Positions 1 to 64,000 of a stretch of DNA of 64,000 nucleotides are shown here, one piece after another. Source of the DNA: Urechidicola croceus (GTDB lineage: Bacteria > Bacteroidota > Bacteroidia > Flavobacteriales > Flavobacteriaceae); assembly GCA_905181865.1 (NCBI GenBank), contig CAJIZG010000003.1, positions 451,001-515,000 of the forward strand, read 5' to 3'. The position numbers and the translations under genes are program-made. Below the pieces are notes generated by a model, which ran no database searches, was not told the DNA's origin, and saw only the letters and a list, made by a program, of their open reading frames with translations. Positions within the stretch are counted from its first letter, which is position 1. Every line of letters starts with the position of its first letter.

Positions 1-1207
1 GCCTGTAATGAGCAATTATATTTGAAAGATCTATATCTCCTTTATCATCAATTAACTCCGAATGTGTTACTCTCAGTTCAGTTCCTGCATCACCTTTCAG
101 ACTAATTTTAGTTACTCCTGCAATAGTTCTACCCAAATCAAACACATATTTCCGGCTATTAACTTTACGTATACTAACGGGAGTAATCTGTTCTACATCT
201 CTAATAGGATGCATAAGCTGTGAGACAATATTTTGGGAAGGCGCAGCCGTATTTATACTATTCTTCCAGCCGGAATCATCAAAACCTGCATTATTCCATC
301 CGGGCTGCTCTAAACGTGCATCGTAGTGCTCGGCTGTATAAATGCTGTTAAAGACAACAGGGCTTAGGGATGTTTTCCAATCTCTATCAGTCGATATTGT
401 TTCTACAGTTCCATCCTCATAAGTAATCCTTAAATCCATACAAAATTTTGGCCGTGCCCGCCAAGGAGCTTCGTGAAAGAACCAAACTGCTGTAGATTGA
501 TGATTATACCAACCATTTCCAAGAAGAACACCAACTGCATTGTTTTTTTCCAAAAGATCTGTAATATCGTGTGTAAGATATAAGTTACGGCGATCGAATC
601 TGGTGTAATTGGGGTCAAGGCGATGATCTCCAACGCGTTTACCATTAATATACAGTTCGTAAAGACCCCCAACAGCAATATATGCCTGTGCCTTTTTAAT
701 TTTTTTCTTTGCTTCAAACTCCTTCCTGAAATATGGAGCAGGCTTTAAATCAAGATTTCTGGTATCACTTATCCATGCTCCTTTCCAGTTTGTCATCTGC
801 ATCATGCCGGTTTCAAAATTAGCAACTTTCGAAGCATCACTCTCTTTTTTATCCTTATCCCAAACCTGAACAGTCCAGTAGTATTTTGTAAAAGGTTTAA
901 GTGGCTTACCCCGGTAGGTAACAAGCGTAGATTCATCTACAACTTTTCCGGTATTCCACATATCTCCTGAACCATTTAAAACCTCTTCTAAGTCAGTTCC
1001 TACTATTATTTTGTAGGCGTTTTGAGTAGCGCCCTCTCTTTTGTCGGATATTTGCCATCTAAATCTCGGGTTCTCCGAATCTACACCAATTGGATTGCTT
1101 AGATACTCGCATAATAAATGTTTAGGGAGGCATTCATTCGTTCTATTGTTACACGAAAAAAGCAGTGCAATAAACAGAACTGCAATAACAGATTTCAGTA
1201 TTTTCAT
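1..1207 (-). CDS. GH78 alpha-L-rhamnosidase, N-terminal part (runs off the left edge)
   Basis: An open frame with no stop runs from the ATG at 1207 to the window edge, giving about 402 residues. It starts with a lipoprotein signal (hydrophobic stretch, then LFSC with Cys19), so the enzyme is probably surface-anchored. Residues about 28-120 form the leading beta domain (NPRFRWQI, then YKIIVGTD). Residues about 135-330 match the galactose-binding-like domain of bacterial rhamnosidases (YFRKEFEA, LYELYINGKRVGD). A further beta domain follows (YVFDLGRTIAGV). This order is that of GH78 enzymes, which release terminal L-rhamnose. The catalytic (alpha/alpha)6 barrel lies beyond the edge, so active-site residues cannot be checked. 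A composite dyad element sits 43-76 bp upstream of the start. Family assignment is by motif and domain order. Confidence 0.88.
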   Translation of the reverse strand, partial: MKILKSVIAVLFIALLFSCNNRTNECLPKHLLCEYLSNPIGVDSENPRFRWQISDKREGATQNAYKIIVGTDLEEVLNGSGDMWNTGKVVDESTLVTYRGKPLKPFTKYYWTVQVWDKDKKESDASKVANFETGMMQMTNWKGAWISDTRNLDLKPAPYFRKEFEAKKKIKKAQAYIAVGGLYELYINGKRVGDHRLDPNYTRFDRRNLYLTHDITDLLEKNNAVGVLLGNGWYNHQSTAVWFFHEAPWRARPKFCMDLRITYEDGTVETISTDRDWKTSLSPVVFNSIYTAEHYDARLEQPGWNNAGFDDSGWKNSINTAAPSQNIVSQLMHPIRDVEQITPVSIRKVNSRKYVFDLGRTIAGVTKISLKGDAGTELRVTHSELIDDKGDIDLSNIIAHYR

Positions 1208-1249
1208 TTTTTTAGCTTTTATAACTTAAATATCTAATTTGAAAATTTA

Positions 1250-1283
1250 TACCGAACATAGTTCGGTCAGAGTGCAAGAACTA
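1250..1283 (-). promoter_or_regulatory. Composite dyad element, copy A, upstream of GH78
   Basis: The stretch holds the palindrome CCGAAC-ATA-GTTCGG (1252-1266), then AGTGCAAGAACT (1271-1282), an imperfect version of a second dyad. The same block recurs upstream of the genes starting at 22247 and, in part, 62494. Shared position in three 5' leaders suggests a regulator-binding site or a structured leader. No regulator gene is in the window, so function is inference. Confidence 0.45.
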
Positions 1284-1372
1284 TTTAATTCCGGTCAAAT
1301 TAGTATAACTCCGGTCATAAATACTTCCGTGTAGAGCGGTTCGCTACCTCGCCGCTACGCCAATCGTAAGCC

Positions 1373-3454
1373 CTACGGGCGATGCGTTCGGAAAGGACCG
1401 GCGGGCAGACCTTCTTTATTTATGAGGTTTGGCTGGGCTTCCTGGTGCCAGGCGAATCTTGCTGCGATCGGTTTGTCGACGGCGTCGCTGGAAACAACAA
1501 TGGTGTTGCCCTCGATCACGGCTTGGGCTTTGACGAATCTTCCGTTTTCACCAGCGATTAGAAACCAGTCGAGGGGCTTGCCATCGCGCGAGGCGAGCCC
1601 GCTTCCGACATGGTCGAAACTCAGGCGAATCTTGCTGCCTTCGATAGCCATCGATTTATAGAGGGGACCGGAGTAGACGAGGTCTTCCTGGCCGTAGTCC
1701 TTGGCGAGAGCCCAGAGCGCGAGGCGCTTGCCAACGTCTTGTTTGTTGCTGGGATGTAACCAGTTGCTCTTGACGATGTCCGAGATGACGGCCATGCCGG
1801 TGTGCGGAATGTCCATAGCAGCGGTCTGGGCCTCCCAGAGCTCAGGGAGAGCGAATTCATTGCCGCCGCCGTAGCTATAGGGCGCGATCTGCACAAAGTA
1901 GAAGGGGGCGTCGGGGCGGAGGAAGACGTTGCGCCAGGATTGGATGAGCGCCTGCATTTTGTCGAAGTAGCGCATGCCGTCGCCGTGGTTCTGCTCGCCC
2001 TGGTACCATATCGCGCCGCGGATGGCGAAAGGGACAAGGGGGTGAATCATCGTGTTGTAAAGAATCGTGGGCAGGTTGACATGGGGGTCGGCATAAGGGA
2101 GCGAGGCGTGGAGTTGGACTTCTGGCTTGTAGCGCCAGGGACCGGCCAGGCTGATGCGATCAGTTTCTTCGGAACCGGCGACACAGAGGGCCATGGCCTC
2201 AGCCTTGCCCGACATGCCGCGGGGGCGGGCGGGGTCGTAGACACGCACGGTGATGCTGTTGGCGCCGGCTTTGACAAGGTTGGCGGGGATGCTGTAAATG
2301 CGCTCTTTGTTATAGAGGTTGGGGGTGGTGGTGCCGACGTGCTGGCCGTTGAACCACGTGACATCGCCTTCGTAGATGCGGTCAAGGTGCAGCACGAGGT
2401 TCTTGCCCACCCACGATTCGGGAACGTCAATGGTTTTGCGGAACCAAACCAGACCCCTGAAGTCGGGCAGGCCCGCTTCTCCCCATGCGTTGGGGATCTC
2501 CATGGTTTTCCAACTGCTGATATCAAGGTCAGGACTCGACATTTTGCGAGCGAGTTCCTCGTTGGCTTTTGCCTTTCCTAACGCCTTCCCGCTTTTCTTG
2601 GAGCGTTCCACGCTGGCATCGAAAGCGATTTTGTATTCGGCTTTCTCTTTGAATTCCGTCTGGTAGATCTCCGCTTCGCGTTTTTCCTCGGCGCTCATAT
2701 CTTTTGGAACCGCCGTCGGGTCGCGGTGCATATCCTGTGCTTCGGCGATGCCTTCGGTCATGCCGGGCAGCTGCGAGATTTCTTCGTGGCGCATCCAGGT
2801 TTCAATAATCGTTCCGCCCCACGAGGCATTGATGAGTCCGATAGGCACATCGATAGACTGGTTGATTTCGCGTCCGAAATAGTACCCAGCGGCCGAGAAG
2901 TCCCCGATGGTCTCGGGCGAACAGGCTTGCCATTGGCCGACAACGTCGTCCTGGGGATCGCTGGACATGGCGGTGGGGCGCGGAATGTTAAAAAGCCGGA
3001 TGTTGGGGTGGTTGGCTGCTTTGATTTCGGCTTTGCTGTCGGCAGATTGGTAAACGGTCATTTCCATGTTGGATTGGCCCGAGCAGAGCCAGACCTCGCC
3101 CACAAGGATGTCGGTGAGTTGGATGGTCTCTTGCCCTGCCTTAACGGTCATCGTCAGCGGACCTTTGCCGCTTTCGAGGGGCGGCAGGGTGAGGCGCCAG
3201 TGCCCTTCCGCGTTCGCGCGGGTGCGGGCGGAGTGCGGGCCAACCTCAACAGTGACAGTGCGGCCGGGCGCTGCCCAGCCCCAAATAGGCAGGGGCTGGT
3301 CGCGCTGGAGAACCATGTGGTCGGTGAAGATGTTAGCCATTCGGAATGTGGGCTGCGGCTCAGCGGCCTGCAGGCGTTGGCCTGCAGTGGCACCAAGTAA
3401 CAGGGGGGTAATCATTATAGTTAGGATTGCTATTCGTAATATGATTTTTTTCAT
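1373..3454 (-). CDS. GC-rich SASA-family (sialate O-acetylesterase-like) carbohydrate esterase, copy 1
   Basis: The 693-residue protein has an N-terminal signal sequence (hydrophobic residues 4-24) and the SASA/SGNH esterase layout. The block GQSN holds the probable nucleophile Ser128. A beta-sandwich insert follows at about residues 300-420 (WFRKTIDVPESWVG, VTWFNGQHVG). The WYQGEQN block is at 483-489 and the catalytic-type His567 is in the LHPSNKQ block. Such enzymes remove O-acetyl groups from sugars. Three close paralogues lie at 33978-40309, nearly identical over the first 150 and last 200 residues and divergent around residues 230-300. Its GC-rich sequence contrasts sharply with the AT-rich neighbours, suggesting transfer from a high-GC lineage. 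The true substrate is unknown. Long plus-strand frames inside it are composition shadows. Confidence 0.85.
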   Translation of the reverse strand: MKKIILRIAILTIMITPLLLGATAGQRLQAAEPQPTFRMANIFTDHMVLQRDQPLPIWGWAAPGRTVTVEVGPHSARTRANAEGHWRLTLPPLESGKGPLTMTVKAGQETIQLTDILVGEVWLCSGQSNMEMTVYQSADSKAEIKAANHPNIRLFNIPRPTAMSSDPQDDVVGQWQACSPETIGDFSAAGYYFGREINQSIDVPIGLINASWGGTIIETWMRHEEISQLPGMTEGIAEAQDMHRDPTAVPKDMSAEEKREAEIYQTEFKEKAEYKIAFDASVERSKKSGKALGKAKANEELARKMSSPDLDISSWKTMEIPNAWGEAGLPDFRGLVWFRKTIDVPESWVGKNLVLHLDRIYEGDVTWFNGQHVGTTTPNLYNKERIYSIPANLVKAGANSITVRVYDPARPRGMSGKAEAMALCVAGSEETDRISLAGPWRYKPEVQLHASLPYADPHVNLPTILYNTMIHPLVPFAIRGAIWYQGEQNHGDGMRYFDKMQALIQSWRNVFLRPDAPFYFVQIAPYSYGGGNEFALPELWEAQTAAMDIPHTGMAVISDIVKSNWLHPSNKQDVGKRLALWALAKDYGQEDLVYSGPLYKSMAIEGSKIRLSFDHVGSGLASRDGKPLDWFLIAGENGRFVKAQAVIEGNTIVVSSDAVDKPIAARFAWHQEAQPNLINKEGLPAGPFRTHRP

Positions 3455-3493
3455 TTTTAAGTGGTTTTTAATTATCTAATTTAAAAAATTTAT

Positions 3494-3606
3494 ACCGTTT
3501 GGATCGTTTGTCCAGCCACGTTTGGATGTAAAATGGATTTGCGGGCGCAATTCTTCTTTATACTCATGGCTATTACAAAAAGTCAATGTTTACTTGTTGT
3601 TTTCAT
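3494..3606 (-). pseudogene. Scar: canonical GH32 fragment joined to a GH32-like signal-peptide start
   Basis: On the minus strand 3494-3566 encodes LRPQIHFTSKRGW followed by NDPNG (3494-3508), the hallmark start of a true GH32 catalytic domain, then runs at once into the leader of the esterase at 3454 and stops. Just upstream, 3564-3606 repeats the first ~14 codons of the GH32-like gene starting at 5580, with an internal stop. Two gene heads have thus been joined. The junction with the esterase leader falls at GGTATAAATTTT, also present in the leaders of the genes starting at 1207 and 38233. Confidence 0.65.
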
Positions 3607-3640
3607 ATTCTAGTTATATTCTTTCAACTATTATTTCCTA

Positions 3641-3940
3641 CTATTTTGCAAGACTCCACCCCTCACCGAATTCAAGATCTTTAAGACGGGATTTAGGTGT
3701 CACTTTGATATTAGTTAGTTTACCATCTTTCACAATACCCTCAACAGTTGTATTATTCTCGGCTTGAAGTTTAAAATTCACATCCCACTTTTTAGGCCAT
3801 GCAGGCAACACAATAATTTTGCCCTTCTCCTCCTGAATAAGCATTCGTTGTAAAGCCGTAGATCCAGAACCAAAATGGTCGAAATCGGGGCAAGAATAAG
3901 GGCCTTCATGCCCATATAATGGAAAACGGCACATCGTAGA
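3641..3940 (-). pseudogene. 3' tail of a DUF5703-type glycoside hydrolase gene
   Basis: The frame encodes 97 residues almost identical to the last ~97 residues of the protein encoded at 5615-8005 (FGSGSTALQRML, LPAWPKKWDV, ending GEGWSLAK). Nucleotide similarity stops near 3940, where the sequence switches to unrelated DNA beside the GH32-like gene. The first Met is internal to the family and there is no signal peptide, so this is a leftover of a duplicated DUF5703 gene rather than a working small protein. Confidence 0.8.
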
Positions 3941-3969
3941 TTCATTAACAACTTAGTGAAACTTTACAT

Positions 3970-5580
3970 CTATTTATTGACATAAATAGAACGCATCGGG
4001 TAGGCCACCATGCTTCTAAGATACGCTTTCTTCCCCCTCGATTGCAACGAAACACCAACACTATCGTTTCGCCCTGGATATACACGAAGAGCCACAACCT
4101 GTTTGTCGTTTACAAACACCTCAACAATGCTTTTATCAATAAACACACGGAGTTTAAGAGGTTCGCTACCAATATTTACAGGAGCACTTTCAGGTGGGCG
4201 GCATGTAACATCATGGAGTATCGATGAATGGGAATTATCAAGCGTTATTATACTTTGCCCGTTAATACCCCGGTTTGCAAAGAAAGCAATGCGGGTGTAC
4301 TCCTCCGAATCATGGGAGCGCAGCACTTTCATCTCAATCATACTGCTTCCGGACACTTCAATAACTGCCTGAACTTCCATGGCATTGCCATGGACATTTT
4401 CGAACACAACTTCCTGATTAGCCGGAAGCTGCATAGGCTTAACTGTTTGTCTTTCATTCCATTTATGCAGACTTTTTAGGCTTTCGTATGGTTTTTGAAC
4501 CAGTTCTCCTTTTTTATCGAGGTTTAGCTGCCTGGGTAGGGTCATGATATGGTCCCACCCTTTTGTCGGTTTTGCAACATTCATATTAAAAATAGCCACA
4601 ACTCCACCTTTTCCATCCGGAAAGGCTGAAGGTGCATGAACTCCTCCCGGGCTAACAGCTCCAAAATTAAAATTGCCGCTTTTTCCGACAATAAATTTAT
4701 CCCGCTCTTTATCGTAATCCCCAATCATATATTTACCTCCAGCTTTATGACTAAAATGCATCATGATATGTTTATCGCCAATGGGCCAGAAATAGGGACA
4801 GGAACCATCATGGCTCTCCCCATACAAGTCATTTTCCAAAAATGGGTGCATGTATTCCCAATGGGCAAGGTCTTTTGAACGGTGCAAATATTCAGCCCTT
4901 GTACTATTTCCGTTTTTTTTCAACCGAGTTCCTCCCGTAACAGCATAGTAATAGTCCTCTTTTTTCCAGATAAACGGATCACCAATGTGGTAAGGAAGTT
5001 TTGCTCCCTCTTTGGCCAGAGGGATCACTGGATTGTCTGTTGATTTTTCCCAATTCAGTAGTAAAGGATCACTGGAAACAGCCATCATTACTCCCTGTCC
5101 TACACCTTGATACATGGCGATCACCCGATCGTCCTCCACAAATGCTGATCCTGAATAGACTTTCATCTCCGGATTGGGATAAATAGCCAACGGCAGGTCA
5201 CGCCAGTGAAGCATATCATCGGAGACGGCATGGCCCCAGTGTTGCCGTGTATCTTCTGGTGGATAAGACTGATAAAAAAGATGCCACTTACCTTGCCAGA
5301 AACATAATCCATTGGGATCATTCAAGTTTCCCTCAGGATTTACATAATGATAGACCGGACGATAAGGATCACCTGAAAGTTTCTCCCTGGATTCATTGAA
5401 CCTCAACAGGAGAGGATTGGTTTTCAATTCTTTTTCCTGCTTGCTCAGCTTATCTGAAAAATGATACTGTGGAACTTTGGATGTATAGTCAGGCTTATCC
5501 TGTGCGTTAGACTGATTTGAGCCGATCAGTATTCCTGTCATGGCTATTATAAAAAGCCAATGTTTACTTGTTGTTTTCAT
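3970..5580 (-). CDS. GH32-like secreted glycoside hydrolase
   Basis: The 536-residue protein has an N-terminal signal peptide ending near NAQ27. It follows the GH32 five-blade propeller pattern: NLNDPNG with nucleophile-type Asp88, WGHAVSDDMLHW at 115-126, and GDP at 200-202 in the place of the RDP motif. A C-terminal beta-sandwich carries the typical IDKSIVEVFVNDKQ. The usual ECP motif with the acid/base Glu is absent; the region reads GESHDGSCPYF (254-264), with Glu255 or Asp258 as possible replacements. GH32 enzymes hydrolyse fructosides, but this variant may act on another sugar. It lies 34 bp downstream of the DUF5703 gene and is probably co-transcribed. Related copies are at 20664 and 50909. 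Confidence 0.82.
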   Translation of the reverse strand: MKTTSKHWLFIIAMTGILIGSNQSNAQDKPDYTSKVPQYHFSDKLSKQEKELKTNPLLLRFNESREKLSGDPYRPVYHYVNPEGNLNDPNGLCFWQGKWHLFYQSYPPEDTRQHWGHAVSDDMLHWRDLPLAIYPNPEMKVYSGSAFVEDDRVIAMYQGVGQGVMMAVSSDPLLLNWEKSTDNPVIPLAKEGAKLPYHIGDPFIWKKEDYYYAVTGGTRLKKNGNSTRAEYLHRSKDLAHWEYMHPFLENDLYGESHDGSCPYFWPIGDKHIMMHFSHKAGGKYMIGDYDKERDKFIVGKSGNFNFGAVSPGGVHAPSAFPDGKGGVVAIFNMNVAKPTKGWDHIMTLPRQLNLDKKGELVQKPYESLKSLHKWNERQTVKPMQLPANQEVVFENVHGNAMEVQAVIEVSGSSMIEMKVLRSHDSEEYTRIAFFANRGINGQSIITLDNSHSSILHDVTCRPPESAPVNIGSEPLKLRVFIDKSIVEVFVNDKQVVALRVYPGRNDSVGVSLQSRGKKAYLRSMVAYPMRSIYVNK

Positions 5581-5614
5581 ATTGAAGTTATATTTTTTTA
5601 ATTATTATTTCCTA

Positions 5615-8005
5615 CTATTTCGCAAGGCTCCATCCCTCACCGAATTCAAGATCTTTAAGACGGGATTTAGGTGTCACTTTGATATTAGTTAGTTTACCAT
5701 CTTTCACGATACCCTCAACAGTTGTATTATTCTCGGCATGAAGTTTAAAATTCACATCCCACTTTTTAGGCCATGCAGGCAACACAATAATTTTGCCCTT
5801 CTCCTCCTGAATAAGCATTCGTTGTAAAGCCGTAGATCCAGAACCAAAATGGTCGAAATCGGGGCAAGAATCAGGGCCTTCTTTCCCATATAATGGAAAA
5901 CGGCACAGCGTAGATGCTGTACGAAAGCGGCGATCCAATCCTTCGGCAGTCTTATCTGCCTCACCTGCGTATGCCCAGTGAATTTGATCCTGTGTCCAGC
6001 ATCCACCTCCATTAACATCCTTTGAAGGGCGATGCTTCATTGTATTGCTAACAATATCGCCGCTTCCAAGTCCCACACCGAAACAACGGAATGGAAATAC
6101 AGGATAGAGCAACCCATTTTCAAAATTCTTCTTACTTCCCGACCATTTCTCAGCCGGAGCAATAGACTTTTCGCCATCGATTGTACGTAGACTAATTTCA
6201 GGAATTTCGTTACGGAATCTGGTCCAGTTAGACTGATCCATATCAGTACCTACTTTCATACTTAGTAATTGGTCAAGACAAAACTGTAAGCCTGCAACAT
6301 CTGGTGCAGGATTTATTGCTATCCACCACGTTTCAAGAACCATAGCAGGATCTAATCTAATTTTGCCATTTTCGTCACGCAAATAGTGCTTGTCAAAAAA
6401 CAGTAGAACTTCCCGGGCGAATGGAAGCAGTACATCGTCTCTAAAAATTTTATCTCCTGAATATTTTACATATTCGGTCATCATCGTTACTGCTTCCAGA
6501 CCGCTGGTAAAATAGTAGCTATGATACCACATTCCAATTCCGTTATTCTCACCTGGTTTCGTTTTTGGTGGACGACCATTTGTCTCCCCACAGTCACGCT
6601 CAGCACCAGTTGGTTCTATATTCTCGCGGAAATAAGCACCATCGTGTCCAAACCATGCTTTAGTGATCGCTTTTCGCATTTCAAGCAGATTTGAGTAATA
6701 GCCAAAAAATGGTTGCATCATCTCAAAGTCACCACTTGCAAGTAAGGGCCAATAAAGAAGCCTTTGATTCTGGAATGTGAAGCGCCGTCCCCAAAGACGA
6801 TCATCTTCGTTGGTAAGCCACCAACCATCTTTCTGTTGTTTCATAACTGCCCTTTTAATCGGGCCCTTCTCTTTTAGCTTTAATTGCTGTGTAAAAAGTC
6901 CACCATTAAACTTAGCCTGAACTTTGCCACGACTCTGACATGCCATCAGAAAACGAAAGACATTGTAACTCTGTGAAATTATGGCAGCACCATCTTCCTC
7001 CTCACGCATTCCTGAAGCAGGTACTTCTCCACTTAGTTTTTCGCGTACTTCTATCGGAAGCGTATTGTCTGTAGCAACAATCCAACTCCTATCCCAGAAA
7101 TCTGACCACCAATTACAATGGTTTTTCCACACATTTTTCACTGCCATTGTATTGACTGCCTGCTGTTCGATTGTCTCAATCCACTCAGAGGGTTTCGGGG
7201 TTTGCATAGTCAAGGCATGAATACGGATATCAAAGTTCTTTCCACTTCCTGCAAGAGTACTACCCGACGATTTTAACTGAGGGCTCTCCAACAAATTACC
7301 GAATGTATTATAACGGTAGGGATCCTGAAACTTCTCCTTCATATGCTCCACTTCATATAATTTAAGGTCGTCCGAATATACACTTCTGTCCCCAACGGTA
7401 TAATACCACAAAATTTTATCAGCCTTTTCTACAACTACATCCTGTACTGGTTCAATAGAGGGATCTAAAACACCATCAGAGTAATACCTAATTTCGTTAA
7501 AAGGAGTACGATCAATACGTTTCCATAAATCAGGCTTCACCGAAACAGCTATTTCATCAGGTGAATCAATTTCAACATGATAAACTGGACTATTAGCATC
7601 TGCCCAGATTCGCATTGAAACACCATCAGCTTCTATCTTTATCGAACCTGTTGCTAAATCCAGCGTCTGCTTAAACGGCTTACCTGCTTTAAAAGGATTA
7701 GGTGTTAGCGAAACCCTTACTCTACCAGTCTTAAAAATATCGCCCATATAATTATAGGCATCGTTCTTTGACAGAAGAAGATACAGATCATCATTTTCTA
7801 TAGCATAAACTCCGGCAGCAATATCGCCATTACCAAGAGGCATCACCCCGGTAGCATCCTTAGAAGGACTATTCCAGATTACATCATAGCGATCCATCAA
7901 ATTATCAGGCTCTGAACTCATTTTACATGATGTATTAATAACCAGCAAGCCGATAATCATACTGCAAATCAAAGAAAACGAAGCGAAGGTGTAAAGTGGT
8001 CTCAT
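5615..8005 (-). CDS. DUF5703-family glycoside hydrolase-like lipoprotein
   Basis: The 796-residue protein begins with a lipoprotein signal (INTSC, Cys27). Residues about 40-100 show the family start: VIWNSPSKDATGVMPLGNGD and a following block ending LLLSKNDAYN. The middle and C-terminal parts look like an (alpha/alpha)6-barrel enzyme related to GH95 (FNGGLFTQQL, YYFTSGLEAV, DFDHFGSGSTALQ). The family is common in Bacteroidota and Planctomycetes glycan loci; its sugar specificity is not established to my knowledge. A tail duplicate lies at 3641-3940 and a second family member at 63104 to the right edge. A 120-bp block of its 5' leader is repeated at 30147-30269. The start is supported by the signal sequence. 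Confidence 0.78.
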   Translation of the reverse strand: MRPLYTFASFSLICSMIIGLLVINTSCKMSSEPDNLMDRYDVIWNSPSKDATGVMPLGNGDIAAGVYAIENDDLYLLLSKNDAYNYMGDIFKTGRVRVSLTPNPFKAGKPFKQTLDLATGSIKIEADGVSMRIWADANSPVYHVEIDSPDEIAVSVKPDLWKRIDRTPFNEIRYYSDGVLDPSIEPVQDVVVEKADKILWYYTVGDRSVYSDDLKLYEVEHMKEKFQDPYRYNTFGNLLESPQLKSSGSTLAGSGKNFDIRIHALTMQTPKPSEWIETIEQQAVNTMAVKNVWKNHCNWWSDFWDRSWIVATDNTLPIEVREKLSGEVPASGMREEEDGAAIISQSYNVFRFLMACQSRGKVQAKFNGGLFTQQLKLKEKGPIKRAVMKQQKDGWWLTNEDDRLWGRRFTFQNQRLLYWPLLASGDFEMMQPFFGYYSNLLEMRKAITKAWFGHDGAYFRENIEPTGAERDCGETNGRPPKTKPGENNGIGMWYHSYYFTSGLEAVTMMTEYVKYSGDKIFRDDVLLPFAREVLLFFDKHYLRDENGKIRLDPAMVLETWWIAINPAPDVAGLQFCLDQLLSMKVGTDMDQSNWTRFRNEIPEISLRTIDGEKSIAPAEKWSGSKKNFENGLLYPVFPFRCFGVGLGSGDIVSNTMKHRPSKDVNGGGCWTQDQIHWAYAGEADKTAEGLDRRFRTASTLCRFPLYGKEGPDSCPDFDHFGSGSTALQRMLIQEEKGKIIVLPAWPKKWDVNFKLHAENNTTVEGIVKDGKLTNIKVTPKSRLKDLEFGEGWSLAK

Positions 8006-8010
8006 AATAT

Positions 8011-8133
8011 TTATTTATTTTTTAGTTTTTTAGTATCTATTCAGACCAAAATCAACATATTTTTTTTAGTACATGAAAAAAATATAAATCTCTGATCACC
8101 AACATATTAAGTTGATATTATTTTTATATAACG
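8011..8133. repeat. Duplicated leader block (partner at 30147-30269)
   Basis: The leader of the DUF5703 gene matches 30147-30269 over about 120 bp with few differences, including the shared core ATCAACATATTTTTTT and the end TATATAACG. One copy precedes an intact gene and the other precedes only a gene tail, so a DUF5703-like gene was probably lost at the second site. Confidence 0.75.
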
Positions 8134-8181
8134 TTGGTTTTAAGTATATTATAATAATAAAACCATTCAATCTTAAAAGGA

Positions 8182-10509
8182 TTACTCTACGGTAATTTCA
8201 TCCACAAACACCCATGAACCTCCTTTATTTGGTGGCATTCCTAGGTTGGTCACTTTTACCTTCACAAATCTTGCCTTGGTTGGGTTTATATTCACCACAA
8301 AATCTTTTAAACTTACGTCCGAATTTTGGCTATAGGCTCTTTTTATATCACCTTGTTTTTTAAACGATTTCCCATCTATTGAAGTTAAAACTTCTACCGC
8401 TTTTGGGAAATAAATTACATAATTTTGATACTCCAAAGTTCCCACTGAAACCTTTTTAACCAGTTGCTCATCTTCTAAATCGATGACAACTTCCATGTCT
8501 TTATCCCTCCATGCTTGCCATTGGCCATCATCGAAATTTTTTGTTCCTCTAATCGCATTGGTCAAATTAAATTCTCCCTGCCCCCTGTAGCGACCGGTAG
8601 GAATAGATTCTTTATATTTCACTTTCTTTTCAACAGCCTTATGAAACTTTATGGCATGGGTTGCGGTTTTTCCTTTTACTTTGTCATTTTCAAACACAGC
8701 CGCTTTTATAACAGTAGTTTCTGAAATTTTAATTGTATCTGTATATTTATTCGAATTACTACCTAGTTCTTCATCCCCTAAAACATAACGTATATCTGAA
8801 TTTGGAAATTCATTTGCTAAGGCTAATGAAACGGTCTTATCTTCAAATGACATTTTAACATTTGATGATACCAAATAAGCACTTTTAGCATAGTTAATAC
8901 CCAAATAATCGTATCTGTTAAATAGTGATTTAACTCTTCGGGAAAAATCAGGCCAGTCTTTCAATTCTTTAGGAGTCCACAGTGTTTCAGCCAAGGCAGC
9001 GAGTCTTGGGAAGGTCTGGTACATTGTCGTTTCTTTCTCAATAGCAATATGAGTCCAGAGGCACGCCTGTCCTCCCAATACATGCTTTGCTGCTTTTTCA
9101 CTCATGGATTTATGCGGGTCGAAAGCATAAACGTGGCTTAATGTAAGGTGCGCGCCAGAGGCATAGGGCTCTATACCCAATGGCCCTTGGTTAAAGTCAA
9201 AGTAGGTATCAAACAAAGGGGTCATAACCACATCGTGTCCCTGCTCGGCTGCTTCGATTCCTCCTTTAATACTTCGCCAGCTCATTACAGTTGCCTCAGG
9301 GGCCAATCCACCTTGCAATATTTCGTCCCAGCCAATTAACTTACGGCCTTTAGAGACCAAAAACTTCTCAATGCGTTTGATAAAATAACTTTGCAGCTCT
9401 TCAACATTTTTAAGTTCTTCGGTACGAACCCTTTTGCGACACTTAGGACATTTTTCCCATTCTGACTTTGCTGCTTCATCTCCACCTATGTGGATGTATT
9501 CCGATGGGAACAGCTCCATTACTTCGGTAAGGACATCTTCCAGAAAGGTAAATGAAGCGTCATTTCCGGCACAGTAAATGTCTGTGATTGGCGCCGATCC
9601 TCCTGATGGTACAGTAAAAGGACCACCCGTACATGAAAATTCAGGATAGGCAGCCAGGGCACCTCTACTATGTGCGGGCATTTCAATTTCCGGCACAATA
9701 GTAACCTGCCTGCTCTCGGCAAAAGCTACAATTTCCTTTATGTCTTCCTGTGTGTAAAATCCTCCATACGTCGCTTTTTCTCCTTCTTTTTGCTCTGGAC
9801 GCCTCATCCAGTCTTTGTCATTATGATCTACGCGCCATGCTCCAACTTCGGTAAGCTTTGGATACTTTTTAATTTCAATCCGCCAGCCCTGATCATCGGT
9901 CAAGTGCCAGTGGAAGGTGTTGATTTTGTGCAATGCCAGGTAATCGATCAGATCCTTAACATATTCCTTAGGAAAAAAACTACGTGACGCATCAAGCATA
10001 AAACCTCTCCATTTAAACCTTGGATTATCGGAAATATTGATATTGGGTATCCACCAATTAATATCCGTCACCTGTTTTTTGCTTTCTATCTCCACAGGCA
10101 ATAGCTGACAAAGTGTTTGAATGCCATAAAAGAAACCGGATGAATTGGAGGCGGTAATTTGAATGCGCCCATCCATTACATCCAATAAATAAGCTTCGTC
10201 GCCAGCTACCGATCCGCTTAGAAAAAAGACACTGTTCTTCTCTGCTTTTTTACCAATTTTTATTTGCGGTTTAAATCCGGCAGCTTTTTCAAATTTGTCT
10301 GCCAGTTGTGCGGCAATTGCTTTCTGCTCTTCGTTTTCAACAATAAATTTGGTGTTTTTATCGAATAAAAACGAGCCCTCTTTCAGCTCCATTTTTTCAG
10401 GTCTTGGAATGATCGTCAACTCATCGGGAGTAAAGTCTTTTTGAGGCTGACAACTCCATAAAAATGTCAGATAAAGAAGGGTGACAAAAATTATTGATTT
10501 ACGTTGCAT
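8182..10509 (-). CDS. GH20 beta-N-acetylhexosaminidase lipoprotein, copy 1
   Basis: The 775-residue protein has a lipoprotein signal (LWSC, Cys20). A GH20 N-terminal domain (about 25-160) is followed by a TIM barrel (about 162-520) with HWHLTDDQGW at 200-209 and the catalytic pair Asp344-Glu345 in HIGGDEA. A C-terminal beta-sandwich of the F5/8 type ends in FVDEITVE. GH20 enzymes release terminal GlcNAc or GalNAc. The sugar-contact position of the WxE motif, normally Glu, is His487 here (LWTH), while Tyr436 and Asp438 are kept. The paralogue at 17194 shows the opposite pattern. The two are otherwise nearly identical over long stretches. The gene follows the sulfatase by 83 bp, so the two may act on sulfated amino sugars. 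Confidence 0.93.
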   Translation of the reverse strand: MQRKSIIFVTLLYLTFLWSCQPQKDFTPDELTIIPRPEKMELKEGSFLFDKNTKFIVENEEQKAIAAQLADKFEKAAGFKPQIKIGKKAEKNSVFFLSGSVAGDEAYLLDVMDGRIQITASNSSGFFYGIQTLCQLLPVEIESKKQVTDINWWIPNINISDNPRFKWRGFMLDASRSFFPKEYVKDLIDYLALHKINTFHWHLTDDQGWRIEIKKYPKLTEVGAWRVDHNDKDWMRRPEQKEGEKATYGGFYTQEDIKEIVAFAESRQVTIVPEIEMPAHSRGALAAYPEFSCTGGPFTVPSGGSAPITDIYCAGNDASFTFLEDVLTEVMELFPSEYIHIGGDEAAKSEWEKCPKCRKRVRTEELKNVEELQSYFIKRIEKFLVSKGRKLIGWDEILQGGLAPEATVMSWRSIKGGIEAAEQGHDVVMTPLFDTYFDFNQGPLGIEPYASGAHLTLSHVYAFDPHKSMSEKAAKHVLGGQACLWTHIAIEKETTMYQTFPRLAALAETLWTPKELKDWPDFSRRVKSLFNRYDYLGINYAKSAYLVSSNVKMSFEDKTVSLALANEFPNSDIRYVLGDEELGSNSNKYTDTIKISETTVIKAAVFENDKVKGKTATHAIKFHKAVEKKVKYKESIPTGRYRGQGEFNLTNAIRGTKNFDDGQWQAWRDKDMEVVIDLEDEQLVKKVSVGTLEYQNYVIYFPKAVEVLTSIDGKSFKKQGDIKRAYSQNSDVSLKDFVVNINPTKARFVKVKVTNLGMPPNKGGSWVFVDEITVE

Positions 10510-10592
10510 GATTTTATTTTAACAATGAAAAGTTATTATTCAATTAGACAAATTAGTTTATTTTTCTTATAGCTAAATATTCCAAAGCATGA

Positions 10593-11942
10593 TTATTGTC
10601 GTTTATCTGCTTTTAATTCTTTATCAAATGCATCTCGTTTAAGGCGCATTATTTCAACTAACTCAGGATTATCTGCTGCTATATTTTTACTTTCCGAGAT
10701 ATCTTCTTCGAGATTAAATAATTCTACCTCACCTTTAACTTCCCTGAATTTCCACTTATTGCTGCGCACTGCCTGAATGATAGTATCGGAATAATAAAAG
10801 AAAGCCTCGTGTGGTGTTGAAGCACTTGGTTCGCCCGACAACAGAGACCAAATGTTTTCACCATCAATTTTATTTCCAGGAAGTTCTGCTCCGGTTAAAT
10901 GGGCAATAGTTGGCAGCAAATCGATGGTTGATGCTATTTCCGTACATTCACTTTGGATAGGGATTTTCCCTTTCCATTGTGCTATCATTGGAACTCGCAT
11001 ACCACCTTCGTAGGTATCGAATTTAAAACCTCGCAAAGGCAAAGCACTTCCACCATGCCCATTTTTTAGGTTCCACGGACCATTATCAGAAGTAAAAATT
11101 ACCAAAGTATTTTCATCTATTTGCAAATCTTTTAGCGTTTTTAGAATTTGCCCCATGCTCCAATCTAATTCCTCAATTACATCGCCATACAATCCTCTTT
11201 CACTTTTCCCTTTAAACTCGGGTGAAGTATATAATGGAATGTGAGGCATTGTTTGCGCCAAATACAAAAAGAATGAGCTATCTTTCTTTTCAGTAATAAA
11301 TCGAATTGCCTCTTCTGTGTATCGCTGCGTAAGTGTAGTTTGGTCAACTGGATATTCAATTACTTTATCCTGCCTCATTAAAGGTACTTTTCCTCCGCGC
11401 CATTTCACTTCTTTTAAGCTATCCAATGTCATTCCCTCGTTATATACAATATTGTCGGCTAGTTTAAAGCCACGATTAATAGACATATCATTACTATACG
11501 GAATTCCATAATATTGGTTGAAACCTTGGTTTGTCGGTAAATATTCAGGACGATCGCCTAAATGCCATTTCCCGATACATTGGGTTGCATAACCTTTCTG
11601 TTTCAACATATCGGCAATGGTAACTTCAGTATTGCTCAGACCGCTTTTGCTAGCAGGCCAAAGTACCACCGGAACGCCAACTCGTGGTGGATAACACCCA
11701 GTTAACAACGCTGCACGCGAAGGTGAACAAACTGCCGATGCTGAATAAAAGTTGGTAAAACGCATACCATCTTTTGCCATTTGATCGAGGTTTGGTGTTT
11801 TTATTAATGGCGACCCAAAACAGCCCACATCCTGATAACCCTGATCGTCGGTGAAAATGATGATTACATTTGGTGACTTTTCTATTTCTGTTTCTGGTGT
11901 ACATGAATTCAGAAGTAAAAAAAGAATAAATAGTTGCTTCAT
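10593..11942 (-). CDS. S1-family sulfatase
   Basis: This is a formylglycine sulfatase of about 449 residues, with the metal-binding start IIFTDDQGYQD and the CSPSRAALLTG motif whose Cys (residue 72 from the chosen start) becomes formylglycine. A lipoprotein-type signal ends at LNSC. I chose ATG 11942 rather than the in-frame ATG at 11966, because the stretch before it (encoding NYKP) is an untranslated-looking leader shared with the GH95 gene at 14321. It removes sulfate esters from sugars. It is the only sulfatase in the window, and no maturase gene (anSME) is seen here. Its position between GH95 and GH20 genes suggests action on a fucose- or hexosamine-containing sulfated glycan. Confidence 0.92.
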   Translation of the reverse strand: MKQLFILFLLLNSCTPETEIEKSPNVIIIFTDDQGYQDVGCFGSPLIKTPNLDQMAKDGMRFTNFYSASAVCSPSRAALLTGCYPPRVGVPVVLWPASKSGLSNTEVTIADMLKQKGYATQCIGKWHLGDRPEYLPTNQGFNQYYGIPYSNDMSINRGFKLADNIVYNEGMTLDSLKEVKWRGGKVPLMRQDKVIEYPVDQTTLTQRYTEEAIRFITEKKDSSFFLYLAQTMPHIPLYTSPEFKGKSERGLYGDVIEELDWSMGQILKTLKDLQIDENTLVIFTSDNGPWNLKNGHGGSALPLRGFKFDTYEGGMRVPMIAQWKGKIPIQSECTEIASTIDLLPTIAHLTGAELPGNKIDGENIWSLLSGEPSASTPHEAFFYYSDTIIQAVRSNKWKFREVKGEVELFNLEEDISESKNIAADNPELVEIMRLKRDAFDKELKADKRQ

Positions 11943-11971
11943 TGGTTTATAATTTTTTATTTTCAATGGTA

Positions 11972-13205
11972 TTACTTATTCAAATACACATACTCACCAC
12001 CAGGTTTAAGGTCGATTCTAAATTTCTCTGAACCGTATTCAACTGCAGCCTGGCCTCCTTTTTCTGACTTAATTACTGCTTTTGTCAGCTTTCCATTATT
12101 CCAATAAATATCACATTCAAAACCTCCCCTGGCTTTTAGGCCCTTTACACTTCCTTCAGGCCATGCCTTGGGTAATGCCGGTAACAAACGAATTATTCCA
12201 TTGTGCGACTGCAATAAGGTCTCAGCTATTCCCGCCGTACCTCCAAAGTTTCCATCAATCTGAAAAAGTGTAGTCCAAACAGCATCAAATAGGTTTGGCA
12301 ATGTTGATTTGGCAAGAAGTGCCTGAATATTTTCATGAGCTTTTTCACCATCCTGTAAACGTGCAAAAAAGTTAACAATCATAGCACGGCTCCAGCCGAC
12401 ATGGCCGCCTCCGTGGGATAATCTTCGCTCAATGGTTTTTTGGGCTGCTTCAAAAAGCTGAGGTGTTTCCGGTGTAATTTGTGCCAAGGGATAAAGTCCA
12501 AGCAAATGGGACATGTGCCTGTGCCCAATTTCTTGCTCTTCAAAATCATTAATCCACTCCTGAATGGTACCATTTTCGCCAATTTGAACTGGTGGCAGCT
12601 GTTTCCTAATTACCTCAATCTTTTCAGAAAAGAGTTGATCGGTATCCAATATCCGGGTGGATGCTGTAATTATATCAAACAGTTTATTGATAATCTGAAT
12701 ATCAGTAGTGGCTGAATAGGTCAGTTTAGCATGTTCTTCCTTGTTGGTTCCGGGAACAAAAAAAGCATTTTCAGGCGAATGCGATGGATTGCTTACCAGG
12801 TAACCTTCAGGTGATTCAACCAAAAAATCAAGGACAAACTCGGCAGAACCTTTCAGTAGGGGATAGATGTTCCGGAGATAAGCTGTGTCACGTGTAAATT
12901 CAAAATGCCTGTACAGCGGAAAAGTCATCCATGGTCCATCAAGAGGAGTCACTCCCCATACTCCGTCAGCCACCCCTGTACGTCCAAAGGGATCTGTAAG
13001 ATGATGCATGGTCCATCCCTTTGCTCCGTACATTTTTTGAGCCGTAACAGCCCCCGGAACAGTGAGCTTTTCCATGAATCCTGCAAGAATTAAACTGGTT
13101 TCCGGAAGATTACAAACCTCTGCCGGCCAGTAATTCATCTGCAGGTTTATATTTGTATGAAAATCAGAATTCCATGGAGCATTAATTTTTCCATTCCAAA
13201 TAACA
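11972..13205 (-). pseudogene. GH95 alpha-L-fucosidase, C-terminal part (downstream of a frameshift)
   Basis: This frame continues the GH95 gene whose N-terminal part lies at 13182-14321. From the break it reads VIWNGKINAPWNSDF, then NINLQMNYWPAE with the Asn residues typical of the GH95 active site, an EW acid region with GHRHMSHLLGLYP, and DGNFGGTAGIAE. All hallmark residues are therefore present, but in a different frame from the start and signal peptide. The first Met (13138) lies inside the catalytic domain, so this part alone cannot fold as an enzyme. Rejoined, the gene spans 11972-14321, about 783 residues, a normal GH95 length. Confidence 0.85.
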
Positions 13206-14321
13206 TAGGTAGGAAGGCAACCGTCCGGGTTGACGGGAAGAGCCCATCAGCAGGTATCTTCCGAATTGAAAATAAGTGGCAACCAAGCCATTGTCAACTG
13301 CTCCTTCTTTAACACGGTTCAGTCGCTGGTCTGTTGGCAGATTTGTTAAGGTATCTTTACCCAGGGTAAATGCTACCCGGTCGAACATTTCACTATGATC
13401 TTTTACATGCTCCTGCTTTAAGTCAGCAAAAGATTTATTGCTTATTCCGTTTAGTATCCTTTTACATTCCCCAACTGGATCAATTGATTCTGAAAGATCG
13501 AGCTTGTTAAAATCATAGTTTGTAGCTGCAGTAAGATAGATGGTCATTGTTTTAACAGCAGCACAGGATATTCCCTCCTTTTCATTTTTCAGTGTTCCCC
13601 CTTCGCTTTTTACTTTAGCTATAGCTGAAAATTTCATGTGGGCACCTGCCGGACCGGTTAATCGATGTTCTTTATCAATTATTTGCCCCGTCATTACAAT
13701 TTCACCGTTAGATTCCACTTTTATTGCAGCATCTTTTTCGCGCTTTAAGGCCACATCTACATGAAAAGGTAAGGATGCTGAAACCCGAAGAACAATGAGA
13801 TCATGCGGAGCAGATGCAAATACTTCCTGTTTTACAAAGTTATCTCCAACTTCAAAAGTAGTGGTGGCTATTCCACTGTTTAAATCCAACTCCCTTTTAT
13901 AATTCTTCGCTTCGCTTTCCCACTGGTATTTCAGTAGCAGGTCTCCAAAAGTTTCATAAGAACGAATATGTGAAGGAGTACCTACCATACAGTCTGAAGC
14001 CATTTTACCGGCTTTTTTATATTCCCCGTCAAAGATCAACTGTTGAATTTCCTTCAGGTTTTCCAATGATTTGGGATTATTATTATCTGTTTTACTCCCC
14101 GCCCACAAACTCTCTTCGTTAAACTGAATTCGTTCGGTATTGGGATTGCCAAATACCATGGCGCCCAGGCGGCCATTTCCTATAGGCAGAGCTTCAACCC
14201 ATTTTTCGGCAGGTTGATCGTACCACAAACGATATTTAGGGACAGGACTTTTATCATTTTTTGAACAAGAACAAAACAGAACAAGGCTTAGGATGAGAAA
14301 AAGAAAAGATATTTGTTTCAT
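13182..14321 (-). pseudogene. GH95 alpha-L-fucosidase, N-terminal part (frameshifted)
   Basis: A lipoprotein signal (LFCSCSKN) is followed by the GH95 N-terminal domain: LWYDQPAEKWVEALPIGNGR, then FNEESLWAG and later YFQFGRYLLMGSSRQPG. The frame is lost near 13205, where an expected Cys-Gly-Ile-Trp-Asn reads Cys-Tyr-Leu-Glu-Trp and then stops; a loss of two bases would explain it. ATG 14321 is preferred over 14372 because the signal peptide begins there and the preceding stretch matches the leader of the sulfatase gene. Either the gene is newly broken or there is a read error. It follows a GH20 tail remnant and a spacer shared with the GH92 gene. Confidence 0.85.
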
Positions 14322-14450
14322 TGGTTTATAATTTTTAAGATTTAATTCGTAAGACTTTATTTTTAAATTCACCAGGTTTTATAATTCTGTTTAATCCTAT
14401 TATGGTGTTGTTTGTAACTATACTCAAATGTTTATTCGACGATTATTTCA
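14322..14450. repeat. Duplicated spacer (partner at 17085-17210)
   Basis: About 120 bp between the GH95 start and the upstream GH20 tail is almost identical to the DNA between the GH92 start (17084) and the intact GH20 gene, including ATTCGTAAGACTTTATTTTT and TATTATGGTGTTGTTTG. Together with the GH20 tail at 14432-14850 this marks a tandem duplication. Confidence 0.8.
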
Positions 14451-14850
14451 TCCACAAACACCCATGAACCTCCTTTATTTGGAGGCATTCCTATGTTGGT
14501 CACTTTTACCTTCACAAATCTTGCCTTGGTTGGGTTTATATTCACCACAAAATCTTTTAAACTTACGTCCGAATTTTGGCTATAGGCTCTTTTTATATCA
14601 CCTTGTTTTTTATACGATTTCCCATCTATTGAAGTTGAAATTTCTACCGCTTTTGGGAAATAAATTACATAATTTTGATACTCCAAAGTTCCCACTGAAA
14701 CCTTTTTAACCAGTTGCTCATCTTCTAAATCGATGACAACTTCCATGTCTTTATCCCTCCATGCTTGCCATTGGCCATCATCGAAATATTTTGTTCCTCT
14801 AATCGCATTGGTCAAATTAAATTCTCCTCGCCCATTGTAGCGTTCTTCAT
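14432..14850 (-). pseudogene. GH20 3' tail (F5/8-type C-terminal domain only)
   Basis: About 127 residues match the last domain of the two GH20 genes (DFVVNINPTKARFVKV, GSWVFVDEIIVE) nearly word for word. Similarity to 8182-8600 continues a little past the internal Met and then stops near 14850, next to the end of the GH92 gene. No signal peptide or catalytic barrel is present, so this is a relic of a third GH20 copy. Confidence 0.85.
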
Positions 14851-14894
14851 AAATAAACCTGTCTTCAGTCTTAAGTTATTAATTTACACTGCCA

Positions 14895-17084
14895 TTAATT
14901 AGGATTAATAGATTCATAACTTGGCGGAGGCCCATTTTTTGTTCCCCAATTTTTATTTAATTTTTTTGAAGTCTTAAATATAATAGACCCTCCTTTTTCA
15001 ATTTCCTGCAAGGGTATCCAGCTAGAAGTTTGGCTACTTTTATTTACAACCAAAGAGTTAATATATGGTTTTTCAACTCCACCTCCACCTCCAGTAATTA
15101 ATAGTTCCCCATCAGGCAATTCAATCTTTATAGATTTAAACTGCGGTATATTTACTGTAAATCCTCCGACTCCTGGAATCATTGGATATAATCCTATACT
15201 TCCAAAAACATACCAAGCCCCTAAAGCTCCCACATCATCATTATCCGGTAAACCAGAAGGAGTACTATTAAACATTTCGTCAAAAATACGATGGATCATC
15301 GCAGATGACTTATTAGGGCTGTTAGTCCAGTTATATATCCATGGTATTTGAAAGTCAGGTTCATTAAAGGGTACAAACCAATCATCATTGTGATGAGCGC
15401 GTAATCTTAGAAAATCGTCTAATCTAGTAAAAAAAGTATCTAAACGTTGCTCAGCATAGTCTTTCCCTCCAATAGTATCGATAAGAGTACTCAAATTATA
15501 AGGTACCATCCAGAAATAATTCTTATAAGTTCCCTCTACCCAATCCTGCTTAATATCTTTCCATTTACCATTAGGATACCTAGAATTTAACCAATTATTT
15601 TCGGGATTATAAATATTTTTCCAATTTTGCGCTCGCTCTGTAAAATAAATAGCATCCTTTTCATTATTTAAAGCCTGAAGTGCAAATTGACCAATTGCAA
15701 AATCTCCAGAAGTATACTCTAACATCAATGATGCTTTCGTATAGCCATCCTTTATATATTCAGCAAGATGTGGCCGTATTTCGTAATTTTGAGAATGTAT
15801 TTGTGGTGTTATAGCTGCTTTTTTCATAAAACTATAAGCTTTCTCTAAATCAAAGTTTTTAGCTCCGAAGGCATACGAGTTTGCTATAAGAATTGGAATT
15901 GGATCTCCTTGCATAATTCCAGTTTCTCTATTTAAAAGGATCCATCGGCCATAACCTCCACTATGTTCAGCAAACTCAACAAGTGACTGAATCATTTCGC
16001 TACTTTTTTCGGGAAATAGCATTGCAAGCAACTGTGCTTGTGTTCTGTATGTGTCCCACGCACTAAAAGTACTATAGGCATCTCTATTTACTGCAGTATG
16101 AGCTTTGAAGTCGGCTCCCATGTAATCTCCATTTACATCATTTACAATATTTGGATGTATGAGTGCATGGTACAAATGGGTGTAAAATTGCTTTTTGCGA
16201 TCTTGATTTGAAGAGGTTACCTTAATCTTATCTAAATGATTATTCCAGCTATTAACAGCAATAGATTTATACTTTTCAAAAGAATCTTGAGATTCATCGG
16301 CTAAATTCTCTTTTGCATTTTCTATTGAAACATATGAAATCGAAATCCTGTAAGTGACTTCTTTACTCTCTGCTAAATTAAAGGTAAAAAAAGCACCTGA
16401 ATTTATTCCATATGCAGTTTTTTCATTCTCTAAAAGTGCTTTTTTATTCCATGTTCCTGTTATTTGAGCATCTTTATTAAATTCAACAGCAAAGTAAACA
16501 CGCATATTTGTTTCACGCCCACATACTTTTGCTCCATCTGCAAAACCTTCCATAGTGTTTTTTGAAGTTATCTCCACTCTGGCAAAATCTACTGATGGGT
16601 ATGAAGCCCCAGAACCTAAAATTACTGTTCCCATATTGGAGGTTTCATTAAATGTAAATCTAGCAATTCCTGATCTTTTGTTGGCAGTCAAATCTGCTTT
16701 TGTACCATCAGGCATATTTACAGAAAAATATCCTGCATGAGAATCATTAACACTGCTATAACCTTCGTACCCGTCCATATTATCTGGAGACTCTTCTAAA
16801 CTTCCTGACATTGGTAATACTGGGAAATGTCCCAAATTAGCACAACCTGGACCATCCAATTGATTAATAACAAACCCTTTATTTGGAGACCAATAAGTAG
16901 GTGTAAATTGAACCATTCCAAAAGGAAATGCTGCTCCAGGAAAAGTTTTCCCACTTCCTAAATACCCATTAGCATTCCCTATTTTGGTATCGACCAAATG
17001 CGCATAATCTTGTGCATTGAGTGATGTTGTAATTAAAGCAAATACTAAAAATATATAATATTTCCCTTTTCTGAGTTGATTCAT
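14895..17084 (-). CDS. GH92 exo-alpha-mannosidase family enzyme, copy 1
   Basis: The 729-residue protein carries an N-terminal signal peptide (cleavage near LNA24). GH92 features are clear: VDTKIGNANG, TFPGAAFPFGMVQFTP, the middle block YSTFSAWDTYRTQAQLL, and GLPDNDDVGALGAWYVFGS near the C-terminus. GH92 enzymes are calcium-dependent, inverting alpha-mannosidases. In many family members the last block reads GNED with the acid Glu; here it is DNDD, so linkage or substrate may differ from the second GH92 at 40338, which keeps GNED. It lies 109 bp downstream of an intact GH20 gene. Confidence 0.92.
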   Translation of the reverse strand: MNQLRKGKYYIFLVFALITTSLNAQDYAHLVDTKIGNANGYLGSGKTFPGAAFPFGMVQFTPTYWSPNKGFVINQLDGPGCANLGHFPVLPMSGSLEESPDNMDGYEGYSSVNDSHAGYFSVNMPDGTKADLTANKRSGIARFTFNETSNMGTVILGSGASYPSVDFARVEITSKNTMEGFADGAKVCGRETNMRVYFAVEFNKDAQITGTWNKKALLENEKTAYGINSGAFFTFNLAESKEVTYRISISYVSIENAKENLADESQDSFEKYKSIAVNSWNNHLDKIKVTSSNQDRKKQFYTHLYHALIHPNIVNDVNGDYMGADFKAHTAVNRDAYSTFSAWDTYRTQAQLLAMLFPEKSSEMIQSLVEFAEHSGGYGRWILLNRETGIMQGDPIPILIANSYAFGAKNFDLEKAYSFMKKAAITPQIHSQNYEIRPHLAEYIKDGYTKASLMLEYTSGDFAIGQFALQALNNEKDAIYFTERAQNWKNIYNPENNWLNSRYPNGKWKDIKQDWVEGTYKNYFWMVPYNLSTLIDTIGGKDYAEQRLDTFFTRLDDFLRLRAHHNDDWFVPFNEPDFQIPWIYNWTNSPNKSSAMIHRIFDEMFNSTPSGLPDNDDVGALGAWYVFGSIGLYPMIPGVGGFTVNIPQFKSIKIELPDGELLITGGGGGVEKPYINSLVVNKSSQTSSWIPLQEIEKGGSIIFKTSKKLNKNWGTKNGPPPSYESINPN

Positions 17085-17193
17085 TTTATATAATTTTTAA
17101 CATTTAATTCGTAAGACTTTATTTTTAAACTCACCAGGTTTTATAATTTTGTTTAATCCTATTATGGTGTTGTTTGTAACTATACTCAAATGT

Positions 17194-19518
17194 TTATTCG
17201 ACGATTATTTCATCCACAAACAACCATGAACGTTTTTTATTATTTCGTGACATTCCTAAATTGGTCGCTTTTACCTTCACAAATTTAGCCGTGGTTGGGT
17301 TTATGTTCACCACAAAATCTTTTAAACTTGAGTCCCCTGGGCTATAGGCTCTTTTTATATCACCTTGTTTTTTAAACGATTTCCCATCTATTGAAGTTAA
17401 AACTTCTACCGCTATTGGGAAATAAATTTTCCACGTTTGATCCTCCAAAGTTCCCACTGAAACCTTTTTAACCAGTTGCTCATTTTCTAAATCGATGACA
17501 ATTTCCATGTCTTTATTATACCATCCTTGCCAATGGCCATCATCGAAATTCTGTGTTCCTCTAATCGCATTGGTCAAATTAAGTTCTTGCCCCCTGTAGC
17601 GACCGGTAGGAATAGGCCCTTTATATTTCACTTTCTTTTCAACAGCCTTATGAAACTTTATGGCATGGGTTAAGGTTTTTCCTTTTACTTTATCATTTTC
17701 AATCACAGCCGCTTTTATAACAGTTGTTTCTGAAATTTTAATTGTATCTGTATATTTATTCGAATTACTACCTAGTTCTTCATCCCCTAAAACATAACGA
17801 ATATCTGAATTTGGAAATTCATTTGCTAAGGCTAATGAAACGGTCTTATCTTCAAATGACATTTTAATATTTGATGATACCAAATAAGCACTTTTAGCAT
17901 AGTTAATACCCAAATAATCGTATCTGTTAAATAGTGATTTAACTCTTCGGGAAAAATCAGGCCAGTCTTTCAATTCTTTAGGAGTCCACAGTGTCTCAGC
18001 CAAGGCAGCGAGTCTTGGGAAGGTCATGTACATTGCCATCTCTTTTTCAGTAACATATTCACTCCAGAGGCACGCCTGTCCTCCCAATACATGCTTTGCT
18101 GCTTTTTCACTCATGGATTTTTGCGGGTCGAAAGCATAAATGCGGCTTAATGGAAGGTATCCTCCCCAGGCATAGGGCTCCATGTCCTTTTGCCCTTGAT
18201 ACATGTTAACGTAGGTATCAGACATAGGGGTCATAATCACATCGTGTCCCTGCTCGGCTGCTTCGATTCCTCCTTTAATTCCTCGCCAGCTCATTACGGT
18301 TGCCTCAGGTGCCAATCCACCTTTCAATATTTCGTCCCAGCCAATTAACTTACGGCCTTTAGAGATCAAAAACTTCTCAATACGTTTGATAAAATAACTT
18401 TGCAGCTCATCAACATTTTCAAGTCCTTCAGTGTGTACCCTTTTTTTACACTTGGGACATTTTCCCCATTCTGCTTTTGCTGCTTCATCTCCACCTATGT
18501 GGATGTATTCCGATGGGAACAGCTCCATTACTTCGGTAAGTACATCTTCCTGAAAGGTAAAAGCAGCGTCATTTCCGGCACAGAAAATGTCTGTGATCGG
18601 CGCCGATCCTCCTGATGCTACAGTAAAAGGACCACCCGTACATGAAAATTCAGGATAGGAAGCCATGGCAGCTCTACTATGTGCGGGCATTTCAATTTCC
18701 GGCAAAATAGTAACCTGCCTGCTCTGGCCAAAAGCTACAATTTCCTTTATGTCTTCCTGTGTGTAAAATCCTCCATACGTCGCTTTTTCTCCTTCTTTTT
18801 GCTCTGGACGCTCCATCCAGTGTTTGTCATTATGATCTACGCGCCATGCTCCAACTTCGGTAAGCTTTGGATACTTTTTAATTTCAATCCGCCAGCCCTG
18901 ATCATCGGTCAAGTGCAAGTGTAAGGTGTTGATTTTGTGATACGACAGGTAATCTATCAGCTCCATAATATATTCCTTTGGAAGGAAATGGCGCGACACA
19001 TCCTGCAGAAAACCTCTCCATTTAAACCTTGGATTATCGGAAATATTGATATTGGGTATCCACCAATTAATATCCGTCACCTGTTTTTTGCTTTCTATCT
19101 CCACAGGCAATAACTGGCGAAGGGTTTGAATACCATAAAAGAATCCGGCTGGTTTGGAAGCGGTAATTTGAATGTATCCATCCATTACATCCAATAAATA
19201 AGCTTCGTCGCCAGGTACAGTTCCGCTTAGAAAAAGCACACTGTTTTTCTTTGCTTTTTTCCCAATTATAACTTGCGGTTTAAATCCGGCAGCTTTTTCA
19301 AATTTGTCTGCCAGTTGTACGGCTATTGCTTTCTGCTCTTCATTTTCAACAATAAATTTGGTGTTATTATCGAACAAAAACGAGCCCTCTTTCAACTCCA
19401 TTTTTTCAGGTCTTGGAATGATCGTCAACTCATCGGGAGTAAAGTCTTTTTGAGGCTGACAACTCCATAAAAATGACAGCCAAAGAAGTGTGATAAAAAT
19501 TATTGATTTACGTTGCAT
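17194..19518 (-). CDS. GH20 beta-N-acetylhexosaminidase lipoprotein, copy 2
   Basis: The 774-residue paralogue of the protein at 8182 has the same lipoprotein signal (LWSC), GH20 N-domain, TIM barrel with the catalytic Asp344-Glu345 pair (HIGGDEA) and F5/8-like C-terminal domain. Differences cluster at the substrate pocket. The barrel motif reads HLHLTDDQGW (Leu201 for Trp), the YxD sugar-contact motif reads YVN (Asn438), while the WxE motif is intact (WSEY, Glu487). Copy 1 has the reverse set. The nearly identical N- and C-terminal parts suggest recent duplication or gene conversion with divergence in the pocket, so a different terminal amino sugar or substitution is likely. The leader contains a dispersed repeat. 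Confidence 0.93.
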   Translation of the reverse strand: MQRKSIIFITLLWLSFLWSCQPQKDFTPDELTIIPRPEKMELKEGSFLFDNNTKFIVENEEQKAIAVQLADKFEKAAGFKPQVIIGKKAKKNSVLFLSGTVPGDEAYLLDVMDGYIQITASKPAGFFYGIQTLRQLLPVEIESKKQVTDINWWIPNINISDNPRFKWRGFLQDVSRHFLPKEYIMELIDYLSYHKINTLHLHLTDDQGWRIEIKKYPKLTEVGAWRVDHNDKHWMERPEQKEGEKATYGGFYTQEDIKEIVAFGQSRQVTILPEIEMPAHSRAAMASYPEFSCTGGPFTVASGGSAPITDIFCAGNDAAFTFQEDVLTEVMELFPSEYIHIGGDEAAKAEWGKCPKCKKRVHTEGLENVDELQSYFIKRIEKFLISKGRKLIGWDEILKGGLAPEATVMSWRGIKGGIEAAEQGHDVIMTPMSDTYVNMYQGQKDMEPYAWGGYLPLSRIYAFDPQKSMSEKAAKHVLGGQACLWSEYVTEKEMAMYMTFPRLAALAETLWTPKELKDWPDFSRRVKSLFNRYDYLGINYAKSAYLVSSNIKMSFEDKTVSLALANEFPNSDIRYVLGDEELGSNSNKYTDTIKISETTVIKAAVIENDKVKGKTLTHAIKFHKAVEKKVKYKGPIPTGRYRGQELNLTNAIRGTQNFDDGHWQGWYNKDMEIVIDLENEQLVKKVSVGTLEDQTWKIYFPIAVEVLTSIDGKSFKKQGDIKRAYSPGDSSLKDFVVNINPTTAKFVKVKATNLGMSRNNKKRSWLFVDEIIVE

Positions 19519-19555
19519 GATTTTATTTTAATAGTGAACAGTTATTATTCAATTA

Positions 19556-19743
19556 GACATCCCCTAAAAAAGACAAATAGCATACCGTTAAGTTGTTATT
19601 TCACTAGTGTTTTGGATTGATTTAAAATTGGAAAACTGTTTAATCTAACCTCTAGGTGTTGTAACTACTGCTTAAAACGTGTGACTTTAAAAAAACCCTT
19701 AAAAAAAGATTAAAAAAATTATAATTGTAAAAATAACAACCCC
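19556..19743. repeat. Dispersed repeat, copy R1
   Basis: About 185 bp nearly matches 26460-26644, and most of it recurs at 42988-43120. Shared landmarks are TTTCACTAGTGTTTTGGAT, GGAAAACTGTTTAATCTAA and ACTGCTTAAAACGT. On the minus strand one end encodes a hydrophobic stretch and VLSSSYNT, matching the C-terminus of the small membrane ORF at 24138-24266 but out of frame. It sits in the leader of the GH20 gene. Confidence 0.8.
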
Positions 19744-19870
19744 GAATTCTATAATTATTTACACTAATATATGAATGATAACCAATTGATTTTAATGCTA
19801 AAAAGTGATGATAAGAATGTCTTTTATAATGTTGTTGTACTTATAAAAACGATGGTAGGAGTTTGTTGTC

Positions 19871-20038
19871 TTAGTCCTAAATTTCTTTCTAAGCGTGGGC
19901 ATTTTTGTACGTAGCCCATCAGCTGCAGCCCTCACCGAAAAAGGTGTTTTAGAATTGATTAACTGGCAAGGCGAAGACGGTACAATTTATTCGCCAACAC
20001 CAGCAGGGCAACTTTTCGGGTTTATTTGCCAACCCTAG
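19871..20038 (+). pseudogene. Unidentified plus-strand coding remnant
   Basis: This is one of the few protein-like stretches on the plus strand. It contains ALTEKGVLELINWQGEDG and SPTPAGQLFGF before a stop at 20036-20038, and has no start codon near. Amino-acid usage looks coding, but I do not recognise the family. It lies in the 1.1-kb gap between a GH20 gene and a GC-rich GH32-like gene, where insertions seem to have accumulated. Confidence 0.3.
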
Positions 20039-20044
20039 CTGGTG

Positions 20045-20095
20045 CGCGATTGTATCGCGTTCCAAGTAGTGATTTTTTTACCGGATTTTATCCGG
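20045..20095. repeat. Pair of short perfect hairpins
   Basis: CGCGAT-TGT-ATCGCG (20045-20059) and CCGGAT-TTT-ATCCGG (20081-20095) are two perfect inverted repeats 21 bp apart. Neither is followed by a T-run on the minus strand, so a terminator for the flanking genes is not supported. They could be part of a REP-like or mobile-element end; this is a guess. The rest of the gap, 20100-20500, shows nothing I recognise. Confidence 0.4.
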
Positions 20096-20500
20096 CTGAT
20101 GAACAAAGACTATTCAATTGTGGCCAATTTGGTTTAACTCCACGTTTAAATATTTATTTTATCTCATTTAAATTGTTTACTTAAATGGTATTCGATGGAA
20201 CTCCCATGATTTTAATTATGCTTGTTTGTTCAACATAGTTGCATGGTCGTTTCATAGATTTTGTGTCCTTTGTTTTTAGGGTATAAAACGCCTCTTAATT
20301 TTCCTTTTTTGAGTTAATAAAATGTACCTCGCCCATATACTCTTGGATTGATCTTCATATTTTTTCATCCTGAAAGTGATAGTTTTTTGTCGAATCATCA
20401 CTTCATAACAACTTGAAGATATGCTATTAACGTTACTTATGTTTGTTTTTAATTTGCATTTTTAAGTAATACGTAATTATTACTACTGATTTAACTCTAT

Positions 20501-20660
20501 TTATTCTCCCAACTCAACTCCTTCCAATCCAGCTGAAAAAGTGGTTCTGTATCTTCCGGTCCAAACTTGTGCAGTTGGATTATCTGTTAAGTTTTTACAA
20601 TAATTTGCAAGTGTATTGGTCAATTTTATTTCGATTTTATTCGCTCCTTGCTGTCTTGCC
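20501..20660 (-). pseudogene. C-terminal tail of a large glycosidase (GH106/GH2-like)
   Basis: About 50 codons end at 20501 with QGANKIEIKLTNTLANY, then QVWTGRYRTTFSAGLEG. This resembles the last galactose-binding-like strands of GH106 or GH2-type enzymes (compare ALEIDVSNLW and SGLIGPVEI in the GH106 at 26841). The fragment starts only a few bases past the stop codon of the GC-rich GH32-like gene. It marks the place where that gene was inserted or a neighbour deleted. Confidence 0.5.
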
Positions 20661-20663
20661 TGA

Positions 20664-22247
20664 TTACCGTCCTTCCTGTGATTTCAGTTCGGGCCAGATG
20701 CTTCTCATCTGGTAGGCGACCAGCGTATCGATCTTCGCATCGCCTCCGCGGGTAAAGACCGATACGCCGGTGCTGTTTATCAGCGTTGGGTAGGCCCGCA
20801 GCGTGAGGCACAGCTGACCGTTGGCGAAGACCTCGACGAGGCTGCGGTCTATGAAGATTCGCAGGCGCAGCGGTTCGCCGTCTTTGAGATCCAACTGGGC
20901 GATTTCCGGCGTGCGTCCGGCGACCGCGGGGTTCAGCGAGGACTGGGACACGTCGAGCATGAGTTCGCGTTTTTGTTTCCAGGGCCAACCGTAGGCGTGC
21001 ATAAACAAGCTGATGGTCGTCTGCTCCCGTCCGTCGGGGCTGCTCAATACTCGAATCCCCACCTGGCTGGCTTTGCGAGGGTCGATCAACGCTTCGATTT
21101 CCATCGCCCGACCCTTCACGCCGGGCAGTATCTTCTCACTGTTGGCGGGAATATCCATGTTTGTGATCTTGACCGGATTGAATCGTAGCTTCTTCAGTTC
21201 CTCAATCGGCTCGATGCCAAGCGGGTTCAGCTCTCTTTTATCAAAACCCTTGCGCATTGGCTTGTCGGGGAGAAACATCCGGTACGGCAGGGATATCACG
21301 CCTTTCTCAGCCCCGGCGAACTTGTCGCCAACCAGGGATTCCATGATATTCCACATACCAATGCAGCGCCCCTTGGGGTCTACAAATCCGGATGGAGCGT
21401 GCAGGCAGCCGCGCATCGCGGGTCCGGAAATCATCCGGCCGTGCTGTTCGGGCGTGAAACGATGCGTTTTCATGTCGGACGTGCCGATATAGTATTTTGG
21501 GCCCTGGTTGTGAGTGAAGAACAGCAGCAGGTGCTTGCCCTTTCCGATCGGCAGGATGTTGTTGCACGAGCAGTCGGTGTACGGGGTGGTGAATAGACCA
21601 TCCTCCAGATAGTTGCCCATCGACTCCCATTCTTTTGTAATATCCTTGGTCCGCAAGATTTCCAGCGTTGTTTTCGCGCGGAGCTGCCTTCTGGTCATGT
21701 AATAGTATTCGCCCTCGCGCCAGATATAGTTGTCGTGGACGCTCTTGACCGGCTGCTCGGTCCACTTTAATAACATCGGGTCTGACGCCGTAGCCGCCAT
21801 GTCGCCGGCAACCCCTAGGATCACTCGATCCTCTTCGGCCCAGACCTGCCCCGTGCCTCCGCTGATGCTCTTTGGCAGCATGGGCAGGTCCCGCCAATGC
21901 ACCATGTCGTCGCTGACAGCATGCCCTCTGCCCCACTGCACGCCGGGAACGGAGAAGAGGTAGAAAAAGTGGTATTTCCCCTTCCAATAGCACAACCCCC
22001 CCGGATCGTGAAGTCCAAATCCGGGCGGGGAAAAGTGATACAACGGGCGGTAAGGATCGCCAGCCAGGGCCTGGCGATTGGCGACCAAATCCTCCACAGT
22101 GTCCCACTTGGGCAGTGTTTTTAGCTGATCGTTATTCATGTACAGGCTTCTTTTCTCATCGGCTTGCTGTGCCAGCACTGGTAACATAAAGCCGCTTAGT
22201 CCTGCCAAGCCTGCGGTTTTAATAAAATCTCTTCTGTCGTTTTTCAT
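20664..22247 (-). CDS. GC-rich GH32-like enzyme with Tat-type signal
   Basis: The 527-residue protein starts with a twin-arginine signal (DRRDFIKTAGLAG), unlike the Sec signals of the other GH32-like proteins here. Propeller motifs are present: LHDPGG with nucleophile-type Asp81, GHAVSDDMVHW, HDN (171-173) in place of RDP, and a C-terminal IDRSLVEVFANGQ. The ECP acid motif is replaced by TDCSCN (224-229), with Asp225 two residues before the conserved Ser-Cys. GC content is visibly far above the neighbours, suggesting acquisition from a high-GC lineage. A composite dyad lies about 50 bp upstream. Substrate unknown; beta-fructosidase activity should not be assumed. Confidence 0.78.
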   Translation of the reverse strand: MKNDRRDFIKTAGLAGLSGFMLPVLAQQADEKRSLYMNNDQLKTLPKWDTVEDLVANRQALAGDPYRPLYHFSPPGFGLHDPGGLCYWKGKYHFFYLFSVPGVQWGRGHAVSDDMVHWRDLPMLPKSISGGTGQVWAEEDRVILGVAGDMAATASDPMLLKWTEQPVKSVHDNYIWREGEYYYMTRRQLRAKTTLEILRTKDITKEWESMGNYLEDGLFTTPYTDCSCNNILPIGKGKHLLLFFTHNQGPKYYIGTSDMKTHRFTPEQHGRMISGPAMRGCLHAPSGFVDPKGRCIGMWNIMESLVGDKFAGAEKGVISLPYRMFLPDKPMRKGFDKRELNPLGIEPIEELKKLRFNPVKITNMDIPANSEKILPGVKGRAMEIEALIDPRKASQVGIRVLSSPDGREQTTISLFMHAYGWPWKQKRELMLDVSQSSLNPAVAGRTPEIAQLDLKDGEPLRLRIFIDRSLVEVFANGQLCLTLRAYPTLINSTGVSVFTRGGDAKIDTLVAYQMRSIWPELKSQEGR

Positions 22248-22295
22248 TTTTTTCTATTTCTAGGTTATAGTTTTTAATAAAAATTAAAAAAATTA

Positions 22296-22331
22296 TACCG
22301 AATATAGTTCGGTCACAGTGCTAGCACTATT
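22296..22331 (-). promoter_or_regulatory. Composite dyad element, copy B, upstream of the GC-rich GH32-like gene
   Basis: Perfect dyads CCGAATATAGTTCGG (22298-22312) and AGTGCTAGCACT (22317-22328) lie about 50 and 70 bp upstream of ATG 22247. The second overlaps the stop codon of the upstream GH67-like gene. The block matches copy A (1250-1283) almost base for base, although the genes controlled are unrelated and differ in GC content. Confidence 0.5.
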
Positions 22332-24111
22332 CGCCAACACTCTTTTTGAATTTCACATTGCCATACACATCCCAACCACCCAAAACTCTACTGCTCAAAG
22401 TTTTAGCGTTATGAACATCATATAACCAATGATATTGGCCTTTTGGCCCCTTAAATTTGTAATCCAGAATCCGCTCACAAATCGGGTCAATATTGTTTAA
22501 ACCATCTGATATTATTTCATTTATTACAGCGTTTTTATCATCGTTTAGATAAGCTCTATATCCAAAATAAACCTTGGAAGTAGCAAGATAAAGTTGAGCA
22601 GTTAAATAGGTTCTTTCATATAGTTGAAGTAACTCATTAAAATCATTTTGATCTGCTATTTTGTTCTCTAACGACCTTATTTCTTCTAAAGCCCATTTTG
22701 CCATATTAACCCCATACTCCTTCTCAATTAAAATATATTTTAGATATTCGAGATTCATCTTCTCATCTGGCGAAACCCATCCATCATTAATTATCCAAGG
22801 AGCTTCGATAAATAGATTAGATGCTTTACCGGGACTAGTTTCTTTCGATTTGTATCTTGCCGGAGACAAATGATTGATTATATCTTTCCAGTAATGAAAT
22901 GACTTATTTACACCATGTTTTATCATTACTTCGGGATTATCCATCCATTTTCCACTACAATGCCTCGAATAATTATTCTCATTCTCATAATTTATAGAGC
23001 TATGCCAATTCATATGTAATCCTAAAGTATAAAGACTTGAAGTAATAATGTCATCTGTTTTCAGAAACACATTTTTTAATATTTGTGCTGAACTTTCCCC
23101 ATATTTTTCTGTAACAAACTCCTCTACAATCGTTTCAACAGCCATATCCGGATCTTCTGAGATTCTGTTTAGAGCATAGATATTCATCTCCGTAGAACGA
23201 CCTATATTTTGAGTATCATTGTACCTGTCCGTACGAGCTACATAACCAATTACATTGTCTTTTTTAGAATAATATTTCCATCTCTCCACTGTTATTTCTG
23301 GCAGAATACTTGCGATCACCCCTTGCCCATTGTATTCATGCCCTAAATCAAATTCGATAAGCACATCTTTATTTATTTTTGAAATAAAATCTGATATTGG
23401 GTGTGTTAAGAAAAAATCGTGAGGCACCTCTTTTGTCATAACTTTAACGTCTGGATGTTTTACCGTATTAACACATCCTATTAATGCATCCAATTCCGCT
23501 TTATGATATATAAAAGTACGTATATACATTTCTAGCCCTCTCTCATCAATAATTACACTAGCTAAAGAGTCAACCATATTAGCTAGCTTGTCTTTCTCAG
23601 TTTTCCATTTTACCGAATACTGGTCTTCTACATGTGCACCAGTTTCAATAAATGTTAGAATAATTCCATCTAATTTTGGCAAGGAATCTAACATCGAGCG
23701 ATAATCATTTTTTAACCAATTCCAAAATTCAGGCTTGTCTAAATCTATTAAGCCATCAGTTGTTTTAAATCTATCAGGATAATATTTCAGATTGTATAAG
23801 GCATGATCCCATACAAAAACTTTATGAACACCTTTGTCATGTGCAGACTTAATCAGCTTACGTGTAGTCTCAAGTTTCTTTGGATTTCTGACATCCTTTA
23901 AATCCATTATTAATTGATGCGATAGTTGCAAGTGATTTATCTGATATTTTTCAGCACTTTCAATTGCATACAACCCCTTGTCTATATCATCAGAGAGTAT
24001 GTTCCAACCCCTTACTTCCAATTTTCTATTTTCCGAACTTTTTTTATGGTCAGTGGTGCATCCGTTAAGACATACGACAGCACAAAATGCTAGTACTATT
24101 AATAATTTCAT
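22327..24111 (-). CDS. GH67-like lipoprotein (possible alpha-glucuronidase-type TIM-barrel enzyme)
   Basis: The 594-residue protein has a lipoprotein signal (LNGC, Cys18). It has no region I can assign with certainty, but several blocks resemble GH67 alpha-glucuronidases: MTKEVPHDFF near residue 228, IEFDLGHEYNGQG near 252 (compare the family's EYxGQ block), and STEMNIYALNRISEDPD near 310 (compare the family's ANLYAFGRLAWNPD block). An acidic residue stands at ILTFIETGAH, near 154. If correct, it would remove uronic acid side chains. Codon use fits the AT-rich background. It is followed by the dyad element and the GC-rich GH32-like gene, and preceded by a small membrane ORF 27 bp upstream. 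Confidence 0.5.
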   Translation of the reverse strand: MKLLIVLAFCAVVCLNGCTTDHKKSSENRKLEVRGWNILSDDIDKGLYAIESAEKYQINHLQLSHQLIMDLKDVRNPKKLETTRKLIKSAHDKGVHKVFVWDHALYNLKYYPDRFKTTDGLIDLDKPEFWNWLKNDYRSMLDSLPKLDGIILTFIETGAHVEDQYSVKWKTEKDKLANMVDSLASVIIDERGLEMYIRTFIYHKAELDALIGCVNTVKHPDVKVMTKEVPHDFFLTHPISDFISKINKDVLIEFDLGHEYNGQGVIASILPEITVERWKYYSKKDNVIGYVARTDRYNDTQNIGRSTEMNIYALNRISEDPDMAVETIVEEFVTEKYGESSAQILKNVFLKTDDIITSSLYTLGLHMNWHSSINYENENNYSRHCSGKWMDNPEVMIKHGVNKSFHYWKDIINHLSPARYKSKETSPGKASNLFIEAPWIINDGWVSPDEKMNLEYLKYILIEKEYGVNMAKWALEEIRSLENKIADQNDFNELLQLYERTYLTAQLYLATSKVYFGYRAYLNDDKNAVINEIISDGLNNIDPICERILDYKFKGPKGQYHWLYDVHNAKTLSSRVLGGWDVYGNVKFKKSVGE

Positions 24112-24137
24112 GGTTATATTTTCATATTTGTTTATTC

Positions 24138-24266
24138 TTATTTCTTGTAGGTGTTGTAACTACTGCTTAAAACGTATGACTTTAAAAAAACCCTTAAAAT
24201 AAATGCCAGAACGGCAATTGCAACTATTAATATAGCAACAAGATACTTTCTAATATTAAACTTCAT
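24138..24266 (-). CDS. Small membrane protein of 42 residues (hypothetical)
   Basis: A 42-codon ORF starts at ATG 24266. It has a basic start (MKFNIRKY), one strong transmembrane stretch (about residues 9-24, rich in V, A, I and L), then RVFLKSYVLSSSYNTYKK. It ends 27 bp before the GH67-like gene. The last ~17 codons are the part shared with the dispersed repeats at 19556, 26460 and 42988, where the frame is broken. That makes the intact copy here look like the parent or survivor of a repeated small gene. I do not recognise it; the function is unknown, and translation is not proven. Confidence 0.4.
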   Translation of the reverse strand: MKFNIRKYLVAILIVAIAVLAFILRVFLKSYVLSSSYNTYKK

Positions 24267-24345
24267 AACTACCCTTTTATAAGTTGTTTATTACTTAAAT
24301 ATTTCGATAATATCTCGTCGCTATACTCTTATACTCCTAATTTAT

Positions 24346-25815
24346 TTAGGAAGGCATTTCTGGTAATGACCACCCATTTTGGTAGGTATGCTTAATTAAT
24401 TCAGCAGCAAAGGCTTTTGCATTGACTGGATCCGTAAGTTCTTTACTGAATCTCGGAAGATTATCTTTCATTTCGAAATTATCTTTAACAACAAACTGTA
24501 ATTTTTCTGAATCTCCAATATTTGTGAATTTCATGTTTGGTCCATCCCAATGCAGTGTTTTATTTAAGTGTTGTAAACGAACTGCCAATACACCCATCAC
24601 AACCATTTCATTAAATGGTCCAGCCTCGCTAAAATTAGAAGAAGTTTCTATTCTACTACTAGCACTTTCTTTTGAGGATCTAATCCAATCTTGCTCATGA
24701 GACGTTTCAATTCTTCTTCTAAATTTAGGTGCATTTGGAACTCTTCCTGATAATAACCAAGGTTCTTTTCCGTAACAACCACATACAAGGGTGTCTTTTG
24801 TTCCGTGGAAGATTACACCTCCACCTGAATTATTCATACTTTTCCCTTCAGGCCATCCTTTTGGCCTGTCTGGTTTTAAACCACCATCATACCAAGTGAC
24901 TTTTACTTCTGGCAATTCTTTATTCCCTCTTCCCTTTCTCTTAGGGAAAACCAATGTTACTTTTTCCGCATTAGGTGCAGAATCTGCCATTAATAAAGTT
25001 GACCCTCCTTGAACTTCCGTTGGGTATCCCAACTCTAATCCAACGAATACTGGATGCAAGATATGACAAGCCATATCTCCTAAAGCTCCTGTACCAAAAT
25101 CCCACCATCCTCTCCAATTCCAAGGAGTATATAACTGACTGTATTCACGCTTTTTTGCAGGGCCTAAAAATAAATCCCAATCTAGCGTTTCAGGTATAGG
25201 ATCTGTTTTAGGAACTGGGTTTCCTTGTGGCCATATTGGACGATCTGTAAACGCTTCAACGCTCGTTACTTCTCCAATTTCTCCATTTGCAAGCCATTCA
25301 GTCATCAAGTTCACTCCTTCCCAAGAAGCTCCTTGATTCCCCATTTGGGTAGCCACTTTATGTTTCTTGGTTAGATTTGTTAATAACCTAGATTCATATA
25401 CGGAATGCGTTAATGGCTTTTGAACATATACATGCTTTCCCATTGCAATAGCATTTGCCGCAACAATAGCGTGTGTATGATCTGCAGTAGCAACCATTAC
25501 ACCATCAATGGAACTACCCATTTCATCATACATTTTTCTAAAATCCTTGTATTTCTTTGCCTTTGGGAAATACTCACCCACTTTTTTAGCATATCCCCAA
25601 TCTACATCACATAATCCAATGATATTTTCAGATTCCATACTTTTTAGGTTACCAAAACCCATTCCTCCTACACCAACTCCAACAATATTTAACTTATCAC
25701 TTGGAGCCTTGTAGCCAAAGCCACTAATTACATTACTTGGTAATATTGAAATTCCAGCCATTGCTGCTGTGCTCTTTCCAATAAAATTACGTCTGCTCAT
25801 TCTTTTTTTTCCCAT
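24346..25815 (-). CDS. Tat-exported Gfo/Idh/MocA-family oxidoreductase
   Basis: The 489-residue protein has a twin-arginine signal (MSRRNFIGKSTAAMAG) and then a Rossmann fold (VGVGVGGMGFGN, 46-56). Its catalytic-type Lys133 is in VQKP, in the place of the usual EKP motif. A C-terminal substrate domain follows (GALGDMACHILHP). Such exported proteins are frequent in Bacteroidota and Planctomycetes sugar loci and probably fold with NAD(P) before export. The substrate is unknown; family knowledge suggests oxidation or epimerisation of a sugar or inositol. A second possible start is Met5. It is followed after 79 bp by the small membrane ORF and preceded by a ThuA-like fragment, a pairing often seen in complete loci. 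Confidence 0.85.
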   Translation of the reverse strand: MGKKRMSRRNFIGKSTAAMAGISILPSNVISGFGYKAPSDKLNIVGVGVGGMGFGNLKSMESENIIGLCDVDWGYAKKVGEYFPKAKKYKDFRKMYDEMGSSIDGVMVATADHTHAIVAANAIAMGKHVYVQKPLTHSVYESRLLTNLTKKHKVATQMGNQGASWEGVNLMTEWLANGEIGEVTSVEAFTDRPIWPQGNPVPKTDPIPETLDWDLFLGPAKKREYSQLYTPWNWRGWWDFGTGALGDMACHILHPVFVGLELGYPTEVQGGSTLLMADSAPNAEKVTLVFPKRKGRGNKELPEVKVTWYDGGLKPDRPKGWPEGKSMNNSGGGVIFHGTKDTLVCGCYGKEPWLLSGRVPNAPKFRRRIETSHEQDWIRSSKESASSRIETSSNFSEAGPFNEMVVMGVLAVRLQHLNKTLHWDGPNMKFTNIGDSEKLQFVVKDNFEMKDNLPRFSKELTDPVNAKAFAAELIKHTYQNGWSLPEMPS

Positions 25816-25854
25816 TATGCTAAAATTTAGTTCTTAATAAATATAAGGTGTTTT

Positions 25855-26103
25855 CTATTTTGTATCTGGTGCTTCTAAATCTTCCCAAATAGTTACGGCT
25901 TTTGCATTCGGAAAATCACTACTTATCGTTTGCGTAACATCTCCTGTAACCACCCATTCTGCACCACGTAAAAGTGTTGTAATAAAACCAGCACATTTTA
26001 CGGAGTTCAAACTGTTTTTATCTGTATGCCCAAGTACGGAGTGAAACACTCTTCCTTTTCCGTCTTGAATAAGGTTTCCTAATCTCAATCCTTTATTATT
26101 CAT
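25855..26103 (-). pseudogene. ThuA-like protein, C-terminal fragment
   Basis: The 82 residues hold the end of a ThuA/GATase-like domain: GKGRVFHSVLGHTD and LLRGAEWVVTGDV. Full ThuA-like proteins are about 240-300 residues long, and the upstream frame does not continue the fold, so this is a tail. It sits directly upstream of the Gfo/Idh gene, a common partner. Confidence 0.65.
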
Positions 26104-26108
26104 AATAT

Positions 26109-26390
26109 TTACAGGTTTCCTGATTGTTTAATTTTTCGATATAGGTCAGGACTTAAAAAGACATCATTTTCAATTTTCATTGAGTGAATCCATTTTCCTG
26201 TTAAAAGAGCAACCACCTTTTTGGTCTCAATACTTGAGGCTTTCGTTATTTACCTAATTGGCAAATGAGCATGCTGATAGATGTTTAGTATCATTTTTTA
26301 TTTGCTTCGATTAATATTTTATCCTTAAACTCCTTACAGTAATTGCCCTGATTAAATATTGCTTCCCATTTGCCCCTTTTCACAAAAATA
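26109..26390 (-). pseudogene. Two unidentified gene tails
   Basis: Frame 26109-26245 encodes ETKKVVALLTGKWIHSMK and DVFLSPDLYRKIKQSGNL before a stop. Frame 26291-26390 encodes GKWEAIFNQGNYCKEFKDK and ILIEANKK before a stop. Both look like genuine protein ends but have no start, and I do not recognise either family. They share the gap 26104-26840 with a copy of the dispersed repeat; 26650-26830 shows nothing else I can identify. Confidence 0.4.
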
Positions 26391-26459
26391 TGAGTTAAAA
26401 TACCCTTAATGGATATTCGATTTCGCGGATTTTAGTTAAGATGTATTCATTTTACTTAG

Positions 26460-26644
26460 CCATCCCCTGAAAAAGACAAATAACATACTGTTAAGTTGTT
26501 ATTTCACTAGTGTTTTGGATTAATTTAAAATTGGAAAACTGTTTAATCTAACCTCTAGGTGTAACTACTGCTTAAAACGTATGACTTTAAAAAAACCCTT
26601 AAAAAAACCCTTAAAAAAAATTATAATTGTAAAAATAACAACCC
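26460..26644. repeat. Dispersed repeat, copy R2
   Basis: Nearly identical to 19556-19743 over the whole length. It differs by a short in-run duplication (AAAAAAACCCTT occurs twice) and a small deletion in the TAGGTGTTGTAACTAC stretch. Confidence 0.8.
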
Positions 26645-26840
26645 AGTTGAGCCACTATTTTTTAGTCAACACAAAGATGACTCAGCCAGAAATCCACTGT
26701 TTAAAGGATTTCAAAAGATAATTTTATTGTTATGGATGGCACAGACATTAGCAAAAAGCATGCTAAACGCATGAATAATTCAGGTTAGTATCTCGGTAGA
26801 GCCTTTTATACCCATGCGTTGCATCTGTTCCTACGACTTG

Positions 26841-29800
26841 TCAATCATCTATTCGGTGGAGATTAGAAATCCGGATTTCGACTGGGCCGATCAGGCCTGA
26901 AACCCGCAGGTACTTGTCCGCATCCGGTTCCGTCATGCGTTTGTAGAAATCGTGAGCTGTTAAGTTGGTGTTGGTCTTTCTCTGCTCAAGTGGCAATTTC
27001 TGATCGCCAACCAAACGATTGATCCACAGGTTGCTTACGTCTATCTCCAGTGCGTTTTCTCCTAACTTGATAAACTCGGTCACGTCGGCGATATACGGCG
27101 CCTTCCAGAGGATGCCGACTTCCCTGCCGTTGACGCGAACAGTGGCGACATCGCCCACGTATCCAAGATCCAGATAGACTCGGCGATCCTTGGCCACCTC
27201 CACAGACGAGAGCTTGAAAGACCGGGTATAACGTGCAGTGCCGGAGAAATACTTCTCCGCGCGATTATCGGATTCAGTCCAGGACTTCAGCGAAGGGTAT
27301 GTAGCGGAAAACGGTTGACCTAACTGTGGTTTCTCCATGAAGTCCAATTTCCATGGCCCCTTAATCGCGACTACATCCAACATCTTCGGGTTCTCTATCT
27401 TGGTGGTCTTGCCATCAACGAAGGTTACTTCGTAACTCCCTTTCTCTCCTACTTCGAGCTGTCCATCCGTAACGAAGACCTTGGAGGCTCCCACTGTCAA
27501 CGGTGCGTTACCTTCCGTTAAGGGTACACCGTTCTGGGTAATGCCTACAATGTTTCGCTGCGGTTTCGCTTTGCGGAAAACGTAGAACGCGCCACCTTCT
27601 GGTTCGAGCGAGACTGGTAGTTGGTAATAACCATCCTTTTTTTTGTATATGGTGACTGGAGTAATCGTGCCTCTTACTGGATCCCAGCGCTCAATTTGGC
27701 GATCACCTGTGATGCGAAAGGAACATTGTACATTCACGAATCGATCCGGAAGGTTCGGAATATAACGGTATTCCATATCATCTATGCCGTGACGTTCCCT
27801 TTTGTTGATTACGTAGTAGACATCCACGTCATCATCCAACGAGGTGCGGTGGATGTACTCAAGGTCAACACCCTTGTTTTGCTGCCATTTCAGGTCAGGC
27901 CCGATCGTCTCCGCTTTGAGCACCCGATCAACCGTTTGTCCAACATAGACTCGTCCTTTGCCATACTGCTTTATGACCGGGGCGGATCCATCGGCATCGC
28001 CCCAGATCCGTTTCACAATAGTTGAGAACTCTGAGTCCCATTCTGGATAGGCAGTTAAGCCGAACGGCCGCTCTGGCGGGTTGCCAACCAGTACCATGCC
28101 ATCTTTTACCATTGTCTCAATCTTCTTCAGAAGGGGCAGGAACATCTGCTTGTCGTCCGACAGGGCAAACAATGCGTAGTTCTTACCGTCGGAAAGAACG
28201 ACACGGCCGTCCTTGACGCTGGCGCGTTTGAGAAAAGCATCGGCGTTGCACATATCCCACGCGTAACCGACTGGAATGTCGTTGCGTTCCAGATGGGGCA
28301 AATCAGCGAACTGTGGCGCGCGGCTGCCGAGGTAGCCTAACACGTCAGCCACGTGCAGTCCCTGAATTAGCATATTTTGTGTGCGGTTGATATAGGCGAT
28401 AAACTCCTTCGATTCCCGCCACCAGGTTACATTACGGTTAAGTTGTGTCCCGGCAAAGTACGCGATACCCGGCAATCCGAACTCGTCGGGTGAGGAGGTA
28501 TAGGTGTGCCAGTTGAGGCGATTTACCCCTATGCAAAAAATCCGGTCCAGAAGGTGTTTGACCTGGCTGGGACTACGTTCAAAGATCGGTCCCATCGAAG
28601 TGGGCGCCTCAGCGGCGAGGTAGCGCTTGCCATAAATGTGCGCAGCGCTCGCACCTAGTGCCACCTGCATGCGATTGGCCTCAAAATTCCAATAACCGGG
28701 TCTGCGCGCCCAGGCTTCGCCCATGGGAATATCGGTAGCCCCCAGCGTCCTCAGCCCGTCGATAGGTGGTTTATACATCCCGGCCGATTCCGCGTGGAAA
28801 GAGACTCCCTCCTTGTCCGCCAGCGTGTTGACCAATTGATAATTCTCCTCGGCAATAAGGTCGCAGACAGTCAGACGGTAGTCCTCAAGGAAGCGATTGG
28901 ATATCTCGCGGCTGCCAACAATATGACCGGCAAGCACCGGCAGATAGGAGTGCATGTCATATCCTCGACGCTTCTTGAACGCATCCTCTAAGCCCTGCGT
29001 CCAGTTGCACATCTGCATCTCCCAGCTGTCAATATGGACAAATTTGAGACTGGTTCCGTTCTGCTTCGCGATATCAATCATGGGCTTGGCTACATCGTTG
29101 AAATGGGCTATTGCGCCGCGTTTGTTCATCGGGTCGTAGCACAGGCCGTTTTTGGCCCCTTGGCTCGCGTAGTTGTTTCGCTTTCCGGTTGCGGCCATTC
29201 CATAGCGAATGATCGTCCAGTTGCCCTCCGGCACCTCCCAACGAAGCACCCCGTTCTTGAATTGAGGGGTTAAGTCGATGATCTCATCAGGGTTGATGGT
29301 CACCTCTCCTTCACCCAGGTAGGTTTCGTAGAACTTGTTCATTTCGGAGTAACGGTTGTGGAACATTTTGATGCCCCAGTTCTTGATCACCTTGTCTTTT
29401 CTGTCCTCCGAAGACGAACCTTTCACCGCCTGTACCGCAATATCTTTATAGAAGATATCGCTACTACCACCCCGAGGGCTTGGTAATGGCAAATCGATCC
29501 TGGCGGGACCGACTACTATCTTTTCCGAAGAGACAAGCCTCTTAAGGCCGTTATCGTTGGCGATATTCGGATTTCCAGGATCGCCGCAGCCACTTTGTAT
29601 GTTTGCGCTGATCTCGATACCCAGCCGCGTAGATTCCTGAATAGCGTGGGCAAAGAGAGCCTTCCATTCATTGCCCATGAACACGGGGCCGGGTGTCGTA
29701 TAAAAATGGGCGCCGTTATCGCAGATAGTCGCCCCGCCGACTCCATGGCCCGCCATCGCCTCGAGGTCCTGAGTGATCGATTTCTTAGTTGCCTGGCCCT

Positions 29801-30029
29801 CGAGCCAGAACCACCAGACACGCATCTTAGCTTCAAGTGGAACCTTACCAAACCCCTTTGCCAGGGCGGCGTAGTCGATATTCGGCTGTGTTGCAAACTC
29901 CGGCGGCGTGGCAAGCTCCTGCTGCGTGGGCGATTCATCGACGGCGCACGCGCCGAGACCGATCAGGCTAAGCATGGTTATGCCGATAAAAAGATGCTTA
30001 ATTTTGAATGGAGTTCTAATGTTTATCAT
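26841..30029 (-). CDS. GH106 alpha-L-rhamnosidase lipoprotein
   Basis: The 1062-residue protein has a lipoprotein signal (GACAVD, Cys28). The N-terminal GH106 barrel starts with MRVWWFWLEGQATKK and continues HGVGGATICDNG and FVHIDSWEMQMCNW, which holds likely acidic active-site residues. The C-terminal part has galactose-binding-like folds (VDLGYVGDVATVRVNGREVG written here in the family sense; the observed start is LDLGYVGD) and ends SGLIGPVEIRI. GH106 enzymes are calcium-dependent and cleave terminal L-rhamnose, often from rhamnogalacturonan-type glycans. GC content is higher than most neighbours, less extreme than the esterases. With GH78 and RhaT it argues for a rhamnose-bearing substrate. 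The gene stands alone, with gene tails and repeats on both sides. Confidence 0.88.
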   Translation of the reverse strand: MINIRTPFKIKHLFIGITMLSLIGLGACAVDESPTQQELATPPEFATQPNIDYAALAKGFGKVPLEAKMRVWWFWLEGQATKKSITQDLEAMAGHGVGGATICDNGAHFYTTPGPVFMGNEWKALFAHAIQESTRLGIEISANIQSGCGDPGNPNIANDNGLKRLVSSEKIVVGPARIDLPLPSPRGGSSDIFYKDIAVQAVKGSSSEDRKDKVIKNWGIKMFHNRYSEMNKFYETYLGEGEVTINPDEIIDLTPQFKNGVLRWEVPEGNWTIIRYGMAATGKRNNYASQGAKNGLCYDPMNKRGAIAHFNDVAKPMIDIAKQNGTSLKFVHIDSWEMQMCNWTQGLEDAFKKRRGYDMHSYLPVLAGHIVGSREISNRFLEDYRLTVCDLIAEENYQLVNTLADKEGVSFHAESAGMYKPPIDGLRTLGATDIPMGEAWARRPGYWNFEANRMQVALGASAAHIYGKRYLAAEAPTSMGPIFERSPSQVKHLLDRIFCIGVNRLNWHTYTSSPDEFGLPGIAYFAGTQLNRNVTWWRESKEFIAYINRTQNMLIQGLHVADVLGYLGSRAPQFADLPHLERNDIPVGYAWDMCNADAFLKRASVKDGRVVLSDGKNYALFALSDDKQMFLPLLKKIETMVKDGMVLVGNPPERPFGLTAYPEWDSEFSTIVKRIWGDADGSAPVIKQYGKGRVYVGQTVDRVLKAETIGPDLKWQQNKGVDLEYIHRTSLDDDVDVYYVINKRERHGIDDMEYRYIPNLPDRFVNVQCSFRITGDRQIERWDPVRGTITPVTIYKKKDGYYQLPVSLEPEGGAFYVFRKAKPQRNIVGITQNGVPLTEGNAPLTVGASKVFVTDGQLEVGEKGSYEVTFVDGKTTKIENPKMLDVVAIKGPWKLDFMEKPQLGQPFSATYPSLKSWTESDNRAEKYFSGTARYTRSFKLSSVEVAKDRRVYLDLGYVGDVATVRVNGREVGILWKAPYIADVTEFIKLGENALEIDVSNLWINRLVGDQKLPLEQRKTNTNLTAHDFYKRMTEPDADKYLRVSGLIGPVEIRISNLHRIDD

Positions 30030-30072
30030 TTTGTAGTTCTATTTATTGTTATAATATAGTTGTAATATCATT

Positions 30073-30155
30073 TCAAGGTTGATCATCACCAAACCTTAAT
30101 TTTTGATTCTCCTTCAGAAATGTTTTCAAGGGGACCGGCAGCTGGATGTATTTAT
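30073..30155 (-). pseudogene. Short unidentified gene tail
   Basis: A frame ending at the stop 30073-30075 encodes KYIQLPVPLKTFLKENQK and then RFGDDQP. Its upstream end meets a leader block copied from the DUF5703 gene. It looks like a gene reduced to leader plus last ~25 codons; the family is not recognisable. Confidence 0.35.
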
Positions 30156-30269
30156 TTTTTAGTTTTTCAGTATCTCTTCAGGCCAAAATCAACATATTTT
30201 TTTTGTACATAACAAAAATATAAATCTCTAACTACCAGGAGATTAAGCCGACTTAATTTGTATATAACG
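30147..30269. repeat. Duplicated leader block (partner at 8011-8133)
   Basis: Matches the 5' leader of the DUF5703 gene over about 120 bp. Here no DUF5703 gene follows; the block runs into a short gene tail and then the GH106 leader, so expression from it could now serve GH106. Confidence 0.75.
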
Positions 30270-30290
30270 ATTTCTTGCGAATAATGTGGG

Positions 30291-32465
30291 TTAATCAGAC
30301 TCCTTAAAAAAGACAAGCTTTTCTCCTTTTGTAGTATTAACCTTTACCACACCAAGAGAATCCTGTGTGAGGGATACTTTTCTACCATCAGGGTATTTAA
30401 CTCCAATGGAACTCCAAGGGCTCACCAACTTAAGTTCCCCCCCGATAGTAGATTCCACTGTAAAGTTGCTAATCGTGCCACTTTTCTGCTTCGCAGAAAC
30501 AAGAAATCCACCCCTAGCCCGTAGATCACTAAATGATGCATTTTTATCTTCAGGCCAGGCAGGAAATATCCTTACAATATTACCATTACTTTGAAGTAAA
30601 AATTCGGTTATTAAACCTGAAACTGCAATCTGTTCAGACATATAAAATCCATGAGCGTGCCAGTAAAAAAGTCCATTTGGCAATTCTTTACTCTTAAACC
30701 ATTTTTTTGTGTCAGTAATCGCATCATCAGTCATTGACATACGTGCCCTGGCTACATTAATCATAACCACAGAATTATTGCGCACATATCTGCTCTCGAT
30801 CCATTTTATGGTTCGTTTAAATAAATCCTTTTCACGCTGTGGTGAGAACCAGGATACCTGTTCCGCAGGGAACATAGGCACTACTGGTGTAATAATGTTA
30901 TAATCTTTTGTTTTCTCTCCAGCCTGTATATGATCGCCTACAATAGGATAGTAAGGTAATCTATCCAGGCTCTCCGTCCATCGTTTTACCAAATCAGGGT
31001 CAACACCCAAATCGTTTGCACCCTTTATGGCTGCCTTCAATGTGTGTTGTGCCCAGGCAATATCATAGGGGCTATTGTCAAATCCAAAAGGAGAATGTTC
31101 GGGATCAAGGCTTGGACCGAAAATTACCTTTCCATTGTTGTCCTCTTTACATTTATCTATAAAGGAGGCATAAAACAGCGCGTAGTCTTTGATTACCGGG
31201 TAAATTTTTTCTCTTAAATATTCAACATCTCCATTATAAAGATAATGCAGCCAAAGATTGTGGGCAATGTGTCCTGCTGTGCCAATACCATAACTCCACG
31301 GCATATAGGCTAACTGTCTTTTATTTACACTTACACTTTCCTCTGGATCTGGTTCAAAAGGCCAAAAGTTATGAGGAGTTACCCCGCCTTCAGCATCAAA
31401 AACAGTTTTTGCATGATAGCGAGCCCGTGGTATATAATCATGCACCAAATCAATAAAGGGTTCTGCCAACTCCACATGATTTGTATTAAAAGCTGACCAA
31501 AAAGTCTGTTGGGCATTATAGTTCATTGTCCAGGTTCCATGCCATGGAGCTCTTTTGTTGTACCCACCCTGAAGTGCAATGGGATAAGCACCTGGTCGTG
31601 AAAGGCAACGGAAATAATATAATTGTCTGTACCACCAATTCTGAAAATCGCTATCGGCTAACTGAACGCCACTTTTTGACCAGAATTGTTGCCAACCCTT
31701 TTCATGTTCCTTAATTATGGTTTTAGATTCCTGTTCCAAAACTCCATTTACCAGCTGAATGGCATCTGTTAAAGCATTTGCAGATTCCCGTGTGGTAACT
31801 ATTGCGACAGCATGCTTGTTTCCTTTGGATTTCAACACGGTAAACACATCCATTCCCTTATAGTCAAGATCTCCAGGAAGATGTTGTTTTATGATCGTTA
31901 ATCCTTCAGTCTGCGATTTTTCAGCTTCGGGCAAAAAACTCTGAGGAAATCCTTGTATAGTGACTTTTTTGTCGGATTCAATATAAAAAACATTGTCTTG
32001 TGAAAGGGCGCGGATAGTGGATTCCCCCAAACTTGTTTTTATAGAGGCTAGTCCCAGTTTCAGATCAACCTTTGTTTTTTTCAGTTTCCCTACAGATTCT
32101 ATTATGATAATTGCCGGAGGAGTTTGGGTCGGATAAGGATTACTCCAGCTGGCAGGTATCCCACCTCCCATCCATGAATGGTTTTTCACATCTACCTTAA
32201 GCAATGGCGGATCATTTTCAGTAAGCAAACGAGCATCCCAAACATCATTTTTTGCCAAATTCATCACAAGATTATCCTTATTGGAAAAAATAAGTGCATT
32301 AATATCTCCGTTGCCAATAACCATTGAGTTAGTGTTTACATGAGGAAGTGAATCCTGGAGGATTGCTGCTTTATTTAAGGCATCCGGGTATGGAATATGC
32401 TGAGCCGACAAAGTCAACTGAATCATACAAATAATTGTAAGACTTAATAATTTATTTATTTTCAT
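30291..32465 (-). CDS. GH95-like (alpha/alpha)6-barrel glycoside hydrolase
   Basis: The protein is about 724 residues from ATG 32465, chosen over the in-frame ATG 32489 because the signal peptide (MKINKLLSLTIICMIQLTLS, then AQ) begins there. The N-terminal domain contains NSMVIGNGDINALIFSN, like the IGNGRLG block of GH95. The barrel contains WWYRQLYYFRCLSRPG, WTMNYNAQQTFWSAFNTNH and SGLITEFLLQSNGNIVRIF. The strict GH95 block NYWPAE is missing, so this is a distant relative in the same fold group as DUF5703. A fucosidase or galactosidase activity is possible but not shown. A TATC tetranucleotide tract lies 167 bp upstream of the start. Confidence 0.7.
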   Translation of the reverse strand: MKINKLLSLTIICMIQLTLSAQHIPYPDALNKAAILQDSLPHVNTNSMVIGNGDINALIFSNKDNLVMNLAKNDVWDARLLTENDPPLLKVDVKNHSWMGGGIPASWSNPYPTQTPPAIIIIESVGKLKKTKVDLKLGLASIKTSLGESTIRALSQDNVFYIESDKKVTIQGFPQSFLPEAEKSQTEGLTIIKQHLPGDLDYKGMDVFTVLKSKGNKHAVAIVTTRESANALTDAIQLVNGVLEQESKTIIKEHEKGWQQFWSKSGVQLADSDFQNWWYRQLYYFRCLSRPGAYPIALQGGYNKRAPWHGTWTMNYNAQQTFWSAFNTNHVELAEPFIDLVHDYIPRARYHAKTVFDAEGGVTPHNFWPFEPDPEESVSVNKRQLAYMPWSYGIGTAGHIAHNLWLHYLYNGDVEYLREKIYPVIKDYALFYASFIDKCKEDNNGKVIFGPSLDPEHSPFGFDNSPYDIAWAQHTLKAAIKGANDLGVDPDLVKRWTESLDRLPYYPIVGDHIQAGEKTKDYNIITPVVPMFPAEQVSWFSPQREKDLFKRTIKWIESRYVRNNSVVMINVARARMSMTDDAITDTKKWFKSKELPNGLFYWHAHGFYMSEQIAVSGLITEFLLQSNGNIVRIFPAWPEDKNASFSDLRARGGFLVSAKQKSGTISNFTVESTIGGELKLVSPWSSIGVKYPDGRKVSLTQDSLGVVKVNTTKGEKLVFFKESD

Positions 32466-32630
32466 TCTTGGTATTACATAGTGTTTCATATCTGTTATTT
32501 TTATGGTGGGTTCTAAAAATTAGTTTTTTTTAGCTTTCTTAAAAAGACAAGAACCCTTTTTAATCTTTTCAAGAAATATTATAATACTATTTAGAAAAAA
32601 ATTGTTTTTTTTAATGCAAAAGTTGCAGTT

Positions 32631-32682
<52 letters not shown>

Positions 32683-32685
32683 GTA

Positions 32686-32890
32686 TCAGTAAGTTAATTT
32701 TAGTCTTTTCATTTGTTCGTATCTAAGCAGGTTGTAGGTTAAGTTGATTATTCCAGTTGCTCTTATAATACCTACTGATTTTAACACTAATCCCTTCATA
32801 CTTTGCTCCATAAAACCAAAAACGTGTTCTACTCTTGCTCTAATTTTTGATTTTTTTGTGTTTGGACTTGCAACAAAAAATTTAGACTTG
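32686..32890 (-). mobile_element. IS5-type transposase, C-terminal remnant
   Basis: The minus strand encodes KSKIRARVEHVFGFMEQSMK, then GLVLKSVGIIRATGIINLTY, then NLLRYEQ and a stop at 32686-32688. This is the well-known end of IS5/DDE_Tnp_1 transposases (RVEHVFG, YNLxRY). The catalytic parts and inverted repeats are missing. The upstream end abuts the CBM9-like gene. It shows that an insertion sequence once landed here. Confidence 0.8.
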
Positions 32891-32907
32891 AATAGACACC
32901 ATTTTTT

Positions 32908-33684
32908 TTATTCAAAATCCAATCGCCCAAAAAAATCAGGCAGATGAAATTTTGGATTAGGATAATCAATTTCTGCCCATGTAAGCCAATGAGGGTGTGA
33001 AGTTTTGTCGGCACATTTATAAAAATTAGCTCGCCAACTCACTCCAGTACCAGGTTTTTCTACTTTCATGTAATTAGAAAGCATTGACAGCGGAATACTG
33101 TATTCCAGTGTCCAACTCTCGGGCAAGTCAGATTCTTGTTCTACATTTTTCTTTAATGAGTGGGAAATTTCTATATTTTTTCGATCCTCGATACTTACAA
33201 AACCATTTGTATCTCCATTATCAAGGTGATATCCAAATAGAAAAACGCCACTACAATTTGCTTCAAAATTGAAATATCCCCGTTCCGTATCAGGGCCCGG
33301 AGAGAAAAAGAATTCAACACAGCTGTCTTCCCACACTCTGCCATTGGCTTCTTTGGCAATCGCTCTAATATATTGATCGGCTACACTGAAAATCACATAT
33401 ATGTTTTCTTCATCGTACCGTAACTTTACCTTCGTTTTTGGGAAGTGGGAAGGCTTATCCCCCATATAATTATCAATACTGATAGCCTTGGTTTTATTCC
33501 AGATTTCTTTGTCCCACAAAGAATTAATTTCGTGAGAATTATTTGATCGCTTTACTGCATAAGAATATTCTTTTTCATCATTATTACCCTCCATTTTTTC
33601 TTTGTTTTTTGTTTTACATTGAATGCCAAAAATAGAAATCAATATTGCAAGTACGATATTTGACTTTAGCCCGATAGTAATCAT
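32908..33684 (-). CDS. CBM9-like / DOMON-fold lipoprotein
   Basis: The 258-residue protein has a lipoprotein signal (GIQC, Cys23) and a single domain of the carbohydrate-binding family 9-like type. Typical parts are LWDKEIWNKTKAISIDNYMG, VKLRYDEENIYVIFSVAD, VWEDSCVEFFFSPGPD and WTLEYSIPLSML. Such proteins bind sugars or haem-like ligands at the surface. It is probably a substrate-capture partner of the enzymes around it. A second, longer family member is at 61469. The start at 33684 has an alternative upstream context of duplicated esterase leader sequence, so the gene may have lost its original promoter. Confidence 0.72.
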   Translation of the reverse strand: MITIGLKSNIVLAILISIFGIQCKTKNKEKMEGNNDEKEYSYAVKRSNNSHEINSLWDKEIWNKTKAISIDNYMGDKPSHFPKTKVKLRYDEENIYVIFSVADQYIRAIAKEANGRVWEDSCVEFFFSPGPDTERGYFNFEANCSGVFLFGYHLDNGDTNGFVSIEDRKNIEISHSLKKNVEQESDLPESWTLEYSIPLSMLSNYMKVEKPGTGVSWRANFYKCADKTSHPHWLTWAEIDYPNPKFHLPDFFGRLDFE

Positions 33685-33704
33685 TCCAACTTTGTTTTTA
33701 ATTA

Positions 33705-33785
33705 TTTGTAAAAATCAGCTGTTACTTGTAAAACTAAAAGCAACACTATTAACATTGCTTTTGTATTAAAAAATAAATTGTTCAT
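33705..33785 (-). pseudogene. Relic of an esterase signal-peptide start
   Basis: From ATG 33785 the minus strand repeats the first ~22 codons of the esterase gene starting at 36047 (MNNLFFNTKAMLIVLLLVLQ), then diverges and stops. It marks the head of a lost tandem esterase copy. Confidence 0.8.
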
Positions 33786-33977
33786 TTTTGTTTTTGTTTT
33801 CATTTTTATTTTTATTTATTTATTTATTTATTCGTTTTTCTTCTGGCTTAACAAGCACTTCAAAGCTTTCTTATCGGCGTATGCATTGACCCATGATTCA
33901 CGCCTTTATATTCCGTCTATGTCACTTTACCGCCTACTTTGTCAGATCCGCCATCTCCGCTACGCCAATCGCAAGCC
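33786..33977. repeat. Direct repeat flanking the esterase gene (partner at 36048-36229)
   Basis: The DNA between the esterase leader relic and the 3' end of the esterase at 33978 is nearly identical to 36048-36229, including AAGCACTTCAAAGCTTTC and TCGGCGTATGCATTGACCC. The two copies differ in the number of TTTA units. The repeat shows that the esterase unit has duplicated in tandem and offers a site for further unequal exchange. Confidence 0.85.
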
Positions 33978-36047
33978 CTACGGACGATGCGTTCGGAAAG
34001 AGCTGGCGGGCAGGCCTTCTTTATTTATGAGATTCGGTTCGGCTTCCTGATCCCAGGCGAATCTTGCTGCAGTCGGTTTGGCGATGGCGTCGCTGGAGAC
34101 GAGAACGGTGTTGCCCTCGATCACGGCTTGGGCCTTAACGAATTTTCCGTCTTCACCCGCGATTTCAAACCAGTCGAGAGGCTTGGCGTCGCGCGAGGCG
34201 AGCCCGCTTCCGGGATGGTCGAAACTCAGGCGAATCTTGCTGCCTTCGATAGCCATCGATTTATAGAGGGGACCGGAGTAGACGAGGTTGTCCTGGCCAT
34301 AGTCTTTCGAAAGAGCCCAGAGCGCGAGGCGCTTGCCAACGTCTTGTTTGTTATTCGGATGGATGTCGGTGATGTTGCCAATGTCCGAGGTGACAGCCAT
34401 ACCGGTATGGGGAATATTGAGCGCGGCGGTCTGGGCCTCCCAGAGCTGGGGCAGAGCGCGTTCTTGGCCGCTGCCGTAGCGATAGGGCGCGATCTGCACA
34501 AAGTAGAAGGGAGCGTCGGGGCGAAGGAAGACGTTGCGCCAGGATTGGATGAGCACCTGCATTTTGTCGAAGTAGCGCATGCCGTCGCCGTTGTTCGATT
34601 CGCCCTGGTACCATATCGCGCCGCGAATGGAGAACGGGACAAGGGGGTTAATCATCGCATTGTACAGAAGCGTCGGATGGTTGGGCCCGGGGCCAGAAGC
34701 GGTCATCTTACCGACGAGTTCGATGCCGGGCTTATAGCGCCAGGGACCGGCCAGTCCGATGCGGTCCGTCTTCTCGGAGCCCGAAACGCAGAGCGCCATG
34801 TCCTCGGGCGCGGCGCCCCACAGGCCACCGGCGGCCCCGGTGTCGATGGCGCGCACGGTGATGGTGTTGGGGCCGGCCTTGACAAGACTGAAAGGAATGC
34901 CATAGACGCGCGGCTTGTACCAATTGCTGATGTTGCCTCCCTTGAGACTGCCGGTGGCACCGATGCGCTTGCCGTTGAACCAGGTGACATCGACTTCATC
35001 GACGGGCCCGAGTTGAAGCACAAGGTTTTTCCCAACCCACGATTCCGGGATATCAATCGTCTTGTGAAACCAGACCATGCCATTGAAGTCGGGCAGCCCT
35101 GTCTTCTCCCATTGATTGGGAATTTGCATGGTTTTCCAACTCTGGAGATTAAGGTCAGGACTCGTCATTTTGCGAACGAGTTTAGCGTCGGACTCGGCAT
35201 CGATGAGCTCTTGCCAACTTTTCAAGACAGGTTTGTTCTTCTTCGTAACGTCCTTGGCGAAGGACTGTGGATTGTGGAGATCGTCTTGGATTTCGGCAAT
35301 GCGCTCGGTCATGCCTGGCAGCTGCGAGATCTCCTCCTGGCGCGTCCAGGTCTCGATAATCGTGCCACCCCAGGAGGAGTGGATTAGGCCGATGGGGACA
35401 TTGATGCGTTGGTTGAGTTCACGTCCGAAATAATAAGCGACGGCCGAGAAGTCCGAAATGGTCTCGGGCGAACAGACCTGCCACTGACCGGAGATATCGT
35501 CCTGGGGATCGATGGCGGTTGTAAGCGGAACGCTAAAAAGTCGGATCTCGGGATGGTTCGCCGCTGTGATTTCGGTCTTGCCGTTGACCGATCTGTCGAC
35601 GCTCATCTGCATGTTGGACTGGCCCGAGCAGAGCCAGACCTCGCCCACAAGGATGTCGATGAAACGAATTGTCTCATCGCCAGCCTTAACGGTCATCGTC
35701 AACGAACCTTTGCCGCTTTCGAGGCTCGGCAGGGTGAGGCGCCAGCGCCCTTCTGCATTCGCGCGGGTGCGAGCGGAGTGCGGGCCCACCTCAACGGTGA
35801 CAGCGCGGCCGGGCGCGGCCCAGCCCCAAACCGGCAGGGGCTGCTCGCGCTGGAGAACCATGTGGTCGGTGAAGATGCCAGCCATTCGGAATGCGGGCTG
35901 CGGCTCAGCGGCCTGCAGGCTTTTACCAGGTTGAATTACTTTTGGTTGAAGATCAGGTTCCTTATTTTGCGAAAAACCAGTTGTTACTTGTAAAACTAAA
36001 AGCAACACTATTAACATTGCTTTTGTATTAAAAAATAAATTGTTCAT
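33978..36047 (-). CDS. GC-rich SASA-family esterase, copy 2, with an exchanged signal peptide
   Basis: The 689-residue protein has the same GC-rich esterase body as the copies at 1373, 36230 and 38306: nucleophile-type Ser144 in GQSN, WYQGESN, and DIHPNNKQDVGKRLA. Its first ~42 residues are different and AT-rich: a Bacteroidota-like signal peptide ending TTGFSQNKE. Homology to the other copies resumes at LQAAEPQPAF. This looks like a fusion of a local signal peptide to the imported body. Function by family: removal of O-acetyl groups from a glycan, outside the cytoplasm. The plus-strand frames within it (one of 482 codons) are shadows. Confidence 0.87.
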   Translation of the reverse strand: MNNLFFNTKAMLIVLLLVLQVTTGFSQNKEPDLQPKVIQPGKSLQAAEPQPAFRMAGIFTDHMVLQREQPLPVWGWAAPGRAVTVEVGPHSARTRANAEGRWRLTLPSLESGKGSLTMTVKAGDETIRFIDILVGEVWLCSGQSNMQMSVDRSVNGKTEITAANHPEIRLFSVPLTTAIDPQDDISGQWQVCSPETISDFSAVAYYFGRELNQRINVPIGLIHSSWGGTIIETWTRQEEISQLPGMTERIAEIQDDLHNPQSFAKDVTKKNKPVLKSWQELIDAESDAKLVRKMTSPDLNLQSWKTMQIPNQWEKTGLPDFNGMVWFHKTIDIPESWVGKNLVLQLGPVDEVDVTWFNGKRIGATGSLKGGNISNWYKPRVYGIPFSLVKAGPNTITVRAIDTGAAGGLWGAAPEDMALCVSGSEKTDRIGLAGPWRYKPGIELVGKMTASGPGPNHPTLLYNAMINPLVPFSIRGAIWYQGESNNGDGMRYFDKMQVLIQSWRNVFLRPDAPFYFVQIAPYRYGSGQERALPQLWEAQTAALNIPHTGMAVTSDIGNITDIHPNNKQDVGKRLALWALSKDYGQDNLVYSGPLYKSMAIEGSKIRLSFDHPGSGLASRDAKPLDWFEIAGEDGKFVKAQAVIEGNTVLVSSDAIAKPTAARFAWDQEAEPNLINKEGLPASSFRTHRP

Positions 36048-36229
36048 TTTTGTTTTTATTTTTATTTGTTTTTATTTATTTATTCGTTTTTCTTCTGGCT
36101 TAACAAGCACTTCAAAGCTTTCTTATCGGCGTATGCATTGACCCATGATTCACGCCTTTATATTCCCTCTATGTCACTTTACCGCCTACTTTGTCAGATC
36201 CGCCATCTCCGCTACGCCAATCGCAAGCC

Positions 36230-38233
36230 CTACGGGCGATGCGTTCGGAAAGAGCTGGCGGGCAGGCCCTCTTTATTTATGAGATTCGGCTCGGCTTCCT
36301 GGTCCCAGGCGAATCTTGCTGCTGTCGGTTTGTCGATGGCGTCGCTGGAAACAACAACGGTGTTGCCGTCGATCACGGCTTGGGCTTTGACGAATTTTCC
36401 GTCTTCACCCGCGATTTCAAACCAGTCGAGGGGCTTGGCGTCGCGCGAGGCGAGCCCGCTTCCGACATGGTCGAAACTCAGGCGAATCTTGCCGGCTTCG
36501 ATAGCCATCGATTTGTAGAAGGGACCGGAGTATACGAGGTTGTCCTGGCCATAGTCTTTCGCAAGAGCCCATAGCGCGAGACGCTTGCCAACGTCTTGTT
36601 TGTTTTTCGGATGAATGTCGGCGATGTTGCCAATGTCTGAGATGACAGCCATGCCAGTGTGGGGAATATCGAGCGCGGCGGTCTGGGCCTCCCAGAGCTC
36701 GGGGAGAGCGAATTCATTGCCGCCGTAGCGACAGGGCGCACTCTGCACAAAGTAGAAGGGAGCGTCGGGGCGAAGGAAGACGTTGCGCCAGGATTGGATG
36801 AGCGCCTGCATTTTGTCGAAGTAGCGCATGCCGTCGCCGTTGTTCGATTCTCCCTGGTACCAGGTGATGCCGCCCATGGCAAAAGGGACAAGGGGGTGAA
36901 TCATGTTGTTGTACAGAAGCGTAGGATTGTTGGGCCCGGGGCCGAAAGTGGCTATTGTACCGACGAGTTCGGTGCCCGGCTTATAGCGCCAGGGACCGGC
37001 CAGGCAGATGCGATCAGTTTCCTCGGAACCGGCGACACAGAGGGCCATGGCGTCGGGCTTGCCCGACAGGCCGCGGGAGCCAAACGTGTCGATGACACGT
37101 ACGGTGATAGTGTTGGCGCCGGCTTTGACAAGGCTGGCGGGGATGCTGTAGACGCGCGGATCCCTATATTTGTTGATGGGGGTGGCGCCCACGTGCTGGC
37201 CGTTGAACCACGTAACATCGCCTTCAAGGATGCGGTCAAGGTGCAGCACGAGGTTCTTGCCCACCCACGATTCGGGAACGTCAATGGTTTTGCGGAACCA
37301 AACCATACCCCTGAAGTCGGGCAGGCCCGCTTTTCCCCATGCGTTGGGGATCTCCATAGTTTTCCAACTGCTGAGATCAAGGTCAGGACTCGTCATTTTG
37401 CGACCGAGTTCCTCGTTGGCTTTTGCCTCTTTTAACGCCTGCAGGCTACTCGCGGCAAGTTTGTTCTTCTTTATATCGTTCTTGGTGATGGCCGGCATAT
37501 TGTGGAGAATATCCTTGGCTTCGGCGATGCGTTCGATCATGCCGGGCAGCTGCGAGATTTCTTCGTGGCGCGTCCAGGTTTCAATAATCGTTCCGCCCGC
37601 GGAGGCGTTGATCAGGCCGACAGGCACTTCGATGGACTGGTTGATTTCGCGTCCGAAGTAATAAGCGACGGCCGAGAAGTCCCCGATGGTCTCGGGCGAA
37701 CAGGCTTGCCACTGACCGGAAATATCGTCCTGGGGGTCGGTGGACAAGGGGTTGGGGCGCGGAACGACAAAAAACCGGATGTTGGGGTGGTTGGCTGCTT
37801 TGATTTCGGCTTTGCCGTTGGCCGAGCTGCTAACGGACATTCCCATGTTGGACTGGCCCGAGCAGAGCCAGACCTCGCCCACGAGGATGTCGGTAAAGCG
37901 AATTGTCTCATCGCCAGCCTTAACGGTCATCGTCAACGAACCTTTGCCGCTTTCGAGGGGCGGCAGGGTGAGGCGCCAGCGTCCTTCTGCGTTCGCGCGG
38001 GTGCGAGCGGAGTGCGGACCAACCTCAACAGTGACAGTACGGCCGGGCGCTGCCCAGCCCCAAATAGGCAGGGGCTGGTCACGCTGGAGAACCATGTGGT
38101 CGGTGAAAATACCAGCAATTCGGAATGCAGGCTGCAGCTCAGCGGCGTACAGGCGATAGCCTGCAGTGCCGCCAAGTAACAGGGCGACCATCATTATAGT
38201 TAGGATTGCTTTTCGTAATATGATGTTTTTCAT
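36230..38233 (-). CDS. GC-rich SASA-family esterase, copy 3
   Basis: The 667-residue paralogue has an N-terminal signal (ILRKAILTIMMVALLLGG), Ser128 in GQSN, a beta-sandwich insert (WFRKTIDVPESWVG, GDVTWFNGQHVGA), WYQGESNNGDG and DIHPKNKQDVG. It is most like the next copy in signal and length. In place of the AIWYQGE block it reads ITWYQGE. The region around residues 235-290 is shorter and different from copy 1. It ends with the same GLPASSFRTHRP tail as copy 2. A tandem neighbour lies 72 bp upstream, with a small leader containing GGTATAAATTTT. Confidence 0.87.
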   Translation of the reverse strand: MKNIILRKAILTIMMVALLLGGTAGYRLYAAELQPAFRIAGIFTDHMVLQRDQPLPIWGWAAPGRTVTVEVGPHSARTRANAEGRWRLTLPPLESGKGSLTMTVKAGDETIRFTDILVGEVWLCSGQSNMGMSVSSSANGKAEIKAANHPNIRFFVVPRPNPLSTDPQDDISGQWQACSPETIGDFSAVAYYFGREINQSIEVPVGLINASAGGTIIETWTRHEEISQLPGMIERIAEAKDILHNMPAITKNDIKKNKLAASSLQALKEAKANEELGRKMTSPDLDLSSWKTMEIPNAWGKAGLPDFRGMVWFRKTIDVPESWVGKNLVLHLDRILEGDVTWFNGQHVGATPINKYRDPRVYSIPASLVKAGANTITVRVIDTFGSRGLSGKPDAMALCVAGSEETDRICLAGPWRYKPGTELVGTIATFGPGPNNPTLLYNNMIHPLVPFAMGGITWYQGESNNGDGMRYFDKMQALIQSWRNVFLRPDAPFYFVQSAPCRYGGNEFALPELWEAQTAALDIPHTGMAVISDIGNIADIHPKNKQDVGKRLALWALAKDYGQDNLVYSGPFYKSMAIEAGKIRLSFDHVGSGLASRDAKPLDWFEIAGEDGKFVKAQAVIDGNTVVVSSDAIDKPTAARFAWDQEAEPNLINKEGLPASSFRTHRP

Positions 38234-38305
38234 TTTTAATTTATAAAATTTATACCAAATATATCGTGGCGTTAGATGCCATCGCCACTACGCCAATCGC
38301 AAGCC

Positions 38306-40309
38306 CTACGGGCGATGCGTTCGGAAAGAGCCGGCGGGCAGGCCTTCTTTATTTATGAGATTCGGCTCGGCTTCCTGGTCCCAGGCGAATCTTACTGCGC
38401 TCGGTTTGGCGATGGCGTCGCTGGAGACGAGAACGGTGTTGCCGTCGATCACGGCTTGGGCTTTGACGAATTTTCCGTCTTCACCCGCGATTTCAAACCA
38501 GTCGAGAGGCTTGGCGTCGCGCGAGGCGAGCCCGCTTCCTGTATGCTCGAAACTTAGGCGAATCTTGCTGCCTTCGATAGCCATCGATTTGTAGAGGGGG
38601 CCGGAGTAGACGAGGTTGTCCTGGCCATAGTCTTTCGCAAGAGCCCAGAGCGCGAGGCGCTTGCCAACGTCTTGTTTGTTTTTCGGATGGATGTCGGCGA
38701 TGTTGCCGATGTCTGAGATGACAGCCATGCCGGTGTGAGGAATATTGAGCGCGGCGGTCTGGGCCTCCCAGAGCCCGGGCAGAGCGAGTTCTTGGCCGCT
38801 GCCGTAGCGATAGGGCGCGATCTGCACAAAGTAGAAGGGAGCGTCGGGGCGAAGGAAGACGTTGCGCCAGGATTGGATGAGCGCCTGCATTTTGTCGAAG
38901 TAGCGCATGTCGTCGCCGTTGTTCGATTCGCCCTGGTACCAGGTGATGCCGCGGATGGCGAAAGGGACAAGGGGGTGAATCATCGTGTTGTAAAGAAGCG
39001 TGGGGAGGTTGACATAGTTGTTAGGATGAGGGAGCGAGGCGTGGAGTTGGACACCTGGCTTGTAGCGCCAGGGACCAGCCAGGCCGATGCGATCAGTTTC
39101 CTCGGAACCGGCGACACAGAGAGCCATGGCGTCGGGCTTGCCCACCAGGCCGCGGGAGCCAAACGTGTCGATGACACGTACGGTGATTGTGTTGGCGCCG
39201 GCTTTGACAAGGTTGGCAGGGATGCTGTAAACGCGCTGTTTGTAATATTGGCCGGGAGCGGTGGCGCCCACACGGTGGCCGTTTAACCACGTGACATCGG
39301 CTTCGTAGATGCGGTCAAGGTGCAGTACGAGGTTCTTGCCCACCCACGATTCCGGGACATCAATCGTCTTGTGGAACCAAACCATGCCCCTGAAGTCGGG
39401 CAGGCCCGCTTTTCCCCAATTGTTGGGGATCTGCATTGTTTTCCAACTGCGGAGGTCGCTGTCAGGATTCGTCATTTTGCGAGCGAGTTCGTCGTTGTCT
39501 TTCGCCTCGTTGAACGCCAACGACGAACTCGCGGCGCGTTCTGCGCTGGCTTTGTAAGCGAGTTTGAACGCCGGGTCGTGGTGAATATCTTGGGCTTCGG
39601 CGATGTGTTCGGTCATGCCGGGCAGCCGCGAGATTTCTTCGTGGCGCATCCAGGTTTCAATGATCGTTCCGCCCCACGAGGCGTTGATAAGTCCGACAGG
39701 CACTTCGATGGACTGGTGGATTTCGCGTCCGAAGTAGTACCCGACGGCCGAGAAGTCCCCGATGGTCTCGGGCGAACAGGCTTGCCACTGACCGACAACG
39801 TCGTCCTGGGGATCGCTGGCCATGGCGGTGGGGCGCGGAATGTTAAAAAGTCGGATGTTGGGGTGGTTGGCTGCTTTGATTTCGGCTTTGCCATCGGCTG
39901 AGTTGTTAACGGACATTTCCATGTTGGACTGGCCCGAGCACAGCCAGACCTCGCCCACAAGGATATCGGTGAGGCGAATTGTCTCCTCGCCAGCCTTAAC
40001 GGTCATCGTCAGCGGACCTTTGCCGCTTTCGAGGGGCGGCAGGGTGAGGCGCCAGCGCCCTTCTGCGTTCGCGCGGGTGCGAGCGGAGTGCGGACCAACC
40101 TCAACAGTGACAGTACGGCCGGGCGCGGCCCAGCCCCAAATAGGCAGGGGCTGGTCGCGCTGGAGAACCATGTGGTCGGTGAAGATGTTAGCCATTCGGA
40201 ATGTGGGCTGCAGCTCAGCAGCGTACAGGCGATGGCCTGCAGTGCCGCCAAGTAACAGAGCGGCCATCATTGTAGTTAGGATTGCTTTTCGTAATATGAT
40301 GTTTTTCAT
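38306..40309 (-). CDS. GC-rich SASA-family esterase, copy 4
   Basis: The 667-residue paralogue has the signal ILRKAILTTMMAALLLGG, Ser128 in GQSN, WYQGESNNGDD and DIHPKNKQDVGKRLA. In the middle part it resembles copy 1 (HASLPHPNNYVNLPTLLYN) rather than copy 3, but its N-terminal region matches copy 3, so the copies are mosaic. It follows the GH92 gene by 28 bp and probably forms a transcript with it and with copies 3 and 2. Multiple variants of one esterase suggest several acetylation patterns on the substrate, or simple amplification. Confidence 0.87.
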   Translation of the reverse strand: MKNIILRKAILTTMMAALLLGGTAGHRLYAAELQPTFRMANIFTDHMVLQRDQPLPIWGWAAPGRTVTVEVGPHSARTRANAEGRWRLTLPPLESGKGPLTMTVKAGEETIRLTDILVGEVWLCSGQSNMEMSVNNSADGKAEIKAANHPNIRLFNIPRPTAMASDPQDDVVGQWQACSPETIGDFSAVGYYFGREIHQSIEVPVGLINASWGGTIIETWMRHEEISRLPGMTEHIAEAQDIHHDPAFKLAYKASAERAASSSLAFNEAKDNDELARKMTNPDSDLRSWKTMQIPNNWGKAGLPDFRGMVWFHKTIDVPESWVGKNLVLHLDRIYEADVTWLNGHRVGATAPGQYYKQRVYSIPANLVKAGANTITVRVIDTFGSRGLVGKPDAMALCVAGSEETDRIGLAGPWRYKPGVQLHASLPHPNNYVNLPTLLYNTMIHPLVPFAIRGITWYQGESNNGDDMRYFDKMQALIQSWRNVFLRPDAPFYFVQIAPYRYGSGQELALPGLWEAQTAALNIPHTGMAVISDIGNIADIHPKNKQDVGKRLALWALAKDYGQDNLVYSGPLYKSMAIEGSKIRLSFEHTGSGLASRDAKPLDWFEIAGEDGKFVKAQAVIDGNTVLVSSDAIAKPSAVRFAWDQEAEPNLINKEGLPAGSFRTHRP

Positions 40310-40337
40310 TTTTAAGTACTAATAATTCATACTGCTT

Positions 40338-42548
40338 TTAGAACAATTCCTTATTAGGTTTACTGCCTAAAACAAAATGGAGTTCACCACCATCCATAAT
40401 TTGCTGATGCGTTATTGTCAGTTTGTTGTATGTTTTTCCGTTTAGAGAAATGGCTTGTATGTATTTGTTTTGTTCTGACTGGTTTTCGGTACTTATTATA
40501 AACTTTTGCCCATTTTCCAGATTGATAGTTGCCTCTTCTAGCAGGGGAGACGTTATACTATAGATACCACTTGCCGGATTAACAGGATATAATCCTATAG
40601 ATGAAAATACCAACCATGCTGACATCTGACCACAATCTTCGTTACCACAATATCCGTCTGGTTCGGTACTATATGTGGTGGTGATAATCCGGCGAACCAT
40701 ATCCTGGGTTTTCCAATGTTCTCCTGCGTAATTAAATAGATAAGCAACGTGGTGGCTCGGCTCGTTTCCATGTGCGTACTGGCCAATCATACCGGTACTA
40801 AAAGAGGGTAGTTCATCTTCGGGTTCAGGATCGTAGTTAAACATAGTGTCTAGCTTTGCTATAAATTGAGGTTGCCCCAAGGTATCAATCAGGCCTTCCA
40901 TATCGTGTGGTACAAACCAGAAGTATTGCCATGCATTACTTTCGCAATATGGCTTTGTGTAATCTTTCGCTGTAAATGGCGTAGTAAAGTTGCCATCGAT
41001 ATCTTTAGGACGCAAAAATGTTGACTCTGTATCGTAGAGGTTTTTCCAGTTGTTAGCTCTTTTAGCAAAGGTTTTATATATCTCTTCTTCTCCCAACGCT
41101 TTTGCCAATCGTGCAATACACCAATCGTCGAAAGCATATTCTAAAGTTTTTGACACCGACCAATTACTTGTTTTCGTTCCTGCCGGAACATAGCCGTATT
41201 TCATATACAGATCAATCTCTCTTGGTTCTTTAGTGGCAGAAGTAACACAGGCTTCGAGTACTTTCTTTGCATCCATTGGGATACCCTTAAAATATGCATC
41301 TACAGCTATCGGAACTGCATGATATCCTATCATCGTAAAAGATTCGTTCCCAGCCAAAGACCAAATCGGAAGCAATCCTGTTTCGTCGTAATGCGACATA
41401 AAAGATTTAATCATATCTTCTGTCTCATTAGGACACAGTACTGTGTATAATGGATGGGCTGCTCTAAATGTGTCCCAAAGCGAAAAAGTGTCATATTTAT
41501 TATAGCCCTTTGCAATGTGATTTTTACCATCGGCACCTTTATATCCTCCATCAACATCGCTGTGTAAAGATGGGGTTAAAAAGCAATGGTAAAGGTTCGT
41601 ATAGAAAAGTTCTTTTTGTGCCTCAGTTCCTTTTACGTCTATCTTTGTCAGATAACTTGTCCATATATTTGCCGCTTCATTTACTGTTTTGTCAAAATCC
41701 CAGTGGGTTAATTCAGCATTAAGATTTTTGCGGGCTCCTTCAATACTTGCAGATGATAGCGCAACTTTAACAAGAATTTTTTCGTTGTTTTTGGTTTTAT
41801 AATTTGCTACAATCCGAGTGTGTTTTCCTTTTACACTTTTTGTTGAGGCCTCTTTGGTCTCTTCAAACAGTTGGGCATTGTCAAAAGGTTTTGAAAATTT
41901 AACAACAAAATAGACTCTTTGATCTTTTGCCCATCCTGTTGATTTACGGTATCCAGAAATGGTTTGTTTATCTTCGATATTGATTTTTGAATCTACCGGA
42001 CGGTCCCAGTTTATGCTATATCCCAAGTCTAATATCAACTGGCTTTTATCGTCTTTTGGAAATGTATATTGATGAAATCCAACTCTTGCAGTTGTTGTTA
42101 GTTCTGCCTTAATACCAGAGCTTAAAAGGTCAACAGAGTAGTATCCAGGGCGTGCCTCTTCGCGATCGTGCGAGAATTTAGAGTAAGGACGATACCTTTT
42201 ATCGGTGGGGGTGAGGCTCTCTGTAAATCTGCTGTTAAGTGGCATAAGTAACAAGTCATAAAGGTCGCCTGAGCCGGTTCCTGTAAGGTGCGTATGACTA
42301 AAACCCGAAATTGTAGAATCCCCATAATAATAACCAGCAACTCTGTCCCAGCCAGAAAGTCCGTTGTCGGGGCTTAATTGTACCATGCCAAATGGTAAAA
42401 CTGCTCCCGGGTACGTTTTTCCTTCTCCACTGGTTCCTGTAAATGCATTTACATATTTGTTTGGTGTATCCTCAATTGCAGTTTGAGATTTATTCGTACA
42501 GTTGGTAAAAACTGCAAACAACAAAATAGTAACTAATATATACCTCAT
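40338..42548 (-). CDS. GH92 exo-alpha-mannosidase family lipoprotein, copy 2
   Basis: The 736-residue protein has a lipoprotein signal (FTNC, Cys17). GH92 blocks are clear: KTYPGAVLPFGMVQLSPDNG, GFSHTHLTGTGSGDLYDLL, YDTFSLWDTFRAAHPLY and GNEDCGQMSAWLVFSSIG. The last of these holds the acid-type Glu found in active alpha-mannosidases of the family. The protein is only distantly similar to the other GH92 at 14895, so they are not a recent duplicate. It lies upstream of the esterase array and probably shares its transcript. The leader 42549-42700 shows no recognisable element. Confidence 0.93.
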   Translation of the reverse strand: MRYILVTILLFAVFTNCTNKSQTAIEDTPNKYVNAFTGTSGEGKTYPGAVLPFGMVQLSPDNGLSGWDRVAGYYYGDSTISGFSHTHLTGTGSGDLYDLLLMPLNSRFTESLTPTDKRYRPYSKFSHDREEARPGYYSVDLLSSGIKAELTTTARVGFHQYTFPKDDKSQLILDLGYSINWDRPVDSKINIEDKQTISGYRKSTGWAKDQRVYFVVKFSKPFDNAQLFEETKEASTKSVKGKHTRIVANYKTKNNEKILVKVALSSASIEGARKNLNAELTHWDFDKTVNEAANIWTSYLTKIDVKGTEAQKELFYTNLYHCFLTPSLHSDVDGGYKGADGKNHIAKGYNKYDTFSLWDTFRAAHPLYTVLCPNETEDMIKSFMSHYDETGLLPIWSLAGNESFTMIGYHAVPIAVDAYFKGIPMDAKKVLEACVTSATKEPREIDLYMKYGYVPAGTKTSNWSVSKTLEYAFDDWCIARLAKALGEEEIYKTFAKRANNWKNLYDTESTFLRPKDIDGNFTTPFTAKDYTKPYCESNAWQYFWFVPHDMEGLIDTLGQPQFIAKLDTMFNYDPEPEDELPSFSTGMIGQYAHGNEPSHHVAYLFNYAGEHWKTQDMVRRIITTTYSTEPDGYCGNEDCGQMSAWLVFSSIGLYPVNPASGIYSITSPLLEEATINLENGQKFIISTENQSEQNKYIQAISLNGKTYNKLTITHQQIMDGGELHFVLGSKPNKELF

Positions 42549-42708
42549 TTTTTTTACTTTTTATAATTTTTAATTCAGTTTATCAATCAAGGATAAAATT
42601 CTCCGTTTCATAAATTTACCATGGTATAAAGCCAGGCTTTTACTTTAACCCGAATTATTCACCAAAAACCTATTCCAAAGCCAAATAGACTGCTATAATT
42701 GAGAATGC

Positions 42709-42990
42709 TCAAAATTTGTTTAGTTCATAAATCATGTGATACTCTTTTTTGTTTTTTACTTTATAAATATGAACCGCTTCGTGTACATCATCAAAAACCT
42801 TTTTATTTTTCCCCCAACCATTTGGAAAGTTATTTACTATTGTGGAACGAACCATTACCCCACTGTGCGCTCCGGTATAAAACAGATAAACCTTTTTTTT
42901 ATCAGCCATCACCCAAAAGTCTATCCACTTTCCATTTGAGTCTTTTTGAATAAGGTTTTTATACGGAGTCCAAAGTTCAGGTTTTGTGAT
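42709..42990 (-). pseudogene. GH62-like (arabinofuranosidase-type) gene tail
   Basis: The minus strand encodes KPELWTPYKNLIQ, then KWIDFWVMADKKKVYLFYTG, then FPNGWGKNKKV and a stop. This resembles the last blades of GH62/GH43-type five-blade propeller enzymes (compare the family's IDFWVICDD block). The upstream end stops exactly in the TTTCACTAGT motif of the dispersed repeat, so the rest was lost by a repeat-linked event. Its C-terminus is also shorter than in complete enzymes. Family assignment is moderate. Confidence 0.5.
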
Positions 42991-43120
42991 TTCACTAGTA
43001 TTTTGGATTGATTTAAAATTGGAAAACTGTTTAATCTAAACTCTAGGCGTTATAACTACTGCTTAAAACGTATGACTTTAAAAAAACCCTTAAAAAAGAT
43101 TAAAAAAATTATAATTGTAA
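42988..43120. repeat. Dispersed repeat, copy R3 (shorter)
   Basis: About 130 bp matches the inner part of R1 and R2, beginning at TTTCACTAGT and ending with AAAAATTATAATTGTAA. The outer ~45 bp is replaced by the GH62-like tail. The next stretch, 43121-43320, has a protein-like frame (IVFEVDETWDISC) but nothing I can name. Confidence 0.78.
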
Positions 43121-43336
43121 GATTCGCCTGTTTCCGACCAGACATTAAATAACTATAAAGTTTTGCGGATTTAAGGTTATAGAGAAAAAGCCGAAAAAAA
43201 TCATGTAACTTCTTACCTCTATGCTAAGTTTGATACAGGAAATATCCCATGTCTCATCAACTTCAAAAACAATACTAATATCATCCCTTATTTATCGATA
43301 ATTTTTTACCACCCAGAACCTCTTGGGAGCCTGTTT

Positions 43337-43753
43337 TTACCTGATTCCATCATATGGAAATAATTGTTTCCAAAACTGATCGTATTGATCCCACTTGATA
43401 AGGTTAATTCCCCAGTGTGGGCTGGCACCTGTCATCCAGGCAGATACCCTACCTTTTCCCAACGAATGTTGAGAAAGCAGTGGAAACCATTGGTCCCAAT
43501 ATTTAATCTCCAAAAGTGTTTCGCTTTCAGTCCTCCTCTTTGTTTGGTTGAAGCCCAAAATCGGGGGAAAGCCAGAAAAATCAATACCGTCGAGTATTGG
43601 ATGATTCTCTATGGTACTACGAACATCAAAACTTGCTGTAGATTCTAACAGGTCGTCGGTCTCAAGGCACTTCACTGGCAAAACATCACGAAACAAACTC
43701 CGTCCCCATCCCTCCTTTGCCGTGTTGACCACTGAAGCTTTACCACCCTCCAT
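43337..43753 (-). pseudogene. ThuA/GATase-like protein, C-terminal part
   Basis: About 138 residues contain DVLPVKCLETDDLLE, HPILDGIDFSGFPP and TGASPHWGINLIKWDQY, matching the second half of putative glutamine amidotransferase-like (ThuA-related) proteins. It continues the frame 43740-44132 after a stop plus a one-base shift. True product length would be about 265 residues. Confidence 0.7.
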
Positions 43754-44132
43754 TCATATGGAAATGACCACCATCTTGAATCCAATCGATTAATATCTGG
43801 AAACAATCAGGAAAAGTGACGAACTTATTTGTCCACACTTGCCGATCAAAGAAATCGGGATGTAACATCATGCATTTTGTCTCAACATCACCGAAGATGA
43901 TTGTGGTAGCCCATTTCAACCGTTCATCGAATGCCTCCGGTGCCATGTTATACAATTCCCATGAAGGTTGAGAGATCACTTCTGCACCTTCAATTTTCTT
44001 AATCGAATCAACAAGTGGCTGTCCATAGTTTAGTACTTCAACATTCTTTTTGGCTGACAAGAATGGAGATTCAACAAATTCATTTCCTGTGAGAATACAC
44101 CCGTTTTCAACATGCCAAACTTTTAATTTCAC
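43740..44132 (-). pseudogene. ThuA/GATase-like protein, N-terminal part
   Basis: The frame encodes the first half of a ThuA-related GATase-like protein (VWHVENGCILTGNEF, IIFGDVETKCMMLHPDFF, IDWIQDGGHFHMNGGW). Right after GGW a TAA stands where a Tyr codon is expected; the frame goes on as SFSGQHGKGG, and a one-base insertion then moves the rest into the other frame. Two lesions make a read error unlikely. It would have followed the dioxygenase gene in the same transcript. Confidence 0.72.
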
Positions 44133-44185
44133 CCCATTTCTTTATACTTCAGTTATATTATTTTTTTTATACGTGTAACTGTAGA

Positions 44186-45136
44186 TTATATTGTAAAGAC
44201 TTCCTTTTTTAATGCGCCCAATTCTTTATCGGCATTGAAGAGTAACGGAAAGCATTTGTTATCCAATACCTGTCCGTGTTCACCCATTGATGGAAAATCT
44301 TTTAATAAATCCATTCGTTCAAAATTGGCAATATTCGAAACTGTATTTGGTCCCATCGAATTTAGGACAACAGCTCTTCTTGATCTGTCTGAACTATTTG
44401 AATAAGACCCATGCATCATTTGAGGATGGTGAAATGAGGCATAACCTTTTGGCATTTCAATGGCTGTTTTTTTATCAAAATCTGCTAATTGTTCTTTTGT
44501 CAACACTTCACGAACAGCATACATATTACCTGTTAAACCCGTAATAGGCAAAAGGCCCCATTTGTGACTACGAGGCACATAATACAAACATCCGTTTTCC
44601 TTACTAGCATCATCAAGCCCAATCCAGCAAGTAAGGTGGTTCATAGGTTTGGTAAAGGTCCAGTAAGAATAATCTTGATGCCAAGCTACTACACCTCCAT
44701 GATTGGAAGGTTTACAAAACAATTGGTCATGAAACAACTTGAAGTCTCCTCCCATTAGTTGATAAGCCGCCATACGATAAGCAGGTGCCCAAAGAAGATC
44801 ATGAAATCCAGTCATAGAACGCCATCCGCCAATGGCATGGAAAAGCACTTTATTTGGGTCTTCGGATTCATTACTTTTATATTCATAGAACAATTTTTTA
44901 CGCTCTTCACTCATCTCGCTAAGGTTCGCTAATTCCTCATTTAAGACATCAACCTGTTCTTCGTTTAAAATTTTGATATTTGAAAGATATCCGTTTTCTT
45001 TATAAAATTTTATTTGTTCGGCTGTAAGCATGTACTGTTTCCATTCTTCAGGGCTTTGAGGTTGTTTAAATAATTTAGATATTGGATTGCCATAATCAGA
45101 CAAATCATTCGATTTTAAGTTCTTTGCTGTGTTCAT
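44186..45136 (-). CDS. Phytanoyl-CoA dioxygenase (PhyH)-type Fe(II)/2-oxoglutarate oxygenase
   Basis: The 316-residue protein lacks a signal and is probably cytoplasmic. The Fe(II) site is visible as His153-x-Asp155 (WHQDYSYW) and His242 (MHGSYSN), followed by Arg253/254 for 2-oxoglutarate. Between them, WIGLDDASKENGCLYYVPRSH is shared by the PhyH family (given here in two parts: WIGLDDASKENG and CLYYVPRSH). Such enzymes hydroxylate small organic molecules and can cause oxidative loss of a methyl group. The gene lies 6 bp from the esterase gene, with an alcohol dehydrogenase next, so it may act on an imported sugar or its O-methyl group. Substrate unknown. Confidence 0.85.
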   Translation of the reverse strand: MNTAKNLKSNDLSDYGNPISKLFKQPQSPEEWKQYMLTAEQIKFYKENGYLSNIKILNEEQVDVLNEELANLSEMSEERKKLFYEYKSNESEDPNKVLFHAIGGWRSMTGFHDLLWAPAYRMAAYQLMGGDFKLFHDQLFCKPSNHGGVVAWHQDYSYWTFTKPMNHLTCWIGLDDASKENGCLYYVPRSHKWGLLPITGLTGNMYAVREVLTKEQLADFDKKTAIEMPKGYASFHHPQMMHGSYSNSSDRSRRAVVLNSMGPNTVSNIANFERMDLLKDFPSMGEHGQVLDNKCFPLLFNADKELGALKKEVFTI

Positions 45137-45142
45137 AATATA

Positions 45143-45940
45143 TTATTGTTGATTAAAAAAAAGCAATGTTTTAAATATATGATTTTCCCAATATTCCCAG
45201 TTATGCCCTCCTGGAAACTCGTTATAAATATGTGGAATATTGTGTAAGTTTAGCTGCTCATGTAATTTTCTGCTTGCTTCAAGTAAATCATCTTCAAGAC
45301 CGCAATCAAATCTAAAAGGGGGTATTGTATCTCGATATGCTATCATCATTTCTATTACAGATTCTTCTTGACTATTTTCTTGTCGAAGTTGAGATATGTC
45401 TTCTTCGATGAACAACTTCATTTGATCTAAATGCGTGATGGATGACAAACCAGAAAATGCTTTGAACTTTTTATTGTATTTAGCACCAATCCTTAAAGCT
45501 CCAAAACCTCCCATAGACAAACCTGCAATAAATAAATCGGATTGGCTACTTACTTGCGGAATGGATTCTAAAACAGCATCTACTACATCTTCAACAATCC
45601 ATTTTTCAAAATTCGTGTCAGAATGTGGCACATAGCCGCTTCCATCACCCCATAATCCATCAGAAGGCATTACCAAAATCATTGGTTTTAGTTCTCCCGA
45701 AGCTATCCACTGGTTCATTTTTAGATGAATCCCCGCGGTGTATAGCCATGAATTGTGACTACCATAAACACCATGTAACAATATTGCTATAGGAAGATTG
45801 TTGTGGTTTTCTCCAGAAGGAATATACACAGAGATATCTCCTCTGCCTTTAAGGTGATTACTTTTGACTGTAATATGTCTTAAATTATCAGATTCGTATT
45901 TTGGGTTTGATATGTTTATTGTTTTAAATCGAGATACCAT
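45143..45940 (-). CDS. Alpha/beta-hydrolase of the esterase D type
   Basis: The 265-residue protein has no signal peptide. Esterase (PF00756-like) features are LPIAILLHGVYGSHNSW with the oxyanion region, GLSMGGFG with nucleophile Ser142, and a C-terminal FPGGHNWEYW holding the catalytic-type His. Esterase D members include S-formylglutathione hydrolases and sugar or feruloyl esterases. The start codon lies 3 bp from the end of the alcohol dehydrogenase gene, so translation may be coupled. With that dehydrogenase it could form a formaldehyde-oxidation pair, or act on an acyl sugar. Confidence 0.83.
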   Translation of the reverse strand: MVSRFKTINISNPKYESDNLRHITVKSNHLKGRGDISVYIPSGENHNNLPIAILLHGVYGSHNSWLYTAGIHLKMNQWIASGELKPMILVMPSDGLWGDGSGYVPHSDTNFEKWIVEDVVDAVLESIPQVSSQSDLFIAGLSMGGFGALRIGAKYNKKFKAFSGLSSITHLDQMKLFIEEDISQLRQENSQEESVIEMMIAYRDTIPPFRFDCGLEDDLLEASRKLHEQLNLHNIPHIYNEFPGGHNWEYWENHIFKTLLFFNQQ

Positions 45941-45943
45941 TGC

Positions 45944-47068
45944 TTAATCTTCAAAAATTATGACGCCTTTAGCATTTTTACCCGCTAACATATCTTCAAA
46001 TGCTTTTGGTAAATTTTCAAAAGGATATTGTTTAGTTACCATTTCATCCAATAGCAAATCTCCTTTTTTATAAAGATTTAATAAAATAGGGAAATCTATT
46101 TGTGGTCTACATTTTCCGTATAACGGATTGATATAAATTTTATCCCATTGAAAAAGATTCATATCAATAGTTATTTCATCTTCTATTCCGCTCACTTGCA
46201 CAGCTGTTCCTGCATTATGAATCATTGCCAACGGCGCAGCTCCCAAAGCTGGTATGGCTGTACATTCAAAAGCATATGTAGCGCCTCTGCCATTTGTTAA
46301 TTGCTTTACTTTTTCAGCAGCGTTTAATAAGTTTGTATCACTTTTTTCTGCTTTAATGGTATGGGTCGCTCCAAATTGAACGGCCATCTCTAATCGTTTG
46401 GGATTAATATCTATAGCAATAATTTTTTCTGCTCCTGAGATTCTAGCTCCCTGTATAACACTTAAACCTACCCCTCCGGTGCCCAATACAACAACGGATG
46501 ATCCAGCTTTAATTTGGGCTGTATTTACTGCCGACCCATAACCCGTCATAACTCCACAACCTAAAATAGCCGCAGAACCAAATGAGATATTTGTGTCATA
46601 CTTTACAACCGCTTGCTCTTTTACAACGGTATGTGTGGATAAGGTTCCAATGTTAAAAGATCGTTGAATACCTTTTCCTTGATATTTAGTGCTTTCTAAT
46701 GAGGCGTGTCCTTTAGAAATATCGCCACCACTAGTTTGACTCCCTGCTGTTACCGGAGAATTATTTTCGCAAATATGCTGATTCATTTGTTGACACTGAA
46801 AACAATTTCCACAGGGTATAGCCCAATTCAAAATCACTTTATCGCCAACTTTAACTGAAGTTACATCATCTCCAACTACCTCAACAATACCAGCCCCTTC
46901 ATGCCCCAATATTATAGATGTGTTCCAGTTTAAAGAATCGTAATCGGTATGGCAAATGCCGGCTGCTTTCATTTTAACCAACACTTCGTCTTTTTGTGGA
47001 AGAGATACATCAATAGTTTCTATTGTATATTCTCCTTTCCCATTTGTAATCGCTGCTTTTGCTTTCAT
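45944..47068 (-). CDS. Zinc-dependent alcohol dehydrogenase (class III-like MDR)
   Basis: The 374-residue protein has the catalytic zinc ligands Cys39 and His56-Glu57 (GHEGAGIVE). The structural zinc lobe has Cys86, Cys89, Cys92 and Cys100. The NAD-binding Rossmann fold is VVVLGTGGVGLSVIQGA, preceded by LGCGVMTGYGSAVNTA. The last block is typical of the class III / formaldehyde dehydrogenase-like branch. It oxidises an alcohol or a hydroxymethyl thiol adduct with NAD. It lies between the symporter and esterase genes in a run with gaps of 3-52 bp. The exact substrate is unknown. Confidence 0.87.
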   Translation of the reverse strand: MKAKAAITNGKGEYTIETIDVSLPQKDEVLVKMKAAGICHTDYDSLNWNTSIILGHEGAGIVEVVGDDVTSVKVGDKVILNWAIPCGNCFQCQQMNQHICENNSPVTAGSQTSGGDISKGHASLESTKYQGKGIQRSFNIGTLSTHTVVKEQAVVKYDTNISFGSAAILGCGVMTGYGSAVNTAQIKAGSSVVVLGTGGVGLSVIQGARISGAEKIIAIDINPKRLEMAVQFGATHTIKAEKSDTNLLNAAEKVKQLTNGRGATYAFECTAIPALGAAPLAMIHNAGTAVQVSGIEDEITIDMNLFQWDKIYINPLYGKCRPQIDFPILLNLYKKGDLLLDEMVTKQYPFENLPKAFEDMLAGKNAKGVIIFED

Positions 47069-47120
47069 TAATACTACTCTTAAATTTTTAGTAAATAATT
47101 TTAATCTTCTCGGTTTCTTT

Positions 47121-48911
47121 TTAATCTATTTTTAATTTCTTCCATAATTTAAGTAATATCCAAGTACTAATCACTGTCAAGAATAACATTATATATCCAA
47201 ATTTCAGATTCCCGTAAATAAAATACCCTATGGTGAATAATGCTGAAAAAACCATAAAACTTCCTGTTACCATACAAAGAATTGCAGTGGGCATATCCCA
47301 TTTTTCGGATACCCCTTGGTCTTCTGGATCTTCCTCTTTAATCTTATCTAAAACTTTTTTCCATCCAACCCCTCCTGGTCGTATCAATCTGTAAAATGAT
47401 TTCAAAACTTTATCATCAGCGGGCTTGGTCAATAAAGTAACACTTACCCAGGCGACTGTAGTGATTAAAATTCCAAGTAGTAGTTTTGTAGATGATGACA
47501 ATTCTGGAAGCCCCGTATGAGGATGTATTACTTCAAAATAAAGCGCAATGAAAAGAGATACTACCATAGCCGTTATTTCACTCCAGGCATTAATTCGGTA
47601 CCAAAACCACCTTAATATAAACAAAAGACCTGTCCCTGCACCTATCTGTAATATCATATTGAATGCTTGTAAGGCATTGCTCAAAAACAAAGCCAATATA
47701 GAAGAAAAAAGCATTAATAAAACAGTACTCAATCGCGCAACAAAAATCAATTTTTTAGATGTCGCTTTCGGTTCAATAAAGCGTTGATAAAGATCATTAA
47801 CCATATAAGAAGATCCCCAATTAAGCAATGTTGAAATAGTGGACATAAAGGCTGCTATTAACGATGCCAATACTAAACCCAATAAACCCGTTGGCAAATA
47901 CCTAAGCATAACCGAATAGGAAATATCATCTTTTACTACAGAGGGATCCATATTGGGCAGTGCGGCAATCAAATCAGAAACTTCGGGATACAGTACCAAT
48001 GAAGCTAAAGCTATCAAGATCCAAGGCCAAGGTCGTATGGCATAGTGTACGATATTAAACAATAAGGTCGCCCAAACTGCATTTTTTTCATCCTTGGCAG
48101 AAAGCATACGCTGGGCAATATAGCCTCCGCCACCCGGTTCTGAACCGGGATACCAGACACTCCACCATTGCACAGCTATGGGGATTATAAATACTGTAAT
48201 AAGTAAATCTGTATTAGAAAAATCTGGTAGAATACTTAATTTTCCTACTACATTTTCATGAGCGATTAGATTGCTCAGCCCACCTATTTCAGGAAGATCT
48301 ACAATAACTATGGTAGCCCATATAGAACCTATCATGGCCATAAAAAATTGAAAAAAATCGGTAATCAATACGCCTTTCAACCCTCCAAGAGAGCTGTAAA
48401 TTACGGTCACCACAGAGGCTATTAGCAAGGTTTGCACTGGAGAGATCCCTAATAAAACACCTCCTATTTTAATTGCAGCCAAACACACCCCCGCCATGGC
48501 AACGATATTGAAGAAAAAACCTAAATAGACCGCCCTAAAACCTCTTAAAAATGCGGCTTCCTTTCCACTATACCGAAGTTCGTAAAACTCAAGATCAGTC
48601 AATACTTTGGAGCGTCTCCATAATTTCGCGTATAGAAATACCGTAAGCATGCCTGTCAGTAAAAAGGACCACCAGACCCAGTTACCCGATACGCCATTGT
48701 TTCGTACAATATCGGCAACGAGATTAGGGGTATCGGCCGAAAAGGTAGTAGCCACCATCGATATTCCCAATAGCCACCAAGGCATGGTACGTCCTGATAA
48801 AAAGAATTCTGAGGTGTTTTTACCAGCCCGTTTAGAAACTATAATACCGATTGCCAACGATATTACAAAAAAGGCTATAATAATTGCCCAATCAATTAAC
48901 TTTAGTTCCAT
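47121..48911 (-). CDS. Sodium:solute symporter (SSS/SLC5 family)
   Basis: The 596-residue membrane protein has about 13-15 hydrophobic segments. Family features are GIIVSKRAGKNTSEFFLSGR near the start, MPWWLLGISMVATTFSADTP for the first core helix and STISTLLNWGSSYMVNDLYQ in the sodium-site region. It has a C-terminal extension (residues about 500-540, charged, EEDPEDQG) between two last helices, common in sugar-locus members. It probably imports a mono- or disaccharide or sugar acid released by the enzymes. Its start is 5 bp from the end of the kinase-etherase gene. Confidence 0.9.
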   Translation of the reverse strand: MELKLIDWAIIIAFFVISLAIGIIVSKRAGKNTSEFFLSGRTMPWWLLGISMVATTFSADTPNLVADIVRNNGVSGNWVWWSFLLTGMLTVFLYAKLWRRSKVLTDLEFYELRYSGKEAAFLRGFRAVYLGFFFNIVAMAGVCLAAIKIGGVLLGISPVQTLLIASVVTVIYSSLGGLKGVLITDFFQFFMAMIGSIWATIVIVDLPEIGGLSNLIAHENVVGKLSILPDFSNTDLLITVFIIPIAVQWWSVWYPGSEPGGGGYIAQRMLSAKDEKNAVWATLLFNIVHYAIRPWPWILIALASLVLYPEVSDLIAALPNMDPSVVKDDISYSVMLRYLPTGLLGLVLASLIAAFMSTISTLLNWGSSYMVNDLYQRFIEPKATSKKLIFVARLSTVLLMLFSSILALFLSNALQAFNMILQIGAGTGLLFILRWFWYRINAWSEITAMVVSLFIALYFEVIHPHTGLPELSSSTKLLLGILITTVAWVSVTLLTKPADDKVLKSFYRLIRPGGVGWKKVLDKIKEEDPEDQGVSEKWDMPTAILCMVTGSFMVFSALFTIGYFIYGNLKFGYIMLFLTVISTWILLKLWKKLKID

Positions 48912-48916
48912 AATAG

Positions 48917-50659
48917 TTATTCTTTATTTAGTGTTTTAATAGCTTCATATAAGTTCATATCAGCGTTTTGAAGTCTTTGTATGGCCTCTTCTTCATCTAT
49001 ATGGTATAATTTTTTAAGTATAACTTGTGCCCGCTCTACTAATTTCATATTAATGCAAGCCATATCTACCATATACGAACCTGCTACTTTCCCCAATTTA
49101 ATCATGACTGTAGATGAAAAGAAATTTAATACTTTTTTAGTAGCGGTTCCTGCTTTCATTCGTGTTGAACCAGCAACGACTTCGTTACCCGAATTTAAAG
49201 GAATTACAACATCGCAAAACGGTAATTCTTTTTTAGGTTGATTTACTTGTATCTGTATTGATAATGCCCCTCTACTTTTAGCAAATGCCAAAGCTGATTG
49301 CACATAATAAGCTGTACCGCTAGCAGAAATACCAATGACCACATCATTGGTATTTATATTTAACAATAGCATTTCTGGAACTGCACTGGCGTCTTCTTCA
49401 AAATCAGATTCAATTTCTATCGCGGCATCTGCAATTCCTCCCGACACCAAAGTAACAATCCTGTCCTCTGGAAAACCATAAGTACAAGGTATTTCAACAG
49501 TATCCATCGCTGCAATTCGTCCACTTGAGCCTGCCCCTACATAAATAATTCGACCACCAGATTTTAATTTATCCACTGTTCTATCTGCTATATCAGCAAT
49601 CATTTTCAGATTGTTTTTCAATGCGAATCCTGCTTCTTGTTCTGCTTTCCAAAGTGTTTGGATAATTTCGGCACTTTGCATCTTTTCGAGATGCAATTCT
49701 TTATTATAAGGTACTTCAGTTTCCATAGCACCATAGTTTATTGTTACTCTTTTTTGCGCAGCGATCGACTCTCCTTTTGCCAATGCCAATGCTCCTATTA
49801 ATTGCAATTGATTTCCTTCAGTTGCTATTTTAGCAATTACTGGTTTATCAAGTTCTGCTGGTGTATTTTCCAACAGCTTGTTTAATTGTTTACCCATTGG
49901 GAAATTACAGGAACTAATAGCATTTGCCAAACCGCCACAAATAATGACTTCATCCAAATTATACAGAATAGCCGCTGTATTGATAATACGGGCTAAATTT
50001 TTGATATATGCTTCTCGTTCAATTTTAAAATTAGGACTTGTGAAAATTTCTAAAAGACTATTGTTTTTATCAAGAATAGCTAATTTTGAAGCACTTGCAA
50101 CAGCATTATAATCTCCATTAGGCAACCTAATACTTCCCAACAAAGGCAAAGATTTTTTAGGCCGCCATCTTCTTCCGTTTCTCCAAACTGTAAAACCAAG
50201 CCCTGTACCAATAGGCATTATTCCAATAGTTTTATTTCCTTTTAAATAATTCAGTTCAGCCAATCCTATGGTAGCAGCATCGGCATCGTTAACAACAATG
50301 GCTTTGCATTGAAACTGTCTTTCCAATGTTTCTTTCCACTTTTCGTTTTTCAGAACATTTAAATGGGATGCTGTCTTTAAAACTTTAGAGCCGTGATAGT
50401 TGACAATACCTGCCGTAGAAATCCCAATACCTTTGATGTTTTTATTGTTTATTTTAAGATTTTCTATTACTTTCAGAATCAGTATTATGAATTCATTAAT
50501 GGTGGTGTCTTTATGTAAAGAACTTTTCACTTTGGCATAGTTATTCTCTATCTCATTCAAATTATTTTCTTTACTAAAAATAATATCGGATTTACTCCAA
50601 CAAGCCTTTATCCATGTACCTCCTATGTCAATTGCTAAAAAGTAATTTGTTTTTTCCAT
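48917..50659 (-). CDS. Fusion of ROK-type sugar kinase and MurQ-type etherase
   Basis: About 580 residues from ATG 50659; three further in-frame ATGs lie upstream, but this start puts LAIDIGGTWIKA at its usual place. Residues about 1-280 are a ROK kinase (NDADAATIGLAE, GIMPIGTGLGF). Residues about 300-580 are a SIS-domain N-acetylmuramic acid 6-phosphate etherase: GAGSSGRIAAMDTVEIP with the acid/base-type Glu, EIESDFEEDASA, GISASGTAYYV and GSTRMKAGTATK. Together they could phosphorylate an imported sugar and cut its lactyl ether to give a GlcNAc 6-phosphate-type product and lactate. Setting it beside a sodium symporter rather than peptidoglycan genes is unusual, so another 3-ether sugar is possible. 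Confidence 0.85.
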   Translation of the reverse strand: MEKTNYFLAIDIGGTWIKACWSKSDIIFSKENNLNEIENNYAKVKSSLHKDTTINEFIILILKVIENLKINNKNIKGIGISTAGIVNYHGSKVLKTASHLNVLKNEKWKETLERQFQCKAIVVNDADAATIGLAELNYLKGNKTIGIMPIGTGLGFTVWRNGRRWRPKKSLPLLGSIRLPNGDYNAVASASKLAILDKNNSLLEIFTSPNFKIEREAYIKNLARIINTAAILYNLDEVIICGGLANAISSCNFPMGKQLNKLLENTPAELDKPVIAKIATEGNQLQLIGALALAKGESIAAQKRVTINYGAMETEVPYNKELHLEKMQSAEIIQTLWKAEQEAGFALKNNLKMIADIADRTVDKLKSGGRIIYVGAGSSGRIAAMDTVEIPCTYGFPEDRIVTLVSGGIADAAIEIESDFEEDASAVPEMLLLNINTNDVVIGISASGTAYYVQSALAFAKSRGALSIQIQVNQPKKELPFCDVVIPLNSGNEVVAGSTRMKAGTATKKVLNFFSSTVMIKLGKVAGSYMVDMACINMKLVERAQVILKKLYHIDEEEAIQRLQNADMNLYEAIKTLNKE

Positions 50660-50739
50660 TATTGTATGCATCGATATCATTTCAAAATTGTGTAACAATT
50701 TTAGTTGAATTCTATTTTAATTAAATATGTTTTCTTCTC

Positions 50740-50849
50740 TTACTTTGCCCAATAACGCTCAAAGGTGGTGACTTCTTCAAAAAAATCCTTAATTTAAAAA
50801 CTAGTGTCTTTGTTTTTACAAAAAGCCAATGTTTACTTGATTTTTTCAT
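50740..50849 (-). pseudogene. Internally deleted gene: GH32-like head joined to an unknown tail
   Basis: From ATG 50849 the minus strand reads MKKSSKHWLFV, matching the signal start of the GH32-like gene at 5580 (MKTTSKHWLFI). Some 30 bp later another frame reads KDFFEEVTTFERYWAK and stops at 50740, a convincing protein end. Everything between head and tail is gone. The rest of the gap to 50908 shows only an AT-rich leader. Confidence 0.55.
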
Positions 50850-50908
50850 TATGTCTGTATTTAATTTGTTACTTAAGGTGGGTTCTAAAAATTAATTTTT
50901 TTTTATGA

Positions 50909-52429
50909 TTATTTCTTCCAGGCCGATTTCATCTTCCATGCTCTCACGCTTTTTACATTAATATTACCCTGAAATGAAGTGAGTTGGTGATTTGCATGCG
51001 GATGAGTTCGTTTGTGGGCGTAGACCATGGCCTGGGTGTCATTGACGAATACCTCAATAATTCCCTTATCGATAAAAACCCTAAGAACAGTCTCCTGATC
51101 CACTGGAATATTCAGCGGGGCTGATACCCCAGCGATGTTTAGCGTTTTACGACTTGGATAAACAGTAACCGGAATCCCGTTCTCGCCGTTCTCATCGCAC
51201 AGTACCTCAATTCCGTAGGTTGTGGGAATATGCCACATGTCGCCCACCTTGTTAATTTCATAACTTTCATTCAAAGGGCTGAATACAATTTCAATTTCCA
51301 GGGCATCGCCTCTCAGGTTCTCCAATGGATGGTCCACCTGATTTTTGATGATCAGGTCAGTCCAACTATTTAGATCGTAACGGAGCCCTTCAAGTTCCTT
51401 CAATGGCTTGATCAGAAGGGTATTCGATTCGGAAAGCTCGAGTTCGCGGGGAAGTGACTGTACCCCGTTTTGGAGCCGGTCGTCTTCATGAAAAAGCCAG
51501 GACCACATTACCCTACGGCCATCGGGAGTAAGCAAGGATTCGGGTGCAAAATAGGTGCCCAGTGTCCTTACACTGTTGCCAGCAGCCAGGTTCACATCCT
51601 CCCAGTTCATTAAGCCATGAGATTCGGGCAGGTATTTTCCATCCTTAAAATCTCCTATAAAGTAGCGACACCCCAATGCATGTGAGATGCCGAGCAGCAT
51701 CCATTTATCTCCAATCCTGAACATGTTCGGACAAGAGAGGTCATCGTAAGGAGTAACTCCAAGGTTGGAAGGGAAATCCTTGTGCATCAGGTCTCCTATA
51801 TATTCCCAGTTTTTAAGATCTGTGGATTTTTTAAGATCGGGATTTTTCCCACCACCAATGGCATAGTAAGTGTCACCATCCAACCAACAGTCAGGATCCC
51901 ACACATTGCCCTTCACTGTAATACCTTCGGCGTTCTTCGGGCTAATTATTTGCGGATCTGACCAGGAATCCAGTTGATCGTCTTGCGCGTACAAGATTAT
52001 ATTGTCTTGGTTGTTCGTGTAAATGAGTGCCGGAACCCCCTCTTTGGTAAAAAAACCGGTTCCGCTTAACATTCTGTGTCCAAGGTTCGCAGGGCGCAGC
52101 ACCGTAGGGTGGAATTTCCAGTGAACCATGTCTTTGCTTGAAACATGCACCATGCCCAGGCCACCATTCCCTTGAGCTGGGTATAGATAATGCATGTGAT
52201 ACCGTCCCTTATAGTAAAAGGCTACATTAGGATCTGCCGACCATCTCTTAAGGATTTCCGGATGCAGAAGGTGATAGGTAGGCCAGTCTTCAGGTGGGTT
52301 TTCAGGAAAAACCGGAGTCTCCGATTGATCAGAATCAATCGTTGCTTGCTTTTGCTGAGCGCTTATTTCGGAATACATTCCGAAAAGAAAACACAGGGTA
52401 AAAAGGATGTTAATAGTTCTATTTTTCAT
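50909..52429 (-). CDS. GH32-like secreted glycoside hydrolase, third copy
   Basis: About 506 residues from ATG 52429. A second in-frame ATG at 52459 comes from a 30-bp tandem duplication of the start region, so the inner start, just before the signal peptide (ILFTLCFLFGMYSEISAQ), is preferred. Propeller motifs are SADPNVAFYYKGRYHMHYL with the nucleophile-type Asp, VSSKDMVHWKFH, WDPDCWLDGDTYYAIGGG and a C-terminal IDKGIIEVFVND. The ECP acid motif is again missing; DDLSCPNMF stands in its place. Sequence similarity to the other two GH32-like proteins is low outside these motifs. Secretion suggests it works on the extracellular glycan. Confidence 0.8.
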   Translation of the reverse strand: MKNRTINILFTLCFLFGMYSEISAQQKQATIDSDQSETPVFPENPPEDWPTYHLLHPEILKRWSADPNVAFYYKGRYHMHYLYPAQGNGGLGMVHVSSKDMVHWKFHPTVLRPANLGHRMLSGTGFFTKEGVPALIYTNNQDNIILYAQDDQLDSWSDPQIISPKNAEGITVKGNVWDPDCWLDGDTYYAIGGGKNPDLKKSTDLKNWEYIGDLMHKDFPSNLGVTPYDDLSCPNMFRIGDKWMLLGISHALGCRYFIGDFKDGKYLPESHGLMNWEDVNLAAGNSVRTLGTYFAPESLLTPDGRRVMWSWLFHEDDRLQNGVQSLPRELELSESNTLLIKPLKELEGLRYDLNSWTDLIIKNQVDHPLENLRGDALEIEIVFSPLNESYEINKVGDMWHIPTTYGIEVLCDENGENGIPVTVYPSRKTLNIAGVSAPLNIPVDQETVLRVFIDKGIIEVFVNDTQAMVYAHKRTHPHANHQLTSFQGNINVKSVRAWKMKSAWKK

Positions 52430-52453
52430 TGTTTTAAAATTTATTGTTTTATT

Positions 52454-52516
52454 TTTCATTGTTTTAAAATTGAAGATCAGCGCTTAGCTCTAATTTGATC
52501 GTTATGAAAACTCAAG
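52454..52516. repeat. Direct repeat left of the SGNH gene (partner at 53335-53402)
   Basis: About 63 bp nearly matches 53335-53402, including CAGCGCTTAGCTCTAATTTG. The two copies bracket the SGNH hydrolase gene and each encodes the last codons of a lost gene on the minus strand. Confidence 0.85.
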
Positions 52517-52585
52517 GTTCCGCAGCCACTTCCATAAATCCCGGTATCTTTATTAAAATATTTTTTAGTGTAAATCCGTGGATCC
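52477..52585 (-). pseudogene. Unidentified gene tail (left twin)
   Basis: A frame ending at 52477 encodes KDPRIYTKKYFNKDTG and then CGTLSFHNDQIRAKR. The last residues match the twin at 53361 (LSFxNxQIRAKR). The family is not recognised. It starts right after the stop of the SGNH gene. Confidence 0.45.
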
Positions 52586-52589
52586 TTAT

Positions 52590-53282
52590 TTATTTTAGGG
52601 CTGTCATAATGCTTTTAACAACTTGTTGTGCAAGTAGTTTGCTTCCTTCTTTTGTGAAGTGCACGTCTTTTGGTGGTTGCAGATCTGATAAGTTTGGTAG
52701 CGCAAAACCGTGAAGATCGTTGATCTGAATATTGTTTTTCTTCATTATTTTTTTCGCAACCTTATTATATTTTGCAGGTTGATCTGCTCTACGCAATGGG
52801 CCACCTGGTTTATCTGGATAGGGTGTTGTTGTGGCAAATATTAGTTTTGCCCCTGTTACTTTAAGCTGTACAACTATCTCTTTCAAGTTCTTTTTGTAAG
52901 CCTTGAGATCTGCTTGTTGAGGATCATTAGGATCTGTACTATTTTGCCCTGTTCCAGCTACTTTTACATGTTTCAGATCATGCAATCCAAAATTAAAATG
53001 TATAACATCCCATTTAGTATCACCAAGCCAGAGATCCAAATTTTCTAATCCTTTAGTCGTTCCCCAACAGTTGTCAAAACCGCCTTTAGCATCTTTAGCT
53101 CTGGTAACATTAGCTTTCCCTTTCAACATCTCCTGAACAAAATTTGTATATCCTATTGATACAGAATCGCCAAGAAGCATTACATTAGGTAAACTCTTTT
53201 CGGAGTTGGCAATTAGCAGGTTAGGAAAAAGGCAAACACCAGTTCCTAATAGTACGTTTTTAATAAAATTTCTTCTTTGCAT
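52590..53282 (-). CDS. SGNH/GDSL hydrolase with Tat-type signal
   Basis: The 230-residue protein starts with MQRRNFIKNVLLGTG, a twin-arginine-like signal. The SGNH blocks are LGDSVSIGYT (Ser nucleophile), an invariant Gly in KGGFDNCWG, Asn in HFNFGLHD, and the Asp-x-x-His pair DVHF near the C-terminus. It probably removes an acyl group from a sugar outside the cytoplasm. It is flanked by a 63-bp direct repeat and by two related gene tails, so it may have been inserted into, or kept from, a duplicated block. AT-rich composition agrees with the neighbours. Confidence 0.85.
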   Translation of the reverse strand: MQRRNFIKNVLLGTGVCLFPNLLIANSEKSLPNVMLLGDSVSIGYTNFVQEMLKGKANVTRAKDAKGGFDNCWGTTKGLENLDLWLGDTKWDVIHFNFGLHDLKHVKVAGTGQNSTDPNDPQQADLKAYKKNLKEIVVQLKVTGAKLIFATTTPYPDKPGGPLRRADQPAKYNKVAKKIMKKNNIQINDLHGFALPNLSDLQPPKDVHFTKEGSKLLAQQVVKSIMTALK

Positions 53283-53334
53283 AATATGTTTTTTAAAATT
53301 CTAGATGTATTTATTTATAATAAAGTTCACTTAT

Positions 53335-53402
53335 TTTTTTCATTGCATTAAAATTGAAGCTCAGCGCTTAGCTCTAATTTGATAGTTATAAAAACTCAAG
53401 GC
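53335..53402. repeat. Direct repeat right of the SGNH gene (partner at 52454-52516)
   Basis: Nearly the same as 52454-52516, with a few substitutions (GCATTA for GTTTTA). It encodes the end ALSFYNYQIRAKR on the minus strand. Confidence 0.85.
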
Positions 53403-53505
53403 CCCAATACTATTTTGCCCGAAGAGCCATGGTCCCTGGTAACATTTATCTGTTCCCTCATAAAAGTGACCCGGCAGATAAGTTATTTTTCTTGGAAATA
53501 TTGAT
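53361..53505 (-). pseudogene. Unidentified gene tail (right twin)
   Basis: A frame ending at 53361 encodes LPGHFYEGTDKCYQG, WLFGQNSIGALSFYNYQ and IRAKR. It begins right after the MaoC stop codon. The final 13 residues match the left twin. I cannot name the family; the Gly, Tyr and Trp pattern suggests a beta-rich secreted protein. Confidence 0.45.
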
Positions 53506-53509
53506 CTTG

Positions 53510-53959
53510 TTACTCCTCATTTTTTTTATTAGCCAGCAAAATGTGATCACAAACCATGACTATTTCATTTTTTTGGTTAAAAACTTCTACATGCTCAGTA
53601 ACCTGTCCAAAGCGAGGCTTTTTAGATTCTTTCTTTTCACTTATCACAATTGTTACACGTATAGTATCACCAATATAAACAGGTTTAATAAAACGTAATC
53701 TATCATAACCTTTCGAAAAAGCTTCAGGATTAATCTCAGTAGCAGTCATCCCAATTGCTACACTAAAAGTAAGCGTACCATGGGCTATCCGTTGTTTAAA
53801 AGGCTGATTCTTACACCATTCTGCATCCATATGATGAGGAAAAAAATCACCAGTTTGACCAGCATGTGTTACAATATCAGCCTCTGTAATAGTACGTCCA
53901 AAAGTTTCTCTTTGCTCTCCTGTAACGTAATCTTCAAAAAATTGAGTTCTAAAAATCAT
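53510..53959 (-). CDS. MaoC-like (R)-hydratase, copy 1
   Basis: The 149-residue single hot-dog protein has the hydratase-2 motif: [15 protein letters not shown], with Asp38 and His43 at the catalytic spacing, and [15 protein letters not shown]. Such enzymes add or remove water at an acyl-CoA double bond. It is the last gene of the run that begins with the RhaT-like permease and lies 19 bp from the Gfo/Idh gene. Its likely substrate is the CoA ester made by the class III CoA-transferases of the run. The paralogue at 57425 lacks the His. Confidence 0.85.
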
Positions 53960-53978
53960 AATTCTATATTTTAAAATA

Positions 53979-55040
53979 TTATTTTCTTGTTCCTGTATTA
54001 CTCGATTGGTAGGCTAACTCAACCGTTTCCATAGTTTTTACAGCATCTTCAACAGCGGTTGGCAACTCTTTTTCTGAACCTTCTACAAATCTCATTAAAC
54101 TCGACATCACACCAATAAAAGCATCAGGAAACCAAGTTCCTTCTATTTCCAAAGTTTTCCATTGAGGGTTATTATCTTCGTCTATAACGCAATATTCAAA
54201 TTTATCTGGAACACCATGTGGATAATCAAGTAATAATCCCATTTTGGCAACAATAACACCTTTAGTTCCTTCCCATTTTATAAAGCTTTTTTGATGGGTT
54301 CTCCCAAAATTATGATCGTGATTGGTATTAATTGTAGCACTCATTTCATCACCATAATCAAATAAAATAGTACTTCGTGTAGAGGCTACAGTAGTCTTTG
54401 GATGTCTCACTGTTTTAGCCATAACTCTTTTTGGGTCCCCTAAGAAAGAGCGCATAACATCAATATAATGAATGCTATGATACAATATTTCGACCCTTGG
54501 AATATCCGCTAAAAAATCCCACAAATGCCATGGGGTATAGGTGCAAAGTTTTACTTTCATGTCGTAGACTTCTCCTATTAAACCTGCATCTATTAGAGAT
54601 CTTGCCGCGTTTACGAATGGTGCAAATCTTAATTGAAAATTAACCGCTGCTGTTAGATTTTTAGCATTACAAATAGACAAAATTTCCTTTGCACTTTCCA
54701 GATTTTCTCCCATAGGTTTCTGTATTAAAACAGCACTATTATCAGGTAATTTTGGAAGTATATTTGTTATTTCAGAAGCAGGAATTGCCAAGTCAAAAAT
54801 AGCATTGTTTTCTTTTCCCAATTTAACGAGAGATTCTATGGTATCGCAAACAGTTGGAATACTGAATTGCGCAGCTAAAAGCATTGCATTTTCTTTGTTT
54901 AAATCATAAATAGCTAGAACTTCAAAACCTGCTTTAGTATATGCCGGTAAGTGAGCATCTTTTACAATTCCACCAGCCCCAATAATTACAATTGGAATTT
55001 TTGTATTTGGTAATTTAGACTCAGAAATTATTGTTGTCAT
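53979..55040 (-). CDS. Gfo/Idh/MocA-family oxidoreductase, cytoplasmic
   Basis: The 353-residue protein has no signal peptide. The Rossmann start is [18 protein letters not shown] (17-34), with catalytic-type Lys108 in IQKP, then a C-terminal domain with [20 protein letters not shown], the metal-free dehydrogenase type. It overlaps the stop of the solute-binding-like gene by one base at 55040, so translation is probably coupled. It would oxidise or reduce a sugar or sugar acid with NAD(P). Its substrate may be the ligand of the neighbouring binding protein. Confidence 0.88.
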
Positions 55041-56272
55041 TAACTTTCTATTTTATCAATTTTATTTTGTGCTTCTTTTATTAATTCCGATACATCCTTA
55101 TTGGTAGAGAACAGCTTTGTTACCATTACATCAATAACTTCAGATATTTTATTCCAATTTATATTTCGGGGTAAGGTTCTAGCATTTTTATGAAGTGTCT
55201 CGAGTTTATAGTAATAAGGAACTATTTCATTCACTTCTTTATCTCCCCATGTGGACTTTCTACAGCCAATACCCCCTTCTAAGGTCATAAGTTTGTCATT
55301 TTTTGCATTGACGGCATATTGAATAAAATCATACGCTACTTGCTTATTCTTACTTCCTTTACCAATAGCGTATAACCAATAAACATTAAGGGAAACCCCA
55401 TGTCCTCCTGGGCCTGCTGGCACATCGGTAATATCTACACAGCCTTTTACTTTAGACTCGGGGTATACTTCACACATGGATGCAAATCCAAACCAGTTCA
55501 CCATCATAGCAATCTCTCCATTCGCAAAGGCCATTCCTGATTTTACAGAATCAAAATCCGCACAATCGGGATGCATCGCTGCCTTATCTTGGGTCAATTT
55601 ACGGTAAAACTCAAGTCCTGCTACTGCTGCCGGACTATCTATATTGATTTGTCCATTTTCATTTACCAATTCACCACCTCTTGTCCATAATTGAAGACTA
55701 AAATCAAATACGGTATTGTGTCCATCGGGATACAAGGCAAATGCGGTACCATATAAGTTTTGCTCAGGTCTATGAAAAAATTGAGCTACTTCATGCAATT
55801 CTTCCCAAGTGGCAGGTGGTTGCAATTCTCTATTGTATTTTAGTTTAAAAGCCTTCTTTTCTTCGGGATTATTGAAGAGGTCTTTTCTATAAACAAGGCA
55901 TTCTGGACCATCATGAAACGGTAGCCCTAGAATTTTGTCTTCAAATTTTTGCATGTTCAATAATGAATCGGACCAACTTTCAGAATAATTCTCAGAGTGC
56001 TGGGCATCGATCCATGGAGCAAGATCTTCCAATGCATTTTTTTCATTTGCTTCTGTAATCCAATCTGTATTTATATGAGTTACATCCCAATCTCCAGTAA
56101 CCAATCCATTTTCTTTTCCTAAAGTTGCTTCATATAAGGGGTGTAAATCCATTGGTATGGCTTCCAGTTCCAAATCACATCCTGTTTCCTGGCAAAAGAA
56201 TTTCCATATTTTTTCGATAGCCGTTTCAAACGGGTCAAATTTACGTACGGCAATTCTAAATTTATTCGACAT
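55040..56272 (-). CDS. Solute-binding-protein-like protein without a signal peptide, copy 1
   Basis: The 410 residues have the fold pattern of family 1 (sugar) solute-binding proteins: DWDVTHINTDWITEANEKN, ILGLPFHDGPECLVYRKDLF, PATWEELHEVAQFF and GMAFANGEIAMMVNWFGFAS. There is no signal sequence: the first beta strand (FRIAVRKFDP) starts at residue 5, and the preceding gene stops only 4 bp upstream, so none can be hidden. No ABC permease or ATPase is in the window. It should therefore sit in the cytoplasm, perhaps as a sugar sensor, carrier or enzyme subunit. It is closely packed with a CoA-transferase and an oxidoreductase. Confidence 0.8.
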   Translation of the reverse strand: MSNKFRIAVRKFDPFETAIEKIWKFFCQETGCDLELEAIPMDLHPLYEATLGKENGLVTGDWDVTHINTDWITEANEKNALEDLAPWIDAQHSENYSESWSDSLLNMQKFEDKILGLPFHDGPECLVYRKDLFNNPEEKKAFKLKYNRELQPPATWEELHEVAQFFHRPEQNLYGTAFALYPDGHNTVFDFSLQLWTRGGELVNENGQINIDSPAAVAGLEFYRKLTQDKAAMHPDCADFDSVKSGMAFANGEIAMMVNWFGFASMCEVYPESKVKGCVDITDVPAGPGGHGVSLNVYWLYAIGKGSKNKQVAYDFIQYAVNAKNDKLMTLEGGIGCRKSTWGDKEVNEIVPYYYKLETLHKNARTLPRNINWNKISEVIDVMVTKLFSTNKDVSELIKEAQNKIDKIES

Positions 56273-56276
56273 CGTT

Positions 56277-57422
56277 TTATAGTTTATATTCTTTTATTAA
56301 TGAATCCGTATGTTCTCCCAAAATAGGGGTTCCTTTTTCAGAAACCAATAATTCTCCATCTATCTGAATAGGACAACGGGTTGTTTTAAAACGGAAGCCA
56401 TCGCTCATTTGAACTTCCTGTTCCATTTCCAATACTTTATAGCCTTCGGTGTTGAGTAAGGTTTTCCAATCTAGCACATCTGCACACCAAATATCAACAG
56501 GTTCTAATATTGACAACCATTTTTGAGTAGTCCCCGTAGCCAAATGGTTCGCCAACACTTCTTTGATTTCATCCCTTTTATCGAACCATGACGGTATTTC
56601 TTGGTATTCTTTTAATTTTTCGCAACCCAACAATTCGCCCAAAACAGGAATTTGACCCATGGCCAAAGCAAGAGAACCATTTTTTGTTTTATAAATTCCG
56701 TAGGGTGCTCCAAGGTAGGCATGTGCATTATTTCTTTCGGTACGTTCGGTAGGTTGACCTCCATCTTTAAAGAACGTAGTAATGGTTTCAAATTGAAAAT
56801 CAATGATAGATTCCATCATGCTTACCTCAATTTTAGCTCCTTTTCCATTCACTCCTTTACGTACCAAAGCTGCCAATAACCCTTGTACTAGATGTGCTCC
56901 AGACAAGATATCAACAATTGCCAACCCTACTGGAACAGGACCATCGTTTTTATTGCCACTTAGCCAAGTTAAGCCAGACAGGGATTGAATTAAAAGATCC
57001 TGCCCAGGTTTGTCTTTCCAAGGCCCTTCTTTTCCATAACCCGATATTTCTCCATATACAATGGACGGATTAATCTTAGCAATCGTGTTATAATCTAATC
57101 CAAGTCGCTCTATTACTCCTGGTCTAAAATTATGCATCACAATATCTGCCGATTCAATTAATTTTAACACTTGAGCTTTATCTACCTCATTTTTAAGATC
57201 GGCACTAAAACTTTCTTTATTACGGTTTATTGCATGAAAAACAGTAGAGTCTCCATTCATTTTCACATTGGACACATAAAGTGTACGACATATATCTCCT
57301 GTTATAAGACGTTCTACTTTTATTACGCGAGCCCCCAAATCGGCCAATTTTAAACTGGCTGATGGTCCGGATAAAAATTGACTTAAGTCAACTACTAATA
57401 TATCTTCAAGTGGTTTTATCAT
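56277..57422 (-). CDS. Class III (CaiB/BaiF) CoA-transferase, copy 1
   Basis: The 381-residue protein has the family start [20 protein letters not shown] (9-28), [12 protein letters not shown], and [13 protein letters not shown] with the catalytic Asp142 that forms an acyl anhydride in this class. The end reads [20 protein letters not shown]. It moves CoA from one acyl-CoA to a carboxylic acid. Its partner carboxylate is unknown. It is 2 bp downstream of the second MaoC-like gene. It is about half identical by eye to the copy at 57940, so the two may act as a pair or on different acids. Confidence 0.88.
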
Positions 57423-57424
57423 TT

Positions 57425-57928
57425 TTATTTTTGATAATTTTCTGGATGTCTGTATTTAACCGTTTGTAAATGCTCACAGTAAAGAACTAATTCTCCCGGG
57501 TGTTTATAAACCTCATAACTCACTGTTACAAGTCCCATTTTTTCGTATTTAGGTATCTTTTTTAATTGTGTTCTTACCGTATAAATAGTATCTCCAATAA
57601 ACACGGGTTTAATAAACCTCAGTTTGTCATAACCATAACTAAACGTATGAATATTGTTATGAGCCATCAACCCTAATCCTAAACTAAAAACCATGGCACC
57701 AGCCACCAATCGTTTTTTAAACAATCCTTCTTCTTCGGCAAATACCTCATCGGCAACATAAGGATGTAAATCCATAACCAAACCATTAAACATCATAGAC
57801 TCACCTTCGGATATGGTTCTTCTGATTGATCTTGCTTTAAGACCAACTTTAAACTCTTCATACAACCAATCTTCTGTATTAAACTGCTTAATATTTTTAT
57901 GTGTTTCTACAGGTGTATTTTCTGGCAT
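57425..57928 (-). CDS. MaoC-like protein, copy 2, lacking the catalytic His
   Basis: The 167-residue hot-dog protein has the MaoC layout: [35 protein letters not shown] and [19 protein letters not shown]. Aligned to copy 1 ([10 protein letters not shown]), Asp53 matches the catalytic Asp, but the position of His43 is Val58; only His55 lies near. A typical (R)-hydratase reaction may thus be lost or changed. It sits between the two CoA-transferase genes (2 and 11 bp gaps). It may form a mixed dimer with copy 1, or work as a thioesterase- or hydratase-like enzyme with another residue. Start chosen for the N-terminal fit. Confidence 0.8.
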
Positions 57929-57939
57929 AATAATATAAT

Positions 57940-59082
57940 TTATAAGTTAAATTCTTTTGCTATTTTCAGTGTGTCCTCTCCTACTTTAGGTGCTGCTTTT
58001 CGATGGTAATAAAGTTCTCCATCTACTCGGATAGGGCAACGTGTAGTGCGTACTTTTTCTCCATCTGAAGTGCTGACTTCTTGTTCCATTTGAAGTACTT
58101 TATAGCCATCATGTGCTAAAAAATCTTCATAAGTAAATACATCTGAACACCATATATCTTTTGATTCTAAAATCAACAACCACTCTGCAGTTGTCTTTGT
58201 GATAAAAATATCATGTAATAAATCCATTATTTCATCGCGCTTATCAAACCAGCTTTCCTCAGATTGAAATACTGGAGGCAATTCACTGCCCAACTCTTTC
58301 ATTAGTTGAGTCATTGGCATCATGGCAATAGAAATATAATTATTCTTTGTTCTATAGACTCCGTAGGGTGCACTTAAATATGCATGTGCACTCCCTTTTT
58401 TAGCACGCTGTGGTTCTTTTTTTCCATCGTTGAAATGGGTGGTCAGTACTTCAAACTGAAAATCCAAGGTCGATTCTAATAAGCTTACTTCAACCAAAGC
58501 TCCTTTTTGTGTTTTTCCTCTTCGTACCAATGCCGCCAATATCCCTTGAGTAAAATGGGTTCCGGTTAGAATATCACTGGCAGCCAACCCTATAGGTACT
58601 GGACCGCTATCTGCTGACCCCGATAAATGGGTCATTCCAGAAAGAGACTGTATCAACAAATCCTGTCCCGGTTTTTTTACCCAAGGTCCTTTACTACCAT
58701 ACCCTGTTACTACTCCATATACAATTTTAGGGTTGATGCTTTTTACAGTTCCATAATCCAATCCTATTTTCTCCATGACCCCTGGCCTAAAATTATGGGT
58801 CATGACATCCGCTAGGGATAATAATTTTTTAATTTGTTTTAAATCTTCTGGGTCTTTCAAATTAGCTGCAAACGATTCTTTGTTTCTATTTATGGTATGA
58901 AAAACCAAACTATCTTTGTCTATAAACAAATTTTTAATCGCAATTTGCCTACAACCCTCTCCTGTTACCGGGCGTTCTATTTTAATAACTCTAGCCCCTA
59001 AATCTGCTAACCGAAGTCCTGCAGAAGGCCCTGCCAAATATTGACAAAATTCTAAAATCAATAAACCTTCTAGTGGTTTCAT
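57940..59082 (-). CDS. Class III (CaiB/BaiF) CoA-transferase, copy 2
   Basis: The 380-residue protein is homologous to the one at 56277 along its whole length: [46 protein letters not shown] with catalytic Asp141, and [20 protein letters not shown]. It lies between the binding-protein-like gene (11 bp) and MaoC copy 2 (11 bp). Strong conservation of both copies suggests that each is used, either on different carboxylates or as donor and acceptor forms. No gene for further beta-oxidation steps is in the window. Confidence 0.88.
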
Positions 59083-59093
59083 TAACTATTTAT

Positions 59094-60233
59094 TTAATGT
59101 GTTAGTGATTCAATATAAATCGAATTCATTTTATCTACCGCTGCTTCAATAGAAATTTTTCCAGTAACAGCATCGTGAATTACAGGACTTGCCTCATCCT
59201 GAAAATGCATATACCCATAATACTGAGGGCGCATTGTTGCTTCATCCAACGTTTGTAAAGTATCTTTAAAAAAGTTCTTACTTTGCTTATTCACCTCTTC
59301 ATTTAACCATGCTTTTCTATGTCCTGGCTGACCTCCAAAATCAAAATAAAAACCTGATTGTATTTTTTCTGAAGCGGTGAACTCCGCATACTTCATGGCT
59401 ATTTCAGCATGCTTGGTTTTAGAAGATACCGCCACTCCTGCGCCTCCTAATGTAGAACGCAATCTTTGACCATTGAACGTTACTAAACCTCCTGCTTTTA
59501 AAACGTTATCTGCATAATTATTTTTAGAATAATTGGAATATCCATAATTGAATGGACTATACACAATATCATCCGTTTTTGTCATTAATTCAGCTATCTG
59601 TATTGGATTCATTTCTAAACAATATGAAGGAGCTACAGCTACAAGTTCTTTATACATTTTTATTGCTTCTATCATAATAGCACGAGGAGCTACTTCTATT
59701 TTACTTTTAAAAACAGCACCACCCAATGCTATACACATCATATAATGGTGCATTAAAGTGTCTATTGGTATCGATGCAAAAGCTACTTTTCCTGCTTTAG
59801 TTAGTTCCAACAATTCTTCCCAAGTTTTAGGAATTTGAATATTCTGTTGGTTTGCTAAATCTTCTCTCCAAGTAGCAATGGGTGTAGCTGCGTCTGTTGC
59901 TAATGTCCATTGTTTGTTGTCTACATTATAACTAGCATGCGATTCCCCTACACTATTATTGGCTAATTCTTCAATAAATTCAGCACTTAAATAATCATCA
60001 AAAGCTAAAAGATTATTATCTCGTGCAGCTATTGAAACATGTGGATTGTCCATAATTAACAAATCGTAGTTATCTGTCAATTCATCTATCGACGCATCTG
60101 CAAATGCTTGTAATGACCTTTTTTCCCAAGTAATTCTCACATTTGGATTTAATTCTTCAAATCGCTGTGCAGTGGCAACTACAGACGTAAAGCCACGTGT
60201 ATGATTCCAAGAAATTCCTTTTAATTTAATCAT
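59094..60233 (-). CDS. Solute-binding-protein-like protein without a signal peptide, copy 2
   Basis: The 379 residues have the family 1 solute-binding pattern: SVVATAQRFEELNPNVRITW, YDLLIMDNPHVSIAARD, PKTWEELLELTKAGKVAF, LGGAGVAVSSKTKHAEIAMK and AEFTASEKIQSGFYFDFGGQ. The first beta strand starts at residue 2 (IKLKGISW), and the permease gene stops 23 bp upstream, leaving no room for a signal peptide. It is only weakly similar to copy 1 at 55040. It is the second gene of the run, after RhaT. The lack of an exported form or an ABC partner points to a cytoplasmic role. Confidence 0.8.
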   Translation of the reverse strand: MIKLKGISWNHTRGFTSVVATAQRFEELNPNVRITWEKRSLQAFADASIDELTDNYDLLIMDNPHVSIAARDNNLLAFDDYLSAEFIEELANNSVGESHASYNVDNKQWTLATDAATPIATWREDLANQQNIQIPKTWEELLELTKAGKVAFASIPIDTLMHHYMMCIALGGAVFKSKIEVAPRAIMIEAIKMYKELVAVAPSYCLEMNPIQIAELMTKTDDIVYSPFNYGYSNYSKNNYADNVLKAGGLVTFNGQRLRSTLGGAGVAVSSKTKHAEIAMKYAEFTASEKIQSGFYFDFGGQPGHRKAWLNEEVNKQSKNFFKDTLQTLDEATMRPQYYGYMHFQDEASPVIHDAVTGKISIEAAVDKMNSIYIESLTH

Positions 60234-60256
60234 TTCCCTTATAATTTAATTTTTTT

Positions 60257-61327
60257 CTAATGGTCAGGTATTGTTTCGACCCCCAACATTCCACCGTATG
60301 TTATCACCACAAATGATATTACTAATATCAACAAACCTGATATTAAAACAATATAGGTTTGCTTCGATACATTTTTCCATTCTTTCATTAATACACCTAC
60401 GATATAACTAAAGAAAATAAGCATAGACATATGAATTGCCCAACTTGCAAATTTAAAATTCCCCATGCGTACATGTGCCATTCCGTAGAAGAAAAATTGA
60501 AAATACCATAGGCCACCTGTGAGTATTGATAGCCCTAAATTTTGCAACCATACCGAAGCACCAACACTTTTTACAGCCACCAATTCACGAATGGTTTTTT
60601 GCTTAAAGCTCACTACCATAAACCAAATAAAATTGGTTACGAATGTTCCAGATGTGGATACTAATAGATTTGCGTTTCCCTGAAAATGACCTGCTCCATA
60701 TTCACCAGCAATCTCTGCAATTGGGGCACCTAGTTCTAACGAAACTCCAAATATCGCAGATAAAACTCCGGCAAAAACCGCAAGCATTAATCCTTTCTTT
60801 AAATTAAAACTGGCTGCTGTAGAATTATCTAATAGTTTTAGATCTTTCTCTTTTTTTCTACCTGCAACCCCGCACAACACAACTCCAAATAACGACAATA
60901 ACAATCCAACAAGCACAACCATGCCTCCAGGTTTGGAAAAATGTTCTATTAATGTTCCATGAATAAATAGTGGCACTATGGTACCTAATACCGCTGATAA
61001 CCCAATTGAAATAGTATAGGTTAATGAAAAACCGATATACTTAATAGCATACCCAAATGCTAATCCTCCAAAACCATACACTGCTCCTAATAATGACGCG
61101 TTGATGATTGCGGAACTTGGTGATTCTATGATTACTTGCCAAAGATTAGGCACTGTAAAATATCCTACAACAATTGGAAAAATTAGCCAAGCAAATAATG
61201 CTTGAATAAGCCAATAACTATTCCATGACCATTTTTTAACTTTTTGGAAAGGTAAATAACAAGAAGCGGCAGAAACACCTCCAATAGCATGAATAGCTGT
61301 TCCTAATAAACTGTTTGATGCAATCAT
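60257..61327 (-). CDS. RhaT-like sugar:proton symporter
   Basis: The 356-residue membrane protein has about ten hydrophobic segments. RhaT family features are TAIHAIGGVSAASCYLPFQK, WLIQALFAWLIFPIVVGYF, LGAVYGFGGLAFGYAIKYIG and KKGLMLAVFAGVLSAIFGVS. RhaT of E. coli imports L-rhamnose with protons; this protein may carry rhamnose or a related deoxy sugar, in keeping with GH78 and GH106 in the same locus. It is the first gene of the run 61327-53510. No rhamnose isomerase or kinase is in the window, so its cargo may instead enter the CoA-transferase pathway. Confidence 0.85.
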   Translation of the reverse strand: MIASNSLLGTAIHAIGGVSAASCYLPFQKVKKWSWNSYWLIQALFAWLIFPIVVGYFTVPNLWQVIIESPSSAIINASLLGAVYGFGGLAFGYAIKYIGFSLTYTISIGLSAVLGTIVPLFIHGTLIEHFSKPGGMVVLVGLLLSLFGVVLCGVAGRKKEKDLKLLDNSTAASFNLKKGLMLAVFAGVLSAIFGVSLELGAPIAEIAGEYGAGHFQGNANLLVSTSGTFVTNFIWFMVVSFKQKTIRELVAVKSVGASVWLQNLGLSILTGGLWYFQFFFYGMAHVRMGNFKFASWAIHMSMLIFFSYIVGVLMKEWKNVSKQTYIVLISGLLILVISFVVITYGGMLGVETIPDH

Positions 61328-61468
61328 ATTTTAGTAGTTAGTTTTTAATTAATATCCATTTTTTTGGATCTATTTATAAGCGAACAAATGATTTAGAACT
61401 TTTTTTATTTGAGTAATTGAACAGGTCAAATAATTTTTTCATTAAAATCTATTCTTAAGATGTATTTT

Positions 61469-62494
61469 TTAAATTTCAAGTATTTGCTCTCGCTCATCTA
61501 TTACGTATTTTTTACCATTCTCAACATTAGTGAGAATGATATGGAAACCATAGAGGTAATGCTGCAGCTCAGCTTTCATAGTTATTCCCTTAACTTTAAT
61601 AGTATCGTCACCTATCAACTCTTTGATGCTTTTTGCCTCCATGTTTTCTTTTTTTGCACGAAAGAGATAAAAAAGTGTGCTCATAATCGGTTCTTCTTCT
61701 GGTCGTTTAAATTCCACTGTGCCCCGGGGTTTATCTGACAACTGAACATATCCCCAATGTTCAGGTTCATGCATATTTATCACTCTCTGATGAGTCCAGG
61801 TCCAATTATCTTGTTTTTCGCCGTATTGCACTCTCGAAAAGTTGACACGCCATATCATTCCATCGACGAAATAACCCTTATTTCCAAGGTCGTTCAATGC
61901 TTTCCAGGGGAAAGCAATCTCTACATTCCATCCTTCGTCCTTGTCATTAGGATTATTGATTGTCCCTTTGATATCAACTCCTATCTTTATCTCTCTCATA
62001 TCCCAACTATTCGTCAAGTTGGGACCCGAGCGATACGGCCGCATGAAGAAGAGGTCCCAGAATGTCCCTAATGCATTTACCTCGAACTCTCCGTAATGTG
62101 GTGTGGGCTCTGAAGGTTTAATAAACATCTCGAAATCATTCTCTAAATATATCGTAGCATCTCTAATTGTTTGTTCTCCCACTACATTGGGTTCTTCCAT
62201 TTCGGCATATACATACAGAAACTTATCATCCCATAGCATCTTCATTCTTGTTTTAAAACGTGGCTTGGGGTTTTTATCTCCCTCTATATCAATAAAATAA
62301 TCGCTCCAGGGTGCATTATCCCACGCTTTGTCAGGCTTTCCATCTATTACCAGAGGCTGCTCCGCCTTAAAGGCAACATATCCTTTTGGTGGCAGATAAT
62401 CCCAAAGGTGTTGTGCAGTTGCTATATTGCATGTGAACATTAACATGAAACCTATAAGAATCATGATTGCTTTTTCTCTTGTCTGTTCTCTCAT
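61469..62494 (-). CDS. Secreted CBM9-like carbohydrate-binding protein
   Basis: The 341-residue protein has a signal peptide ending near ATAQ. A family 9-like binding domain covers most of it: LVIDGKPDKAWDNAPWSDYF, MKMLWDDKFLYVYAEMEEP, YLENDFEMFIKPSEPTPHYG and WNVEIAFPWKAL. The C-terminal ~70 residues form a separate alpha/beta part. Proteins of this type are common in glycan loci and bind sugars outside the cell; an enzyme role is not excluded. A copy of the AGTGC dyad lies 28 bp upstream of the start. It is more remotely similar to the lipoprotein at 32908. Confidence 0.8.
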   Translation of the reverse strand: MREQTREKAIMILIGFMLMFTCNIATAQHLWDYLPPKGYVAFKAEQPLVIDGKPDKAWDNAPWSDYFIDIEGDKNPKPRFKTRMKMLWDDKFLYVYAEMEEPNVVGEQTIRDATIYLENDFEMFIKPSEPTPHYGEFEVNALGTFWDLFFMRPYRSGPNLTNSWDMREIKIGVDIKGTINNPNDKDEGWNVEIAFPWKALNDLGNKGYFVDGMIWRVNFSRVQYGEKQDNWTWTHQRVINMHEPEHWGYVQLSDKPRGTVEFKRPEEEPIMSTLFYLFRAKKENMEAKSIKELIGDDTIKVKGITMKAELQHYLYGFHIILTNVENGKKYVIDEREQILEI

Positions 62495-62512
62495 AATTTA
62501 TTATGTATTTAG

Positions 62513-62536
62513 TTTGGTCATAGTGCAAGCACTATT
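62513..62536 (-). promoter_or_regulatory. Composite dyad element, copy C (partial), upstream of the CBM9-like gene
   Basis: TTTGGTCATAGTGCAAGCAC and ACTATT match copies A and B over the second dyad (AGTGCAAGCACT, 62522-62533). The first dyad is reduced to a TTTGG half. Distance to the start codon is shorter than at the other two genes. Confidence 0.4.
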
Positions 62537-62621
62537 TACCTGCCTGCCGTATCCTATGATAAAAGCAAGCAATTTTTAATATTTATTTCATTTTTCGGAA
62601 ACCGTTTTTGCAACAAAAGGC

Positions 62622-63120
62622 TTAATTCAGGCTACTACCAAAACTATAACTTCCCGATTCCACTCTGTACACACTGGCACCATCTTCATTTTTAATAAAA
62701 GTAATTCCAACCGCATCTTCAATAGGTAAACCACTTTCTGTAATGTTATTTCCCTGAATATATACAGTTGCCGTACTGTTTACCGGAATGCTTACTTCCC
62801 AGTTCAATTGATTCGCCTCAGTTTTCCAGTTGCTGACAATGTTACCGTAATGCGATTTGTAGTTGCAGTTCACCCAATTGACACTTTTAACCGGTGCCGG
62901 GTGGAGGATGATATTTTTGAAACCAGGATAAGCAGTATCCCATTGGATTCCACCTAAACCACGGTAAAACCAGCCACCAATATACAGAAAGCAGGAGTGT
63001 ATCTGCGAAGCATGTCCGTTCCATTGTTCCCAACAAGTTGTTGCTCCGTTTTCTACCATATACCCCCAACCCGGGAAGGTTTTTTTGTTCACCACAGAGC
63101 CTTTCATCTGGTTATATTTT
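62622..63120 (-). pseudogene. GH78 alpha-L-rhamnosidase, C-terminal fragment
   Basis: About 165 residues begin YNEKYNQMKGS and hold TFPGWGYMVENGATTCWEQW, GGWFYRGLGGIQWD and PGFKNIILHPAP, the end of a GH78 barrel and the following beta domain. The N-terminal three quarters, with most catalytic residues, is missing. The fragment begins inside the last codons of the DUF5703 gene, in another frame (overlap 63104-63107 with its first Met). It is a deletion product that joined two genes. Confidence 0.8.
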
Positions 63121-64000
63121 TCATTATAACTACATCTTTACTTCGTGACTTAGGAGTAACCTTAAGACCTTCGATTTTCCCATTTTTGAAATGCCCTTCG
63201 ACAACCGTATTTTTAGAAGCATGAAATTTAAAATCGACATCCCACTCTTTTGGCCATGCAGGACAAAGCAATATTTTATCGCCTGCCTCCTGAATAATCA
63301 TATTCTGAAGAGCCCTAACATTTACTGAACCATGGCACTGATCAGGTATCCAATCGTAATTAGGTCCCCAAATAGCAGGGAACCGGCTTCCTTTGTGCTT
63401 ACTCTTAAAACCATTGACAACCATTTTTTTCGCCTCTTCTGTTTTTCCCACCAATGCTGCCTGGATGGCATCTTGCTGCCAGCCAAAGGCTTCTTTAAAT
63501 TTCCGGCTATCATACGTTTTTTGCGCCATTTCAAGGTTCTCTTTTCCTAAACCATAAAGAGGGTATGGAAAAATTGCATATAGTTCTGGATTTTCGAAAT
63601 TGGATGTTCCAGGGTTATATTCCTGAGCAGGCGAAATTAATTCGTTTCCATTTTCATCAGTCCTTAACGGTATTTCTGGCAGGGCTGAGTTTATTTTTTT
63701 AGAAAGGTCAAAAAGCTGATTATCGCTTAACTTTATTTTGTCATTCAAAAAACGATTCGTTATTATTTTTAACCCAGCAATTTCGGGCAAGGGATTGAGG
63801 ACATCACTAAAAAAGGTTTCAAGAGAATGAGCAGGTGAAAAAACAATTTCACCACTGTTGTTTTTTTGATAATGCTCATCATAAAAGGTCAGAATTTCTT
63901 TTGCAAAAACAGTTAAATATTCTTCCAGAAATTTTTCATCATTTGTAAACAAATAATATTCCTGCATCATTGAAACCAGTTCCAAACCGCTTTGCCAATA
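63104..64000 (-). CDS. DUF5703-family glycoside hydrolase-like protein, C-terminal part (runs off the right edge)
   Basis: The frame is open to the right edge (YWQSGLELVSMM), giving about 298 residues. It matches the C-terminal 40 percent of the protein at 5615: SGLE then MM, HSLETFFSDVLNPLPEIAGL, a RALQNMIIQE block in place of GSTALQRMLIQE, CPAWPKEWDVDFKFHASKNT and LKVTPKSRSKDV. The usual last residues (EFGEGW and on) are replaced by VIMKNITR, caused by the fused GH78 fragment. The loss is small, so the enzyme may still work. The start, signal and first 500 residues lie outside the window. Confidence 0.8.
   Translation of the reverse strand, partial: YWQSGLELVSMMQEYYLFTNDEKFLEEYLTVFAKEILTFYDEHYQKNNSGEIVFSPAHSLETFFSDVLNPLPEIAGLKIITNRFLNDKIKLSDNQLFDLSKKINSALPEIPLRTDENGNELISPAQEYNPGTSNFENPELYAIFPYPLYGLGKENLEMAQKTYDSRKFKEAFGWQQDAIQAALVGKTEEAKKMVVNGFKSKHKGSRFPAIWGPNYDWIPDQCHGSVNVRALQNMIIQEAGDKILLCPAWPKEWDVDFKFHASKNTVVEGHFKNGKIEGLKVTPKSRSKDVVIMKNITR

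Follow-up and report, generated by a model that had tools for sequence, protein, structure and literature searches.

Eight tightly packed genes on the minus strand of the window (the whole 64-kb stretch of DNA analyzed), running from 61327 to 53510, form, by sequence comparison, a conserved module and more than a chance arrangement. We tentatively propose, with some doubt about the whole, that this is a cytosolic catabolic module in which a fucose-type aldonic acid is processed through a CoA ester, with solute-binding proteins (SBPs) as substrate-binding partners, and that the route probably includes a CoA-recycling dehydration. The proposal draws on protein families, leaderless SBPs, gene order, catalytic residues, a fusion of one SBP with a Gfo/Idh oxidoreductase, and the fucose context of relatives. 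To our knowledge, sugar catabolism via CoA esters of a sugar acid has not been described. We found no description of the module in open-access full text, and none of the six compound names that we tried occurs in the open-access literature searched.

Gene content and conservation

An ORF check placed the eight genes where the sequence-only reading had put them, and each product exceeded its Pfam cut-off, which confirmed all of the families named there. The intergenic gaps range from -1 bp, as given before, to 23 bp, where 24 bp had been given. The first gene encodes a RhaT-like sugar/H+ symporter (60257 to 61327; 356 amino acids; PF06379, 191 bits), a probable importer that reached 311.6 bits with the best NCBIfam RhaT model, below its cut-off of 468. 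It is followed by the genes for SBPa, a leaderless MalE-like binding protein (59094 to 60233; 379 amino acids; PF01547, 45 bits), the class III CoA-transferase CaiBa (57940 to 59082; PF02515, 321 bits), the MaoC family protein MaoCa (57425 to 57928; PF01575, 46.6 bits), a second class III CoA-transferase, CaiBb (56277 to 57422; PF02515, 311 bits), and SBPb, a leaderless sugar-SBP-like protein (55040 to 56272; 410 amino acids; PF01547, 92 bits). The SBPb gene shares one base with that of a Gfo/Idh/MocA oxidoreductase (53979 to 55040; 353 amino acids; PF01408, PF22725, and PF02894 over cut-off), and the run ends with MaoCb, a MaoC hydratase/dehydratase (53510 to 53959; PF01575, 88.9 bits). As read from the sequence alone, the run has no ABC permease; BPD_transp_1 had no match in the 64-kb window and six elsewhere in the genome, and SBP_bac_1 had four matches genome-wide. 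Four genes downstream in the window begin a PhyH oxygenase, an esterase, and a class-III-like alcohol dehydrogenase (ADH). Relatives of the esterase and ADH again adjoin the module in L062 and L066, as does the esterase in L070.

The full order SBPa-CaiBa-CaiBb-SBPb-Gfo/Idh-MaoCb was found in 21 other loci, some with interposed genes and two with SBPb and Gfo/Idh fused, and partial versions occur in more. These script-made counts depend on E-value limits and on stretches of 10 to 20 kb (64 kb for the window); eight of the loci come from one genus, and the loci are not independent of SBPa because they were fetched for holding it. In 37 of 38 module-type loci, counting the window, no more than 100 bp separate SBPa from a class III CoA-transferase, and the neighborhood search suggested from the sequence alone returned a conserved neighborhood. 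SBP relatives, intact and leaderless, are present in several families, another phylum, and one archaeon. In L090, SBPa lies without CaiB in a rhamnose-type cluster, and an adjoining CaiB is also missing beside more distant SBPa relatives in L108 (none), L101 (4.5 kb away on the other strand), and four of the eight loci L074 to L081. Among the 34 counted for RhaT/FucP are a RhaT fragment of 81 residues (L060) and a weak match of 84 bits (L067). An IclR-type regulator lies within the stretch in 13 of the 38 module loci.

Leaderless binding proteins

SBPa begins with MIKLKGISWNH and SBPb with MSNKFRIAVRK, and the 4 and 7 open codons before their starts leave no room for a leader, in agreement with the sequence-only reading. 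Each start was set at the first ATG, GTG, or TTG following a stop codon, which rules out a missed longer ordinary start. Judged by peak hydropathy within the first 40 residues (a measure other than SignalP), no leader-like N-terminus was seen in SBPa or SBPb relatives, whereas all six conventional SBPs heading neighboring ABC operons had one. The script starts lie too far upstream in L071, L082, L086, L089, L103, L104, L106, L107, L108, and L110, among others, and their leader rows therefore say little; in L098 to L105, L107, and L109 to L111, the annotated starts place the N-terminus where the match begins or close to it. Homologues with signal peptides beside ABC permeases had been named as evidence against the earlier reading, and the relatives looked leaderless by hydropathy. 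On the permease side there is a partial exception, Croceibacterium locus L107, where the SBPb gene comes immediately after an ABC permease gene, although that ABC operon has an SBP of its own. Relatives found in the analysis carry an extracellular annotation despite the missing leader. From these N-termini, both proteins are almost certainly cytosolic.

Both proteins belong to the SBP_bac_1 family (cut-off, 26 bits) and resemble CUT1-type sugar SBPs such as MalE and SmoF in Pfam family and PDB relatives; by sequence, SBPa matched PDB 1eu8, and SBPb matched PDB 6dtq and SmoF. Unlike that type, they lack both a signal peptide and a cognate permease in the window, and they are tied to enzymes. 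SBPa carries a conserved WxHxRG motif near its N-terminus, and W9, H11, R13, G14, R39, D62, R123, and R335 are at least 95% conserved in 55 aligned sequences; an AlphaFold model of SBPa from five close sequences had a pLDDT of 46, too low to use. SBPb and Gfo/Idh are at most 400 bp apart in 26 of 29 loci; of the remaining three, two carry in-frame SBPb-Gfo/Idh fusions (L003 and L061, in two related genomes), and one is cut by a contig end (L005). It is somewhat likely that the SBP-like proteins act as soluble enzyme partners.

CoA enzymes and fucose context

CaiBa and CaiBb, which share 55% identity, both combine PF02515 over cut-off with the invariant Asp of class III (CaiB/BaiF) CoA-transferases, which we take to be the catalytic residue: Asp170 of CaiBa stands at this position, Asp is present in 81 of 81 aligned CaiBa and CaiBb sequences, and a separate alignment placed the same Asp in the CaiBb of the window. 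None of the NCBIfam equivalogs for CoA-transferases with a named substrate was over its cut-off (best, 198 of 750 bits). MaoCb retains Asp38 and His43, the MaoC catalytic motif of Asp and His five residues apart, and both residues are present in 35 of 35 aligned sequences. MaoCa has Val58 in place of the catalytic His (Val in four of four aligned) and is rare, occurring beyond the window only in L094, L100, and L111; from its sequence, it is possibly a noncatalytic partner. MaoCb is present in 28 of the 38 loci, and a crotonase takes its place next to the same CaiB pair in three (L062, L066, and L067, with a Pfam check of L062 and L067). This distribution points to chemistry on CoA thioesters. 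No hydratase was seen in the examined stretch of the remaining seven (L005, cut by the contig end, L060, L065, L068, L069, L070, and L090). In the more distant L076 to L078 and L080, CaiB and a lactonase are accompanied by a crotonase.

In carnitine metabolism, the class III CoA-transferase CaiB works with the hydratase CaiD, and CoA is swapped from product to substrate. The module likewise pairs a class III CoA-transferase with a hydratase, but the carnitine system acts on a trimethylamino acid, its CaiD is a crotonase, and it has no SBPs; CaiBa and CaiBb scored 79 and 88 bits with the L-carnitine CoA-transferase model (cut-off, 413). Benzylsuccinate CoA-transferase BbsEF consists of two different class III subunits, and PDB 9fn0 matched both CaiBa and CaiBb, although the substrate of BbsEF is aromatic. 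The closest solved relative of MaoCb is a Sinorhizobium meliloti MaoC-like protein (PDB 4ffu; 185 bits), encoded on pSymB between a Gfo/Idh and an SDR gene; we know of no function for this protein beyond the structure.

Among other Bacteroidota, as well as in Alphaproteobacteria, the module is part of L-fucose clusters. Eight loci of one genus combine it with fuconolactonase, L-fucose dehydrogenase, Zn-ADH, and FucP, and seven of them with FAA hydrolase; in L084, FucP and fucose dehydrogenase exceeded their NCBIfam cut-offs, and the lactonase and hydrolase fell below theirs. L094 holds in one run the module, a mutarotase, a lactonase-like protein (140 bits), an FAA hydrolase (423 bits), and SDRs, one weakly like fucose dehydrogenase (72 bits). 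Module parts accompany a mutarotase in six alphaproteobacterial plasmid loci and one haloarchaeon, in most cases also with a lactonase-like amidohydrolase; the haloarchaeal locus adds an AMP-binding ligase and an annotated alpha-L-fucosidase. Fuconolactonase was found in 15 of 16 module genomes, against 65 of the 233 other genomes (one-sided Fisher test, P = 1.8e-7). The window itself has no lactonase, FAA hydrolase, fucose dehydrogenase, FucP, GH29, or mutarotase, and no fucose-pathway marker was seen in the examined stretch of 17 of the 38 module loci. The position of relatives inside fucose clusters suggests an undescribed intracellular breakdown of fucose-like sugars, and 6-deoxy-sugar catabolism is, in our judgment, very likely. 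The earlier proposal of a cytoplasmic sugar pathway beside CoA enzymes is partly supported by the leaderless SBPs, the conserved neighborhood, and this context, its sugar acid as CoA substrate and its roles for the SBPs being putative.

Compared with the oxidative L-fucose pathway (FucDH, lactonase, FucD, KDF dehydrogenase, and FAA hydrolase), within whose clusters the modules of relatives lie, the module adds CoA-transferases, MaoC, Gfo/Idh, and leaderless SBPs. No SBP or CaiB gene was found beside FucD in 20 Bacteroidota FucD stretches examined; among these, L157 matched MaoC weakly, and L158 contained a Gfo/Idh scoring 430 bits.

Proposed route and alternatives

A fucose-type 6-deoxy sugar or derivative would be imported by RhaT and converted to the aldonic acid by oxidation and lactone opening, via Gfo/Idh or enzymes encoded elsewhere. 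The candidate CaiBa/CaiBb pair would then put CoA on this acid, and a CoA ester of a sugar-derived acid, with the sugar acid as putative acceptor, is rather likely. MaoCb would dehydrate the 2,3-dihydroxyacyl-CoA, with MaoCa as its likely noncatalytic partner, and the 2-keto-3-deoxy acyl-CoA would pass its CoA to the next acid, as CaiB/CaiD do for carnitine; that dehydration is the step may be held at slightly less than balanced confidence. Both SBPs would stay in the cytosol and bind substrate there, SBPa as partner of the CoA-transferase and SBPb as partner of the dehydrogenase.

A full-length FucD relative is absent from 27 of 30 module genomes. This absence was rejected as a decisive pathway hole: several of these genomes, among them that of the window with its separate fucose cluster, have UxaA-type dehydratases within fucose clusters, which weakens the argument. 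FucD and the module are not anticorrelated (2 of 16 versus 27 of 233; P = 1), and they occur together in five alphaproteobacterial loci. Six alphaproteobacterial clusters have FucD (five) or UxaA (one), so plain L-fuconate dehydration is not missing there. The argument holds for seven genomes only (G127, G578, G325, G506, G245, G159, and G100), each with no full-length FucD, one IlvD, and its sole full-length UxaA in a galacturonate-type operon; judged from these three families, they seem to lack any usual fuconate dehydratase. The placement of UxaA in fucose clusters and of UxaB/UxaC in galacturonate-type operons was first recognized by eye. G440 has a second IlvD.

The lack of fucose-pathway enzymes in the window and the ordinary dehydratases in the same genomes make it conceivable, if unlikely, that the substrate of the CoA steps is a modified fucose or a fragment of it, such as a 6-deoxy sugar acid with an O-methyl or other substituent that is eliminated in place of water, plain L-fuconate being left to FucD or UxaA. 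Module and ordinary dehydratase indeed coexist in the genome of the window and in Alphaproteobacteria, and the PhyH oxygenase, esterase, and ADH downstream of the run, with the esterase and ADH relatives in L062, L066, and L070, would suit such a substrate. One report also describes SMc02774 as the SBP for L-fucose in S. meliloti, where it belongs to a CUT2 system with an adjoining putative fucose dehydrogenase (PMC3454389), apart from the pSymB module cluster. The seven genomes seemingly without a usual fuconate dehydratase fit plain fuconate instead.

That the leaderless SBPs are noncatalytic cytosolic sensors regulating the operon or its enzymes is improbable: SBP folds bind sugars and the IclR-type regulators noted above would accord with this, but SBPb is fused to a dehydrogenase, SBPa is tied to CaiB, and Pfam detected no DNA-binding domain in either. 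Still less probable is an action of CoA-transferase and hydratase on a later product, for example lactate or a lactaldehyde-derived acid. An AldA-like aldehyde dehydrogenase by the crotonase variant in L062 (490.9 bits; cut-off, 500) and a lactaldehyde-reductase-like Fe-ADH in L004 (238 bits; cut-off, 523) speak for it, whereas the binding proteins would remain without explanation, lactate in an aerobe needs only a dehydrogenase, and MaoC proteins are known for 3-hydroxyacyl and not 2-hydroxyacyl substrates. We give hardly any credence to ordinary ABC-transporter SBPs in decay after the loss of leader and transporter; BPD_transp_1 had only six matches in the genome, but the SBPs and their partner genes are conserved, and the SBPs are intact and leaderless across several families, another phylum, and an archaeon.

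The analysis went beyond the sequence-only reading in linking the module to fucose, in finding relatives in Alphaproteobacteria and an archaeon, the fusion of SBPb with Gfo/Idh, and a crotonase in place of MaoC, and in noting that MaoCa has lost the catalytic His. In its widest form, which we consider doubtful, the CoA-ester proposal would mean that fucose-type sugar acids are broken down via aldonyl-CoA by cells of two domains of life, with class III CoA-transferases and hydratases replacing metal-dependent sugar-acid dehydratases, and with SBPs as cytosolic subunits that deliver the acid to CoA-transferase and dehydrogenase. If true, this would be a new dehydration chemistry for deoxy sugars, which are common in both algae and plants, and would give solute-binding proteins a new role.

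Gene content and distribution of the module

Eight minus-strand genes (61327 to 53510) make up the module. Their order is RhaT (a probable sugar importer), SBPa, CaiBa, MaoCa, CaiBb, SBPb, Gfo/Idh, and MaoCb, and the successive gaps measure 23, 11, 11, 2, 4, -1, and 19 bases. SBPa and SBPb are solute-binding-like proteins, CaiBa and CaiBb are class III CoA-transferases, and MaoCa and MaoCb belong to the MaoC family. The families that the sequence-only reading had named for the eight genes were all confirmed by Pfam, and none of the eight reached an NCBIfam cutoff. Identity is 55% between CaiBa and CaiBb, 36% between MaoCa and MaoCb, and ~20% (229 aligned positions) between SBPa and SBPb, which are thus no recent duplicates of one another. 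CaiBa and CaiBb are the only CoA_transf_3 matches in the genome. Two of its four SBP_bac_1 matches are outside the window, close to BPD_transp_1 permeases; none of these permeases was found inside the window, all six genome matches being elsewhere.

SBPa relatives (E ≤ 1e-20) were identified in 22 of 249 family genomes and 19 of 345 phylum-sample genomes, the two samples overlapping, and in 145 plasmid records, 90 of them from Sinorhizobium; the one same-genus genome sampled lacks a relative. The module type is present in 16 of the 22 family genomes (SBPa identity, 45% to 100%), and the other six have only a 33% to 34% identical relative in a different setting. Defined by an SBPa score of 300 bits or more, the module type is found at 38 loci: two on Bacteroidota plasmids, 35 further genome or contig loci (L006 among them), and the window itself. 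In 37 of them SBPa has a CaiB gene no more than 100 bp away, both CaiB genes are present in 35, and RhaT or the importer FucP is present in 34. The hydratase is MaoCb in 28 loci and a crotonase instead in 3, and neither was seen in 7. The full SBPa-CaiBa-CaiBb-SBPb-Gfo/Idh-MaoCb order is found in 22 loci including the window, with interposed genes in some, and MaoCa was found beyond the window only in L094, L100, and L111. On a 6.7-kb contig binned as Lentisphaerales (L006), RhaT, Gfo/Idh, MaoCb, and CaiB accompany an SBPa of 76% to 77% identity, the result of either horizontal transfer or a binning error. Five loci (L003, L004, L005, L058, and L061) carry a DHDPS-type aldolase, Fe-ADH, PdxA-type dehydrogenase, and DUF1537-like kinase ahead of SBPa; the kinase and PdxA of this variant operon are not explained by a fucose route.

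CoA chemistry and the binding proteins

CaiBa Asp170, which aligns with an Asp of formyl-CoA transferase that we take to be catalytic, is present in 81 of 81 CaiBa and CaiBb sequences. MaoCb Asp38 and His43 are kept in 35 of 35 aligned sequences, and MaoCa has Val at the expected His position in 4 of 4. In L062, L066, and L067, a crotonase and a long aldehyde-dehydrogenase-like protein stand where MaoCb is expected (crotonases of L062 and L067 checked by Pfam, the L062 aldehyde dehydrogenase by NCBIfam), and the CaiB pair is the same, scoring 544 to 594 bits to that of the window. That one hydratase fold is exchanged for another while the CoA-transferase stays points to hydration or dehydration of a CoA ester. 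Eight loci with more distant SBPa relatives (L074 to L081; Pfam on L080) encode a seven-bladed lactonase and a UxuA-like protein (8/8 each), a crotonase (6/8), and CaiB (4/8). The haloarchaeon Halostagnicola adds an AMP-binding ligase to SBPb, CaiB, MaoC, Gfo/Idh, a mutarotase, an amidohydrolase, and an annotated alpha-L-fucosidase. MaoCb matches PDB entry 4ffu at 185 bits, a sequence encoded on Sinorhizobium meliloti 1021 pSymB between Gfo/Idh and SDR genes. PMC3454389 reports two CUT2 proteins, SMc02774 and SMc02324, as the S. meliloti binding proteins for L-fucose and L-rhamnose, respectively, which makes the cluster on pSymB a separate system.

Leaders were assessed by the hydropathy maximum over the first 40 residues. 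This is below 1 in 52 of 58 SBPa-type ORFs, and the highest value (1.68) belongs to an ORF whose start was called too far upstream. Thirty of 36 SBPb-type ORFs reach at most 1.25. The remaining six, with values of at least 1.99, are conventional SBPs, one each from L100, L103, L104, L106, L109, and L111; that of the unannotated L106 is called conventional from homology. SBPa and SBPb are accordingly predicted from sequence to be cytosolic. SBPb and Gfo/Idh form a single frame in L003 and L061 (760 and 759 residues) and are separate in L004 and L058; all four loci are of the Fe-ADH/PdxA/DUF1537 type, and since both fusions share it, they probably stem from a single event. The proposal that the SBPs may be enzyme partners rests on gene pairing (SBPa-CaiB and SBPb-Gfo/Idh) and this one fusion. 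In an alignment of 55 sequences, SBPa residues W9, H11, R13, G14, R39, D62, R123, and R335 are each at least 95% conserved; several of these are arginines, which would be in keeping with an anionic ligand.

Fucose context and the fuconate dehydratase

A single genus contributes eight loci (L072, L083, L084, L086, L087, L088, L093, and L095) in which the module ends in FucP and is divergent from fuconolactonase, L-fucose dehydrogenase, and Zn-ADH genes, and in seven of the eight also from an FAA hydrolase gene. L084 scored above the cutoffs (in parentheses) for FucP, 365 (280), and L-fucose dehydrogenase, 355 (300), and below them for fuconolactonase, 268 (400), and 2,4-didehydro-3-deoxy-L-rhamnonate hydrolase, 377 (500). 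L094 combines the module, a mutarotase, a lactonase-like protein (140 bits), an FAA hydrolase (423 bits), and SDRs in a single run, with a weak fucose-dehydrogenase match (72 bits). A leaderless SBPa and CaiB also occur together at six annotated loci on alphaproteobacterial plasmids (L100, L103, L104, L105, L109, and L111), accompanied by IclR, an ABC operon that has an SBP of its own, an MR/MLE protein, mutarotase, Gfo/Idh, MaoC, SDR, and a dehydratase, which is fuconate dehydratase (FucD) in five and UxaA in L105. Counter to this pattern, CaiB is 4.5 kb away on the opposite strand in L101 (Jannaschia), and no CaiB was found at the SBPa-relative locus L108 (Microvirga). A GH29-like fucosidase lies within the stretch in Persicobacter L099 and in L063, L065, L068, L085, and L090 (Pfam on L065), and 17 of the 38 module loci, the window included, showed no fucose marker within the stretch. 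Of 16 module genomes, 15 have fuconolactonase, versus 65 of 233 others in the same sample (one-sided Fisher P = 1.8e-7), an association to which shared lifestyle could contribute.

FucD was detected in 29 of 249 family genomes (E ≤ 1e-90). Among 30 module genomes, three (G001, G162, and G390) have a full-length relative, 13 have nothing beyond short, weak enolase-family matches, and 14 have no match. Neither SBP nor CaiB was found near FucD in 20 Bacteroidota stretches, which include the 41%-identity relatives L157 and L158 and two stretches from G162; an FAA hydrolase is present in 16, a weak MaoC match in L157, and a 430-bit Gfo/Idh in L158. The module genomes have FAA hydrolase (22/30), fuconolactonase-like genes (29/30), a single IlvD (25/30), and one or more copies of UxaA (29/30). 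The UxaA genes examined in G127, G440, G578, G159, G100, G245, G061, G272, G460, G506, and G325 are assigned to a galacturonate-type operon because a tagaturonate-reductase-like gene, recognized by eye, lies alongside. With the FucD, IlvD, and UxaA evidence combined, no usual fuconate dehydratase is apparent in G127, G578, G325, G506, G245, G159, and G100; elsewhere among the module genomes, this step could fall to FucD, UxaA, or a second IlvD. The genome of the window belongs to the group with a usual candidate: its contig C2 clusters FucP-, fucose-dehydrogenase-, lactonase-, FAA-hydrolase-, SDR-, and UxaA-type genes with a mutarotase. The window, on C3, has GH95-, GH78-, and GH106-type enzymes alongside the module, and no fucose-pathway enzyme was found within it.

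Other genes of the window and interpretation

DUF5703 and/or GH95-like enzymes recur close to or within the module (window 5615 to 8005 and 63104 to 64000; L059, 11771 to 14083, between CaiBa and CaiBb; L102, 9375 to 11567), a hint at the source glycan. Two ORFs (11972 to 13138 and 13182 to 14372) each match part of the GH95 catalytic domain when scanned separately and represent one split gene of this type, either broken or affected by a sequencing error. Four large genes closely alike by eye, three in tandem (1373 to 3454, a SASA carbohydrate esterase by Pfam; 33978 to 36047; 36230 to 38233; and 38306 to 40309), are read from this similarity as a recent amplification. Two further genes, highly similar to each other by eye, are separated by ~7 kb (8182 to 10509, GH20-type by Pfam, and 17194 to 19518). 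A single ORF (48917 to 50698) combines a ROK kinase domain with a MurQ/GKRP-like SIS domain.

A PhyH oxygenase, a putative esterase, and a class-III/NDMA-like alcohol dehydrogenase are encoded in tandem at 44186 to 47068; relatives of the last two adjoin the module in L062 and L066, and of the esterase alone in L070. Oxidative demethylation with formaldehyde handling is a possible role. The coexistence of the module with ordinary dehydratases in the same genomes leaves room for a modified substrate instead of a plain fucose-type aldonate, and we remark that these three genes would fit the removal of a methyl group. No description of the module was found in the open-access library searched. The simplest account is that a fucose-type aldonate would be dehydrated inside the cell by a CoA-recycling route, in which soluble binding proteins would act as partners.
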